The position numbers were made by a program, and so were the translations under genes. DNA of 64,000 nt from assembly GCA_020152595.1 (NCBI GenBank), contig JAIGNY010000132.1, positions 62,001 to 126,000 of the forward strand. Reading direction: 5' to 3'. Below, in pieces: positions 1 through 64,000 of this stretch (its first letter is position 1; every line of letters starts with the position of its first letter). The stretch is from Chiridota heheva. Its lineage: Eukaryota > Echinodermata > Holothuroidea > Apodida > Chiridotidae. The notes under the pieces are model-generated. The model searched no databases and was not told the DNA's origin. It worked only from the letters and a program-made list of their open reading frames with translations.

Positions 1-978
1 AGTTTTCTTATATGAAAAAGCTTATATTTGGAGAATTATAAACTTAATTGTTGCATCTGTTTTGGGGAGGTGAGGGCATGAAAAAAAAGTAAAACAAATT
101 ATGTTTATCCTACCTCACCATGCCCACCGCGGTATAAACAATCGTCAAAATGAATTCTAGAAAAAAATAGCAATCTCCTGTTTTGTTTATTCCCTTAAAG
201 TTTCGACATAGTTTTCCCATATTGAAAAGAGTTTAAACCAAATTTTGGGATACATGTAAGGGCAGGAATAAAATGAATAAACGGAAATTAATAAAAAAGT
301 TTATTCTACCTTACTATCCCAAAAATACAAATTAATTCCATATATTGCATATAAATGTGTTAGAGTGTGTCTTTTCTTCTCCTCTCTATGTCAAAGATTT
401 TATAATCCCCTCAACCCTATGTTTTGTTTTTCCAATCTACCTATTCCTAAAGTAATAGTTGGCCCAGAAGAATTTGCATTAAAGGTTAGAAACACACAAG
501 AATCAATGAATCAAACCAGGGTAGCAATGCAAAGAAATCAAGAAAATTCATACGCAACGATGACCTTTGGCCTATCGTTGAAAGTATTCCAGCTTTTAAG
601 AATCTGCTAATGTGCGATGAAAACATTGAAGAAATTCTCATTTTACAACCTATTGTGATAAAAATTACAGATTTATCCATGTCTTTTAACATTTACTTCA
701 AAGAGTAAGAATTATTTCAAACTAATAATTGTATTTACAGACGGATTAAATGTTTGCCTGGGTATTGTTTTTACGACTAGATTACGAATCACAAAATCAG
801 CACGTGTTGACATAAATTAATGAGGTAACAGCCTGCTCATGCTCAAAACTCAGCAATATTCCCACGTCTTTCCCAGTTGCGGAATTCACATGTGGCCGCT
901 ATAGCGTTTTCTACATGTGTGGTTATGGACAATAAACAATCATTTTGGGGTTTCTGAATAAAAACTTCAAACACTTGA
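1..978. other. AT-rich non-coding flank
   Basis: No recognisable gene lies here. The stretch is AT-rich and ends where the 7.75-kb element begins at 979. The plus-strand open stretch at 365-708 is listed separately. Nothing matches the missing C-terminal exons of the aminopeptidase gene further right. Confidence 0.6.
365..708 (+). other. Unassigned open stretch, possibly a decayed exon
   Basis: Two overlapping plus-strand frames are open here. One runs from 365 to 610. The other runs from 490 to 708 and reads like ordinary protein (for example NDDLWPIVESIPAFKNLL) before stopping at 706-708. I do not recognise a family. It could be a decayed transposon fragment or one exon of an unrelated gene; no convincing splice sites were found. 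Chance is also possible at this length. Confidence 0.2.
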
Positions 979-1250
979 ATTTACCCCGCTAAGCGTAGCG
1001 GGGATATTTACGAGAGTTATACTTACCTTCCATGCTATAATTATGCAATCTGGTCACACGACCTGATTCTAACGCACTTCTAACCGAACCTAAAAAACGC
1101 AGTAACCAGCCAAGCCCTGACCTCCATAATACCTCTGTACCACCTCACTCAACATTCCACAGAGGCCTGAACGAGAGGGGAGGCGGGCGGGATGCATGGA
1201 AGGTAAGTATAACTCTCGTAAATATCCCCGCTACGCTTAGCGAGGTAAAT
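979..1250. repeat. Fold-back hairpin at the left end of copy A
   Basis: Positions 979-1035 are repeated inverted at 1194-1250, giving ~57-bp arms around a ~160-bp spacer. Within each arm CCCCGCTA and TAGCGGGG form a smaller stem around AGCG. The block abuts a second terminus at 1247-1310 (TTTACTTCAAGTTATACC), which pairs with the right end at 8680-8728. The left end therefore has two stacked inverted-repeat termini. Confidence 0.8.
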
Positions 1251-3337
1251 TTACTTCAAGTTATACCTTACCTTCCATGCTACAATTATGCAATCAGATT
1301 GCAACCGAGGATAGGAAGGAAGGGAGTTCAGGTGCCGACATTTTTTTTTTTTTTTTTTTAATGGCTGGTACGAAAACTCACACTTAATCGAATCCCGTTT
1401 AAAGGACGAAATTCCTTCTCCTCGGAAGGATGAAAGACCTCAAGAGTGGGAAGAACTAAAACATAGTAAACCATGGCGAGGTACAGTCAAACCGAACAAG
1501 GCACCATTCGTTGACAGTAACGGAGGCAAACCTCGAAAAAAGAACCTGAGCGAAAAGCCCAGAAAAACAAGCCAACCGGAAGAGCGTTTGGACACAATTA
1601 CAGCAAAGTGTCCACAAAAACGCCACAAGCCACACCGGATTCGCCCACGAGACGGAACCGGCGAGTAAACTACAATTGGGAGAACGGCGTGTACCAACGA
1701 AAAACGAATTGAAGAAATCCCGGACAAGGGAAAAATTCGTTAGCACATAACCGCGTAAGAGCTAAAGTTAGCGGGGGAACACGAACGTCGAAAAGTGAGT
1801 CAGACCAAAAACAAGAGAAAAACCGCAAAAAGCGTTTTCTCGACAGCGGCACAAGAGATCCCGTGAAAAGAGGTTATGGACCGAACCCGAGTGCATACCG
1901 CGGCCGTTCTATGAACAATTCAGACTATTTTAAAAGAAAGCCACTGGACGATCTATCGGAGGAAAATGTCACATGACACACTACGAAGAGATCTCCGCGT
2001 AACTTACCAGTGGTCGCGAGTCAAAGACCGTAGACCCCACTGGAAAAGCCCCCGGTGGATAGCTGCAAGTTATCCCAGAGCTCATGACGGAACCAAGCTT
2101 GAGAGAGGGCCCACCTCCACAACGGGGAGGGGGGTGAACAACCCCTCAGAAAAGCCATGCTACGCCGAGGAAAGGCGGCCGAGGCCACACCATCAAACGG
2201 CGCCCGGGACTGAAAAGCAGTCCACGGAGCCCGGAAAGAGACAAAAATCGTCCCTGACCCGAGGCTCGTACGTGAAGCCTGCAAGGTCTTGAGCAGCCAA
2301 AGTTCGTCCTGCGCCGAGACGAGAGGAACGAATCCAGAACACGTGGAGTCCGTACCTCTCTGTCCGAAAAGGAGACCACAACTGTGGCGCAAAACTGAAA
2401 AGCCTCGCTCAGCACAAGCGGTAAAAAGGTGAACGAAAAACCCCTGGCATTCTGCCTGTCGAAAAAGGTCAAGTACCCGTCCAAGTTTCCGACAGAAGGG
2501 GTCGCAAGAAAAGTGCCCTGACCTTGATCAAGAAGCCTCCTTTGGCACCAATGGTGATATCTGACGGGTGAAAACTTCGTTCCTTACACCAGGTGGGAGC
2601 ACCCGCACCACCACCAAAGGGGGTGACCACCGACTGAACGTGTAAAGCGGAAGGACTGAACGACACCATCCGCAGTCCTGAAAAAACTGCCGACCCTGAG
2701 CAAAGGTTGTTGAAACTGACTGACCAAAAATCAAAGGCTAGCGAAACAAAAGGCAGGCCGTTAATATAAAACATATACAAGAAGGGCTGCCAACCGTGTA
2801 AGGCTATGTAGCTGTGAGACGGCATGGGTCGTAAGACCGCGGAGCCGTACAACATAGTCGACGGCACCCAAGCGGGGTCCAAAAACTGTAGCAGTTGCGG
2901 GACCGCGTAGCTCCAGGCCACGCCTATCAACAGCGAAACTTGTCCAAGAAGTTGACTGGAGAAAGTGTTAACGTACTACGTATAGTAACAACCTTGAAAC
3001 CGCGGAGCCTACGGCTACGGGCGCGGAGAAAACGAATACCGTATGTCTGTACGGGCAGTTAAGTAACAGGCCACAAAACCGCAAGGAAGCAGCTGTAAGG
3101 TGTTAAAGTATGAAATGAACCATACATGCCGTTGTTGGTAATAGCTACCCCAAACGTAAGGTTGTCTATCAAAAGGCCACCTATGGTCAAAAAAAATATC
3201 CTTCATGGAGGTAATATTGACAAGTAGGGGGTAACGTACTACGTCAACCGTATGAGTCATAAACCCCAGCACTGGGGTAGAAATCACGAAAGAGGTGACG
3301 TCCTACACGGACCGTTAATTCCGTTAAACACCCTGCA

Positions 3338-4020
3338 CCACGGAGCTGAAAAGCGCGTGGCTACTGGGGGGACTTACGCCGTACAAAGTATGCAACCCCG
3401 TTAAGTATTATAGATCCGTTATGGGTCTACAAAGGCGTCAGCATAAAAAGTAAAAACCACGAGTCCTCCGCCAACTATGTCTCTGTGCACCACGGAGCAA
3501 AAAGCTCGTGGCTACGCGAGGGGGACAACTGGTACTGGTATGTGTCCCGAACGTAGTAGCTATCAGTACAAAAGGACCGTCGAGGTCCACGATAAGCGTG
3601 AACGTGCTACACCTGTAACGTGAGTCGTTATCTCATTATACCTCTATTCACCACGGGCCACCGGTAAGTGGCTACGCCGAGGGAAGATGTACGCAGTACG
3701 CGTTCCCGTTGAGAATAGTTAAAATATATATACTGAGGCCGTAAGGAATACGGAGGAGTTCACGTGCCACGCAAGCTATACGAGTCGTAAACTGAGTTTG
3801 TTTCATCACGGAGCTCGAAACCGTAGCTGCGTGGGGAAGAGGGGACTACCGTCGTACTCAGTACGTGTCCCGTAAGAGAAACGGCCGCGGAACTCAGTAG
3901 TTCATGGCTACTGGTCCTCTACCACACAGCCACGCTGCTGGTATAGGCCGTTAACTCCGTTTGTATAAAATCACTACGGAGCCACGAGCCGGGCGGCCAC
4001 GCGTGGGGACTGCCGTCGAG
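3338..4020. repeat. Tandem repeat of about 155 bp (copy A)
   Basis: Diverged units start with CACCACGGAGC-like sequence near 3338, 3488, 3650, 3805 and 3970, a spacing of 150-165 bp. Each contains a GTGGCTACG-like motif and most contain a GTACTCAGTACGTGTCCC-like motif. The same unit and period occur in copy B at 25640-26320, so the array existed before the two copies separated. Confidence 0.65.
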
Positions 4021-4779
4021 CGCTAAAAACGCCCCAGCAAGAAAAACGACCGCGGAACACTGCAACACGCGCTAACGGTCGCAATATCCCGGTTCCGTTA
4101 CCGGGTTTATCGTAGGTTGCACGTAAAACCGGCGTTAATATCTGTAGAATGTGAGCCGAAGGTCTCGTTCGACGCAAGAATCACATTCAGAGTAGTTTGA
4201 ACGGTCGTGGAAACTCACGTAACACGGAGGGAATAGCTCTTGTGATGGTATGCCTCCCGTAAAGAAGGAAATCTTATCACCCGAGCGGTAGGCCTCGAAA
4301 ACCCGAGCAAGCGCTAACACGCGACGCATCCTGGGAGCATGACGTACCGACAAACGGGGACTCGTCCTCGTTTCCATGAAAGTGGTGAAAAACTATGCGG
4401 AACCGTGACGTTCAACGCGAAAATCTCACCAAGTCAGCTCACACGGACGTGGAGATCTCCGAAACTATCGGGTGTGACGACGTTGTACATTACCTTGCTG
4501 TAGAACTAAGCAGCACCACGGACCCAAACGCGTCATCCCATGCCCCGGACGGAGCCGCAAGTTGTGTTACGGACCCTTACGGGCCGTGAAAACAAGCCGT
4601 GGGGGCCATATGGAACCGACACGGAGCCGCACGGACCCTAATGGACCGTGCAAGTAATCCAATGGCTCTACAACTAGCCGTAAAAAGGGTGCTAACTCAC
4701 GTAAGACCCGAGGGCGCCGCCTCTTGTGGGCCTACCGGTCCCATCGCGGAACCGAGGACCACAGCGGTGTACACGGGTT

Positions 4780-6740
4780 TGAACATGTCGATAACACCAA
4801 AGCGCAACCTAAGAAGCGTTTACATGCGACGATCGCAGGACAGTCAAGGCGCGAACGCACCGACACTAGGGACCTGCCCCGCCGTGTCGATGATATAGGC
4901 GCAAAACATCGCGGAACTGTGACGTTCAACGCGGAAAATCCTACAGAGGCAGTTCACACGGCCGTGGAACAGCGTAGCTATGACCAAGTACCTTCCTAGC
5001 TAGCAAACTCAACTTCGGGGTTCATCGTACAGTGTACATTATCCCGTTGCAAAAACTCTGAAGTCGTACAGGCCCGTACGGTCTAGAGAAGCGTTTGCAC
5101 GCTATGCATAGCGGGACCTCTGAGGTGCGTAACGTACCGACGCTCGGAGGCCTGTCCTCTGTGCCTATGATACTGGTGAAAGTAATTGCGGAAATGTAAC
5201 GTTCAACACGGATAATCGTATTAATGGTGTTCACATGATCATGGAACTGCGTAGCTTATGGCTACGGAACCATGAATAGAATAACTCTCACGGCGCTATA
5301 CTTCTTGTGAAGATTATCACTTGTCACCTGGCCACATAGCTCCTAGCTAGCGGGTGCATATCCGGGGTAAATCGACGTGTACGATATCCCGTTACAAAAC
5401 ACGGAGCCGACGCATCCGAACACCGGAGCCGCACGCTCTCGGTCGCACCTTGAAAAATACCGGTCGCGGTGGAGTCTGTGCTCCGACTACGCCGCTTGAA
5501 TCCAATCGCTGCAAAGAGTACCAAGAATGGACTCGCAGCATAATCTGCACGCATAACGCGTGAGATGGATGTGACCTGAGCGTAAATCAAAGAAGCGTTA
5601 GCACGCTACGCCGGGACATCATGAGTGTGTAGAGCATCGACACCCAAAGACCTGTCCTCCATGTCCATGATACTGGTGAAAATAATTACGGAACGGTAAT
5701 GTTCAACGCAGACAATCTTAATTGCGTTTGCACTAGTCGTGGAACTGCGTAGCTAATGGCTACGGGACCAAGAAGAAAATAGCTGTCGTGATGCTATACT
5801 TCTTGTAAAGAAAGTCATCTGTCACCTGACCACGTAGCGTAGTAGCTAGTGGGCGTATAAGCGGGTGAACCCTACAGTGTACGTTATCCCATTAAAGATA
5901 AGTTCCGCTCACTGGAGCCGTCCAATGGAAGCGAAAGGACCCGTAAACGCGGACTGTGGAATCGTATGGAACCATACGGACCCGTAAACATGGGCCGCGG
6001 AACCGTCCAATGGAACCGTACGGACCCGTAAAACACTGACCGTGGAACCGTACGGACCCGTAAATATGGGCCGTGGAACCGTATAACTGTCGTAGCCGTT
6101 GGCTACGGGACCAAGAAGAAAAATAGCTGTCTCAATGCTATACTTCTGGATTAACCGTGACGGTGTATGTCTTTCAGAGGCGCTCCGCTGAGAGTGGGCG
6201 CGCCCCGCCTCCTGGCTTTGGACCTGGGTGGCGGTGGCGGCGGGAGACGAAGAGGGCCTATCAGACCGTCGCTTCTCCACTTTCTCCGCCGCTCTTTGAA
6301 AGTACCGTCGCGGTGGAGTCTGTGCTCCGACCACGCCGCTAGATCCCAATCGCTGCAAAGAGTACAGGGATTTGACTCGCAGCATAATCTGCACGCGTAA
6401 CACGTGAGATGGATGTCACCGGGCGTAATTTAAAGAAGCGTTTGCACGCCACGCATCACGGGACATCCTGGGTGTGTAAAAACATCGACACTCGGGACCT
6501 GTCCTTCATGTCCATGATACTGGTGAAAATAAATACAGAACTTGTAACGTTCAACGAGACAGTCTTAATTGCGTTCACACGAGCCGTGGAACTGCATAGC
6601 TAATGGCTACGGGACCAAGAAGAAAAATAGCTGTCAATGCTATACTTCTTGTCAAGAATGTCACCTGTCACCTGACCACGTAGCTTGTAGCTAGTGGGCG
6701 TATAACCGATTAAATCGCACAATGTCGTTAACCCGTTAAA
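4780..6740. repeat. Higher-order repeats inside copy A
   Basis: A block containing AGAAGCGTTTGCACGC, CCTGTCCTC and GATACTGGTGAAA recurs near 4810, 5090, 5590 and 6430. The stretch from GCAGCATAATCTGCACGC onward recurs at about 5535 and 6380. A block near TAGCTAGTGGGCGTATA recurs around 4990, 5345, 5840 and 6690. Related blocks are at 27185-27540 in copy B. No protein is conserved across the units. Confidence 0.6.
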
Positions 6741-7275
6741 TACGGACCCGTGTAAACACAAGCCGCGGAACCGCCCAATGGAACCGTCGCCCCGTAACAA
6801 TGGAACCGCCCAATGGAACCATCCGCCCGTAACAACGGGCCGCGGAACCGTATGGGTCAGCCCCAACGGGGCGGAACCGCCCAACCATCCGCCTCGCGGA
6901 ACCGTCAATGGAACGGGCCACGGAACCGTCCAATGGAAACCGTCCGCCCGTAACAACGGGCCGCGGAACCGTATGGAACCATCCAATGGAACTGTCCGCC
7001 CGTAATAACGGGCCGCGTAACAATGGGCCGCGGAACCATGGATCACGGAACCGCCCAATGGAACGTCCGCCCGTAACAACGGGCCGCGGAACCGTATGGA
7101 CCCGGAACCGTCAATGGAACCGATCCCCCGTATGGAACCGCCCCCCGAACCGCACAATGCCCGCAAATAGGGCTGCGGAACCGTCAGGGATGGTCCAAAG
7201 GAACCGTATGGAACCGTGTTTATGGAACCGGCCCCCGGAACCGCACTATGCCCGCAAATAGAGCAGCGGAACCGT
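5900..7275. repeat. Short-motif array of GGAACCGTA and GGACCCGTA words
   Basis: The region is built from GGAACCG, CCAATGGAACC, GGACCCGTA and CCCGTAACAACGGG words, most densely at 6770-7275. Many words are near-palindromic. A decayed form of the same array is at 26440-27760 in copy B, where CG is often replaced by CA or TG. Long open frames on both strands here are a by-product of the repeats. Confidence 0.65.
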
Positions 7276-8569
7276 CCAACGGAACCTTTTCGACCCGTCA
7301 GTAGGATCTTACTACAACTTAGGCGACGCGTGTAGCGCCCCTAAGAGGTTATCTCTCTCTCTCTTACCGTTACCGCTCTAGGCGCAACGCCTCTAAGAGC
7401 GTAACCTTCTCAGTAAATTTCTTTTATATCTGAAAAGAGAAGAACATATATCCATGCGTACATACACAAATACGGCAAAGTAAGTATGATCTTACGGACA
7501 CGCTAAAGAGAGACGAGGCATAGCAGTCTAAACAGAACATCAAAACTTTCTTAAACAGAAAAACTTTTCACTGAAAAACTTTCTTAAGAGAAGAACGTAT
7601 GTCCATGCGTACAAACATAAATACGGCAAAGTAACTATGATCTTACGGACACGCTAAAGAGAGATGAGGCATAGCAATCTAAACAGAACAACAACACTTG
7701 CTTCAACAGAAAAAATTTTAAACGAAAAAATTCTCTATCTGAAAAACTTTAGAAACCCGAGAAAACGCATCCAACGTAATGACTTTATAAGCGCCGGGGT
7801 AGCGTGGGAAACACCAAGCACTGTGTACTTGAGGTCTGTAAAGATAAAAAGGAAAGATCATTTTCCCTGTAAATAGGACGTCGGAGAGACCCACCCACGG
7901 TCTCTCCAACACCCCAATTTCAATCCTGAAAATTGAATATTTTTTCTCAAATCTGTGTAATAAAAATAAAAATATTCATATGCTGTTAACGTGAAAACGA
8001 AAATAAGCTCGCTTGTAACAACTGTAGCTCCCTAGAGTTGTTACAGGGCGACCCCACGAACACCCAATGGTGACTACGACCCAATGCGCATGCGCCAAAA
8101 TCGAAAAGGAAAATTGGCCTACGAGAAGGTGTACTGAAATATCCTAACGTGCTAAACACTATACATAGTATAACGCTAGGGTCACCTCGAGGCGGGTGGG
8201 GCTAAGGGAGAAAAAGACTAATTCCCGGGGCGAGAGGTCCCCTAGACAGGCACAACTGGTGCTCTAGGACCTAAAACACCCACCACGAGAGTAGGACGCT
8301 CGAACTAGCCACTCGCTTTGTATGCAATGGAGACAAAAACCCGCTATCCTAAGTGTAGGCTACACGGGTAAAGTCGTGTAGGTCGGCCGAAGAAATCTTG
8401 GACCCATGGCTACCTCACCCTTATCTCGGAAGACTTGAAAAGGCGAGCCAGATGAGAACGGGCAGCGTAAAAACCCTCCAGGTAGAAGCTGCCGAAGAGA
8501 AAAGTGTTAGAAAGGTTAATTATTAATAAAATAAAAATGACCAGTTTTCAGCGATGTTAGTGACAACAA

Positions 8570-8728
8570 CGCGCTGAAAAAGAGTGAGGTGGTACAGAGG
8601 TATTATGGAGGTCAGGGCTTGGCTGGTTACTGCGTTTTTTAGGTTCGGTTAGAGGTGCGTTAGAATCAGGTCGTGTGACCAGATTGCATAATTATAGCAT
8701 GGAAGGTAAGGTATAACTTGAAGTAAAT
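8570..8728. repeat. Right inverted terminus of copy A
   Basis: Read on the minus strand, this segment matches the left hairpin block from CTTACCTTCCATGC to CCACCTCACTC almost base for base. Its outer end, reading ATTTACTTCAAGTTATACC inward, matches the second left terminus at about 1247. The same arrangement is at the right end of copy B (28980-29137). Confidence 0.75.
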
Positions 8729-11700
8729 ATTTATTGCTACATAACAGCCCCATCAGTGCTGATTCTGGTGAAAATAAAATGGCTAAATCATTCAAAAAGC
8801 TATTTCAAGTGCACTAAATTATACGGTGCAGCATATTAGACCATATCACTGCTCTAAACGCAGTTTGGCAGTGACCCAGATTTTTCTCGCAGCAGTAGCG
8901 ACATTAAAGAGGAAATTACGTAATTCCGCTTTCTATCCTTGTATCAAATTACAGTTGTTTTGTTTTCAATGTGGGAACGAATAATCGGGTTAGACCAAAG
9001 GATCAATTATCGTTACATTATCGTTACATGAATATGATGAATGTTGAATATAATACAAACAGAAAAACGGGAAGAACCAATTTGAATTTCATATTAAAGT
9101 GGTCATGCTAGTTACGCAAAACTTAATTGTGCGTTCATATCAAGGTTTTAATCATTTTATTTAGGTCCTATCATCATTGATGACTTGCAATCAGCAGAGG
9201 CGGCAGAGCTGGGAAGGGGGTGTGCGGGCTTTAGCCCAATAATTTTAGGTGAACGTATAATGTTACTTGACCTAATGCCCCCGCCCCCCGCAATATTGTT
9301 ATCACGTCACTTTACCTCATTAATTCCCCAAATTATTTTAACGTTCTGCCGCCCCTGATCAGACAAATTAATTATGAAATAAGCATGGAGTGGATGAGAT
9401 GCAGAATCACATGTTCATACAATGAATCTTGGGTCCGTAAATTCACATCTTTAACGTGAAGGAGCATGCATGACTTCTTATCCAAACTTAGAGGCATAAG
9501 ATGCGAATTGAAACTGAAACAATTGTTTCCCTGCCCCCAATTGTGTACGCATTTTTTATTTATTTTGTATTCTATAGGCCTATACTTAAAAAGTGGGGTA
9601 ACATGTAGCCTAAGAATTACGGAACTATACTTTTTCCGTAGCGAAATTAAAACTGTACACAAATTAGAACTCATATGCAGCGAAAAAACAAAAAAAACAT
9701 GAAAACGTCATAGCCTAACATTCTTTTAATAATATGTATGTGATCTCTAATGTTCGTAATTTTGTTTTTAAATTGTATTGTTCCAGAATATTCTGCAATC
9801 AAACCGACCTTTGCTCTCCGATAACGTCGGTAATCGACCGTTACATGGGGGAAACTTCCATTAACTCCTACATTAAAATTTACACAAAACGGCTTACAAG
9901 TTTTGTTAGAAGCATATTTTTTCAACTGTCACTATTCTTAAATAAAAAGAGGTAGTATGGTGCATTTACCCGGCCTTAAGTTAACGTTTACCAAGGAACA
10001 TAAAATCAGGTGCGTCCTCCCCCTCCCATCCCCTCCCCCATTTTTTAATTTAAAAAAAAAAAGTATTAAAACAGCCAAATATGGGTAAAGCTTACTGCGT
10101 AAAAAAGTTCGGATATGTCCTTTTCAAGATCCATTAAAATCTAATAGATTTTCTCTCTCGTTTCTTTTTAGTGAGATAAGTATACTTTAAACTTGTATTA
10201 TCTATTTGATTTCTTTACTGTTAAGCATGCAAGAGTAGTTTTTTTAATTTTCTTTTGCTTTATATTTATTTTAATGAGCTTCATTTTTTGTTCTGCACGA
10301 TTTAAAAAAAAACTAATTGTTCCTCGCATTTCATATACTGTCATGTCTGGCAAAGGAATGAAAAAGATATTTTTTCTCTTCAAGTTGTTTACTTATATAA
10401 AAGAAAGAGGCGTATCCTTGCTTGTATTACCCTGGGATTACTATTATTAAACATCCTACCTTCCGTGTTTCTTCCCCTATTATGGGGAAATTATTAAGAG
10501 GAAATACTCCTATAATGAATGGGGGTATCCTCCTCTCCCTCTCCACCCTAATTAAGATTTTTCTTTGTCTCTTGTTGAATAAATAAAATTTGTTCTCCAC
10601 ACGACCGTGACATTTACACTTACTATTGATCCCATCCAACACTTTTAGTTTATTTGCCTACTGGGGACAAGAAGTACCAATGATAAAAATTAAAAAAATT
10701 TGGACAATTTTTACCATCCCTCCCCGTAGCCACAACTTTTACCATCCCTCCCTGTAGCCACAACTGCTCCTGCCTAATCTCCCTCCAATCAATGAAAAAT
10801 CGCATCATACCTTTAACTCTCCCCCATTGCTTCACATGAAACTAGATCCGGCATGGACCCTGGGTACTCAGTTTATTGCACAATACATGACAAGCTTCTT
10901 TGAATAACTTGTATGGACAATACTACTGAATGTATTAGGGACGTAATACTTATGCTTCATAAAGTACACATTGAACTGAGTTTTTTACCTCTTAATAATC
11001 TACTGACAACTATTTTAAAAGAAAAAGAACCCAAAATGTTGTACTTTTAAGACAGGAATTTGAGATATACTTACGAGTTTTCCACTTTCAACTCCCATGG
11101 TACAGTGGAACTTTCTTCTTAGCGACTAGAAGTATAACTTGTGTGGCCTCGTGCATACCAGGTAGGAGGTTGTAAATAAATTATGTCCACATGGATGGTT
11201 GGAAATTACGGAGATATTTTGTTAAGTTCAAGAAGAAAAACAGTGGTAATTTCTTCATCAATTATGGTGGACAGTTCCAAAAAGTCAAATGAAACAATTA
11301 GGGGAATAATTTCAAAAAGAAATTCCTTAATATTTCATGTTTCTTTCTTTGAAGTCACCAACAAATTTGGCACCATGATTTCTATGTTTTCGTTCCTCAT
11401 TAAACAGAAGCGTTTTGACAAAGAAAGTACATGAAATATATGATTTTCTGATCGGAATAATTAATTCATTTAAGAACTATTTATGTAAGAATAAAAACAC
11501 CAGACAAACATCAATATTTAAGATACGATCGTGACTGCTTTATTTCTTCATCTTAATAGTACATGTTAACTTGACTTTCACACGCCCCGCACATTCGAGA
11601 AGCAGGAAGTGCATGTTTGCATTACTTAGTGAATATAAGGGTAGCATCTTTCACGCGACAGATTATCGTGGGTTGCTATGGAAGGTCTATTGTTTAGATC

Positions 11701-12630
11701 CTGGCAGAGGTCTCGCGATAAGCACGCAGTATACTCACGTTAAAAGGGCGTCCGCTTACGACAACGGGCCTTAGCGAATATCTCTTAAAGCAGAAACAAG
11801 ATTAACCAAAGTTTAGTTCCATTTTAGTTTTCATTATTTGAATATAATTATGTCAACAGTTATCAACAAGATAACCTACAGTTCGTTTTGTGTTTATTTA
11901 CCATATATTGCATTAACTGATCGGTACCACACATGGGCTGGCTAATAACCATATTGGGAAATTGAACCTTGTGACACCTACCATGTGGCCTTGGATTTCA
12001 AAGTGACTGTCATCCCTTTCCATAATTACTACAACTTTATGATTTCTAATTTATGATTTGGTTGCAAAAATGTCAATCAAAGTCTTTCCCCAAAGTCGAG
12101 TTAATGGGGTGTTTAACGTCATCCTCTTATTGTGAAGCCACGCCCACTTGACACTTTTTAGACAAGTAGTGATTATGTTCTGGAATAGCTGCCTCAAATT
12201 CTGCGGTCCGCAAATTTCAGTCTGTCTCAGATAGCATTAAAAACTGAGATGTGATGGATTTGTTATTGTTTTCTACTTCAAATAATATCATCTTTGATTA
12301 TATCTTTTGCTTCTTTATTGGCAAATTTGTCAAAAAGGAAGGCATATTGATTTTTATAGGCACAAAACATAGGCCAAAACTTGCCGTGCTTCTGACTATT
12401 TGGCCATTTTTGAGATTTAAGTTATTTTTATTATAAGTTTACAAGATTTCTAACGTATTGATACCAAGTGGAGTTTGTATGGACAACATTAAGAGGGGTT
12501 AATCTGATCGAATGAGAGCAACTCATACTCAATTTTTCTTTCTCTGTTTTTCATCTTTTCTAGCGCGTGTAGTGTGGGCCTTGTGTTCATCGACAAGATT
12601 GGACAGAATTCATATTCTATATGGTGACTC
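8729..12630. other. Non-coding stretch without recognisable genes
   Basis: This is AT-rich sequence with homopolymer tracts and short chance frames. I searched both strands for the missing C-terminal exons of the aminopeptidase and found none. A plus-strand open stretch at 11571-11774 is more GC-rich than its surroundings but matches nothing I know. The only repeat seen is the 28-bp duplication at 10709-10764. Confidence 0.5.
10709..10764. repeat. Two-unit tandem duplication of 28 bp
   Basis: Two adjacent 28-bp units (10709-10736 and 10737-10764) starting TTTTACCATCCCTCCC differ at one position. Local duplication only. Confidence 0.8.
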
Positions 12631-12689
12631 ATTGATTGATGAGGGCTTAACGGCACCACGACAGCGAGGGTCAAATTGTACCTGAGAGA

Positions 12690-15600
12690 TTAGATCATTC
12701 CAGAGGTAGTAAGAAAAGAAAACAGGGGAAGATTGAGAGAAACACTGGAACTAAACGAGAGAGGAAGTGCATGAGTTGAAAAAACAAAGTAGAGAGAAGG
12801 GGGTGGAAGAGGAGGACTAAAGAATAGGGAAGCATGATAAAGGAAAGAGATAATTTTATCCGGAAGATTTTTCTGGAAAAACTTGGCTGATGAGTTGTGG
12901 GGAGCGAGGGAAACTCTGGGAATGTTGTACAGGGACAAGCAAGGAGGACTTGATGGACTGTAAGGGTGCAATGGCAATTGTTGCAGAGGAGTGAGGGGGA
13001 GCCAATAAGGAAGTGGGAGTGAGTGAGATGGGTGTGACCTATTCTAAGGCAGGTAATGTAAATGTTGTCGACATGGGAGAGGTTGTGGATGGTAGGTTTA
13101 ATCGGAATGGTGGGCTGAATAACATGGAGTTTGTTATTAGTTTAGGAGTCCCACAAGTTTTGCCAGCAGTCACGGCAAGCTTAGCGGCTGCATCAGCTCT
13201 GTCAATGCCAGGGATGCCAACATGGCTGGGTATCTAAAAAAAAAGAATACTTTTCCTGCAAGGTGCAAGAAAGGGGGAAATACATTTCCTGCAAGGGGGG
13301 GGGGATACTTTTACTGCTAGGAGGGGATACTTTTCCTGCAAGGGAGGGGGAGATATTTTTCCTGCAAGGGAGGGGGGGTGAAAGGAGTCTACGGAGGTGT
13401 TATTATCCCATCTAAAATTTGAGTAAAGAAGTAAGGACAGCCTTGGAGTCAAAGAAGGTGGCAAAGTGGCTGAGCGAGGAGTAAAATTGAGGGTGAGGAG
13501 GATGGCCTTGGCCTCAGCCAAGAAGATGGAAGAGTAGTCCGGAAGCCTGCTACTGAGAATGGTGTCTTGGATGACGGCAGCAGCAGCAGTCTTGTCGCCT
13601 TCCTTGGAGCCATCAGTATAGATGGAAGTGTACTTTGAGAGTTGGTCTTTGATTTGGTTGTGGAGGTTGATGAAGAGGTTAAGGTGGGTTTGAGTTTTTT
13701 TTTTTTTTATGAGTGGAGAGGCCCAGGTAGAAAGAAGGTGGCCTAGGGAGGAAAAGTGGGCCAGGGGAAGGTGCCAAGATTGGCGGGGTTGATGCCGAGA
13801 TGGAGGAGGTCTGATTTGATGCTAGGCTGAAAGGAGGGGATAGGGTTTTAGTCTTATCAAAGAGGGAGGAGAAATTGGGGTACCAAATGAGGTTGTAAAC
13901 AGGGTTCTGGAACTTCAGAAACTTTGTGTGTTCAACTTTTGGGATGCGATTACCATTGAGCACAAGGTTCGGTTTGGGGTGGAGGTTGTTGAAATGACAA
14001 AAGTGCATGCAGACTGTCTGGTCTTTGGAGAATTTAAAACCGTTTTTGTTGCTCCAGTCTTGCAGCAGGTCGAGGCTGGTTTGGAGCCTACTTTCAACAA
14101 TAGGAAAGCTAGGGGAGAAGTAGAAGATGGTAAAGTCATCCACATATAAGGTACGTTTGATGTTGGGGCCAAGCTTATCCGCGATGTCGTTGATGCTCAG
14201 GTTGAAGAGAGTGAGAGAGAGGATGCTGCCTTTGGGGACGCCCTCTTCTTGGGGGTACGAGTTGGAGAGGGTGTGGCCAATACGAACTTGGAACCGCCTG
14301 GATGAGAGGAAGTTTTGAATAAAGATGGGGAGATGGCCTCTGAGGCTGATGGTGTGAAGTTTGCGGGTAATGCCGTATTTCCAAGTAGTGTCGAAAGCTT
14401 TCTCAAGGTCAAAAATATGGCAATGAGGTGTTCCTTTTTTGCAAAGGATTCCCGGATAGCGGTGTCGAGCGTAATTAACTGGTCTAGGGCATTGCGACGT
14501 TTTCGGAAGCCGCTTTGGTCAGGGGAGAGGATTCTGTTGGTCTCAAGAAACCAGTTTAGTCTCTGATTAATGATCCTTTCCATAATTTTACAAAGACAGC
14601 AAGTTAGGGCGATGGGGCGGTAGCTGGAGGGGTCAGTACCGTCTTTCCCCGGTTAAAGGACAGGGATGAAAATAGCTGTCCTCCATATGGGGGGAAAGGA
14701 GTGTGAGGTCCAAATGTTGTTGAAGATTGTGAGTGGGGTAGTGGTGGCCTTGATGGGGAGGTGTTTCAGGAACTGGTGGGGGATGTTATCTGGGCCCTTA
14801 GAGGTACAGCCAGCGTCATGGATGGCTAGGTTTAATTTAGATAGGGTGAGAGGGGCGTTGTAGCTTTCAAAGTTGTCGGAAAGAAAAGTGATTTTCCGGG
14901 CTTCATCAGAAGCTTTTTTGGTGTTGAAGGCATTGGAGTAGTTGGTCGAGGATGAGATGTTGCTGAAAGTGGTGGCGAGGTGGTTAACGATGTCCTTTTT
15001 TGCGGTGAGGTCACCATTCTGAGAGAGATGGGAGATGGGAGATTTGCCCACTCTGCCGTGGAAGCTGTAAACCATTCTCCAAATCTTCTTTGTGGGGGTG
15101 TTGGTGGTGAGAGAAGAGATGAAGTTGTTCCAAGTGTTAGTTTTACTGTCCTTGATAGTGCTTCTGGCCTTGGCACGGCTGATGCGAAAGAGGTTGAAGT
15201 TATGGGTGGTAGGGTTAGTTTTGCAGTTCCTGAGGGCTTTTTTCCTGTTCTTGATGGCGGTTTTGCAGTCATCAGAGAACCAGGGGTTGAGGGGATGTTT
15301 TGGGGGTTTGGAGGTTTTGGAAATTGAGCAGGTGGCGATGTTGATAAGGATATTACTGAAGTTTGACATGGGTTCCTCATCCTCAAGGAGATGGGGGGAG
15401 AGGTGTGAGTCACAAAGGGTTTCGAAAAGGGGCCAGTCAGCCTTCTCGAGGTTCCAATTTGGGGTGTGGTCAGTGGGGGTTTGAAGGTTGAAGTGTATAA
15501 GAAGAGGGTAATGATCACTACCAAAGAGGTCAGCAGTGACTCTCCAACTAAAATCAGGGAGGAGGTTGGGGTAACAGATAGACAGGTCAATACAGGTAAG

Positions 15601-16164
15601 GGAACCTGTGGCAGGGTGAATGTAGGTTGGGGAGTTAGTGTTGAGCAAGGAGAGGCTGTGCTGACGAAGAGTGTTCTCGATGAGCTTGCCTCTGGGGGTG
15701 GTGGTAACAGAGCCCCACAGAGGGTTGTGAGCGTTGAAGTCACCAAGAAGGATGAAGGGGGAGGGGAGCTGAGAGATGAGATTGTTAAGGCTGGTTGGCT
15801 AAATGTTGGTGTTGGGGGAGATAGATATTGCAAAGAGTGAAAGTTTTGTGGAGGGAGATAGATATACAGATGGCCTGAAGGTCGGTGTGCACTTGAACAG
15901 GGCTGTGCGGGATATCGTGTCTTACGAGAATGGAGATGCCCCCACGGGCCCTGTCAGCGCATCCACTTTATGTTTGTGATAGCAAGCGAAGTTGTTGAGG
16001 GAGTAATGGTCGGTGGTTTTGAAGAAAGTTTCTTGTTGGCAGAAGACGACCGGGTTGAAGGTGGTGACCAGAAGGTCAATTTCTTCAGAATTGGCCTTAA
16101 GGCTCCTTATGTTCCATTGTATAACGTTGAGAATGTTATTTCTATCGTTTATGTTGCATGCCAT
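12690..16164 (-). pseudogene. LINE ORF2: endonuclease, reverse transcriptase, RNase H
   Basis: ORF2 starts at 16164 with an AP-endonuclease N-terminus (QWNIRSLKAN and CQQET motifs). It shifts frame near 15930 and resumes through the endonuclease end (GSDHYPLL) into reverse transcriptase. The polymerase site reads YVDD near 14160. The frame breaks again near 14650 and 14400. The segment after the thumb is shortened, joining directly to sequence that lies further downstream in copy 2. RNase H follows (YTDGS near 13610, AEAKA near 13510) and is disrupted by a local tandem expansion. A C-terminal Cys-His cluster is degenerate here but clearer in the other copies. At least four frame breaks are visible. 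Confidence 0.8.
13246..13386. repeat. Tandem expansion inside the LINE RNase H region
   Basis: Four to five irregular units of ~25 bp, each with ACTTTT(C/A)CTGC followed by a G-run, replace normal RNase H sequence. The matching part of copy 2 (around 19430-19480) has a single unit, so the expansion happened after this copy inserted. Confidence 0.7.
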
Positions 16165-16178
16165 AAGGAGGCATATGG

Positions 16179-17516
16179 TTATCTTGAGGAGGATCTGTTC
16201 GGTCTGAGTTGGTTAATTTTCTCTTTGGATTTGTCCCTATTTCTTTGGAAACGGTTATTTTTGAAAGTTGGACGAGAAGTATGTTCGGTAACCGAACAAT
16301 CCATGTTCTCTTCCCTGTCATTAGTGTGGGTTTGGATGGTGGACTGTTTGTTTATTGGTTGTTTCTTGGTTTGTTGCTTGTTGATTGGGTGACTCTTACT
16401 GTTAGCCACGTTGGCTTGAGTTTGTTGGCATTAGGTGTGTTGACGTAGGGGATGGCGGAAGTCTTTGAGGAGGAAGGAAGGTTAGGGGGAGAAGTGGTGG
16501 TGGTGGAGGTCGTTTGGGTAGTAGGTGGATTGTTTGTTGTCAATGGTGATGGGCTTAGGACTTGGTAAGAAGAGCTAGGCGAGGTCTGTTTTGGTGTGCG
16601 AGTCAGTTTTTTTTGTGTTAGGGGGGGCATTATTGGTGTTGGAGGAGACTACGCTCGAGTAGGATGGTTTAGTGAGCAGTAAAGCGAGAAATTGCTTCCT
16701 GGCCTCTGGGTATGTGATGTTGGGGTTAAGGGATTTTAGTTTGGTTATTTGTTTTTCTTGGAGCCAGGTGGGGCAGTCTTTAGAGAAGGAGGGATGGTTT
16801 GCTGGATGGGTACCGCTGCAATTCGTACAGTGTGGGGTGCTAGTGCAGGAGGTGCTGTCATGGTCTAGGGCTCCACAGTTGCCATAGCGCGCTTGGCTGC
16901 GGCAGGAGTTTTTCCCATGGCCATACCTCTGGCACTTATGGCAACGATGGGGCTTTGGGATGTAAGGGGTGACTGGGATCCTTAAGTAGCCTGCTGTTAT
17001 GTGGGAGGGGAGAGTTGGTGTGGAAAAAGTTAGAAAAATGGTGTTAGTGGGAGTTTCGGCACCGTCTCTCTTGAGGACGAGACGACGGGCTTCTGTGACA
17101 TTTTGGTTGGTTAGTTCATTTACGAGGTCTTTATCAGTAAGGTAGGCCAGATCCCTGGATCTGACCACACCTTTACTGTAGTTTAGGGAACGGTGGCGGG
17201 TAATAGTAATGTCAATACCTGTATTAGCTAGGGTTTTAATCTTGAGGAGGGTGGTAGCTTGAGTATCTCTGGTGCAGTGCACCAGGAGATTCTTGGATCT
17301 GAGGGTGGAGACTTTAGGGAGGGTACCGACAAGGCCTTGGAGTGCCTTGTGGATTAGGAATGGGGAAACTTTCTTGAAACTACCTTCTTTATTTGTGGCC
17401 TGTATTATAAGGATTTTAGGGATTGGGGCTGAATAATGATTAACAGTGGTAGTAGGTGGGTTACGGGGAGGGGAGGGAGGTTCAAGATCAAGGTCAAGGA
17501 AAAAGTGTTTTGTCAT
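16179..17516 (-). pseudogene. LINE ORF1: Gag-like zinc-knuckle protein
   Basis: The first 313 residues are open from 17516 to 16575. The centre carries three adjacent Cys-His knuckles, starting with CHKCQRYGHGKNSC, then NCGALDHDSTSC and CTNCSGTHPANH, typical of ORF1 in I and Jockey LINEs, where the protein binds the element's RNA. The Ser/Thr/Asn-rich C-terminus is split between other frames (16630-16352 and 16409-16179), so one or two indels broke it. It ends just before the ORF2 start at 16164. Confidence 0.8.
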
Positions 17517-17530
17517 TGTGGAAAAAAAAC

Positions 17531-18279
17531 CAAGGGCCGAGACCCAAGGCAGCTAAAAAAAAAATCGCGGAACTACTATATTAGGACCGCTATACTTGTA
17601 CCGAAGGCGCGAAAAGTCTGGTCAGAACGAAAAGGAACGAAAGAAAAATATAAAAGGAAACGATCTCACTGAGAACAAAAGCCCATCCACAGAGAAAAAA
17701 ATTGAAAATGATGATATAAAACAAAATTTGTGCAAAGTAAAGTGAAAAACGGAGCGAAATATTAAGAAAGAAAAGAATCAGATTGGAGTCACGTCTCTCT
17801 CGTTGCACACGCTGTGGAAAAGCCAAAAATCAGCTTGTATGAAGAGTTTTTCACGACATAGCAAAGGAGAATTTTAAGGCTTAAATTTTTTAGTTTTGTA
17901 ATGTTCTTTTCAACCTTAAATTTCATGACTTTTTCAAACAAAGATTAGTTTATCAAGTGAATGAACAGAATTATTCAACCTTCAAGTTTTGTGATAATGA
18001 TGGGATTCTATCCAAGCTTTGGCTATAAAATCATAAAATAACAAAAAATTTAATTTGAGATTTGAAATTTGAAAATGAAATTTGAGATTTAAATGACATG
18101 ATTGAACTATTCTCATATTCATTAATACCAAGTGGGCGGAATACATAGATAACAACAGAAACAATTTTTCAAACTTTGGATTAACCGATCATAATAGTTC
18201 AAAAAGAGTTTTAATCCCTCCAAAATGAGCAATTTTAAAGCGATATTAAAACATTATCTCCCATGAAAAACTGCCTCAC
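17531..18279. other. LINE leader remnant and aminopeptidase intron
   Basis: The stretch to about 17.82 kb is A-rich and probably the LINE 5' untranslated region. The rest, up to the exon at 18280, is AT-rich intron of the aminopeptidase gene. No further exon was recognised. Confidence 0.5.
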
Positions 18280-18412
18280 CTTGATTCCGAAGTCAAGCCA
18301 CATCTGACAAAGTTCCTGAGCGGGTTTCATGAGGACCTCTCCGGCTGATAAATCTGGTACGAACGGCGGCCATCCGCTCTCGCACAACCATTTCTTGAAT
18401 TCAAAACCTTTT
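18280..18412 (-). CDS. RNPEP: Aminopeptidase B-like exon (start of C-terminal domain)
   Basis: The exon begins after TTTTTCAG and ends at AAG before GTGAGG. It begins in phase 2, completing an Arg codon from the exon at 20680-20756, and ends in phase 0. It encodes 44 residues including GFEFKKWLCESGWPPFVPDL and LMKPAQEL, which match the start of the leukotriene-A4-hydrolase-like C-terminal domain of M1 family aminopeptidases. This helical domain packs against the catalytic domain and helps shape the substrate pocket. The remaining ~130 C-terminal residues expected for the family were not found further left, so they lie beyond the window or in diverged exons I missed. Confidence 0.93.
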
Positions 18413-18719
18413 CTGAAAAATTTTAAATTTAAATCCATAATCTTTTCTACTTAGTGTGTGTGTGATATGAGGTAAAACATACCATCAAAACATTGTTGAT
18501 GTAGTCGCTCATTGGTTAACACAAGAAGCAAAAAACCTAAAAAAAGTCTAACATGTTGCTACATCTTTTTGATCATAAGATGAGCTACATTTCACTCCGA
18601 GAACAGACTCTGACATCTTTATTAGAATATTGGTGTTATGAGCTTGCAGAGTTGGAATTAATTATGAAATTTCCGACAGTTTTGAAAAAAAGGTGTAGAA
18701 AATCTTCCCATGAAAACCC

Positions 18720-20370
18720 ATCACAGTTTGTTTGTTTGATGAGGGCTTAACGGCACCACAACAACTAAGGTCAAATTGTGCCTGAGAGGTCAGATCATTC
18801 TAGAGGTAGGAAGGAAAGGAAACAGGGGAAGAATGAGAGAAATTTAAGGACAAAAGGTCAGAAAGCTGTGATCGTGAGGGGAGGTGCATGATTGAAACAA
18901 AAACAAAGTAGAGAGGGGGTGGAAGAGGAGAAATAAATATGGTCGTAGAGGGAGGCATGATGAAGGAAGGAGATAATTTTATCCGGAGGATTTTTCTGGG
19001 AGAACTCAGAAATTGAGTTGTAGGGAGCGAGGGAAGCTCTGGAAAGGTTGTACAGGGGGCAAGCAAGGAGAACATGATGGATTGTGAGGGTGCAATGGCA
19101 ATTGTTGCAATGGGGTTGGGGGGAGCCAATAAGGAGGTGGGAGTGGGTGAGATGAGTGTGACCAATTCTAAGACGGGTAGGTAATATGAACGTTGTCAAT
19201 ACGAGAGAGGTTGTTGATGGTGGCTTTGATCGGAATTGTGGGCTGGATGACATGGAGTTTGTTATCAATTTGGGACTTCCATGAGGTTTGCCAGCGGTTC
19301 CGAACAAGAGAAACGATAAGCGGTTTGATGTCAGAGAGGGTTTTAGGAAAAGGGGCAGGGAGGAGGGTTAGGGCAAGCTTAGCCCTGTCATTACCCAGGA
19401 TGCCAACATGGCTGGGTATCCAGAAGAAAAGAATACTTTTCCTGCAGAGGGTGGGAGAAAGGAGTTTGCGGAGGAGAAGGTGGCATGTGAGGTTATCCCA
19501 TTTAAGGTTGAGTAAAGAAGTAAGAACAGCCTTTGAGTCGGAGAAAATAACAAAGTGGCTGAGCGGGGAGTACTGAATAAAGTTAAGGGCAAGGACAATG
19601 GCCTTAGACTCAGCTGAAAAGATGGATGAGTAGTCGGGAAGTCTGCTACTGAGGGTGATGTCTTGGATGACCGCAGCAGCAGCTGTCTTGTTGCCCTCCT
19701 TGGACCCATCAGTATAGATGGAGGTGTAATTTGAGAGTTGGTCTTTGACTTGGTTGTGGAGACTGATAGTTTGAGCTTTGTGATGAGTGGAGAGGCCCAG
19801 GTGGACAGAAGGGAGGGGGATGGCCCAAGGAGGAAAAGTGGGCCAGGAGAAAGTGCCAAAAGTGGTGGGGTTGATGCCGAGATAGATGAGGTCTGATTTA
19901 ATGCGTAAGCCGAAGGGAGGGGATAGGGTTTTAGTCCTATCAAAGAGGGTGGAGAAATTGGGGTACCTAATGAGGTTGTAAACAGGGTTCTGGGTGTTGG
20001 TGAGGACCCTAAAAGCATAGGATAGGCTAAGCTTTCTACATCTAAGTAGAAAGGGGGGTTTGTTGGCTTCAACATGAAGGCTGGTGATTGGGGGGGTCCT
20101 GTAAGCACCTAGACAAAGCCCGAGGGCTTCATTTTGGATGGTGTTGATGTGGTTGAGGTATGAGTTGTGAGCGACACAGTAGACAATATTGCCGTAGTCA
20201 AGCTTGGCACGAATGGTGAGCCTGAAAATTTTGAGGAGAGCAAAGCGGTTCGCACCCCAAGTGGTGTTGAAGAGGAGTCTGAGGAGGTTCAGGGAGCTGT
20301 TGCATTTCAGTTTCAGGTTGGTGATGTGTTGCTTGTAGGTAAGCTTAGGGTCTAGAGTTGGAAATCACAG
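18720..20370 (-). mobile_element. 5'-truncated LINE copy 2 with target duplication
   Basis: The LINE body is 18727-20363. It is flanked by ATCACAG on both sides (18720-18726 and 20364-20370), a 7-bp target duplication. Read on the minus strand it carries the end of reverse transcriptase, an RNase H domain (YTDGSKEG near 19720; AESKA near 19605), the Cys-His C-terminus (CNNCHC then HHVLLACPLY near 19080) and a 3' tail of CAAA units. Frame breaks occur near 19370 and 19170. It sits in the aminopeptidase intron between the exons at 18280 and 20680, in the gene's own orientation. Confidence 0.88.
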
Positions 20371-20679
20371 AAATAATATCAGTATAGTAAATACATCTTT
20401 AAATGCTTTCCCCTTTCACAATGCACAATTTATCAAACAATTACATGTGGACATTTTGAGAACACAAATTTACCACATATATTGCTGCTTACTTATAAAA
20501 TCTATTTTTTTTTTTAATGAATGAAAAAAATAATCTTCCCGCAAATTCCAATTTTTCATGGGTTATTATAACTGCCGGAAGCATAGACTTTCCAGGTCTG
20601 TGGGCATGTAACTCAACTACTTTACTGGTCTTTACCAAAGGTGTTTGACGTTAAGACATTACACTGATCACATTCTTAC

Positions 20680-20756
20680 CTGTTCTGTATATCTTCGTCC
20701 TTGAGATGAGGAAAGTACTCTAAAAATAAATCTAAAAGATCTTCGGCAACAAGGCT
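20680..20756 (-). CDS. RNPEP: Aminopeptidase B-like exon (catalytic domain end)
   Basis: A 77-bp exon follows TTTACAG and precedes GTAAGA. It continues in phase 0 from the exon at 29218-29397 and ends in phase 2. It encodes SLVAEDLLDLFLEYFPHL and a charged tail, matching the helix region where the catalytic domain joins the C-terminal domain in aminopeptidase B. It is too short for ordinary open-frame detection; splice sites, phase and family similarity together support it. The preceding intron is 8.5 kb long and holds two mobile elements. Confidence 0.92.
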
Positions 20757-21556
20757 CTGTAAAGGGAAAAAGTTGATTACATTTAACAGTACAAGACCCT
20801 AGAATCTGAATTCCATTTCTTCTTAATAAACACTACAATATTCTGTTCATTGAACTATTTGGATAACCTCTAAAAATACTGCTGAGGAGACAATAATATA
20901 GGCGGCTGTACAAGATTTTACTTGGAAGGGCAAAGCATGATGGGAACAGGGGGGGGGGCAATTGCACTCCCTTGATTCTATGGTGAGCTGCCCATGGAGA
21001 AAATATTCAAACGTTATTCTGTATTTCTGGTCACATTTGAAGAAACAAGTGCATGTTTAACACCCATTGTCCAATTCTTCTCATAATTTATTGCATTAAA
21101 TTTTCATGTAAAAGAAAAGAAATCATAACAGGCCAATTTTCAACCAATATAACAACAGGTTTTGCTTTTAATATGGCTTTACTAGAATTTGATACAAATG
21201 AGAATATGCTGCTTCCAACTCACCATATCCCTTTAAAACGATTTACAAACTCAGACAAACTTGTTGGAACTCGGTAAAAATTTGTACTGTTTATTATGAA
21301 CCTACTTTTCCATTTTTTATTATTCAACAGTAGCACATCAGAAATTCAATTTTTGAAGTGGTTCTTTGATCTGTATGCTCTCATTTTTAATCAATATTTC
21401 TGAAATCTTTGATTTTAGGCATAACTTCCTGGATACCCCCAGTGTACCCAACCTTACTATCCTAACCTCTCCCCTCCCTCCCCAGTGTCGTCACCCCATT
21501 CAATGTTGATCATTGTTAATGTTTTACCGTTTTTTAAAATGAACTTAAAATACAAC
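20757..21556. other. Aminopeptidase intron, non-coding
   Basis: AT-rich intron sequence with no gene or repeat that I recognise, apart from a G-run near 20950. Confidence 0.6.
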
Positions 21557-21601
21557 TAGAACGGTAAATACCGTCATGGTTCGCATGCCCATGCAAATTG
21601 A

Positions 21602-21808
21602 CACCCAATAATAATAATAATAATAAATGTTATTTAAATACGCCATTCACCAAAGTACCATGGCGCTTACAAAGTGAAATAAAAACAAAATAAAAAAATT
21701 CAAAATAAGTGGGTCTTTAAGAGTTTTTTTAATACTGTGGTGGATGGAGAAGTTCTCATGTGGGTGGGTAAAGTGTTCCAGGATCTGGATGGGTAAAGTG
21801 TTCCATAT
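21602..21808 (-). mobile_element. LINE 3' fragment (CR1/L2 type)
   Basis: On the minus strand this reads LWNTLP, then a segment ending KKLLKTHLF, then AGCGCCATGG and a (TTA)n tail, the usual end of CR1/L2-type LINEs. It is missing from copy 2 of the surrounding repeat, whose sequence runs straight from GACACCC to ATATCATACG. It is therefore a later, severely 5'-truncated insertion. Confidence 0.65.
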
Positions 21809-21849
21809 CATATAATCCGGCCAATTATAAAAATGGCATCTCACATTTA

Positions 21850-23310
21850 AGTCCCACATGGCATCCTATGTCCCATATGGCATCCCACCCCATGTCCCAC
21901 ATGGCATCCCACTCCATGTCCCACATGGCATCCCACCCAATGTCCCACATGGCATCCCACTCCATGTCCCACATGGCATCCCACCCCATGTCCCACATGG
22001 CATCCCACTCCATGTCCCACAGGGCATCCTACCCCATGTCCCACACGACATCCCATCCCATCCCATGTCCCACATAGCATTCCACCATATCTCCCACATG
22101 GCATCCCACCCCATGTACCACATGACATCCCATGTCCCACATGGCATTCCATCAATGTCCCACAGGGCATCCCATCCTATGACCCACATGGCATCCCACC
22201 CCATGTCCCACATGGCATCCCACCCCATGTCCCACATGGCATCCTACCCCATGTCCCACACGACATCCCATCCCATGTCCCACATGGCATTCCACCATAT
22301 CTCCCACATGGCATCCTACCCCATGTTACACATGGCATTCCACCATATCTCCCACATGGCATTCCACCCCATGTCCCCTATGACATCCCATGTCCCACAT
22401 GGCATTCCATCATATGTCCCACAGGGCATTCCACCATATCTCCCACATGGCATTTCACCACACAGTGTCTCACATGGCATATTCCACCATATGTCCCACA
22501 TGGCATTCCACCATATGTCCCACATGGCATCCCATGCTATGACCCACATGGATCCTATCCTACATGTGTGTCCCCCATTAATCCTACCATATGTACCACA
22601 TGACATCCCTCCCTATGTCCCACATGGCATCCCTCCCTGTGTCCTGCATCAGTGGCTTCCCACCTGATGTCCCACATGGCATCCCACCATATGTTCCACA
22701 TGGTATCCCTCCCAATGTCCCAATGACATCCTACTTTATGTACCACATGGCATCACATTCCATGTTCCCATGGCCCCCCACCCTATGTCCCACATAGCCT
22801 CCTACCCTATGTCACACATGGCATCCTACCTATGTCACATATGGCATCCTACCTTATGTCACACATGGCATCACAACCTATGTCACACTCTGTGTTACTC
22901 GTGGCATCCCACCATGTCCCACATGGCATTCTACCCTGTTCCACATGGCACCCCCCGCATGGCATCCCACCCCATGTCCCACATGGCATCCCATAGGCTC
23001 CATAAGAAGTCTCATCCTAGCTATCACAGTCACTGATTGAGCATACTATGTATGAAAGTGTCAGTTCATATAATAACTTATATGCAAATGACTTGTTGAA
23101 ATGGGGTGGGACGCCATGTCCCACATGACATCCCATATCATCCCATGTCCCACATGACATTCCATCCCATGGCAATCCACCCTATGTCCTGCACTGTATT
23201 CCACCACATATCCTACGTGGCATTCCACCCTGTTCCACATGACATCCCATCCATGTCCCATATGGTATCCCACCCCCATGTCCCACATGTCATCCCACCC
23301 TATGTCTCAC
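21850..23310. repeat. 24-bp minisatellite array, copy 1
   Basis: The unit is 24 bp and begins CCCACATGGCATCCC, followed by a variable ACCCCATGT-like part. Units are nearly perfect at 21850-22260 and more diverged further right. Because 24 is a multiple of three, several frames on both strands stay open (one to 269 codons) without being genes. The array breaks at about 22990-23105 for a non-repetitive segment and then resumes briefly. Confidence 0.9.
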
Positions 23311-24249
23311 ATGACGTCCCATAAGCTCCATAAGAAGTCTCATCCTAGCTATCACAGTCCCTGATTGAGCATACTATGTATTAAAGTGTCACTTCATATA
23401 ATAACTTATGTGCAAATGAGTTTTTGAATAAGAAAAAAAGGTGGAGTCAAATAATTATGCCTGATATAGCCCTTGATGTATACAACATGGTAAATATTAT
23501 ATCATACATATGTCCCTCATGGCCACCATCCATGTCCCACATGGCATCCCTCCCTATGTTTATATGCAATCACATCCTGTCACACTCCCTGACTAAGCAT
23601 GCTAAATCAGGTCTGGTCAGGTCATATACTGTAGTAACTTTATGCAAATGAACACAATAATAAAGGTGGAGTTTAAAAAATCATGCCTGATATAACTGTT
23701 TGGTGCCCAAATATTTTGAAGAATTTTAAGGATTTCAAATCGTAAGTGCTACAAGAGAGACTTGAGGATCTCTGAAGAAAATTGGAAAATTATATCATTT
23801 TACAGTTAACTTCTAAGAAAATATCAAATGTATTGTAGACTTTTTAAGCAACTAGTCTTTAATCCTATCTTAAGTACCTCTGCAAAACTTTAAGATTTTA
23901 TAAGGAAATTCTGAGGAATTCTCAAAAAACTTTAACATTTCTGAGAAAATCTCAGGACAAATCTGTGGACGGCCGGACGGACGTAATCGCCATTACATAG
24001 GTTTGCACAAATGCTTCGCATGCGAACCAAAAAATCCAACATTGTACAGGGTGGAGAGGTGGGAGGTAAAAATTACGGAAGAAAAAATCACAAACTTCAA
24101 CACTATAGGTCTTATAACGCTCAATTGCTCCAACAGTTTTGTCCAAGATTGAAGTAGCTATTGTTGCATCTAATCTGTGTCACAGGTCATTCAAGAGTAT
24201 AAAACTTTGGACATTAAAGAAGGTATTTCCAAATTTTCACAGGATTCTA

Positions 24250-24519
24250 ATTTACCCCGCTAAGCATAGCAGGGATATGCATGAGAGTTATACTTACCTT
24301 CCATGTTATAAATATGCAATCTGGTCCATGACCTGATTCTAACGCACTTCTAATCGACCTTAAAAACATAGTAACCAGCCCAGCCCTGACCTCCATAATA
24401 CCTCTAATAACCCTCACTTAACATTCCACCAAGGCCTGAATGAGAGGGGAGGTGGGTCGGGACGCATGGAAGGTAAGTATAACTCTCGTAAATATCCCCA
24501 CTACGCTTAGCGGCGTAAA
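24250..24519. repeat. Fold-back hairpin at the left end of copy B
   Basis: Arms at 24250-24306 and about 24462-24519 are inverted copies, as in copy A at 979-1250. The next terminus (CTACTTCGTTATACC) follows directly. Confidence 0.75.
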
Positions 24520-25639
24520 TCTACTTCGTTATACCTTACCTTCCATGCTATAAATATGCAATCAGATTGCAAGCGAGGAACGGAAGGAGGGGACTTTAGG
24601 CCAAAGCTCAACTTTTAGAAGGCTGATCCTAAAACTCACACTAGCTTAATCCTATTTAAAGGATTAGAATCCATATCCTCTTAAGAACGAAGTCTCTGAA
24701 TAGGAGTTTACCAAAAAGAAGTAAACCACTCCTGGTTAGAGTCAAACTGAACATGTCACTACCCATTAACAGTAACTGAGGCAAATGTCGCATAAATCCG
24801 AGTAAAAAACTCGGAAAACCTGCCAATTGAAAGAGTTCGGACACGATATAAACATCATAATCGTGTCTAAATAACGCAACAAAACTCACCGACTTCATAC
24901 ACGAGACGGAACCGGCTAGTAAAACACGATTAGGAAAGAAATGTGTCTTAGCTAAAATGAATTAAAGAATTTCCGGACCGGGAAAAAGATTCGTCAGCGC
25001 GCAATTTCGCAGGAGCAAAAGTTAGCGAGGTAACACAAACTTTGTAAAGTAAGTCAAGCAAAAAAACCAAGGGAATAAAAGTGGCATGCGTTTACCCAAA
25101 TGGCTGCACGAAATATTCCGTGAAAGGGGCTTTGCCAAGAACCTAAGTGCATACCCTGGCTGTTCCATAAACAGTGCCTATCATTTTAAGAGATTGCTTA
25201 TCCTAGTTATGGTGTTTAATTAACCTGTTAACATACAAAAACTATACGGATTGTTAATGTAAGGAAGTTACAATCGTCCCCGAGTTGTAAAGGTGTCTCG
25301 TTAATTTACCGCGCATACTACACGGGTCGTTAACGTAGACGTAGAAGAAAGACCTCAATAGGTTATTGTCAAAGAAGTTGACGTCCTGCATATACTATAT
25401 GGGCCGCCAACTTAGAACAGGCTGTAGCAGTAGCGGAACCGCGTAACTGTTGGAACTGCTTAATGAAGGTGGTAACGTATAGCGTAAACTATACCTGCCG
25501 TTGCCTATAACAGCTACTCTGATCGTGGGATTGTCTACCTATGTCAAAAAAGTATCTTACGTGGAGTTAATTTTTGAAAAGGGGTTTAACGTACTACGCC
25601 AACTGTTCGAGCCGTTAACTCAAACACTGGGGTTGAAAA

Positions 25640-26320
25640 TTTCACCACAGAGCTATGAAGCTAGTGGCTACATGGAGTGACTACCGCCGTACTAAGTACA
25701 CGTCCCCGCTAAGTAATGTAGAGCTGCATGGATCTACGAAATGTCAACGTGCTACATATGTACTACAAGCCATCCGCCCAGTCTGCTTCTATTCACCACG
25801 GAGCAACGGAGCTAGTTGCTACACGAGGGAGACTACTGCTGTACTCGGTACGTGTCCCTAACATAATAGCTATCAGTAAAAAAGAACCTACTGGACCTAC
25901 GACAGCGTTAACGTACTACATGTTATAGGAGTCGTTACCTCAGTGTACTTCTATTCACCACGGAGCCATGGAGTAAGTGGATACGTGTGGGGGACTAAAG
26001 CCGTACTCAGTGCGCGTCTTTCTTGGAAAAGCTAAAAATACACTGGCGCCGCATGGAATACGTTAGAATTCATGTGATACGAAAGCTGTATGACATGTAA
26101 ACTCTGTTTGTTTGTTTCACTACGGAGTTGGTGGCTACGTGTAGGGGACTCAGTACATGTCCCAATAAGAATAACGGCCGCGGAAATCTGTAGCCACTGG
26201 CTACTGGTTGCTTTACCATGCAGCTGCGCTGTTGGTGTGTACCGTTAATTCCGTTTGTATCAATTCACCACGAAACTGCGTAGCCAGTGGCTACGTGTGG
26301 GAGACTACCGCCATCTTCAG
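25640..26320. repeat. Tandem repeat of about 155 bp (copy B)
   Basis: Diverged units beginning CACCACGGAGC-like start near 25643, 25795, 25955, 26117 and 26267 (spacing 150-162 bp). They contain the same internal words as the array at 3338-4020. Confidence 0.65.
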
Positions 26321-29217
26321 AATGCGTCCGGTATGAGAAACGGTCGCGGAAGTCTATAGCACATGGCCACTGGCCGCTTTATCACACAGCTGTGCTGCTG
26401 GCGGGTACACTTCCAGGTTTACCGTACTTTGTACGTTATCTCATGTAGGGTCTGTGGGGCCATAATGGCCCGTTCACTGAAGCCGTGTAAAGTTTAGCTA
26501 CGATACCGTATGGACCTGTATGGGACCGAACAACGGAGCCATATGGGCAGGTAAAGTTTAGCTAAAAGCCGTGGCTTGGGCTCATGACCACATGTCTTGG
26601 AGCCGTAGGGACCGGTACAGGGCCCTTCGATGGGCCCGTAAAGCCGTGGTACTCCTGGGTTTACCGTACGTTGTACATTAACCCGTAGCAATCTCCTAAG
26701 CGGAACGTCATGCTCAATGCGAAAGTATATTCAGGATAGTTAGGACAGTCGTGGAACTACGTAACAAGAAGAAAATAGCTCTCGTGATGCTATACCTCCT
26801 GTGGAGATTGTTTTCTTATCACCTGACCACCTAACTTCGAAGCTAGTTAGGTCAACTTCCAGGTTTATCGTACGTTGTACGTAATCCTGTTTAAAAACTA
26901 TGGAGCCGTACGGACCCGTTCACCAAAGCCATATGGACCCGTAAAGCTTGGAAGCGGGGCCGTAAGGATTGGCACGGGCCGTTCAATGGACCCGTGGTGC
27001 CGTATCACGGACTTGTACGGGGCCATGACATCAAGCAGTGGAGCCGTAAGGACCCGGTCGCCGGAGCCGTATCCCAGACCCGTTCAATGGAGCCATAGGT
27101 ATATCGTACGTTGTATGTTCAAAAGGTATGGAGTAGTACGGACCCGTTCCCTGGAGCAGTATGAATGCGTAAAGCCTAATAGACTCGTAGCATAATCTGC
27201 ACACGTAACACATGAGATGGATGTTTCCGAGCCTAATTTAACAAAGCACTTCCATGCAACGCATCGCGGGACATCCTGGGTGCGTAATGCACTGACACTT
27301 GGGACCTGTCCTCCGTGTCCATGATACTGGTGCAAATTTTTGCAGAACTATGCCTTCAACGCGGAAAATTGGTCTAAGGAAGTTGAACACGGCCGAAACT
27401 GTGTAGCTAATGGCTACAGTAACAAGAAGAAATAGCTCTCGTGATGCTATACTTCTTGTAAAGATTGCTTCCTTATCACCTGACCGCGTAGCTTCGTAGT
27501 TAGTGGGTCTGTATCCGGGTTTATCGTACGTTGTACGTTAACCCTTTCAAAACTATAAAGCTGTATGGACCTGTTTACCGGAGCCATATGGACCCATACA
27601 GACTAGGCATGGGGCCTTACAGACCTGTGCCATGAACCCGTGAAACTTTGTAACGGATCCGTATGGACCAGTATGGGGTCGTATCACGGACCCGTGAAAA
27701 CAAGCTGTGAAGCCATACAAAGCCGATCACCGGAGCCGTATGAGTAATCTAATGGTTCAACTCTGCAAGCCATAAGATAACTAGGCTGATCAAAATAGTC
27801 TCAGAAATAACTTACGCACAACATACCTCAGCCCACGAACTTACCGCCTCAGAAGTGTCGAGATGGGCCCCTGGGGGTAAGTCAATGTAAGTTAACAAAG
27901 TAGACTACTGCCTCAGACCTCCGCGGCTCAGTAACGATAAGCCGTGGGTCGTGGCTTAAGTAGAAAACTCTGAGAGACCATAATGATTTATATTTATATC
28001 GCCTCTTGGCGTCTGAAAAGATAAAAATATATTAAACGTATATATATACATACTTACGCCAAAACTTCCCTGTGGGGGTGTACTTACGACTCTTATGTCA
28101 AACCTAATGAGGCAAGCCACAGCAACTTTGTGTACCATACAAATAAATATAATTTTTGTATATCTCATGAATGTTAAACTCCCGAGAAAGAGCGTGAAAC
28201 GTAAAAACTTTATTCACGCAGGGGTGACGTGGAAAACACGAACCACTGTGAACTTGGTGTCTGCAGATAAAAAGAAACAGTTAATTCTCCTGAAAGGGGA
28301 ACGCCAAAGAGACCTAAACATGGTCTCTAAGCGCCCCACAAATCGAGCTCATAAATTAAAAACTCTGTCTTAACTATAGCAAGAAAAATGAAGTCACGAA
28401 ATACAATGTAACGTAAAAAAATAGATAGGCTCTCTTGTGCTAACTGTAGTTCCTTCGACTAAAAGAAGCCGACTACCTGCTTACCCTGTGGATACTACAA
28501 CCTCCTGCGCATGCAAAAACATCAAAATGAAAAGATGGCCTACTAAAGATATCCTTACATGTTAATACAATGCATAGTATAAAGCTAGGCTATTCTCGTA
28601 GTAGGGTGGGGCCTAGGGTGAAAAACACTCGAATCCAAGGGAAAGGGGTCCTCTAAACAGGCACACTAGGTGCTCTAGGGACTAAAACGCCCACCTCGAG
28701 AGTGGAACTCTCTCGAACTAGCCACCCGCTTTGTACGAATGTAAGTAAAAACACCCTAACGTAAGTGTAAGATTAATGGGAAAATCCTACGAGTCGAATC
28801 AAAAATTTCCGTGTCCCGTGGCTACCTTGTCTTACCTCAGAAAACTCCTAAAGGTAAACAGCAAAGGTGAAACTGTATGAAAACCTGTGCGGTGAAGCTG
28901 CAGAAGAGAAAATTGTTAGAAAAAGGGTGAAAATTGTAGCAAACATTTTCAGACCAGTTCCACGAAGTTGTTGACAACAACGCGCTGAAAAGAAGTGAGG
29001 GTTATAAGAGGTATTATGGAGGTCAAGGCTGGGCTGGTTACTACGTTTTTAAAGTCGGATAAAAGTGCATTAGAATCAGGTCATGAACCAGATTGCATAT
29101 TAACAGCATGGAAGGTAAGATATAACTTGAAGTAAATTACAACGATATCCTATGAGACACCACTGAAAATGCCATTTATTCATAGATAATAAACTGCCAA
29201 AATTACATTAAATCTAC

Positions 29218-29397
29218 CTTATATTTGAATATTTTGCAGTAATGTTTGAGGAACTCTGTGAATATTTCTCTGCCCCCAGCAAGATGTTCAAGGTAGCTGG
29301 CAAAGCTGTAACCCTTCTCATAGGGCACTTCATTGTATGTGTCATCTGGGTCTATGTCCTTCATAACGGTCACTCTTAATCTATTTAACGGATGAGT
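29218..29397 (-). CDS. RNPEP: Aminopeptidase B-like exon with catalytic tyrosine
   Basis: This 180-bp exon follows CATAG and precedes GTAGAT, with phase 0 at both ends. It encodes 60 residues beginning THPLNRLRV and containing DPDDTYNEVPYEKGYSF. The PYEKG Tyr is the conserved residue that stabilises the transition state in M1 aminopeptidases and leukotriene A4 hydrolase. The rest (HLAGGREIFTEFLKHYCKIF) is the helix pair that follows. There are no stops and both splice sites are consensus, so this part of the gene looks functional. Confidence 0.95.
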
Positions 29398-29754
29398 CTA
29401 TGAAAGACAAGAGCATCAAAAAAAGCTCAAACATTATGACTGGCACTTACAAATTAATGACTTAAACATTTTAGATGTTATTAAAGCAATGATTGTTGTT
29501 TTGATAATACAATTATTAGAAAAGTTTGATAAAGTTGTTGGCATGTGTTCACTCAGCAAAGGAAATAGGTCACAACACTTTGATCAAATATCCTTATCTG
29601 AGGAAGTGGATTAAGTTTAGAAATTTAAAAGTCGGATTAAAACTACTATTTGCAACTTAACACTAAAACAAATTTTGTCCAGGAAATATCCCAGCTAAAT
29701 GAAAGAGACATGTCTGGTTTTAAAAGAAGTCACCATAGTTAATGAAAACTTGTA

Positions 29755-31862
29755 TTGTAAATACCATTATGGTTCGCATGCCCATGCAAATTGACACCCA
29801 TATCATACGACCTGGCCAATTATGAAAATGGCATCTCACACTAAGCCCCACAAGGCATCCTATGTCCTACATGGCATCCCACCCCATGTCCCACATGACA
29901 TCCTACCCCATCCCTTGTCCTACATGGCATTCCACCATATTTCCCACATGACATCCCACCCCTTGTCCCACATGACATCCCATCCCTTGTCCCACATGAC
30001 ATCCCATCCCTTGTCCCACATGGCATTCCACCATATGTCCCACATGGCATCCCATCCTATGACCCATATGGCATCCCACCCTATATCCCATATGGCATCC
30101 CACCCTATATCCCACATGGATCCCATCCCATGTGCCAAATGACATCCCACCACATGTCATCTCATCCCATACCCCACAAGGCATTCCACCACATCTCCCA
30201 CGTGGCATTCCACCATACAGTATGTTTCACATGGTATTCCACCACATGTCCCACATGGCATTCCACCATACAGTATGTTTCACATGGTATTCCACCACAT
30301 GTCCCACATGGCATATCACCATATGTCCCACATGGCATCCAACCGTATGACCCACATGGCATCCCACCCTATGTCCCACATGGATCCCATCCCATGTGCC
30401 AAATGACATTCCACCCCATGCCCCACATGACATCCCATCCCATGCCTTGTCCCACATGACATTCCACCATATCTCCCACATGGCATTCCACCATACAGTA
30501 TGTGCCACTCCACCATATGTCCCACATGGCATCCACTCTATGACATCCCACCAAATGTCCCACGTGGATCCCATCCTACATGTATGTAGGCATTCCACCA
30601 TACAGTATGTCACACATGGCTTTCCACCATACGTCCCACATTAATCCAACCATATGTACCACATGACATCCCTCCTTATGTTCAACATGGTATCCCTCCC
30701 AATGTCCCAAGGACATCCTACTTTATGTCCCACATGGCATCACATCCAATGTCCCTATGGCCTCCTACCCTATGTCACACATAGCCTCCTACCCTATGTC
30801 ACACATAGCCTCCTACCATATGTCACACATGGCATCCCAACCTATGTCACAATCTGTGTTACTCGTGGCATCCAACCCCATGTCCCACATGGCATCCCAC
30901 CCCATGTCTCACATGAAATCATATGTCCCACATGACATCCCATCCCATGGCATTCCACCCTATGTCCCACATGCATGGCATCTCACCATATATCCTACAT
31001 GGCATTCCACCCTGTTCCACAATGGCATCCCACCCCATGTCCCACATGGCATCCCACCACATGCCATCCCATAGACTCCATAAGAAGTCTCATCATAGCT
31101 ATCACAGTCCCTGATTGAGCATACTATGTATGAAAGTGTCAGTTCATATAATAACTTATATGCAAATGACCTGTTGAATAAGAAAAAAAGGCAGTCAAAC
31201 AATTATGCCTGATATAGCCCTTGGTGTATACCACATGGTATATGTTATATCATATGTCCCACATGGCCCCCATCCATGTCCCACATGGCCCCCAAACATG
31301 TCCCACATGGCATCCCTACCTATGTCCATATGTAGTCACATCCTGTCACACTCTCTGACTGAGCATACTAAATAAAATAAAAAGTATGGTCAGTTCATAT
31401 ACTGTAGCAACTTTATGCAAAGGACCACAATAATAAAGGCAGAGTTTAATAATCATGCCTGATACAACTGTTGGTGCCTAAATATTTTGAAGAATTTTAA
31501 GGATTTTAAATCTCCAATGCTATGAGAGAGACGCTTGAGGATCTTTGAAGAATATTGGAAAATTATATCATTTTACAGTCATCTTCTATGGAAATATCAA
31601 ATGTTTTGTAAACTTTTAATTAGTCTTTAATCTGTCTTAAGTGTATCTAAAAAACTTTCAAGATTTTGTAAGGAAATTCTAACCTTCCATAAGGATATCT
31701 AAAAAAACTTTTTCTGAGGAACTCTGAAGAAACTTTAATATTTTCTGAGGAATTCTTAAAAACTTTTACATTTCTGAGGAAATCTCAGAAAAAACTGCGG
31801 ATGGCCGGACGGACAAAATCACCATTACATAGGTTCGCATTATGCTTTGCATGCAACCAAAA
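29755..31862. mobile_element. Minisatellite-bearing repeat element, copy 2
   Basis: It has the same left edge (TGGTTCGCATGCCC near 29770), 24-bp array, right segment and right edge (TTTGCATGCAACCA near 31850) as copy 1 at 21557-24040. It lies in the next aminopeptidase intron. It lacks the LINE tail and the duplicated segment present in copy 1. Confidence 0.7.
29826..31075. repeat. 24-bp minisatellite array, copy 2
   Basis: The unit is the same as at 21850-23310 but more diverged, with frequent CACATGACATCCC and CACATGGCATTCC variants. A longer period including ACAGTATGTTTCACATGG recurs at 30210 and 30270. Open frames here are repeat by-products. Confidence 0.9.
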
Positions 31863-32075
31863 AGGAGCCATAGCTGTAAAAATTATGTCACATGTTGGAT
31901 GAGGTTAAATAATGATACAGATTTTACAAAAAAGATCATGTGAGATAAAACTTTACTAATAAGCAGAAACTAAACAATGGATAACATGGTGAGTAAAATT
32001 TTAATGGCAGTGCTTTATTGCAAGTTTTCACCACACCCTCACTATTCATCAAGCAAACCGACAGTAACATTATAC

Positions 32076-32258
32076 CTCCCCTGTGCCTTCAAGTCTTGCT
32101 TTGAGCAAATTTCTTCCCGTTGCAGCCTCTAAACATGTGTAAGCCTCTCCGTGAAGTTCTGCACATATACACCTCTGGCCATACATGGTCAGACCCTCGT
32201 TGAGCCAAAACTCGCTCCAGTTGGCATTGGTGACAAGATTTCCAAACCAGCTGTGGGT
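32076..32258 (-). CDS. RNPEP: Aminopeptidase B-like exon with zinc-binding Glu
   Basis: The 183-bp exon follows TTTGTAAAG and precedes GTATAA, phase 0 at both ends. It opens with [14 protein letters not shown], supplying the second His of the HEITH zinc site whose first half (HEI) ends the exon at 33802. FWLNEG then gives the distal zinc-binding Glu 18 residues later, the standard HExxH-x18-E spacing. [15 protein letters not shown] follows, as in aminopeptidase B. All catalytic residues are present. Some residues differ from what I expect in the family ([13 protein letters not shown]), but nothing disrupts the frame. Confidence 0.96.
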
Positions 32259-33801
32259 CTTTACAAAGAAGAAATAGCATGCTGATAAAACTTGATATGA
32301 TAACTCGACTTGCCAACATTCACTGACAGAAGACTGACATTCAAAGTTTACATAATCATATATAGATTCTGAGATAGCTTTTTGACTTGTATATGCACAA
32401 AGGCGGATTGAGATTTGATCACACCTCTCTGCTGAGTAATCAAAAGAAGAAATCATGTATGTATTGAAGACATTTATAGAACCAGAGCATCACCAATGCA
32501 AATGCTCAACTCTTTAAATCTTAAGTAAAGTTTTTGAGTGTCCAGCCAGTGGTGGTGATTTGTTGGTACTAAAAGAGAAAGATGGCATGATGAAGGTTAT
32601 TGATGTAAAGTCCCCAGTCTTATGAAATAATGTTGCATGTTTTTATTGAGAAGATATTGATTGTTTGTAGATGAGAGCTTTTTAATGCAATCCTTTATGT
32701 TTCTGTTTTAAATTTTAGTTACTGAAAATCATCAAACTGACCAGTTTCTCCTGCTATGCTTCGATTAAGCTAGCATATATGATAGAGATTAAGTTCAAAA
32801 CTTCTTTGTTTTAATCAACTGCTCCCATTCAATTAACATTGGTGGAGGTTAGAAAAACAATAAGTTAACAACTTAACAAAAGGAGATTGATAGATTTGAT
32901 AGATTTTATGGTTGTTATGTCACAAAATTCATAAAAATTTGCATTGTTTATTACAGCAAAGTCTAAAAATTAAAAACGATGTAAATTGGTCGAATTTTTC
33001 AATGATTTTAATGAAAATGCTTACTATTTGCATGTTAGTAGCTTATTTTCTTCTAGTAAAGTTAAAGTCAAAATAAGCTCAATCTACCTGTCCATATATA
33101 TATTTTATTTTTCATGAAGGTTTCATACAAAGTTGCAATTACAATTGGAACAAGAATAACAACCATTACTGGAAAAAAATACCTATTAAGATAAGAAATT
33201 TTAGGAATTTCCAAATAGTATCTCTTCTTCAAATAAGCAATGGATCATATACCAGTGGTCTGTTTTCATTATTTACCTTATGTGTCTATTCATGCATGAT
33301 GGGCAGTTTGATCTAAAAACTTGTTAAATTACATGTCTATTCATGCATGATGGGCAGTTTGATCATGAAAGAAAATGACCAAGGGGAGCTTGTGTAAAAC
33401 ATGACACCGTGGAAATATCTCAAAAAATCTCTTAAAGTATGAAAATATTGTACCTTTTTAACCATAACTACAAAATTACAATGCATTACACCTAACAAAA
33501 TACATTGTTTAGAATTGAAGATAACATCTTCTCAGAGTCAAAATTCTAAAACCAGAGGTGTCAAAACAAAAAAGTTCGAACATATTTAAGGCCAAAAAGT
33601 GAAATCCTTGTATGATTTTATAACCTTAACACAACACTCCTGTGTTGGTTGAGCTAAAAAAGCAACCCACCCTATATGAAGAGAGAAATATCACAAATTC
33701 AATTAAAAGACAGAAGACAAACTAGACGAAAATCTCTTCAAAAAGTACAACAAAATGTTTCTTTAATATAAAGGAGATACTTTACAAGAAACTTCACTTA
33801 C
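32259..33801. other. Aminopeptidase intron, non-coding
   Basis: AT-rich intron. Apart from the duplication at 33280-33365, I see no repeat family or extra exon. Confidence 0.65.
33280..33365. repeat. Tandem duplication with ~51-bp period
   Basis: A 35-bp segment containing TCTATTCATGCATGATGGGC occurs at about 33280-33314 and again at 33331-33365. The internal CATGCATG is palindromic. Confidence 0.8.
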
Positions 33802-34014
33802 TATTTCATGCATAATGACATCCAGCAATGACCTGTCCCCAACTAAGATGCATGGGGTCACAAAGGTCAAACATGGATTCTCCATTCCGCCAAAAGGGAA
33901 AGAGGGCGGCATCACCAATATGTCATATTTTCCCCAGACGTAAGGCCCGAACAGTTTCTCACCAAGCTTGATGTACATCTCCACTGCCCCAAACAACTCG
34001 GCATAGGCTTTATC
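33802..34014 (-). CDS. RNPEP: Aminopeptidase B-like exon with GGMEN motif
   Basis: The 213-bp exon follows CATTAG and precedes GTAAGT, phase 0 at both ends. It encodes [10 protein letters not shown], then [20 protein letters not shown] and [17 protein letters not shown], ending VIMHEI. GGMEN is the exopeptidase motif that anchors the substrate N-terminus in M1 aminopeptidases. [13 protein letters not shown] is characteristic of the aminopeptidase B and leukotriene A4 hydrolase branch. The zinc motif is split at the exon boundary (HEI here, TH in the exon at 32076). Confidence 0.97.
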
Positions 34015-34488
34015 CTAATGTCAATCAAAGTTGTATGGACATTAGACAAAAGTTTGTAATCTGCATATTTTCATTTAAAATTCACACAAATTTTAACTTA
34101 GCTGACTACTCTGACCTTTTATAACTATCCAGAAATAACATTGCTTCTATATTTGTAGCATTTCCCTGTATGTCCTTTGTTTGGTACACTAACTTGATAC
34201 ATTTTAAACCAGATATCATGCTATAGTGAAGATGAAAATACAGTATAAATTGGTCAAAATATTTATACAATTACCCATACTAGTATGAAACAGATTTATT
34301 GGTGACAGATCAAGCAAATTTCTTGAGATAAGATTCCTTATTAAATAGTTGAAATTGCATGACCTTGGGACTGAATTGCAAAATTGGTTTGGATGACAAT
34401 GGTTTATTACATCCAGGGTTCTCTTTTACGATTGAACAGAAGGGAATCAGGCTTTAGAAGAATACTGACAGGTAGCAACAATACAAGC

Positions 34489-35527
34489 TTAACCCTTACT
34501 CTATCTACCAGGGCTTTGAAAAATGTGAGCCCAATTTTTGTAACTTTTTTTTCATATGCATTTTTGACAACCTTCCTTTCATTACAAGTTTGGTTGGAAT
34601 GGAAGCTTTATCTTTTGAGTAATGAAAGCCAAATTAGGAAATATTGGACAAAAATATGCAAATCAAGGAATTTTTTGCTAAATTGGTCAACAAATGGCTT
34701 TGCACAAGTTTTGCTTCTTATAAATATTGAAAACAAATGTGTTACATATTTAGATTCTTTATAAAATTTCCTTTGCAATGATGCTAATCTAGAATTTTTA
34801 TAAAGATAGAAAAGAATGAAAAAACACCAGAAATGATTTCAGTCAAATGACCCCTGAAAACTGCAGCAGAAAAATCATAATGCAGTAGTCAAGGTGAGAC
34901 TCAAACCTGGTGCGCTTGCGTGCTGGCCGCGTTCATATCCAATACACTACATGATTATTGAAAATGCTGTGGTAAAATTGAATTATTATAGAAAAGGGTC
35001 CAAATAAAGGGGATATACTGTATTTATATGTCAAATGGAAGGAAATTGCAAGCAATTTCGAATGGCACTTCAACAAACCAATACCATGTGCGATGTACGG
35101 TTTTGGTACACAATGTTTTGAAATTAACGGGCCAAAAATGGCAGAAATTCATAAAATTTTTAAGAAATTTCTCCAGAACAAAAGAATGCAGGAAGGGATT
35201 ATAAAAATTAGACCAGAAATCAATAATACCATGTCTTCTGATTTGCATGCTTGATTTCGAAGCAAAAATGTGATCTTGAAGTTACTTTAAGATTTAAAAA
35301 GGAATTTTTTTTTTTTTGCGAATTTGACCCCTTTTCAAGCTACTTTTTCTCAAAATTCTGTAATATGACCCCTATAAAACAGTTACACTTTGTGAAGAAA
35401 ATATCCGAGTACTTTAGAATGGTACCAAGAATACTCCATAGGACTTTGGTAAAGTCCCAATTTTATTTTTAGAAAAAGTTGGTTTGAAAATGGCAATAAT
35501 ATCGCTGTGTGGTAGAGTAAGGGTTAA
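34489..35527. mobile_element. piggyBac-type MITE with TTAA duplication
   Basis: The element spans 34493-35523 (1,031 bp), flanked by TTAA at 34489-34492 and 35524-35527. Its ends are CCCTTACTCTA and TAGAGTAAGGG, an 11-bp perfect inverted repeat. TTAA duplication plus CCC...GGG termini is the piggyBac signature. No transposase frame is present, so it is a non-autonomous copy. It lies in an aminopeptidase intron. Confidence 0.85.
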
Positions 35528-36193
35528 AAAGTTTAAAATGTACTATGAACTATGAAAAATTTCCATCAAAATTGCTTATAAATTGACCATTTAACAGCAT
35601 TTTAAAACTTAGATACCTAATTAGCATAAATAGTGCAATTTCTTGTGACATCAGAACGGGACAACTAGAAAATGTCTTATATTACGTTTATTCTTCCTCC
35701 CCTGCCATATTTTGAATGGGAGAAGTTGGCTATAGTGAACATAATATGATAACCGTGACCCAGATTTAACAGTAGAAAGCTATTTGAGAACATTTGATAT
35801 TTGAAATTTGGGAAAGAAATATAAAGAAATACATTAAAGAATTTTAGCTGTATTCCTGTTCACACATCATCATTTTTGTGTATGCTAAAATGTTTTTACA
35901 TCCTTTGAATTGTCATAAGTTAAAAACCATAAGTTCTATTGCAACCATTTAAAGACTGTTCTGCGCAAAAATTTATATTCTTTCATCTGGGTAAAAATTA
36001 TTTACCTATCCATATATCTCTAACCATCTTACTAGTCTTAACAAAAAAACAAAAAATTGTTCTTATTACCATAAATGTTGACAACTCTTCTCCACTAAGT
36101 CAAAAGTATATTTAACTGCAAAAACATCAATTTTTGAAGAAAATTGAGTTTCCTCTATAAAAGCTTATTCACAGAAAAGCCAGCGTGACTTAC

Positions 36194-36373
36194 AATCATG
36201 CAAGGCTCTGTCCAAACTTTACTTCTGGGTCCGACATCTTCACTGACAATATCACCCACTGCTAATGCTATCAGGTATGTTGCAATAGGATGATCCATTC
36301 GAAAATGGAAGACTCCATCACCTTTGTCCTCTCGATGACCTGCACTCATAACAGCTACAAAACCGTCAGGAAC
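36194..36373 (-). CDS. RNPEP: Aminopeptidase B-like exon (N-terminal/catalytic junction)
   Basis: The 180-bp exon follows TTTGTAG and precedes GTAAGT, phase 0 at both ends. It encodes 60 residues beginning VPDGFVAVMSAG and continuing HPIATYLIALAVGDIVS and VGPRSKVWTEP. This matches the end of the N-terminal beta domain and its link to the catalytic domain in aminopeptidase B, an enzyme that removes N-terminal Arg or Lys from peptides. It is the most 5' exon I can identify. The upstream ~200 residues must lie to the right, across or beyond the Polinton region, or have been lost. Confidence 0.95.
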
Positions 36374-36689
36374 CTACAAAACATTTAAAATTAACTTCAA
36401 AGTCAGTAAGAACACCACTGTAACTCCTAAACAACTCTCGACTATTGTGTCTGCTTTGTGGTCACCAACTAAACAAGAAACTGGCAACCATGTTCCCTCA
36501 TTTCTAAAATTTTGATTGCCAAAATTGTTAAGTTGATACTAGCCAGTGCAGAAACCTGGTTTAAACTATAATTTTGAATATAAAACCTTTCTTCCCCAAC
36601 TTTATTCCTGCATAAATGATTTAACTTCATACTTTATTGAAAACTCTTTTTAATTTCAAAGATGTACAAAACAATTATCAAGTAAAAAC
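36374..36689. other. Aminopeptidase intron or upstream sequence
   Basis: AT-rich sequence between the exon at 36194 and the 27-bp array. No exon or element recognised. Confidence 0.5.
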
Positions 36690-37430
36690 TGGAAGGGTAT
36701 TGTATCAAGTAAAGACTGCAGGGATATGTTATCAAATAAAGACTGCAGGAATATGGTATCAAATAAATACTAAAGAAATATGGTATCAAGTAAAAACTGC
36801 AGGGATGTGGTATCAAGTAAAGACTGCAGGGATATGGTATCAAGTAAAGACTGCAGGGATATGGTATCAAGTAAAGACTGCATGGATATGGTATCAAGTA
36901 AATACTATCAAGTAAATGATATCAAGTAAATACTGCAGGGATATGGTATCAAGTAAAGACTGCAGGGATATGGTCTCAAGTAAATACTGCAGGGATATGG
37001 TATCAATTAAGACTGTAGGGTATGGTATCAAATAAAGACTGTAGGGATATGGTATCAAGTAAAGATTGCAGGGATATGGTATATTGTAAAGAATGCAGGG
37101 ATATGGTATCAAGTAAAGACTGCACGGATATAGTATCAAATAAAGAATGCAGGAATATGGTGTCAAGTAAAAACTGCAGGGATATGGTATCAAGTAAAGA
37201 CTGCAGGACATGGTATCAAATAAAAACTGCAGGGATATGGTATCAAGTCAAGTCTGCAGGGAAATGGTATCAAGTAAAAACTGCAGGGATATGGTATTAA
37301 GTAAAGACTATGGTATCAAGTAGATACTGCAGGGATATGGTATCAAGTGAAGACTGTAGGGATATGGTATCAAGTAAAGACTGCAGAGATATGGTATCAA
37401 GAAATACTTCAGGGATATGGTATCTCCCTG
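36690..37430. repeat. 27-bp minisatellite array
   Basis: About 27 units, most of 27 bp, contain GATATGGTATCAAGTAAAGA followed by CTGCAGG. Some units are a few bases shorter. Because 27 is divisible by three, open frames run on both strands. PstI-like CTGCAG sites recur in most units. Confidence 0.92.
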
Positions 37431-38080
37431 GTCCAACGGAACTGGCACAATTTTTAGTACTTTCATGCACCTCATGCGCTAAACGGACATACTGTTGCTC
37501 AGTTATTTGATATCATACATATGGTATGGAGCTTGTGGGGACAAAGCTAAGGTGTAAAATTTCGGAAATAGTATTGCCAGTAATTTGGGGGCAGCAAAGT
37601 ATAAAGGTAGTTTATACTACCAAAGCATTTGCGGTACATTTCTTACTCATAATTTTTTTTATTTTAGTGGCCAGTGTTATTCTCTGGCAAATAGAATCAT
37701 CATTTTTCAATTTTTTGGTCGCTAAGTTTTCAGCAATTGTTGAAGGCTGTTCCTCTATTGTATCATGGTATGACAAATATATGAGTTTTGTCCAGATGAG
37801 ATTTATGGTTAAAAAGCAAATGGTAGAACCATGTTTAGGAACTTTTTCAAGCTTGTTTGTCATTTCCAATAAATACAAAATTTCACAAAATAACCCCAGA
37901 TGTATCTGCAGATAGTATTATTCAGAATATGATACAGAATTTGTATTTTTACCTCTGCCAACTAAGTTGGACAGAGGTTATGTCTGTTTGTTTGCTATCA
38001 AGATACACAATTTGCTTTTTTTTTTTGTTAAACATATACTCAAAAGCTCTAGCATATTTGTAAATATTTGGATAAAGACT
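37431..38080. other. Unassigned stretch with one open frame and a hairpin
   Basis: A plus-strand open frame at 37526-37915 (129 codons) includes a hydrophobic stretch (FLLIIFFILVASVILW) but no known domain. At 37951-37983 the inverted words CCTCTGCCAACT and AGTTGGACAGAGG form a hairpin followed by TTATGTCTGTTTGTTTG. This resembles the ends of DNA-transposon families common in invertebrates. Confidence 0.35.
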
Positions 38081-38084
38081 TGTA

Positions 38085-38205
38085 ATCTCTTGTTCATGCT
38101 TTCATTACATCCCACTTAGATTATTGCAATTCACTGCAACTTGCCTGCTATCTCATAGATAAATTACAGAAAAACCAAAGTGCTGCTGTTAGGAGAAGTA
38201 AGAGG
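38085..38205 (+). mobile_element. Short LINE reverse-transcriptase fragment (CR1/L2 type)
   Basis: The plus strand reads LVHAFITSHLDYCNSL, then a diverged segment and DKLQKNQSAAVRR. This is the conserved thumb region of CR1/L2-type reverse transcriptases (an SRLDYCNSLL-like motif followed by LQ..QN.AARL). Only ~40 codons survive. Confidence 0.7.
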
Positions 38206-38367
38206 AGCCTATACAAGTAGAAACCAATCAGGAGCCAGTATTCCAGTCATGTGACTAATTTCTCATGAATATTCATAATTATGCAAATTTGTCATGAATA
38301 TTCATAGTTGTACAAATCTTTTGGAGGGAAGGGAATAAACACAAACACAATGTTTTAAATCAATTTT

Positions 38368-38403
38368 CTCTTTCTTATATTTGTGGTGGCTCTTATAAGA
38401 GCC
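38368..38403 (-). terminator. Histone-type mRNA 3' end, cassette 1
   Basis: On the minus strand, GGCTCTTATAAGAGCC (38403-38388) is a perfect 6-bp stem with a 4-nt TATA loop. It is preceded by ACCCAAA and followed by ACCACA, as in replication-dependent histone mRNAs. AAGAAAGAG (38376-38368) lies 11 nt downstream and matches the histone downstream element bound by U7 snRNA. Together these would give a cleaved, non-polyadenylated mRNA. Confidence 0.85.
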
Positions 38404-38436
38404 TTTGGGTTCTTTATCGATCGTCCGATCGATCTG

Positions 38437-38801
38437 CTACTGTCCTCCTCCGGTGGCTCTCGGCTGTCCTTTCCCGATGGCTCCCTGGTGTTCACCTTTG
38501 TCAGTAACTTTCTTTCATTCTGCAAGGGTCTCGTCGCCTTCTTTTGCTTTTGCCATGTTGAAAACAGCAAAGTTGAAAAAAGCAAAGTAAAATGCCCACG
38601 TGCATCCCCGAACTGTTGACATGTCTTGGTAAGCATGAATAATGGCTGCTGTAATTGCATCGTCTTCTGCAGGATGAAACCCACCTTTGAAACAATTGCA
38701 TCTGCTTTCGAGGTGGTCTATAACTTTATCGTAGTCGATAGGTCTAGGGCTACATTTTCTCAAAGAATAAACATTTGCTTGACTAAGATATCCCACTACC
38801 T
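38437..38801 (-). pseudogene. Cassette 1 ORF, broken paralogue of the ORF at 39086-39424
   Basis: This is a diverged duplicate of the neighbouring cassette-2 gene. Relative to that gene the start ATG is AGG, the next Glu codon is TAG, a one-base deletion shifts the frame near 38765, and a TGA cuts the protein before the shared tail. The conserved centre still reads HLESRCN, FHPAEDDAITAAIIHAYQD, and a hydrophobic helix AFYFAFFNFAVFNMAK. The stop shared with cassette 2 (38437-38439) lies 33 nt before the histone-type stem-loop. The hydrophobic segment sits where BH1 of Bcl-2-like proteins would be, but that is only a faint resemblance. Not a histone. Confidence 0.6.
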
Positions 38802-38805
38802 GATG

Positions 38806-38965
38806 ATGTGTTCGCTCTGAAGCTCAGAATGAAAAGAATGGATCAGGCTTGCTCTATTTATGCTTTTTGCTTCGATCTCTTTGACCAATCAGAAGCCAGA
38901 AAGGTACGATGCCATTTGAATTGGTGGTGCTCTTTTGAAAAGAAAGCCAAAAAGGTATGATGAGT
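38806..38965 (-). promoter_or_regulatory. Histone-like promoter module, cassette 1
   Basis: Read on the minus strand the module has CTGATTGGTC (inverted CCAAT, 38889-38883), GCATAAATAGAGC (TATA box around 38858) and CCATTCTTTTCATTCTG about 25-30 nt further, then GAGCGAACACATCAT before the start site. CATTC preceded by a pyrimidine resembles the histone cap-site consensus, although the last base is T rather than purine. The same module is at 63655-63803 on the plus strand and, interrupted, upstream of cassette 2. Confidence 0.7.
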
Positions 38966-39017
38966 TTGAATCTTTTAAAGGGAAAACAATAAACACATTA
39001 GTCTTAATTCAATTTTC

Positions 39018-39052
39018 TCTTTCTCATATTTGTGGTGGCTCTTATAAGAGCC
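39018..39052 (-). terminator. Histone-type mRNA 3' end, cassette 2
   Basis: The stem-loop GGCTCTTATAAGAGCC (39052-39037) is identical to that of cassette 1, with ACCCAAA before and ACCACA after it. The downstream element reads GAGAAAGAG (39026-39018). It starts 33 nt after the stop codon of the ORF at 39086-39424. Confidence 0.85.
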
Positions 39053-39085
39053 TTTGGGTTCTTTATCGATCGCCCGATCAATCTG

Positions 39086-39424
39086 CTACTGTCCTCCTCC
39101 GGTGGCTCTCGGCTGTCCTTCTCCGAAGACTCCCCAAAGTTCCCGAAGTTCGCCTTTGTCGGTAGCTTTCTTTGATTCTGCAGAGGTCTCGTGTTCTTTT
39201 GCTATGTCGAAAGCAGCAACGTGAAAGTCCCATATGCCGCCCCAGCAGTATGACACGTCTTGGTAAGCATGGACGATGGCTGCCGTTACATCGCCTTCTG
39301 CAGGATGAAACCGATTTTTGAATGGTGGTAAAGAGTTGCATCTGTTTTCGAGGTGCTCTATAACTCCAGGGCTCCATTTTCTCAAGAGTTCAAACATTAC
39401 TTTGGCTAAGACTTCCCACTCCAT
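39086..39424 (-). CDS. Cassette 2: intact 112-residue protein of unknown function
   Basis: This is the only fully open cassette gene. It begins MEWEVLAKVMFELLRKW and includes HLENRCNSL, FHPAEGDVTAAIVHAYQD, then CWGGIWDFHVAAFDIAKEHE, and ends RATGGGQ. The start follows GAAGCGAACACATCATC, the leader shared by the cassettes. Secondary structure looks helical. CWGGIWDFHVAAF weakly resembles a Bcl-2 BH1 helix (NWGRI-type), and Bcl-2-like genes are known in some adintoviruses (Polinton relatives), but one motif is not proof. It is not a histone, despite the histone-type promoter and 3' end. A 416-bp palindrome separates its TATA box from its start codon, which may block expression. Confidence 0.6.
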   Translation of the reverse strand: MEWEVLAKVMFELLRKWSPGVIEHLENRCNSLPPFKNRFHPAEGDVTAAIVHAYQDVSYCWGGIWDFHVAAFDIAKEHETSAESKKATDKGELRELWGVFGEGQPRATGGGQ

Positions 39425-39440
39425 GATGATGTGTTCGCTT

Positions 39441-39856
39441 CGAAACTCAGAATGAAAAGAACGGAGAGAGAGAGAGAGTTGAACACACAATTACAATGAC
39501 GGGGTCGTCGCCTGCGCGATTCGGTTATGATAGTACAAATGCTATCACGAACGCTTATCGACCGACGAGAACACAGGTGCGACGACGGACAGACATAACA
39601 TCGACAACCAAGTCAATGTCCACGCCTTTGATAACAAGTTGTGGTGCACTGGCAACTGGTTATCAAAGGCGTGGACATTGACTTGGTTGTCGATGTTATG
39701 TCTGTCCGCACGTCGCACCTGTGTTCTTGTCCGGTCGTATAAGCGCTTCGTGATAGCATTTGTACTATCATAACCGAATACGCAGGCGACGACCCCGTCA
39801 TTGTAATTGTGTGTTCAACTCTCTCTCTCTCTCCGTTCTTTTCATTCTGAGTTTCG
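39441..39856. repeat. 416-bp near-perfect palindrome in the cassette-2 leader
   Basis: Two ~203-bp arms (from 39441 and from 39856 inward) match with only a few differences around a centre near 39648 (GTGGTGCACTGG). Both ends are CGAAACTCAGAATGAAAAG, which is cassette leader sequence, followed by a GA repeat. It therefore looks like an inverted duplication built on the gene's own leader. Mirror-image open frames in the two arms (39496-39681 plus, 39801-39613 minus) share the peptide RTDITSTTKSMSTPLITSC. Confidence 0.92.
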
Positions 39857-40100
39857 GATCAAGTTTGCTTTATTTAAAAAAAAAAATAAGTAATTAAATA
39901 AAATATATAAAATATTTATAAAAATTTAAATAAATAAATAAATTTAAAAAAATGACGCAACAGTACAAGCATGGACGATAAGAACAAACATACAATAAAA
40001 CGATAAGAAAATTGACACATCAAACGATAAAACATGGACGTTACAAACAATTATGGACAATAAATATTACAAACGATAAACATTACAAAGAATGTTTTGA
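39857..40100. promoter_or_regulatory. Interrupted cassette-2 promoter and A/T-rich upstream DNA
   Basis: On the minus strand TTTAAATAAAGCAAACTTG (39878-39860) corresponds to the TATA region of the other promoter modules. It is followed by GATCC and then directly by the palindrome. The stretch further right is A/T-rich with recurring ACGATAA and ATTACAAA words. No CCAAT box is seen, so this promoter may be decayed. Confidence 0.5.
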
Positions 40101-40109
40101 ATCATTTTT

Positions 40110-40145
40110 CTCTTTCTTATACCTGTGGTGGCTCTAAAAAAAACC
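40110..40145 (-). terminator. Histone-type mRNA 3' end, cassette 3 (wobble stem)
   Basis: On the minus strand GGTTTTTTTTAGAGCC (40145-40130) keeps a 6-bp stem only if G-U pairs are allowed. ACCCAAA precedes it and ACCACA follows, as in the other two. AAGAAAGAG is at 40118-40110. The flanks are conserved even though the stem has drifted. Confidence 0.7.
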
Positions 40146-40176
40146 TTTGGGTTTTGTTTCTTTTTCTTCTCTTACA

Positions 40177-40584
40177 TCAGCACAGGGTAGAAGGGGCACT
40201 TGCAGTGCTGGTGATCCGTCTGGGTTGCCACGGATCTGTTTGTCTCCGTAACCTCTTCTGTCTGTTTTTTCTTCTCCCTCTGACTCTTGTCTTTTCTTGT
40301 TCTTCGTCCTCCAGTGCTGGCGGCCAGTCGTCTGCCATGAGAAATTCCTCATCAGGGCAGTAAAAACACTCACCCACTCGTCGTTAGAGAGGACGATTTC
40401 TTCGTCCTCGTCCTCCATCTCTCTCTCTGCACTGCGGCAACTCTAAAAGGCGACTGTCGTCCTCGTCCCAGTCGCTGCTTGCAGAGTCTGTTGCTGAGCT
40501 CCATGAGCTAGGCGGGTAGCGTGCCATCGCAGCGTCGAAGTTCCATGGCTCCTCGTGGCGTTGCCATATCTCTTTGTCTTCCAT
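40177..40584 (-). pseudogene. Cassette 3: acidic then basic protein, frame broken at an AG run
   Basis: From the ATG at 40584 the frame encodes MEDKEIWQRHEEPWNFDAAM and a Ser/Asp-rich stretch (SSDWDEDDSRLLELPQ). It is thrown out of frame at an AGAGAGAGAGA run near 40425. Two downstream frames remain open. The one ending at 40177 (acidic ECFYCPDEEF, then basic RGRRKNRQKRLRRQ) stops 31 nt before the stem-loop, the same spacing as in cassettes 1 and 2. The other would run through the stem-loop, so I prefer the first. No known family. Its promoter region (40600-40700) differs from the shared module. Confidence 0.5.
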
Positions 40585-40822
40585 GTAGACTTTCACTCGA
40601 AAGTGATGAAACAGAGTTGTGATTTTGGTTGTAGGTTGGTTAATCTAACACAGCGAATGATTGAAAATGATCAAAGTTAGTACTTTTATTAGTCTCTAAA
40701 TAATACTTACTATGCCTTGATTGTTAGACAGGCACGTGGCTGTATACTTACCCCCAATTGGTTCGTATCACGCCTGCCTGTTGACACTTGTCTAGCTCAC
40801 GCCCAAGTTATCACGCCTGGTT

Positions 40823-40959
40823 GTCGAACTTCTACGGTAGCCTCTACGGTACCCTCAAACTCTTTTTAAATGTCTTTAAATTCATTTTTCTCTTTTTTAA
40901 CATTTATATGCGAGGGTAAAGTACCTGCCCCAACCAACGTAGTGGTAGCGTAGGAGTCA
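40823..40959. repeat. Left inverted repeat of the Polinton region
   Basis: This matches the reverse complement of 63516-63639: GTCGAACTTCTACGGTAGCC at the outer side, ATGCGAGGGTAAAGTACC in the middle, and CCCCAACCAA with AGTGGTA at the inner side. The spacing (22.8 kb) and the Polinton genes in between fit Polinton terminal inverted repeats. However, similarity resumes outside it (38806-38965 against 63655-63803), so the true end may lie further out. Confidence 0.7.
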
Positions 40960-41016
40960 TGCCACGATTTTGTACTCCTTCCGCCCTCATTTTTTTTTCA
41001 AGCTTGATTTTTTCTC

Positions 41017-41962
41017 TTAATGCCAGAAAATAAGACGCAGCTCATATGGTATAATAACAATAACAAACATATTCATGCAGAGGGTTCTTTTTTTTTTTTT
41101 TTTTTGTTTCTCAATGATGATGGGTGGTATGTCCAGTTTTAAATTTACCTTGCGTCTTTTTGATAAGGTGGGAGGTGGCAACGACGACGGTGAACGGGGT
41201 CTTTTCTTTGCTTTTGAATGTTTTGCTTTCATCTGTTCGCACATTTCGTCCATGTTACTGGGATTTTTCTCCAAGATGGGTACTTTGACCAGTTGCTAAT
41301 GTTCTATTGCAAATAGCCCTTCCATGATTGCAAGTTTGCACCATTGGTACAGGTTGAAAGAAATCCCTTTTTTCTCCGGGTATGACGGTCTAATGACGGG
41401 TGGTGTGTCCGTTTGGCTTGCTGATGTTTTGCATTGCGTAGTTGTAATGGCTTATGTCCATGAGAATGCTTTCACCTTCTGTGGTCAGACCGATATAAAT
41501 CTGTTTTCCCAGACACAAACGTAACTTTTTGGGGTGTGACGAACCGCTCATGTGACAGGCGCCGTTGACGTAAGACGTATGGTAATGCAAGGCCATTTCA
41601 AATACCATGTTTTCGTTCTTGCAGAGTTCATCCCAAACGCCTTCTTCCATGGCGATGCCTTGAGCCGTGACTCATAGTATTGTGCAGGGGTTGGCTTTGG
41701 CATACTTGCCGAGGTGTACATATTTAATGCTTTCAAACTGCGATGTATACACGTACACGTCCTCTCCTACGGTATAAGCTCAGGTCACCAATCCACAACT
41801 GTCTCTTACTTTGTCGAAACTCTGCATTTTCAAAACTCTCTTTAACGGTATGTTGTCGGGACCCGAAAAAGGTGGTGAGAATTGCATTTCTCCCGTATGT
41901 TTGTTATGGCAGTACACATTACCGTTCCTCTCGTTTACTTTATTCCAACAGGTTTGGGCCAT
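41017..41962 (-). pseudogene. Polinton accessory gene(s), decayed, unknown function
   Basis: Several minus-strand fragments follow each other: 41962-41780 (starting MAQTCWNKVNERNGNVYCHN), 41650-41390 and 41274-41017. The first loosely resembles a WW domain (Trp, then GNVYCHNKHTG, then Pro). The last has a basic KKRPRSP...SKRRKV signal like a bipartite nuclear localisation sequence. Stops and shifts separate the pieces, so I cannot say whether they are one gene or three. They lie between the left inverted repeat and the PC4-like genes. Confidence 0.35.
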
Positions 41963-42055
41963 GATGATGATAATGTGCCTTTCTCAAAGAGTTGTGAAAG
42001 AATGGTGGGTGTTTTTTAATTCAGGCACTTTTTGAACTTTTTTTAGTAGAGGGCG

Positions 42056-42388
42056 CTAGTAAATTATCGGCGAATGACATCCTGCTTCATTGAAAGATAT
42101 GTTTTTTGAGGTGTTACACATATTCGCAGAAGACACATGTTTCATCGCTTTTCTGGTCTTTACGTCGTCTTCTTCTTCGTCTTTCGAAATACATACTTGA
42201 CGAAAACTCTCTTGACGTGCCAAAATCATCCATTGTTCGGGTGTGAGAGCGATACCTATCTTGGTAGGTACTTCACCAATAGCAGGAACGTTGCTGTATT
42301 TTCTGATATGTACGTAGAGATTGTCTTTGAAAGAAGAGATCGTGACATAGGTATGCTGTCTGAGCACCACTTTGAACTTTTCTCCCAA
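42056..42388 (-). CDS. PC4-like protein, second copy
   Basis: Residues 1-60 read KFKVVLRQHTYVTISSF, then YVHIRKY, PTKIGIALTPEQW. This order fits the single-strand-DNA-binding domain of transcriptional coactivator PC4/p15 (strand pair, VxIRxY, PTKKGIxLTxEQW). An acidic linker (KDEEEDDVK) and an unrelated tail follow. Upstream in-frame sequence extends slightly, so the start is uncertain. With its neighbour at 42446-42766 it forms a tandem pair next to the protease. In a virus-like element it could act in transcription or replication; that is inference. Confidence 0.6.
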   Translation of the reverse strand: MGEKFKVVLRQHTYVTISSFKDNLYVHIRKYSNVPAIGEVPTKIGIALTPEQWMILARQESFRQVCISKDEEEDDVKTRKAMKHVSSANMCNTSKNISFNEAGCHSPIIY

Positions 42389-42445
42389 ATGGATGCGATG
42401 GGTACTGTCCTTTAATTTCTGGAGTGTGTCCGTTACCAGATGAGC

Positions 42446-42766
42446 TCATCGAGTTATTACTGCCCATTGCTCGAGTGCGAGGGCAATACCTTTCTTGGTC
42501 GCCACGGAAGTCATTCCGACATTAAGGTGTGTAAAATACTGCCGTACGTGAATGTTGAAGCCACAGACGGTGAGGTAGCGTTCGCCTCCTAAAGCAACAG
42601 CTTTCTTGTCTTGTGTGCCGGCACGGACATCGGTTAATCCTCGCGTAGTGATTGCTTCAAAGTCTGAGTTTTGACTGAATATTGCACACCGTCGTCGTCG
42701 CCTTTTTATAAGTTTTAAAAAACAATATATGTACAATACCATGCGCTCTCTAGTAAAAAACAGCAA
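42446..42766 (-). CDS. PC4-like protein, first copy
   Basis: The C-terminal half reads LGGERYLTVCGFNIHVRQYF, then TKKGIALALEQW, matching the PC4/p15 fold better than its neighbour does. The upstream part is basic (KRRRRR) and may be leader rather than protein; the open frame starts without an ATG context I trust. It ends 58 bp before the next PC4-like frame. The two share little outside the motif residues, so the duplication is old or the genes were acquired separately. Confidence 0.6.
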   Translation of the reverse strand: MLFFTRERMVLYIYCFLKLIKRRRRRCAIFSQNSDFEAITTRGLTDVRAGTQDKKAVALGGERYLTVCGFNIHVRQYFTHLNVGMTSVATKKGIALALEQWAVITR

Positions 42767-42912
42767 TTCACTACTTTAGTCAGAGTCTGTTGTTTCGACA
42801 AGGAGACGGTGTTCCGTTCCGGTTTTGGTCATTTCAGATGACTTATCATTGTTTTTTGCATAGAGGGAGTTAATAAAAAAAAAACATCTTACAAATCAAT
42901 TAAACGAACGTC

Positions 42913-43345
42913 TTAACCATAATGTTGAAGTACAAATGTAAACACAGCCTCATCGTTGCATTCCTTGTCTTTCCCAAAATGAGCCATGATGCCGTTCATG
43001 TCCGAGCCGCGTGCCCTATGAAACAGATAATAAATACAATAATGACCGCATACGCTAGAGGTAGGACTTTGAAGCGGTTTGTGATTGTAAACAAACTGTT
43101 GATTTTTAAGATACGTCGAATAAAAGAAGCATCGGGGGTTCGCCGTAGGAGTCAAAATATTCCCAAGAACCGATTTCGGGTACGTAAATAGCGACCCAAT
43201 GCCGGCCCGATTTTCAACTCAGATCCATGTTGTCCACCATCACATCACACTTAGACGTTCCAATGGTGAAAGTAAGTGATCTGCAGCATGAACACCGGCG
43301 AACACATCGCACACGAGCCATCACGTGTAAGCGTCTTTGCTCAAC
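42913..43345 (-). pseudogene. Polinton cysteine protease (adenain/Ulp1-like)
   Basis: This is the capsid-maturation protease of Polintons. The catalytic His is in HWVAIYVPEIG (near 43190), followed by the acidic position in EYFDSYGEPP, and the Gln/Cys pair in LQSPTSSVCGHYC (near 43060). A one-base shift separates YGEPP from the Cys half. Upstream, VFAGVHAADHLLSPLERL, then a shift and a TGA, precede the His segment. All catalytic residues survive but no single frame spans them. It follows the major capsid gene directly. Confidence 0.8.
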
Positions 43346-44667
43346 ACTCGAACAATATCGGACAGTCTCTATGATTTCAATTGGTAAAAAGTAGATGATG
43401 TTGCGGTTTTTATCTATTTCGATGATCTTCTCGAATTCGGCATAGATGAGAAGGATGGTGGTGGATTCCACTGCCTCTGCAAATTTAAAATCCACACAAA
43501 GATTTCCTCGTTTGTTGACCATGTAGTGTTGTCCGTGGGATCCGTCGGGTGTCAGGTCGAAAGCGAACGACGTGTAACCGTCCAAAAAATCCGTCGGAGT
43601 GATGTCCACACCCCCCATTGCCGTACAAACAACTAGTGGCAGAATACAATTGAAGGTAACTGCGAAGAGTTAGATCTGATTCAAATTTGGGGGAAAGTGG
43701 CATTGAAGGATACTGTTTCTCATCAACGTGAAGCGCGATATAATTCAGTTTGAAAGATTGGAAACGAAATGGATTCTTCTTGTAAGCGCCGTTGAAAGAG
43801 GCTGTGTCCACCAGAAAAACCACAATCCTTTTTGGTAACTCACCCAGAAATACATTGTCTCGTTGAAAATCTTGGGTTCTGGTGCGTATGGTAATATTTC
43901 GGATGATGGTGCGTCGGATCTTGTACTTGGCCGGTTCTCTGTTGAGGGTGACGAGGTCGCTGAGCACATGGGTGTCGCTGCACGTCATTTTACGCAAGTA
44001 GAGAATGGCAACCAAGATAATCACGCGGAAATCGGCAGCTGCAGTTTTTGACGTCAAACAAGAAGAGTCCTTACGTCGTTGCAGTTTAATCGTACTTCCA
44101 CACCCAGTATAAGCACCTTATTTTGAGCAAATATGTCGGAGTGAAGGGGTCCCATCATCTCGAACACTTTGCTGTCTTTTGTTTTAATAAAACGTTCTTT
44201 AAGTCCCCAGTTGGGGATGGTTTCGGCAGTCAAATCGTTGAAGTCCATATGTGCTGCAGTGTCTTTGAAGTAGAACTGAGACTGCAGATGTATTTCTTTG
44301 GCTTCTCTGTCGTAGTTGAGCAAAGTCTCAATCATCGCTCTGTAAGGGTACGTTGGCATCGAGTCGCTGATGAGTTTGCCACTGAGGGCTACGTCTAGTT
44401 GTGAAAATATCGAATGCAACAACAGACTGACAGGAGCCACCGCTTCATCGGCGTTGTCAATGGTGTTACAATCGCTCCCATCTGCTTTGATGATTTTCAC
44501 TTTGACGTAAAGTTGGGTGTTGTTGATATCCAGATATTTGCTTTCTGTTCCGGGAATGAGGAAATCGATTGGCCCTATGGAGTTTAATCCTCCAAATGGA
44601 CGGTATTCGACCTATTCGCTGTCTTCAATCACCATTTGTGTCGGAGGAATACTAAACAGCTCCATTT
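43346..44667 (-). pseudogene. Polinton major capsid protein (double jelly-roll)
   Basis: The minus-strand frames read, in order: MELFSIPPTQ at 44667 with an in-frame TAG near 44612; PVSLLLHSIFSQLDVALSGK and TYPYRAMIETLLNYD in the 44500-44054 frame; LFLGELPKR-like and FNGAYKKNPFRF in the 44057-43618 frame; and FAFDLTPDG, IYAEFEKIIEIDKNRNI in the 43618-43346 frame. These are hallmarks of the Polinton hexon-like capsid protein. One stop and two frame shifts make it inactive. It is followed by the protease, as in other Polintons. Confidence 0.9.
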
Positions 44668-45331
44668 CTGATTTAGAGCAAGGCATGGAGTGATTGTAAA
44701 CATAGCAGAACTGCTAATGAGGTTATAATCTGACTATCATTCTTCTTATAACAGTTCCACGTAGTGTAAACGATTCTATTTCTTTTTTAAGGCCGACGTT
44801 CAGGCACGAATGCTCGGACTGTACCGAGGTGTGCTTGATCGTGGTCGTGTTGGTGGATGTTCTCGAGCGTATCGGGCCAATGTTTCTAAAACATATCTCC
44901 CTATTCTGTTCAACGGTTTCTTTTTGCCACGATTGGCTTTTCGTTTTGCAGAGCTGCGTCCGGGTCGCTATCGTTTCTTACTGCGGAGAGGCGAAAATCC
45001 ATGAATAATAGATGAGACTGGTAAGATTGCCCTTCCCGGAGTATCGAAAGGTTGATGCGGGGATGCACCGAATGATGATATACTCTATATATGGGTGCAG
45101 CGCCACTTCGGCCGGCTTATCACTCTGTTGTTTTTGGCTTCGTTTTACATCTAAAAAATAATTTTGGATATTCAATTTTAAATCTGGACTTTGCGGAACG
45201 TCTTTAGATCATGCATGGAGAGGTTAGAACTGCTTTTAAACTGTTTTTATCGTGTAATCTACAAATTTTTGTGAATTAATCTTATCTAATAGTCAGCCTT
45301 ATTTTACTGTATATAGGCCTATGTACGCATA
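44668..45331. other. Polinton sequence upstream of the capsid gene, no gene assigned
   Basis: Short frames on both strands (for example 44810-45004 plus) match nothing I know. The packaging ATPase expected in Polintons is not visible here or elsewhere. The right edge is the start of the LINE insertion. Confidence 0.4.
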
Positions 45332-48300
45332 CACTGTGGACAACATCAACAATTGGCTACTGTTACATGATAAGTACCTGGGAATTCGAAAGCTGTTTTG
45401 AGCAACCCGTTTCAATGGTAAATATGTCGCTGTCAGACTCGATTTTATTACATAGAACTGTATGTGTGCTGTTTTCTAATTGCAATATTTTACCCGAGTT
45501 ATTAAGTAGATTAAAAACATTGAATATACTGTCAGAATCATGTCATGGACACGAAATTCACTCACATCCCTCAATTTGTTATTTTAACAAGACCCGCCGT
45601 AAACGCCTTAGAGGGAAAAGAGGGAATCGCGGGGGACAAAAACGTAGAATTCGTACTATTATCTCATCTCACCAGCCCGCTCATACTTACAGTAATGTGC
45701 AAATGTAAATAATCTTGTCAAAATTCCGCCTGGATGTAAGAAGTAACTAGATATAAACATCTGGAATGCTCAATCATTGTGCAATAAAACTGTGACAATC
45801 TATGACTATATCCTCGATTCTGATGTGGTCATCTTAATTATTTGTGAATCTTGGCTTGGTGAAGAAAATCCTGTGGTGATTGGAGAGTGCACACCATCTG
45901 GGTATTTCCTTTTGAACTACCCCTGAATTGGTGATAAACACAGTGGCATTGCTTTAATTTACAAATCTCATTTGAAACTGAGCATTTAACCTTTTGCAGT
46001 TAATCTAATATGTACACAACTTTTGAACTTGCATGTGTGGCTGACATTGACAAGACATTTCATCTTGATGCTATATATCGCCCCCCCTCCCCCCCCCACC
46101 TTCTCATAGGAATGGCTTTACTGTAGCCAAATTCCATGTAGAATTTGAACATTTTTTGTGTGACTTAGAAAATATGCCTGAAAAGCATTTGATTATGGGT
46201 GATTTAAACATTCACGTTGATGATCCAAGTAAACCTGAAGTTTTGCGATATTTAGCTCTGCTTTCTAAACATAATCTCCACCAGTTTGTTGACAGGCCTA
46301 CTCAAGAGGTCCGGTCATATTCTTGATCATGTGATCTGTGGACTTGTTGGTAGAATGCAATGTATCTCCCAACTTATATGGTTCCGATCATTACATGATT
46401 GAATGCTCAATAAATAAGCTGAAACCTGCACCAGAAAGGAAAGCTGTCACAATAAAAAAAATTAATGATCTCGATCTAGGTGTTTTCAAGATTAACCTTA
46501 TTTAAGAGCTTAGCGGTCTCAATATGTTGAAAGATCCAAATGTTCAAGCTACCGAGTATAATACAAGGGTGCGCAGAGTTCTTGACAAACACTGTCCGGA
46601 GCAGACACGATTTCAACGAACGATTAAATGTCCTAAATGGTTCAACGATGATGTCCGGTCGGCCCGAACAAAACGCCGCAAATATGAGCGTAAGTGGAGA
46701 AAAACCCTCAGTGATACTGATTGCTTGAAATATCTTGAGCAAAATATAGTTGTAAATGAACTTATTGTTTAATCCAAAACAGGGCATTTCAAAGGTGTTT
46801 TGGCAAATGCTGATGCAAAGACAATGTACCGTACAGTTAACTCACTTCTCAATAGTTCCACCAAGGCTTTACCAATCTGCCGCTCAAATGAAACTCTCAG
46901 TAATAATTTTGCCAATTTTTTTACAGAGAAAGTGGCAAAAATAAGGTCTGAACTTGACGTTGAATGTGTTAATGTAAATATATCTTTTCTTGATACCAGT
47001 AAACAATGTAATGATGATGTATTTCTGCTTGATTCTGAAGATGATTTGATGATTGCTGATTTACAGTATATGCACAGTAATGATATCTTTGCAAATTTCC
47101 ACCCTGTAGATGAAGCTGAGATTCTACATATCATTTCTAAGATCCCAAACAAGACCAGTTCTCTTGACCCACTGCCCACTTGGCTCTTGAAGGAATGTGT
47201 TGACATAGTAGCTCCTATAATCATGTCTCTTGCAAATAATTCATTTTTATCTGGTTGTTTTCCATCCATTCTTAGGAACGCAATTATTTCTCCTCTTATC
47301 AAGAAGCCCACCCTCAATCCGGACGTTTTGAAAAATTATCTACCCGTCTTCAATCTTCCCACCCTTGGCAAGATCCTTGAAAATCCAGCAGTCTCTAGGT
47401 TTATTGAATATCTTCATTTAAAACATCTTACTGAAGTTTTTCAATCTGCTTACAAACCGGCACATAGTACTGAAACTGCGTTATTGCATGTTAAGAACGA
47501 TATATTAAATGAGTTATATTCGGGTAGAGTTGTTTTACTTATACTTCTAGATATGTCTGCAGCCTTCGATACCACTGACCACACTATTCTTATAAACAGG
47601 CTTCAGTATGCGTATGGTATCAGAGGTTGTGTTTTGAACTGGTTTAGATCTTATCTAAGTGATCGCAAGAGTTCAGTTTGTATCTCTGGTAGTTATACTA
47701 CTGCCCATCCTCTGAAATATGGTGTTCTCCAAGGATCTGTTGCAGGTCCTCCGATCTTCAATGCCTATTCGCAGCCTGTTACCCGCATTATCAAACTCTT
47801 CAATGTTGCTTACCATATATATGCTGATGACACTCAGCTATATGTTAGCTTCGATCTTAAAAAGCCGGGTAATAGGGAAGCTCCCCAAGCTCGCTTGTCA
47901 AATTGCATTGCGGCGGTTAAAGACTGCATGCTTCGTAACAAACTTAGACTTAATGACACCAAAACTAAATTTTTGATCATTTCATCAAAAAAACAAATGC
48001 ATTCCATCAAGTCCATTGATTTAAGGATCTGTGGGTCTGTGATTGTTCCTTCATCTTCCGTTAAAAATGAAGGTATCATGTTTGAACCTTGTATGAATAT
48101 GAATATGAATTCCCAGGTCTCTTCAATATGTCGTACTGTTAATTTTCATTTGCGTAATATTTCGAGAATCAGACGGTACATTGATCAAAATACTTGTGCT
48201 CATGCAGTGCGATCTTTCGTCCTTTCTCGGCTGGATTATGGCAACTTCCTGCTTGGTGGCATATCACGTGCAAACCTTCAACACTTGCAAAGACTTCAAA

Positions 48301-48913
48301 ATCGTGCAGCGCGCATGATTTGTTCTGTTGATAGACGTACAAACGCTTCCCCCCTCTTGCGTGTTCTTCATTGGTTGCCCATCCAGCAGAGAATTGATTT
48401 CAAGATCGTACTGCATGTGTACAACTGCATTAAAAAAAAATGCACCTTCATACCTTCAAGAATTGCTGCATATTTATAAGCCTGGATGCGTTGGTCTAAG
48501 ATCTGCCAACAAGGATGTCACTCGCTTTGTGGTGCCAAGAACTAATCGTGTCAGTGGGGACTGCGCCTTTTTTGTCCTGGGACCACCTTTGTGGAATAAT
48601 CTACTCATTGCAATCCGTCAGGCTCAAACTGTTTATACTTTTAAGAAGGCCCTTAAGACTCATCTTTTTCCTACTGATTAAATTTCATGCTGCTATAATA
48701 TTTAATTTCTTGTTTTATTTATCTAGTTTTTTGTTTTATTTTTTTATCACTTCTTTCAAGCTTTTATATTGTCCTGCAAATGTTTTTAAAATTTTTGATA
48801 TTGTATATTAAGAGTTTGTCTATGTATTATCAATTTGATTGTAAAGCGCTTCAATCCACAGAGGGGCGCTATATAAATAAGTTCAATAATAATAATGATA
48901 ATAATAATAATGG
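45332..48913 (+). mobile_element. LINE retrotransposon (CR1/L2 group) inserted in the Polinton
   Basis: Plus-strand element of ~3.6 kb. An endonuclease region with several stops (MGDLNIHVDDP near 46200; GSDHYMIE near 46390) precedes a long reverse-transcriptase frame. The 3' end reads GTAAAGCGCTTCAA, GGGGCGCTATATAAATAA and an (AAT)n tail, typical of this group. TGTACGCATA (45322-45331) and TGTACACATA (48914-48923) flank it and may be the target duplication, with one CpG-type change. It splits the Polinton between the capsid gene and the basic protein gene. Confidence 0.85.
46800..48479 (+). CDS. LINE reverse transcriptase, long intact frame (559 codons)
   Basis: This is the reverse-transcriptase part of the LINE. 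Visible motifs in order: ILHIISKIPNKTSSLDPLPT (fingers), FQSAYKPAHSTETALLHV, LLDMSAAFDTTDH (first catalytic Asp), GVLQGSVAGP, YADDTQLY (catalytic Asp pair), then SRLDYGNFLLGGI and LQRLQNRAARMI (thumb). The frame closes with LHWLPIQQRIDFK and a frameshifted tail continuing at 48328-48681. The endonuclease upstream is broken by stops, so the element as a whole is dead although this frame is intact. Confidence 0.9.
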   Translation: MANADAKTMYRTVNSLLNSSTKALPICRSNETLSNNFANFFTEKVAKIRSELDVECVNVNISFLDTSKQCNDDVFLLDSEDDLMIADLQYMHSNDIFANFHPVDEAEILHIISKIPNKTSSLDPLPTWLLKECVDIVAPIIMSLANNSFLSGCFPSILRNAIISPLIKKPTLNPDVLKNYLPVFNLPTLGKILENPAVSRFIEYLHLKHLTEVFQSAYKPAHSTETALLHVKNDILNELYSGRVVLLILLDMSAAFDTTDHTILINRLQYAYGIRGCVLNWFRSYLSDRKSSVCISGSYTTAHPLKYGVLQGSVAGPPIFNAYSQPVTRIIKLFNVAYHIYADDTQLYVSFDLKKPGNREAPQARLSNCIAAVKDCMLRNKLRLNDTKTKFLIISSKKQMHSIKSIDLRICGSVIVPSSSVKNEGIMFEPCMNMNMNSQVSSICRTVNFHLRNISRIRRYIDQNTCAHAVRSFVLSRLDYGNFLLGGISRANLQHLQRLQNRAARMICSVDRRTNASPLLRVLHWLPIQQRIDFKIVLHVYNCIKKKCTFIPSRIAAYL

Positions 48914-49060
48914 TGTACACATAGGTGTGAGAGGAGACGGGAGTAGAGGCGATGCTAGTCTCGGTGTTGAACGTTTACGAGGTCTCTTCTTCTTCTTTTT
49001 CTTTTTTTCTATCATGGATCACTGTCTTTGACGTGGAAAAAGTGTTTACAATTTGTCACT

Positions 49061-49671
49061 TTATGCTGAGTAATGCGATGCGGGAGTGTACGACGAAACA
49101 GGAGAGAATGCGAGTTGTCGATGCACGAGGGACTTCAGATGCGAATCACTTAACCTAGAAGAATTGCCCCAACCACTGCTGCTCCGACAACGACTGCTAC
49201 TCTTACTACTAGTAGGTGTCGATGGAGTTCTTCTTCTGAACGATAACTTCAGCACTTTTCGGCCGCATGTCGGACGAGATGGTTTCTTCATCGTATCTTC
49301 CGTGGTAATGACGGTTCGTGTTCGTGCCGTACGGTTTATAACACTTTTCCCATGTCCTCTTTGTCCTCCTCCTCCGCCTATCTGTTGGGACAATGCCTCT
49401 TTGGGACGCGTCATGGCTTTTCGTTTCATATGTCGACCTGCTTCTCTCGCTCTGCGAGGGGCTGATTGTTTGATGTTTTCTCTGGCCATAACGTCTCCTA
49501 GAATACTGGCTCCCGTGGTCAAAACCTCTTTTACAACTTCTTTACCTAAACTCATGGTTCCTTTCTTGAGGAACGGTATGGCCATCCTAACAATCCGGAA
49601 AGCATTCTAACGAGACCGTAGCCTCTTTGATTTCCTGGCCTGATAAACACGAGTAGACGTCCGTCGGCCAT
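49061..49671 (-). pseudogene. Polinton small basic virion-type protein (PX-like)
   Basis: It starts MADGRLLVFIRPGNQRGYG at 49671. A frame shift near 49613 leads to AFRIVRMAIPFLKKGTMSLG, KEVLTTGASILGDVMA and SAPRRAREAGRHMKRKAM, then a basic Arg/Ser/Gly-rich tail. Small basic proteins with a G.G..LKKG..LGKEVL.TG segment are regular Polinton residents near the capsid genes. The role is presumed structural or DNA-binding. The CR1/L2-type LINE inserted just beyond its end. Confidence 0.65.
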
Positions 49672-49779
49672 GATGTTTGATCTTCGTCTTGAGCGATAAT
49701 GAATAATACGACGTTTGCGGCAACATTATATATCTCTCCCTACAAGGAACGTTGTTGACTAAAATGCAGCCTGACGATT

Positions 49780-50484
49780 GATCTTTCTGTTGTGAAAGGT
49801 ATTTTTGCCCTATCCGTCATGGATAACGATTTTGATCGAATCGATGGAATTTCGCTTTACGGGATGATAGGCGATGATCGGTGGTGCCACGTCGACGGCC
49901 TGACCCCAAAATTTTGATAACAGCACTCCAAAATGTTGTAACAACGGCACTTCTTGATCACCTACGGTTTGAGGAGTAATGATGTCGGTGTACAGAAACA
50001 GGTGTTCGATATTCTCCGTCTTCCAAAGATAATGGGTGGTTATCGTATTCTGTGTAAAATTGCAAGGATCCTCACATCCGAAACTTTGGCATATTTGTCC
50101 ACAAAGTGTTACAACGTGTCCACTGTTTGCTCCCATTCTCACATGTCCTTTGTAAGTGGGGGTCCGTCCAATATTAAACATATTTTGGTGTGAATTAGGC
50201 AAGTAATTTTTTGCTAAAAGCAATGCAAAAGTCACTTCTCTCAAGGGCTGCAAGTCGACCTTCACTTCATTTCTCTTGCTTGCCGCCCGATAAGAACATT
50301 AACTTGTCTCGTTACAGATTTGGTACCACGAATAAGGGTAGCTGAAACTTGCTAATCCGACTCCCCATATGCCATCGAGATGTAGGGGTCTTGAAAGAAT
50401 GTTTCGAAATCCCGTCACTGTGTTTTGTGGATAAACGTTCATGGAGCCATTGCTCGGCAGAGTCACGTAAAACGATTTGGCCAT
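49780..50484 (-). pseudogene. Polinton minor capsid protein (penton-like)
   Basis: It begins MAKSFYVTLPSNGSMNVYPQ at 50484, continues WGVGLASFSYPYSWY, and then has a stop near 50299. The frame from 50265 carries HLFLYTDIITPQTVGDQ and IIAYHPVKRNSIDSIKIVIH, ending in a TGA near 49810 just before the expected end. This is the single-jelly-roll penton protein of Polintons. Only two stops interrupt it. A partial duplicate of its C-terminus lies directly upstream. Confidence 0.85.
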
Positions 50485-50539
50485 GGTAACGTCTAGAGCG
50501 TTAATGAAAAGAACGACGTCGACGGTAGCAATATATCTC

Positions 50540-50823
50540 TCCTACAAGGAACGTTGTTGACGAAAATGCAATTTGACAATTGATCTCCCTGATGTAAATG
50601 GTATTTTTTGCCCCGTTTTGTCGCGGATAACGATTTGAATCGAATCGATAAGGTTTCGGTTAACAGGATGGTAGGCAATGATCAATGGTGTGTTCTCTAC
50701 GGCTTGGCCTCGAACGTCTAATGCCAAAACTCCGAATTGTTCCAGCAAAGGTACTTCTTGATTTAGCCATTGTAACGTCTCACAGTCGAATGATGGTATT
50801 GTCACTTTATAATTTACCAACAT
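50540..50823 (-). pseudogene. Partial duplicate of the penton-like C-terminus
   Basis: It reads NQEVPLLEQFGVLALDVRGQ, then IIAYHPVNRNLIDSIQIVIR, KIPFTSGRSIVKLHFRQQ and a stop. It parallels 49980-49760 and keeps the C-terminus that the complete gene has lost. The sequence after its stop (GAGAGATATAT onward) also resembles that after the downstream gene, so gene end plus spacer were duplicated together. It is joined directly behind the integrase chromodomain. Confidence 0.75.
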
Positions 50824-51960
50824 CGGTGACCCAACTGTTGAATTTGGAAGGGTAACCGTACCATTTTACCAGATATTCTTTCGTTCCGTCTTTACGTTTT
50901 CTTATCTTCTCGATTTAATAAACAGCATCTTTTTTTTTTTTTTACTGACCTTTAGTAATTCCTCTTGATGAAAGGTACTGGCCACTTCTTTTCCTTCGCG
51001 ATCTTTAACCGCATACGCGACGGGTTGACAGCGGATCACTTTGCCGATTACAAATACTTCTTCAGTCCATCGTGGCAGATAGCCTATGCGAAACAGTCGT
51101 GTGACCATGCTCAAACGAACGACGTCTGCTGTTTGTAAGGTTACATCTTTCTTCTTCTTCTTCTTTAATGATTTACTGTATAAAGCTTCCTAGACCTCCA
51201 ATTCATTGCGCTAGTGGACATTTTCCGGAGCCCGTCTGATGCTGCGATGACGAGCACCGTTGTAGGCGACAAGAAGTTTGGGTAACACGTCGATGTATTT
51301 GTGACAGCTGTTTGCGGTAAAGTAGCGCCACATTCAAGTTTTGAGCGTACGGTTAAATCTTTCCACCGTGCTGGCTTTGATTTCGTTTTCTGTCGAGAAG
51401 AGTTTTACACCTTGTTCTTTCAAATAGGTCTGTACTTGACATTTATAGAATTTGGTTAATTTGTCTGTCTGCAGCTTCCGCGGTAACCGCCCTAAATCTT
51501 TGAACAACTTTTTGAATGCAGTCAAAAGCGATACTCCTGATTTGTTTTTGAGAGGTAATGCCCATGCGAATTTGGAAAATACGTTTAAACATTTCAACAA
51601 CCATTTTGTCCCTTTGTTAAACCTTGCGTAAGCACTGAGATCGACGAGATTGGCTTGCCATTGATTGTCGATACCATTTACGATAACTCTGTTTCTATCG
51701 TACTTATGTTTCAAAGTTTTGTGTAAAGTGTACGTGTCTTGTTTTGCAAGCCACGTTCGTACCACCATTCGTTTTAGATTCAAAAACCGTTTCTTGGCCG
51801 CGGCGTACATGCTGTCGGCTCCTGCGAAGCCAGCGGGATGCGACAGATTGTAGTAGATTTCTCTTAGTATTTCTTCCATCGTTGGTGACACCACGTTCTG
51901 AATCACAGTCCACCGCAACAAGCGCTGACACAGTTGATGTTTTTTTTATTGAATTGCGTA
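50824..51960 (-). pseudogene. Polinton integrase (DDE, with chromodomain)
   Basis: The retroviral-type integrase core is read from about 51921: NLVDLSAYARF (first Asp), LQTDKLTKF (second Asp), ENEIKASTVERFNRTLK (Glu). A stop follows at 51334, then LLVAYNGARHRSIRRAPENV and another stop near 51210. The C-terminal part has a beta-barrel segment (FRIGYLPRWTEEVF, 51110-50960) and a chromodomain (KEYLVKWYGYPSKFNSW, about 50870). All three catalytic acids are retained. The enzyme would insert the element into host DNA; here it is broken by two stops. Confidence 0.88.
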
Positions 51961-52199
51961 AGGTTACCCAAGATAATGCTGTACCTGCCATATCGGTTTC
52001 TGTTCTGTTTCTGTTCTCTCTAAGAAAAGTTCTTGGCATATACATTGGTGTTTCCTCTTCTTCTTCACGAGTCATTGGGATTTCTTCTTCCACAGGAATA
52101 TCTTCTTTCTCAACGTCTCCCGTCTGATTTAATCATCGAAGTCGTTTCCACATCTCTCTATTACCGACCAAGTCGGGGGAGCAGATGAGGCTATGGATG
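51961..52199. other. Gap between the divergent integrase and polymerase genes
   Basis: A short region from which integrase (minus) and polymerase (plus) diverge. An acidic minus-strand frame (MTREEEEETPMYMPR) overlaps the integrase start in another frame and may be its displaced N-terminus. No clear TATA box was found. Confidence 0.4.
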
Positions 52200-54896
52200 T
52201 CAATCAACACGACGATGATGAAAAACTTACCGTCGAGAGTTGCTATCGTATCGTGGACCCGAAGACGCCATATTCCCAAATATAACTCGGAGGCAAATGA
52301 ACACGTTGTGCGGTTCGACGGGGAAAGAATTGGGCAACTTGCCAACCAACATGAGAACGTCATCAACGTATTGCATGCTGTTTTCGAAAATCTCATCAAA
52401 CGGCTGGTAGAAGGTTTTGCTGCTCAATATCTAGGGGTTTCGGATTCATTCACCCAGTCTAGAGTAACCGATATGGGTTCAACTCATGCGTAGAGATCAA
52501 ATGAGCATATTTTTCGAGTTTTGCAATCAAAGACTGCTTTCGTGCTCAACGGAGACATTGAAATCAGAGTGATTCACATCGAGATGCCTCAAGGAAGTGG
52601 ACTTACCAACATAAAAGACTGGACTCTGAAAAAACGCTCTATCGTCCGTATTGCAGACAAAGATCACCTCTGTCTAGCCCGAGCTCTAGTGACCGCCAAA
52701 GCCCGCATCGACAAGGAGAACGATAACGCCGTCAACTGGGAAAACATTCGTCACGGTTTTGGTGAGCAAACAAGACTCACCAGAGAGTTACACAAACAAG
52801 CCGGCGTTGCCTTGGCTCCTTGTAGATTGGAAGAAGTAGAGCGTCTTCAAGCCATAATACCCGATTACCAAGTGAATGTCGTTACATCAAACCCACACAA
52901 CTTGTTTCTATTCAGGGGACGTCCTCGTTCGAAAAAACTTCATCTTTTCTACCATGATAATCATTTTGATGTTGTCACCTCACTTCCTGGACTACTGAAT
53001 ACACTGTAACATTTGTGAAAAAGGGTAAGAAGTCTTTGACCACCATCGTTGCCATAAGGTTTGTAAATGTTGTTTCAATGCAACAAAAGAGGAATGCCAG
53101 TTGACCGAATGGATACATTGTAAAGATTGCGACCGATCCTTCAAAAGTCCGACATGTTTTACTAATCACAAGAGGATCCTGAAAAGAAGCAAAGTCACGA
53201 TCAAACGTAAAACCAAAATAACACCACGCTCGATCTGTCAACGCATCTGTCGTTGTACTACTTGTGGAGTAACTTTCAAAGGGCAGCACAAATGTGGTCA
53301 ACTTTACTGCAGAAACTGTGAGAGTCACCAACCATACGATCATCTTTGTTACATGCAAAAGATCAAAGGAGAAAGAGGAGGAGGAGAGGTAATTATCGAC
53401 GACAAAGAAGCTCGTGATATTCTCTGCCTGGAAGACGAGCCAATGAAGGAAAAGAACCTTCCTCTGAAATACACCTTTTTCTATTTTAAAAGCATGCAGG
53501 AAGACAAGCTCAACCACGGAGGATATTTACACGTGCCAAACTGTTGTGTAGCACATCGTGTTTGCTTGACCTGTATCCAAAATAAAAATATTCAAAAAGA
53601 TTGTGTATCATGTGGCAAACGAGAGCATGTCTTCTCAGGAAGAAACACTCAAAAATACTTTTGCAGTTGGTTGCTTTCTTCAGAAAACAAAGGGAGCACA
53701 GCCATCGCTCACAACATGAAAGGATACGACGATCATTTTATTCTCGATCACATGAATAACATTGGAATGTTCCCCAACGTTGTGATGATTGGAGCCAAGC
53801 TGATGAGCATCGATTTAAAAGAAAAAGCCAGGAACAAGAAAAAGAAAGATGTCACAACCCTAAGGATCATCAAATCGTGTAACTTCATTCCGGCTCATCT
53901 CTCTTCTTTGCCCAAGACGTTTGGGTTGACCGAAAAGAAGAAGGGTTATTTCCCGTATTATTTCAACACTCAGCTTTATGAAAACTACATCGGTCCTTGG
54001 CCTGCAGTCGAAAACTACGATCCCAATCACATGAAACCTGCTCAATACAACGCTTTTTTCGCGTAGTACGAAGAACAGAAGAACAAGACTTTTGACATGG
54101 CTTGTAAAATGTACCAGTGCTGTTGAAGCAATGTAGAACTACTCCAGCTAGAATGTTTGCGTTTCCGAAAAGAGTTTGTTGAAACTACGGGCGAAGATCC
54201 CTTCGCAAAATGCATCATTATTTCCATGGCCTGCATGCGCATGTTTCGACAAAAGTTCCTTCATACCGATACGATCACCCTGGTTCCTCATTCGAGGTAC
54301 GAGAACGACATACAATCAGCGAGACCTGTAAACGAGACTGACTGAACAACAAAGGTCTTCGAGAAGGCTGGAAACTGGTGGAAATCTGGGAATGCGAGTT
54401 CCGAGACGAAATGGAGAGAGACCCGCAGATGAAAGACTTCGTCGATAACCTGAAACTGAGCAAACCTCTCCGACCCCAAGATGCATTCTTTGGTGGACGG
54501 ACCAATGCCATCAAGCTTCATGTAGTCATCAAAGAAGACGAACAAATCAAATACGTCGCCGTTTGCTCGCTCTACCCTTACGCCAACAAGTATTGTAAAT
54601 ACCTTATCGGTCATCCGGATATCATCACAACCCCGGACACCACCGACGTACGTAACTGATCAAATGCAGTCTTGCCTCTTCGTGGTCTGTACCATCCAGC
54701 ACTCCCGATCCGATGTCAAGGAAAACTCATGTTTCCGTTGTGTGCCACCTGTGCAGAACTCTGGCAAAAGACGATGTAAACACGCTGATGAACAACGAGC
54801 GCTTCACGGGACGTGGGTGAGCTGCGAGTTACAGAAAGCCGTAGCCATGGGATACGAGGTGTTATATATCGACAAGGTGTGGCATTTCAAGGAGAC

Positions 54897-55334
54897 GGTG
54901 CAGTATGTTTGTTTGTTTGATGAGGTCTTAACAGCACCACGACAACGAGGGTCAAATTGTGCCTGAGAGGTCAGATCATTTTAGAGGTGGAGAGAAAAGA
55001 AAACAAGGAAAAAATGAGAGAAATTCAAGAACAAAAGTCAGAAAGCTGTGATTGAGAGAGAAGGTGCATGGGTAAAACAAAACAAAGTAGGGAGGGGGGT
55101 GGAAGAGGAGAATCAAATATGGTTGTAAAGGGAAGCATGATAAAGGAAGAAGATAATTTTATCCGGAGGATTTTTTTGAAAGAACTCAGCAATTGAGTTG
55201 TAGGGAGCGAGGGAAGCTCTGGGAAGGTTGTACAGGGGGCAAGCAAGGAGAACGTGATGGATAGTGAGGATGCAGTGGCAATTGTTACAAATGGGTTGGG
55301 CGGGAACCAATAAGGAGGTGGGAGGTGCAGTATG
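54897..55334 (-). mobile_element. 5'-truncated LINE copy 3 in the polymerase gene
   Basis: The 416-bp insert (54908-55323) is the 3' end of the I-clade-like LINE seen at 12631 and 18727. It is flanked by the 11-bp duplication GGTGCAGTATG (54897-54907 and 55324-55334), and polymerase sequence continues on both sides. The Cys-His cluster (CNNCHCILTIHHVLLACPLY) is intact. The 3' tail is CAAA-like, as in copy 2. Confidence 0.93.
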
Positions 55335-55887
55335 ATCCTGAAACGGGAGAAGCTGGTTTGTTCACGACTATCAATACGTTTCTGAAAATGAAACAGGAAG
55401 CCAGCTGGTGGCCAGAAGGCTGAGAAACCAAAGAACAGCGTCGTCGGTACATCGACGAGTACGAGGCCTGCGAAAAGATCAGACTGGTCTATGCCAACAT
55501 CGAACAAGAACGAGGGAATGCCAGCGATGGCTAAACTGATGCTCAACTCCTTTTGGGGAAAGTTCGGACACCAAAGTGCACTTACCAAGACGGAATTGAT
55601 CAACACTCTTGAAAAATTCTACAAGCTGTTGACGGACAAATCGAAACAAGTGAAATACGTGCAGTTTCACGGCGAATTCACCGCCCGCATCCAATGGGTC
55701 AACACGAACAATACATCGAATTATCGCCCAACACAAACATTTTCAACGCGGCTTACACCACGGCTCACGCCAGTCTTAAACTATACAGCGGCCTCTACTT
55801 CGACACTGATTCCGTGATTTACGTCAGCCGGCCGGGAAACTACAATCACCCCTCGCCAACTTTCTCTGCAACATGACAGACGAGCTG

Positions 55888-55979
55888 GAGAAACCTTACA
55901 GTGCCGAAAGCTACATCACCGGGTTTGTTTCTGGAGAAACCTTACAGTGCCGGAAGCTACATAACCGGGTTTGTTTCTG
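55888..55979. repeat. 46-bp tandem duplication in the polymerase gene
   Basis: Two adjacent 46-bp units start at 55888 and 55934 (GAGAAACCTTACAGTGCCG...) and differ at two bases. As 46 is not a multiple of three, the duplication shifts the polymerase frame. Confidence 0.9.
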
Positions 55980-56194
55980 GAGGCCCAAAGAACTACGCTT
56001 ACAAAGTCTGTTTGGCCAGAACAGGCGCAGTCGTCGTGGGGGAGTGCAAAGTCAGAAGCATCACTTTGAACCATAACACCATTCAATCGGTCAACTTCGT
56101 GGCGATGATCAATATGGTAACGCACGTAGATCCTGGAAAAAGCCAAGCCTGGAAAGCAACGAAGAACTCATCGCCCCTGTCCATTATTCTCATA

Positions 56195-56372
56195 GCCTCA
56201 GGAGAGGGGATAGGCTTTTAGTCCTATCAAAGAGGCAGGAGAAATTGGAGTACCTAATGAGGTTGTAAACAGGGTTCTGGGTGTTGGTGAGGACTCTAAA
56301 AGCATAGGAGAGGCTAAGCTTTCTACATTTAAGTAGAAAGGGAGGTTCGTTGGCTTCAACTTATTAATGAAA
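56195..56372 (-). mobile_element. LINE fragment (I-clade-like, internal part)
   Basis: About 160 bp match 19913-20068 of LINE copy 2 (GGGGATAGG...TTTTAGTCCTATC through GTTGGCTTCAAC). It is not contiguous with copy 3 in LINE coordinates and lacks a 3' end, so it is a separate event or a remnant after deletion. It ends the recognisable polymerase sequence. Confidence 0.75.
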
Positions 56373-56399
56373 ACATCAGTTGGTAAATGAACTTGTCCC

Positions 56400-59300
56400 T
56401 CTCTCATTTTCTTGATGTTTTTCCGAAAAATGAAAGTCTAGTACCCCCTCCCAACACACCCCTCCCGCGCTCAGTGAATTTCTTCAACATTTTTACACTT
56501 CACAAAATGCTAGATGTCTATTCCCTCTCCCGTATGTCTTTTGATATGGTTTTACCTATGTTTACATATAAGTGTCAATCAAACATGATATCTATCAACA
56601 ACCAACTCCATGGGCTATAAGTTTGTAGAAACCCGGCGCCAGATTCTAAAATGGCCTTCCCTGGTTATAAATCACCCAGAAGTAACAAGAAAGGAGAAGG
56701 CAAAAGGGGGGGAAACAAAATTAAATTTTGACAACAACAAGAAAGGAGAAGGCAAAAGGGGGGGGAAAGGGGAGGGGTAGCGGGTTTATGACGTTCAGCT
56801 TAAAGAAGATTTTAGAATATCAGATTATTGAAATTGGGGTGGGGCATACTTTTTTATATATGCAGGGTAGGGACGGGAAAATGGTAGGGGCGGGAGAAGG
56901 GTAGGACGGGAGAAGGATAGGGGCGGGAGAAGGATAGGGGCGGGAGAAGGGTGGGGCAGGAGAAGGGTGGGGGCAGAGAGAGGTGGGAGAAGGGGTGGGA
57001 GAAGGGTGGGGCGGGAGAAGGGTGGGAGAAGGGTGGGGCGGGAGAAGGGTGGGAGGTGTGGGAGAGAAGGGTGGGGCGGGAGAAGGATAAGGGCGGAAGC
57101 AAAGTGAGGGTGGGAGAAGGATGGGGTGGGAGAAGGGTGGGGCGGGAGAAGGGTGGGGGCAGGAGGAGGGTGTGGGCAGGAAAAGGGTGGGGCGGGAGTA
57201 GGGTAGGAGCGGGGAGAGGGGGAGGGGAGGGGGAGAAGGGGAGGGCGGGAGAAGGGGAGGGCAGGAGAAGGGGCAGGAGAAGGGTGAGGGGAGAAGGGAG
57301 GGGCGGGAGAAGGGGAGGCGGGAGAAGGGAAGGGCGGGAGAAGGGGAGGAGAAGGGAAGGGGCGGGAGAAGGGGAAGGGCGGGAGAAGGGGAGGACTGGA
57401 GAAGGGGAGGGCTGGAGAAGGGGAGGGAGAAAGTGAAGGGGCAGGGGAGGGAGAAGGGGAGGGGAGGGAAAAGGGGAGGGGAGGGAAAAGGGGAAGGGCG
57501 GAAGCAAGGAGGGGAGGTTGCATTTTTCATGTGAGATTTTCGCTTTTGCATGTTTGCATGCATGAAAAGACCTTTTGGAATATCAGATTATTGGAGTGGG
57601 GAGCGCATTTCTTTGTTTATACATAATTTGGTCTTCTCCCTCCCCATTTTCTAGATTTGTTCAAATCCCTGAAAAGTGCGCCTGTTAACCTCTTCGTCAT
57701 TTATACATTTCACGAAATGTATAGCTTTGAATTGATATCTTTCAATTTTCCCGTGTTCTTCCTAATTGGAAAGTGTCTTTTGTTTTGGTTTTAGTTAAAT
57801 CTTAACATAATCTTTCAACAAACCGCGCGCCCTTGATAATAAGTATGTCACCACCTGGGCAAGGTCATAAATCACTCAGTGAGAACTGGGTTTTATAATG
57901 TTTACATCAACGTGCTAAACTTAAAATATGATATCTTTGAACAAGCGCCGTTGATCAATATTTATTAGGGTACTGGGGCCAGTTCCCAAGGAGACTAGGT
58001 TTTGTTTAAAAAAAATCATTTTATTTTCCAAAATTACAAAAAAGCTGTGGGTGCAGAGTTTGCAGGAATTAAGAAAGTTGCCATCTGAGTTTATTTCCAT
58101 CCAACCTTTCTATGGTACATACCAGTTTGCCGTATTACTTCATAATCTTTATTTTTTTATCAACAAATTTTGTTACCAAATGAAACAAAGCTTGGGAGAG
58201 CTTTTTTCACAAGGATCTACCTTTTTAAGTGTAGGGGTATTTTATCTTACATGCCGGGACAGCAGGAATCTTGTTACGTTTGAACCATTAACCATTAGCA
58301 ATTTCACGATCGATATTACTGATATCTATCACTATTTTTGAAGGAACATTCCATTTAAGTACATGTATATTGGATTAAACTCGGAATAAAATCGGAAAAA
58401 TTTGAGTAAGTTGATTACTTCTTTTTTAGTCACTTTTGTTTCATTCTGTTGAGTAAAATTTCAGTGCACAAATAAGTATAAAATGAACCAAAGTGTAAAA
58501 TTCACGATTTTGACTTAAAAATTGAACATTTAAAATGAAAAAGTTTAAAATTCCTGATTTTGACTAAATTGAACACGTATGCTTGGCTCGACGCAAGTTT
58601 TAACTGAGACAGTACTGTATCAGGAGTCAATTGATCACTTGAATCGCGATATTATTTGTAACTTGTTTTAAACATCTTATTTTTGGCGGAGCACATTACG
58701 AGCAATAACAGGTTCTTTTTTATTCTAATACTTGACCTTTACAATCCCATCCCGTTGCCGAAATAAGATTAATGTAACGGTGTATCATTCTTTTGTTCAG
58801 TTGGAGCATGGAACTATTATCAGCTTCATGTTTGGAGGTACTTTCCAACAAGATTACCAGCAATATTCCGCGCAATATCGCGAGATATTGTTCCTATCAT
58901 TATGCAGGAATGTGTGTGTTGGTACAATGGATTCACTAAACCATGTTTTATGAGTGCGTTTAATCCGTCATGAATAGAAAAAAATCCTGCCGTTTTGCGG
59001 GATTTGGCAGCATGCCGTGTACCGAAAGTTGGCTCGCCTCCCTTAACTAATGCAACTATTATGGGTCCCGTTACGTATTTACAGTTACGTGTTTACCTCG
59101 TACACTGTTACAGCCTTAGAATTTCAACATGAGCGTATAACACAGCCTACTGACTATTAATTCTTGTTTCTCTTACAAAACGTATTATGACAAAAAAGGT
59201 GTAGGCCTATATTAAGTCCAATGTGAAGCAGGGAATTTGCATTTTTATTGATGAGAATGTTGGAACAGTGAAACTTGATCCAGAAGAGTGTTTTTTCAGA

Positions 59301-60450
59301 AAGTACTGTTCCACGGAACAGTAGTGAAATTTTTAAAATTTGACCGCTCATTACATTGCTTCCAATATTTTAGCCTAGGATTTTGTATTTCTGTATGATT
59401 GTGAAAATGTTCATTTGAAGCACCGCATCACAAAACTATTTCAATATCGTAAACAAATCTTGAACTTTAGATTGAACTCTTTTATTAAACACATACCGCA
59501 AATTGCACAAAACAAAACGGCAAAGTTCTAAAGGGACCATAATTTTATCAACCTCATACCCCACCAATGACAGTTTTATTACCCAATATGACGCCAATTC
59601 CACCCGGGCTTAGGCCTAGCCTGTTGAGCTAATTAAAATTGATATCTTGAAAAGGATATAATAGCAAAATTGGTAAATGCTCATTCCCCCTCCTTACTTT
59701 ATGAAATTTGCCCACAAAATTGAAAAATTACAACAGCAAGAAGAGGAGTGTGTGTGTGAGCAGGGGCAGAGAAGAGAGAGGAAGGGGGAGGGGGTGAGAT
59801 TGCTATATGATATGATTCCCTATATTATGTGCTTGAAAGGACATTTTAGATATCACATTATGTATATATTATGATATGTATTATTTGGTCATGGTTTACC
59901 CCACCCCCTAAATTGCTTTACTCCACCCCCTACAAAAACGACAGCAACAATGTGCGGAAAAAGGGATAGTTTTCAGGCGAGATCTCCTCTTTTGCATGTT
60001 TGAAGAGACATAAGAATATCAGACTATTGAATTTGTGATGGGGAAATACTGTAATTTATGACAGCATAAATCAGTTGATGGTCCTTTCCCCTCCCCATTT
60101 TCTGGATTTGTTTGCCGCAAATGATTTCTATCAATATACCCAACATACTATCATTTCTTCTAAAAGAGACAGCTCCTAGATAACCAGTGCAGCATCCATC
60201 TCCCATGTGGTCAGTAAACTTCTTCTCCATTTGTACATTTCACAAAACATGAAATGAAACGCTAGGTGTCTCTGTCCTTCGTTGCAATCTCTCTTTCTTT
60301 TTTAAATGGTTTTGTGTAATTGATTCAAGTTTACATAAACTTTCAAGAACCGTGCAGCCTTCGGTAATAAGTAGACCAACACGTGGGGCAGGTCATAAAT
60401 CATTGAAGTAGAATTGAGTATGGATGTTATTGCTGTAGACCTTCAAACGA
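56400..60450. repeat. Three diverged copies of a local repeat family
   Basis: Related blocks lie at about 56430-56700, 57540-57930 and 59970-60450. They share a CCCCATTTTCT(A/G)GATTTG segment (second and third), ACATTTCAC(A/G)AAA-like words, TTTACATA..(A/T)TTC-like words and GGTCATAAATCA. The first and second are separated by the purine-rich array. No coding capacity is visible. Confidence 0.55.
56870..57500. repeat. Purine-rich G-run minisatellite
   Basis: About 630 bp on the plus strand are almost only G and A, built from GGGAGAAGGG-type units of ~13-18 bp with interspersed GGGGCGGGAG. It has dozens of G3-G4 runs (G-quadruplex potential), and the purine/pyrimidine strand bias could also form a triplex. 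The Pro/Ser-rich frames read from it on the minus strand and the Gly/Arg/Glu-rich frame on the plus strand are artefacts. Confidence 0.93.
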
Positions 60451-62496
60451 CAAAATGCAAATGGCAAGTTTTAATCGTCACATGTCTTGACGTTGACTGT
60501 GGACGGAAGGTGAGGGGAGGGGGGGGGGGGGAGGATTAATTAAAGGGATTTTTACAACGACACCAATTTACGAAGATTGTGCCGAAAGGCGTCAAACTAG
60601 AGGTTTGTTGACAACACTAAATCCTTTAACAATAAATTTCACAACACTATTTTGGTTCACAAGACCACTATTTGGATTTATGAGACCACTATTAGTGGAC
60701 AAGACCACACTCAGTTAAGCCCTGGGGGAGGAATTAGCTGGAATTATTTGATTGGTTCCAAGTTGGGATGCTTCTATATAATACTTACGGATGCTGTAGA
60801 TAATGGTTCATTTCCAAACGCAGAAGAAAAATGTTTAACTAGGCTAGGATTATAAAGGAGATGCAATGTATTTCGCGTTGATACTGTTCATTACTCATGT
60901 CAGGTATATACACAGGCGGTCGCGAACTGCTTGATATTTACTGTTTTAAATAATTGAATGCCATATTTTTATAGGTGCCTCCCGTGGACTCGCACATACA
61001 ATAGTAATTCAAAATAAATCTTTTCGTTTTGATGTAAAATAGATAATATAATTTCCCATGATATGATATCGTCGAATTGCCCATTCTCCTCGTGTAAGTT
61101 CGGTTATTGACTCGGACAAATTTGCAACTTCTCTATTAACTCACAGATAATATACGAAAAAGACTTATTCTTTTGTTACATTCATTATTATTCAGATGTC
61201 ACCGACTCTCTATAGTCCTTTTACTGCAGATTTCCTTTTAACTTTGGCATGTTTGCAAACATGCTTTCCTACCATGGGATATGCTCAAATTGACCGTCAC
61301 CTTCGTCTTCTCGTTTTAAATTAGAAAATCACCCAAAAAAGTTGAGCACCCAATTGACTCATATAGTTTTCCAAAAAAGATCATCACTTTTGTTATAAAG
61401 AACTTTTTGATTCATTGAATGTTTTCCACACATCTGCACATTTTGTATTGATGATATGCCATTAAAACTTTTTAAAGGGTCAAGTAAAGTTTTTATTAAC
61501 AATACGGCACCATTTCATTTATGAATATGCTGGTGGATATGGGAGTCGCTTGTTCTTCCATCGAACAGTCCCTATAACCTATATATTGACCATTTTTCAA
61601 ATTTGGTTTCAATAAATCAAGCAGTAGCATAGCGAGACTTTTTATTGCAGGAGACAGTGTAGTGTCGTTTTGATTAAAATTAAGATCTTTGTTGTTTATA
61701 CCCTTTTTTGCTTTAAAAAAAAAAAAGGGTTAAATTCGAACACTTCGTCTTTTCGAGAAAAGTCTAGGACCTCTGACTCTTCATTTTTTAATTTTTTTAA
61801 TGCTGGCTATGCCACTGGGGGTTAGGGGGGGGGGGGAACAAATGTTCAACGATATTTTCCAGCACTAAGATTTAAATCATTGATATCAGAGTTTTCGACA
61901 GAGATTGTGTTTCATAAGTAAGCTACAGGGGTATGAAGATGAGGTGGGACAAAATAATGAAAACTTGCTGAGAGAATGATTTATGCCTACTTAAATTTTC
62001 GGATCTACATTTTGTTTCTGCATCGAGCGAACGAACCCCCTTTTATTGAGAAAAGTGCCCTTTGGAAATCTAAATATATAATAAGCACCCGGAATTTCAT
62101 GTTTTGCCCATTTATACGAACTCCCCCCACTCCAACCCCCCACCTACCCACCCCCCAACCCCACCTCCCATCCTCTTTAAATTGTGGGCCCCTTTTGTTC
62201 AGACAGTACCCTTTTGAAATCTGAAAATGATAATAATAATTAATAATAACCTAAAATTTCAAGATTTTTTGCCTTTTTCTTCAAAATACGAACCCCATCC
62301 CCCTCTTGTTGTATAAAGTCAAGATGGATTTTACATCCTTGCAACAAGACATTATTTATCTACGGCATATTTTCCTGATATTGCCAATAAAATAGCCATT
62401 CTGAGCAAATTATTAATTATCGCAATTAATGAATCACAATAAATCATTAAATAAATCATTTAATTTTAGCATTCAATAAGATACCCACTGTAATAA

Positions 62497-62522
62497 ATTG
62501 TATTGTATTGTATTGTATTGTA
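62497..62522. repeat. (TATTG)n microsatellite
   Basis: Five consecutive TATTG units. Confidence 0.9.
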
Positions 62523-63103
62523 TTATTAATAGCATTCAATCATTATAACATTATAACAAAATATAACTAAATTTTCTTTTTTTATTTCTTTGAAGTCCTC
62601 TTTTATATGATGGACTTACTCGTACTCCACTCCTGAACTAATCCTTCGAAATCGCCCATCATGACCTAGTAATTTTATGCATCAGTTATTACAGTCTTTC
62701 ATTATCTCCACATGATCAATAAATTTTTCTGTTTCATAACCTTATTATAAATTTTAATCAATAGTGTCCTTATTGTATTTTCTGCTCCACTTTGCCCTGA
62801 ATTCCTCTGCCACTGCTGCATGTGACCAGGAAATTTGGCTATGAATTAAAACCACAACATTTTTGTAGTGTTTCTATATCAAGATTGACTGTCAATGAAT
62901 TATCCAAATCTACTGAAAGACAAACCAAAATAGCCTGTAAACAAACCATTGGAGTATATGAACAGGGAAAGTTAACAATAATTGAATCATCAAAAATTTA
63001 TAAGCATGTTCTTCTCTTTCTTGACTGCTCAATTGTTCAGAAGTGGACTGCCTGTAGAACTGTACATATCAGTGGTGAGACAAATATGTACTTCCTTTAC
63101 AAA

Positions 63104-63129
63104 AAAGGTTTGCTGATAAGCAAACCTTT
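63104..63129. repeat. Perfect 11-bp hairpin
   Basis: AAAGGTTTGCT and AGCAAACCTTT flank a GATA loop. No surrounding gene explains it. Confidence 0.8.
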
Positions 63130-63326
63130 GCTGTCATGAACACATCAGTCAAATATGAAATTATACCCAGTGGGGTGATAAATACACTTACATGTTCCAT
63201 GAGGTTTACTAGTCATAGGGTAATCATCATCTTAAGGACACTTCATAAGGTCACTTACATCTTTTGTTAAGGTTTTTCACAGGGGTGATTTTCATAAGGA
63301 TTGGCTGTACAGCACATAAAAAAAAA

Positions 63327-63373
63327 ACAGGGGTGATTTTTGCGAAAGATTTTTACCGATTTTTCACCCCTGT
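63327..63373. repeat. Inverted repeat ACAGGGGTGA
   Basis: ACAGGGGTGA (63327-63336) is inverted at 63364-63373, and a direct copy of the first arm is at 63279-63288. This may be the end of a small transposable element. Confidence 0.6.
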
Positions 63374-63515
63374 AACAAAAAAGTCACTGCAGTAACTCTG
63401 TTCATAGTGTAAGGGGAATGAAGAAAGACGTTAGCCAAGACTACGGAGAAGAGAAGGTACTCAGTTTACTGAGAGACGTCATCTATGCAACGCTGGGAAG
63501 CTATGCTGATCGATT

Positions 63516-63639
63516 GACTGCTATGGTACCACTGCATTGGTTGGGGTGGGTACTTTACCCTCGCATGTAAACATTCAAAAAAGAGAAAAATAATAAAAGG
63601 ACATTAAAAAAGAGTTCGAGGCTACCGTAGAAGTTCGAC
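63516..63639. repeat. Right inverted repeat of the Polinton region
   Basis: Reverse-complement partner of 40823-40959. On this side it runs on, after about 15 bp, into the histone-like promoter module at 63655. On the left the matching module is displaced by 1.86 kb containing cassettes 2 and 3. Confidence 0.7.
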
Positions 63640-63654
63640 CTAACTCATCATACC

Positions 63655-63803
63655 TTTCTTTTTTCAAAAGAGCGCCACTAACTCGAATGGTATCATACCT
63701 TTCTGACTTCTGATTGGTCGAAGAGATCTAAGCAAAAAGCATAAATAAAGCAAACTTGATCCATTCTTTTCATTCTTATTCAGAACTTTAGAGCGAACAC
63801 ATC
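63655..63803 (+). promoter_or_regulatory. Histone-like promoter module, cassette 4
   Basis: CTGATTGGTC (inverted CCAAT, about 63710-63719), GCATAAATAAAGC (TATA, 63739-63751) and CCATTCTTTTCATTC (63761-63775) are followed by GAGCGAACACATC and the ATG at 63804. Over ~150 bp it matches the cassette-1 module (38806-38965) on the opposite strand, including the leader. Confidence 0.7.
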
Positions 63804-64000
63804 ATGCCTCCATACTTGCCTGTATCCCCAATATCCACGGTTGCTTTTCCTAACGGGTGTACAAGGAGAATGTTAATACAGGAGGGAAATCCCATCAGAG
63901 CTTACTACCTGTTCGGTTTGGCACACAAATTCGACAACAGAGTACAAAAAACATCTGCCGTCAGAACACTGCCGAGATACCAGAATCAAAGACCAGACTA
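63804..64000 (+). CDS. Cassette 4: partial protein of unknown function
   Basis: The ATG lies directly after the shared leader and the frame stays open to the window end (65 complete codons). It begins MPPYLPVSPISTVAFPNGCT and continues ending KFDNRVQKTSAVRTLPRYQ. No domain recognised. The ATGCCTCC start resembles histone H2B genes, but the similarity stops there. It is unrelated to cassettes 1 and 2 beyond the leader, so the same promoter drives different proteins. Confidence 0.55.
   Translation, partial: MPPYLPVSPISTVAFPNGCTRRMLIQEGNPIRAYYLFGLAHKFDNRVQKTSAVRTLPRYQNQRPD

Follow-up and report, generated by a model that had tools for sequence, protein, structure and literature searches.

The window analysed here, a 64,000-nucleotide stretch of the Chiridota heheva genome, contains three small gene cassettes, c1, c2 and c3, on the minus strand, and the first part of a further gene, R, on the plus strand (Table 1). 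All lie within a Polinton that spans positions 38194-65412 (27.2 kb with later insertions). Polintons are recognised by terminal inverted repeats (TIRs) together with a 6-bp target site duplication (TSD); both were found here, with GTTAGG as the duplication, as well as in a relative on C2397, with AGGATA. The genes had originally been placed next to a Polinton, but they sit inside it, and each TIR of the window element contains one c2-type copy, bounded by the TSDs. The suggestion that the genes belong to a virus-like transposon was borne out, because of the TIRs, the 6-bp duplications and the presence of Polinton genes in other copies.

Table 1. Features of the Polinton and its cassettes (positions in the window; those above 64000 lie beyond it)
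Feature	Position	Strand	Evidence or remarks
Left copy of TSD GTTAGG	38188..38193	+	6 bp; right copy 65413-65418, beyond window
Polinton, window part	38194..64000	.	TIRs, TSD, polymerase, integrase
Left TIR (inner edge approximate), contains broken c1	38194..38842	.	86% identity over 533 bp, inverted
Histone 3' element, cassette c1	38362..38408	-	RF00032 37.5 bits, E 2.3e-7, over cut-off
c1 sub-parts		-	Stem-loop 38403-38388; ACCACA; U7-type site AAGAAAGAG 38376-38368
Broken c2-type gene of cassette c1, open piece	38518..38799	-	ORF/sequence analysis
c1 promoter block: ATTGG (inverted CCAAT), CATAAATAG, TCATTC 29 nt downstream	38803..38966	-	Repeated at 63642-63805(+)
Histone 3' element, cassette c2, stem-loop 39052-39037	39012..39057	-	RF00032 35.6 bits, E 1.2e-6
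c2 gene, 112 aa, open, no histone match	39086..39424	-	152 genome matches, itself included
Palindrome between c2 TATA region and c2 cap region	39441..39856	.	Later damage
Histone 3' element, cassette c3, stem-loop 40145-40130, two G-U pairs	40104..40150	-	RF00032 23.8 bits, below cut-off
c3 gene remnant, in-frame stop	40189..40584	-	Comparison with relatives
Broken gene of presumed capsid protein	43214..44359	-	450-aa open frame in another copy
Presumed minor virion-type protein ORFs	49061..50823	-	Conserved in other copies
Polinton integrase (rve)	51334..51879	-	Profile match
Pieces of type B DNA polymerase gene	52584..55817	+	Profile match
R gene, first part	63804..64000	+	Whole ORF 63804-64223, 139 aa, basic
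Right TIR, contains open c2-type copy	about 64663-65412		ATG near 64702, stop at 65052

The family resembles known Polinton/Maverick (adintovirus-like) elements in length (18-27 kb), in its TIRs and 6-bp TSD, and in having a type B polymerase and an rve integrase, together with putative capsid-type ORFs. The polymerase profile (PF03175) matched at 53353-54066 and also in L048. The integrase profile (PF00665) passed its cut-off in an interior stretch of another copy (L045) and was just under it in the window (E 3.9e-7); 330 homologues were detected with E up to 0.001. The ORF that we take to be the capsid gene had no Pfam or PDB sequence match and is conserved in L045, L047 and (in part) L037. 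A weak match to the adenovirus-type cysteine protease (PF00770, E 0.0088) is below cut-off; there was no Pfam match to an FtsK-like ATPase among 10 ORFs scanned. The family differs from these elements in that its terminal genes end in histone-type 3' signals.

We scored these signals with Rfam RF00032, the covariance model for the histone 3' stem-loop (gathering score 34). The original prediction of three minus-strand histone-like stem-loops was confirmed at all three places: c1 and c2 reached the cut-off, and the c3 element, which scored under it, also folds. Folded alone, each of the three elements gave a stem of 6 bp closed by a 4-nt loop; none of 200 shuffled sequences folded as well. As had also been predicted, flanking motifs and a U7-type element accompany each stem-loop; common to all three are CCCAAA on the 5' side of the stem, ACCACA on the 3' side and (A/G)AGAAAGAG from 11 nt past the stem. 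The G-U version of c3 looks like a decayed copy, because most relatives have GGCTCTTTTCAGAGCC at the c3 position. The stem-loop of R starts at 64299, beyond the window, and scored 34.8 bits (L041:294-340). The loop is UAUA in c2 and R, UUUA in the Rfam consensus and UUUC in host histone genes. A candidate fourth element, block A (40959-40843, before c3), was discarded because its folding was at chance level: 179 of 200 shuffles did as well, and for its right-hand twin 49 of 200 did. A mir-576 match in the window, below the mir-576 cut-off, is the palindrome of Table 1.

In histone genes, SLBP binds the hairpin and U7 pairs with the downstream element (PMC1924863). The 3' ends of the host's own genes scored 43.2 (H4), 40.8 (H1) and 37.9 bits (H3) with RF00032, and the cassettes were 79-89% identical to the H3 and H4 ends over 56-94 nt. 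AACCCAA, GGCTCT....AGAGCCACCA and AGAAAGAGAAAA were common to H1, H3, H4 and the cassettes, and the purine-rich site AAGAAAGAG, a putative U7 target, is present as in the host histone genes. At the sequence level, the cassette signal is thus the host's histone 3' signal, because it matches the host H1, H3 and H4 genes. The cassettes further resemble metazoan replication-dependent histone genes in combining this stem-loop, its flanks and a U7-type element with short, single-exon genes. They differ from histone genes in products without a histone match, in being carried by a mobile element and in promoters that did not align with those of the host H3 and H4 genes.

That three genes precede the stem-loops held in part: the cassettes are present on the minus strand, but c1 has lost its ATG and contains stops, c3 has an in-frame stop, and c2 is the only open ORF among c1-c3 of the window. 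The claim that the products are not histones agrees with all scans. With E up to 10, no Pfam histone match was found for c2, for pieces of c1 and c3, for part of R or among 20 c2 relatives, and with E up to 0.01 none was found for the open R of the C2397 element. Judged by sequence comparison, c2 is under coding constraint: among 22 open c2 genes the median dN/dS was 0.43; of the 231 pairs, 163 were used, and 99.4% of these gave a value below 1. Between c1 and c2, dN/dS was 0.57-0.77, and third-position changes were not in excess. In the five c3 relatives aligned, the protein is acidic, 129-156 aa long and Cys-rich at one end. A weak match of c2 to p300 acetyltransferase, with E 0.16 when two sequences were used and 1.6 for c2 alone, disappeared with a 20-member profile and was rejected. 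A Bcl-2-like appearance noted by eye found no support: Pfam gave no Bcl-2 match for any of 20 members with E up to 10. The AlphaFold model of c2 was poor (pLDDT 54.5). Database searches and scans of viral contigs gave no c2 relative outside this genome, and no polymerase, integrase or capsid relative was found by scan in the viral contigs; exact stem-loop matches there came from two unrelated phage-like contigs and had no Rfam match.

Wherever cassette promoters are legible, a TATA box and a TCATTC start motif are spaced 29-30 nt apart. Of 42 stem-loops, 19 had this combination in the 900 nt upstream, compared with 0 of 46 Polinton interior stretches; the other 23 stem-loops were without it. 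We adopted this description because a histone-type promoter found no support: no paper was found for sea-urchin histone promoter motifs, and the host H3/H4 promoters did not align with the cassette promoters.

The c2 gene had 152 matches in the genome, and genome-wide matches to the stem-loop numbered 74, histone genes and cassettes taken together. An RF00032 match over cut-off was present in 24 of the 30 best c2-type loci, a set that includes the window copy; a looser pattern detected the c2 stem-loop in 25, and four of the remaining five had a near version. In the 30 loci the gene before the stem-loop belongs to the c2 family, with no histone seen, so the objection that related loci might have real histone genes at these places was not borne out; this comparison is partial because the loci were selected by the c2 protein. 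TIR-type sequence was found near the gene in 26 of the 29 other c2-type loci, and Polinton proteins in 3/3 interiors, one of which was chosen for a capsid piece already seen there. The relative on C2397 (902302-920407, 18.1 kb) has both TIRs and the AGGATA duplication on both sides. Its c2, c3 and R frames are open and each is followed by an RF00032 match over cut-off (37.5, 37.9 and 35.7 bits, respectively); the genes for its capsid, integrase and polymerase had no such match. No match over cut-off was present in interior stretches of three copies (L045-L047, 22.9 kb), and that of R was the sole match in L048. In another stretch, on C2236, cassettes are found in inverted arms, with no recognised Polinton protein.

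We consider it likely that this Polinton family gives its terminal genes the host histone 3' signal and that their transcripts would be cut by the SLBP/U7 pathway into S-phase mRNAs. The family has three kinds of small terminal gene: c2 in or beside the TIR, c3 just inside the TIR and, at the polymerase end, R. The cassettes are each self-contained, apparently intronless, and end in CCCAAA, a stem of 6 bp with a 4-nt loop, ACCACA and AAGAAAGAG; the capsid, integrase and polymerase genes examined are without this signal. Capture from host histone genes is the most likely origin of the 3' ends. SLBP and the U7 snRNP would cut the transcripts a few nucleotides past the stem, giving mRNAs without poly(A) whose stability and translation would be largely confined to S phase, or to oocytes and embryos rich in SLBP. 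The proteins of these genes would thereby be limited to DNA-replicating cells, which would suit an element with its own DNA polymerase. Weighing against this reading are the UAUA loop of c2 and R, the decay of the window copy, the 23 stem-loops lacking the TATA-TCATTC motif and the C2236 cassettes. By their position, and by analogy with adenoviruses, the terminal genes are probably early and host-directed. We give somewhat better than even chances to the further idea that these early genes produce replication-coupled, SLBP/U7-dependent, non-polyadenylated mRNAs while the structural genes do not, an early/late RNA-processing switch taken from host histone genes.

It is also possible, with a lower probability, that the signal is used for something other than S-phase timing, either expression in oocytes and embryos supplied with maternal SLBP or escape from poly(A)/piRNA transposon surveillance. 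Activity in the germ line is a necessity for a transposon, which would fit such a use, and sequence does not separate timing from escape or maternal storage; against it, and from outside the sequence data, those host genes that share the 3' end are presumably expressed in S phase.

It appears unlikely that the 3' ends are mere passengers, in the sense that ancestral cassettes acquired a histone 3' end at capture and transcripts now end at ordinary poly(A) sites. Homology to host histone 3' ends does go beyond the functional core, as after capture. When 22 stem-loops grouped as c2 were compared with a mixed group of 23, mostly c3, the stretch past the U7 site in the c2 group (0.95 uniform) was as uniform as the signal itself (0.95-0.99), and therefore this uniformity may reflect recent copying; the value for the same stretch in the mixed group was 0.83. 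AATAAA or ATTAAA was present within 250 nt in 9/23 of the mixed group, about the chance fraction of 0.42, which also suits passengers. However, such poly(A) signals were found in 2/22 of the c2 group, below the chance fraction of 0.31, and in the C2397 element the signal is kept on three kinds of gene that differ in sequence.

The stem-loop GGCTCTTATAAGAGCC of c2 and R is a perfect DNA palindrome, which might suggest a replication, packaging or integration signal acting as DNA, with only an apparent likeness to histone genes. We regard this as very improbable, as the sequence at the c3 position is not perfectly palindromic, the element is sense-oriented behind a gene in the copies read, and ACCACA and the U7 site are kept alongside as in host H1, H3 and H4. 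Least credible of all, and refuted in the case of both TSD-bounded elements, is the reading that a Polinton jumped into or beside host genes with histone-type 3' ends, in line with the original placing of the genes next to a Polinton: the family is multi-copy and the C2236 cassettes lack a recognised Polinton protein, but a c2-type copy is present in each TIR of the window element within the TSDs, the C2397 element has c2, c3 and R between its own, and the TIR-type sequence and Polinton proteins at other c2-type loci point the same way.

The histone 3' signal of this Polinton family had been thought to be without a previous description. This agrees with the main texts of four Polinton papers, of which PMC4028283, PMC8097293 and PMC11071308 contain neither "histone" nor "stem-loop" and PMC3671162 does not contain "histone", but not fully with PMC12220804, in which an Rfam-type scan of Polinton-like virus and virophage genomes counted six histone 3'UTR stem-loops, none of them within 1107 cryptophyte elements. 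The RNA-gene passage of that paper counts the six without a named host, gene, function or discussion, and the section reports neither a recurrent gene set nor a match to host histones. Our findings give these six undiscussed stem-loops a possible meaning.

Parvo-, papilloma- and adenoviruses depend on or induce S phase, and the common logic would be expression tied to host DNA replication, but we know of no use of the histone 3' signal in these viruses. In animals, the histone stem-loop is regarded as an almost exclusive mark of replication-dependent histone mRNAs. A mobile element with this signal on several unlike genes, copy after copy, would mean that the histone regulon can be joined from outside. 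Transcripts of this kind would be missed in poly(A)-selected RNA, and the timing of the Polinton life cycle would become testable by comparing total with poly(A) RNA-seq. The data suggest that this transposon ties the activity of its three small non-histone genes to host DNA copying; if so, Polintons would have a simple means of keeping in step with DNA replication in the host.

We identified histone-type 3' ends on three consecutive minus-strand cassettes, c1, c2 and c3 (left, middle and right), in agreement with the original prediction of three histone-like stem-loops. When scored against the Rfam histone 3' stem-loop family (RF00032, cut-off 34 bits), the c1 and c2 elements were above the cut-off and the c3 element was below it. 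All three contained a 6-bp stem capped by a 4-nt loop whose fold was better than that of each of 200 shuffles, and CCCAAA, ACCACA and AGAAAGAG were common to them. A further stem-loop was present at R, a gene at the polymerase end which codes for a basic protein of 139 amino acids.

The cassettes had been placed next to a Polinton, a virus-like transposon, but are located inside it. Two Polinton-type products are encoded in the window, part of a polymerase (PF03175) and an rve integrase; the latter had 330 homologues at E up to 0.001, and the highest-ranked of those bearing an organism name came from a sea cucumber. The element is bounded by terminal inverted repeats (TIRs) and a 6-bp target duplication, and its right end, which lies in a fetched stretch (L041) reaching beyond the window, contained c1 again in inverted orientation (533 bp, 86%). 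Each TIR holds one c2-type gene, open in the right TIR and broken in the left one (c1); c2 is an open 112-residue frame and c3 has an in-frame stop. The cassette genes are part of the Polinton.

Features of the window Polinton and its surroundings (positions are those of the window)
Feature	Position	Strand	Observation
Polinton	38194-65412		bounded by TIRs and GTTAGG
Target duplication GTTAGG	38188-38193 and 65413-65418		
c1 stem-loop element	38408-38362	minus	RF00032, 37.5 bits
c2 stem-loop element	39057-39012	minus	RF00032, 35.6 bits
c3 stem-loop element	40150-40104	minus	RF00032, 23.8 bits
R reading frame	63804-64223		139 residues
R stem-loop	64299		RF00032, 34.8 bits
Tandem repeat	36676-37424		period about 27 bp; directly beyond the element's left end
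Palindrome	39441-39856		416 bp, near-perfect; between the c2 TATA region and cap region; source of a mir-576 match
LINE-type reverse transcriptase frame	46824-48479		open, 551 residues; inside the Polinton
Minor virion-type ORF, duplicated	49685-49958 and 50490-50762		duplication also in L046 and L047 (other interiors)

A relative in which both ends are present was found on another contig, C2397, where 18.1 kb lie between copies of AGGATA at 902296 and 920408. Its left part contains, in order, c2 with a stem-loop, c3 (139 amino acids) with a stem-loop, a PC4-domain ORF and a protease-like ORF, followed by a 450-residue open frame matching the window capsid pieces, minor-protein ORFs, integrase and polymerase; R (156 amino acids) with its stem-loop then precedes the right TIR. 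RF00032 scores were 37.5 (c2), 37.9 (c3) and 35.7 bits (R). No RF00032 match over the cut-off was detected in the interior stretches L045-L047 (three copies, 22.9 kb), and the sole one in stretch L048 was that of R; thus, within the stretches examined, only terminal genes carry the signal. Polinton proteins were present in all three interiors fetched, one of which was picked for a capsid piece already seen nearby. In L045, one Polinton ORF (1254-2087, minus strand) encodes domains of the transcription coactivator PC4 (PF02229, E 8.6e-25), and a second ORF (33-1247, minus strand) had a beginning that looked WW-domain-like by eye; Pfam returned nothing for it at E up to 0.01.

A search of the host genome with the c2 protein gave at least 152 matches including that of the window, a lower bound because 150 of 398 candidates were scored. 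We examined the best 30 c2-type loci (window copy included), a selection which favours intact loci and contains c2 by construction. The c2 stem-loop was found in 25 of them by a pattern allowing one mispair, a near version in four, and it was lost in one. At least one RF00032 match over the cut-off was present in 24/30 loci; the c2 stem-loop exceeded it in 18/30, and a second stem-loop, upstream at the c3 position, in 17/30, an undercount because most loci stop ~1.5 kb from c2. The gene preceding this second stem-loop was read in only part of the loci. TIR-type sequence was located near the gene in 26 of the 29 loci other than that of the window, although only as an internal repeat in some. 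In one locus (L028:13-1144), a TIR end directly adjoins polymerase-gene pieces of another Polinton, and one Polinton seems to have been inserted into another. A 14-kb stretch of contig C2236 (405800-420000; L043, L044) had inverted 935-bp arms (98% identical) that both carry a c2-type gene plus two histone stem-loops, and no recognised Polinton protein between them; it is perhaps an exception, or a non-autonomous form or derivative.

In line with the original view that these proteins are not histones, Pfam gave no histone match for c2, pieces of c1 and c3, or R. A word-based search of 5.8 billion proteins found no c2 relatives. c3 relatives were acidic, and the ending TQTxNCxLCRLCPFC was shared by most of the five that were aligned; TQT is known as a dynein light chain motif. 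Since the cassette genes had no recognised identity in these searches, their function can be suggested only from place and signal. c1 and c2 were 75% identical overall and >90% in the last part, with indels that were for the most part multiples of three and a dN/dS of 0.57-0.77, only moderately low. Pairwise comparison of 22 open c2 genes gave a median dN/dS of 0.43. Of the 231 possible pairs, 68 were excluded, with dS outside 0.1-2 or not computed, and 99.4% of the 163 used had values <1. Coding constraint acts on c2.

RF00032 had at least 74 matches in the 1.1-Gb host assembly, in which the window occupies C124:62001-126000; 71 were over the cut-off, a lower bound as 75 of 217,804 candidates were scored. 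The loci examined for such matches included H3 and H4 genes, named by reading the sequences and not by Pfam. Likewise by reading, two units of a tandem array (C1229:1424-25390, ~1.43-kb period in its regular parts) look like H1. That the host is an animal is indicated by an M1-peptidase exon and by the relatives of the integrase. AACCCAA, GGCTCTTTTCAGAGCC, ACCA and AGAAAGAGAAAA occurred both at host histone 3' ends and in the cassettes, and blastn aligned cassettes with H3/H4 3' ends at 79-89% identity over 56-94 nt. The cassettes thus bear the host's own histone 3' signal. In another locus (L005:1148-1551), an H4-type 3' end was present with no recognisable H4 gene in 3 kb, and a Polinton polymerase fragment lay a few hundred bases away.

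Stem-loop copies were sorted by sequence motif into a c2 group and a second group. The latter is mostly c3 but, owing to this way of sorting, includes c1 and roughly three c2-type copies. The stem-loop, ACCACA and U7 site had a mean column identity of 0.95-0.99 in both groups. The next 23 nt likewise reached 0.95 in the c2 group, so that uniformity there is no proof of constraint, and fell to 0.83 in the other. There was no enrichment of poly(A) signals in the 250 nt that follow the stem-loops (2/22 in the c2 group and 9/23 in the other; expected fractions 0.31 and 0.42). Upstream, TATA and TCATTC at a set spacing were found for 19 of 42 stem-loops, compared to 0 of 46 control stretches.

In the text of the freely available papers searched, none combined "histone stem-loop" with "Polinton", and among the papers listed none dealt with genes of viruses or transposons that end in a histone 3' signal. 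One study counts six histone 3'UTR stem-loops in a collection of Polinton-like virus and virophage genomes, none of them in 1107 cryptophyte elements; its section on non-coding RNA genes does not discuss the six, and its main text uses the word "histone" a single time (PMC12220804). Histone stem-loops as such have therefore been counted before in this wide class of elements, and the earlier statement that no description was known does not extend to their presence. In the literature searched we found no description of their repeated use on several terminal genes, of a match to host histone genes or of their absence from structural genes.

Processing by SLBP and U7 is described for histone genes in PMC1924863. 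The same machinery would process the cassette transcripts, whose mRNAs would be without poly(A) and whose expression would fall in S phase or in oocytes; the Polinton would benefit from such histone-type 3' processing.
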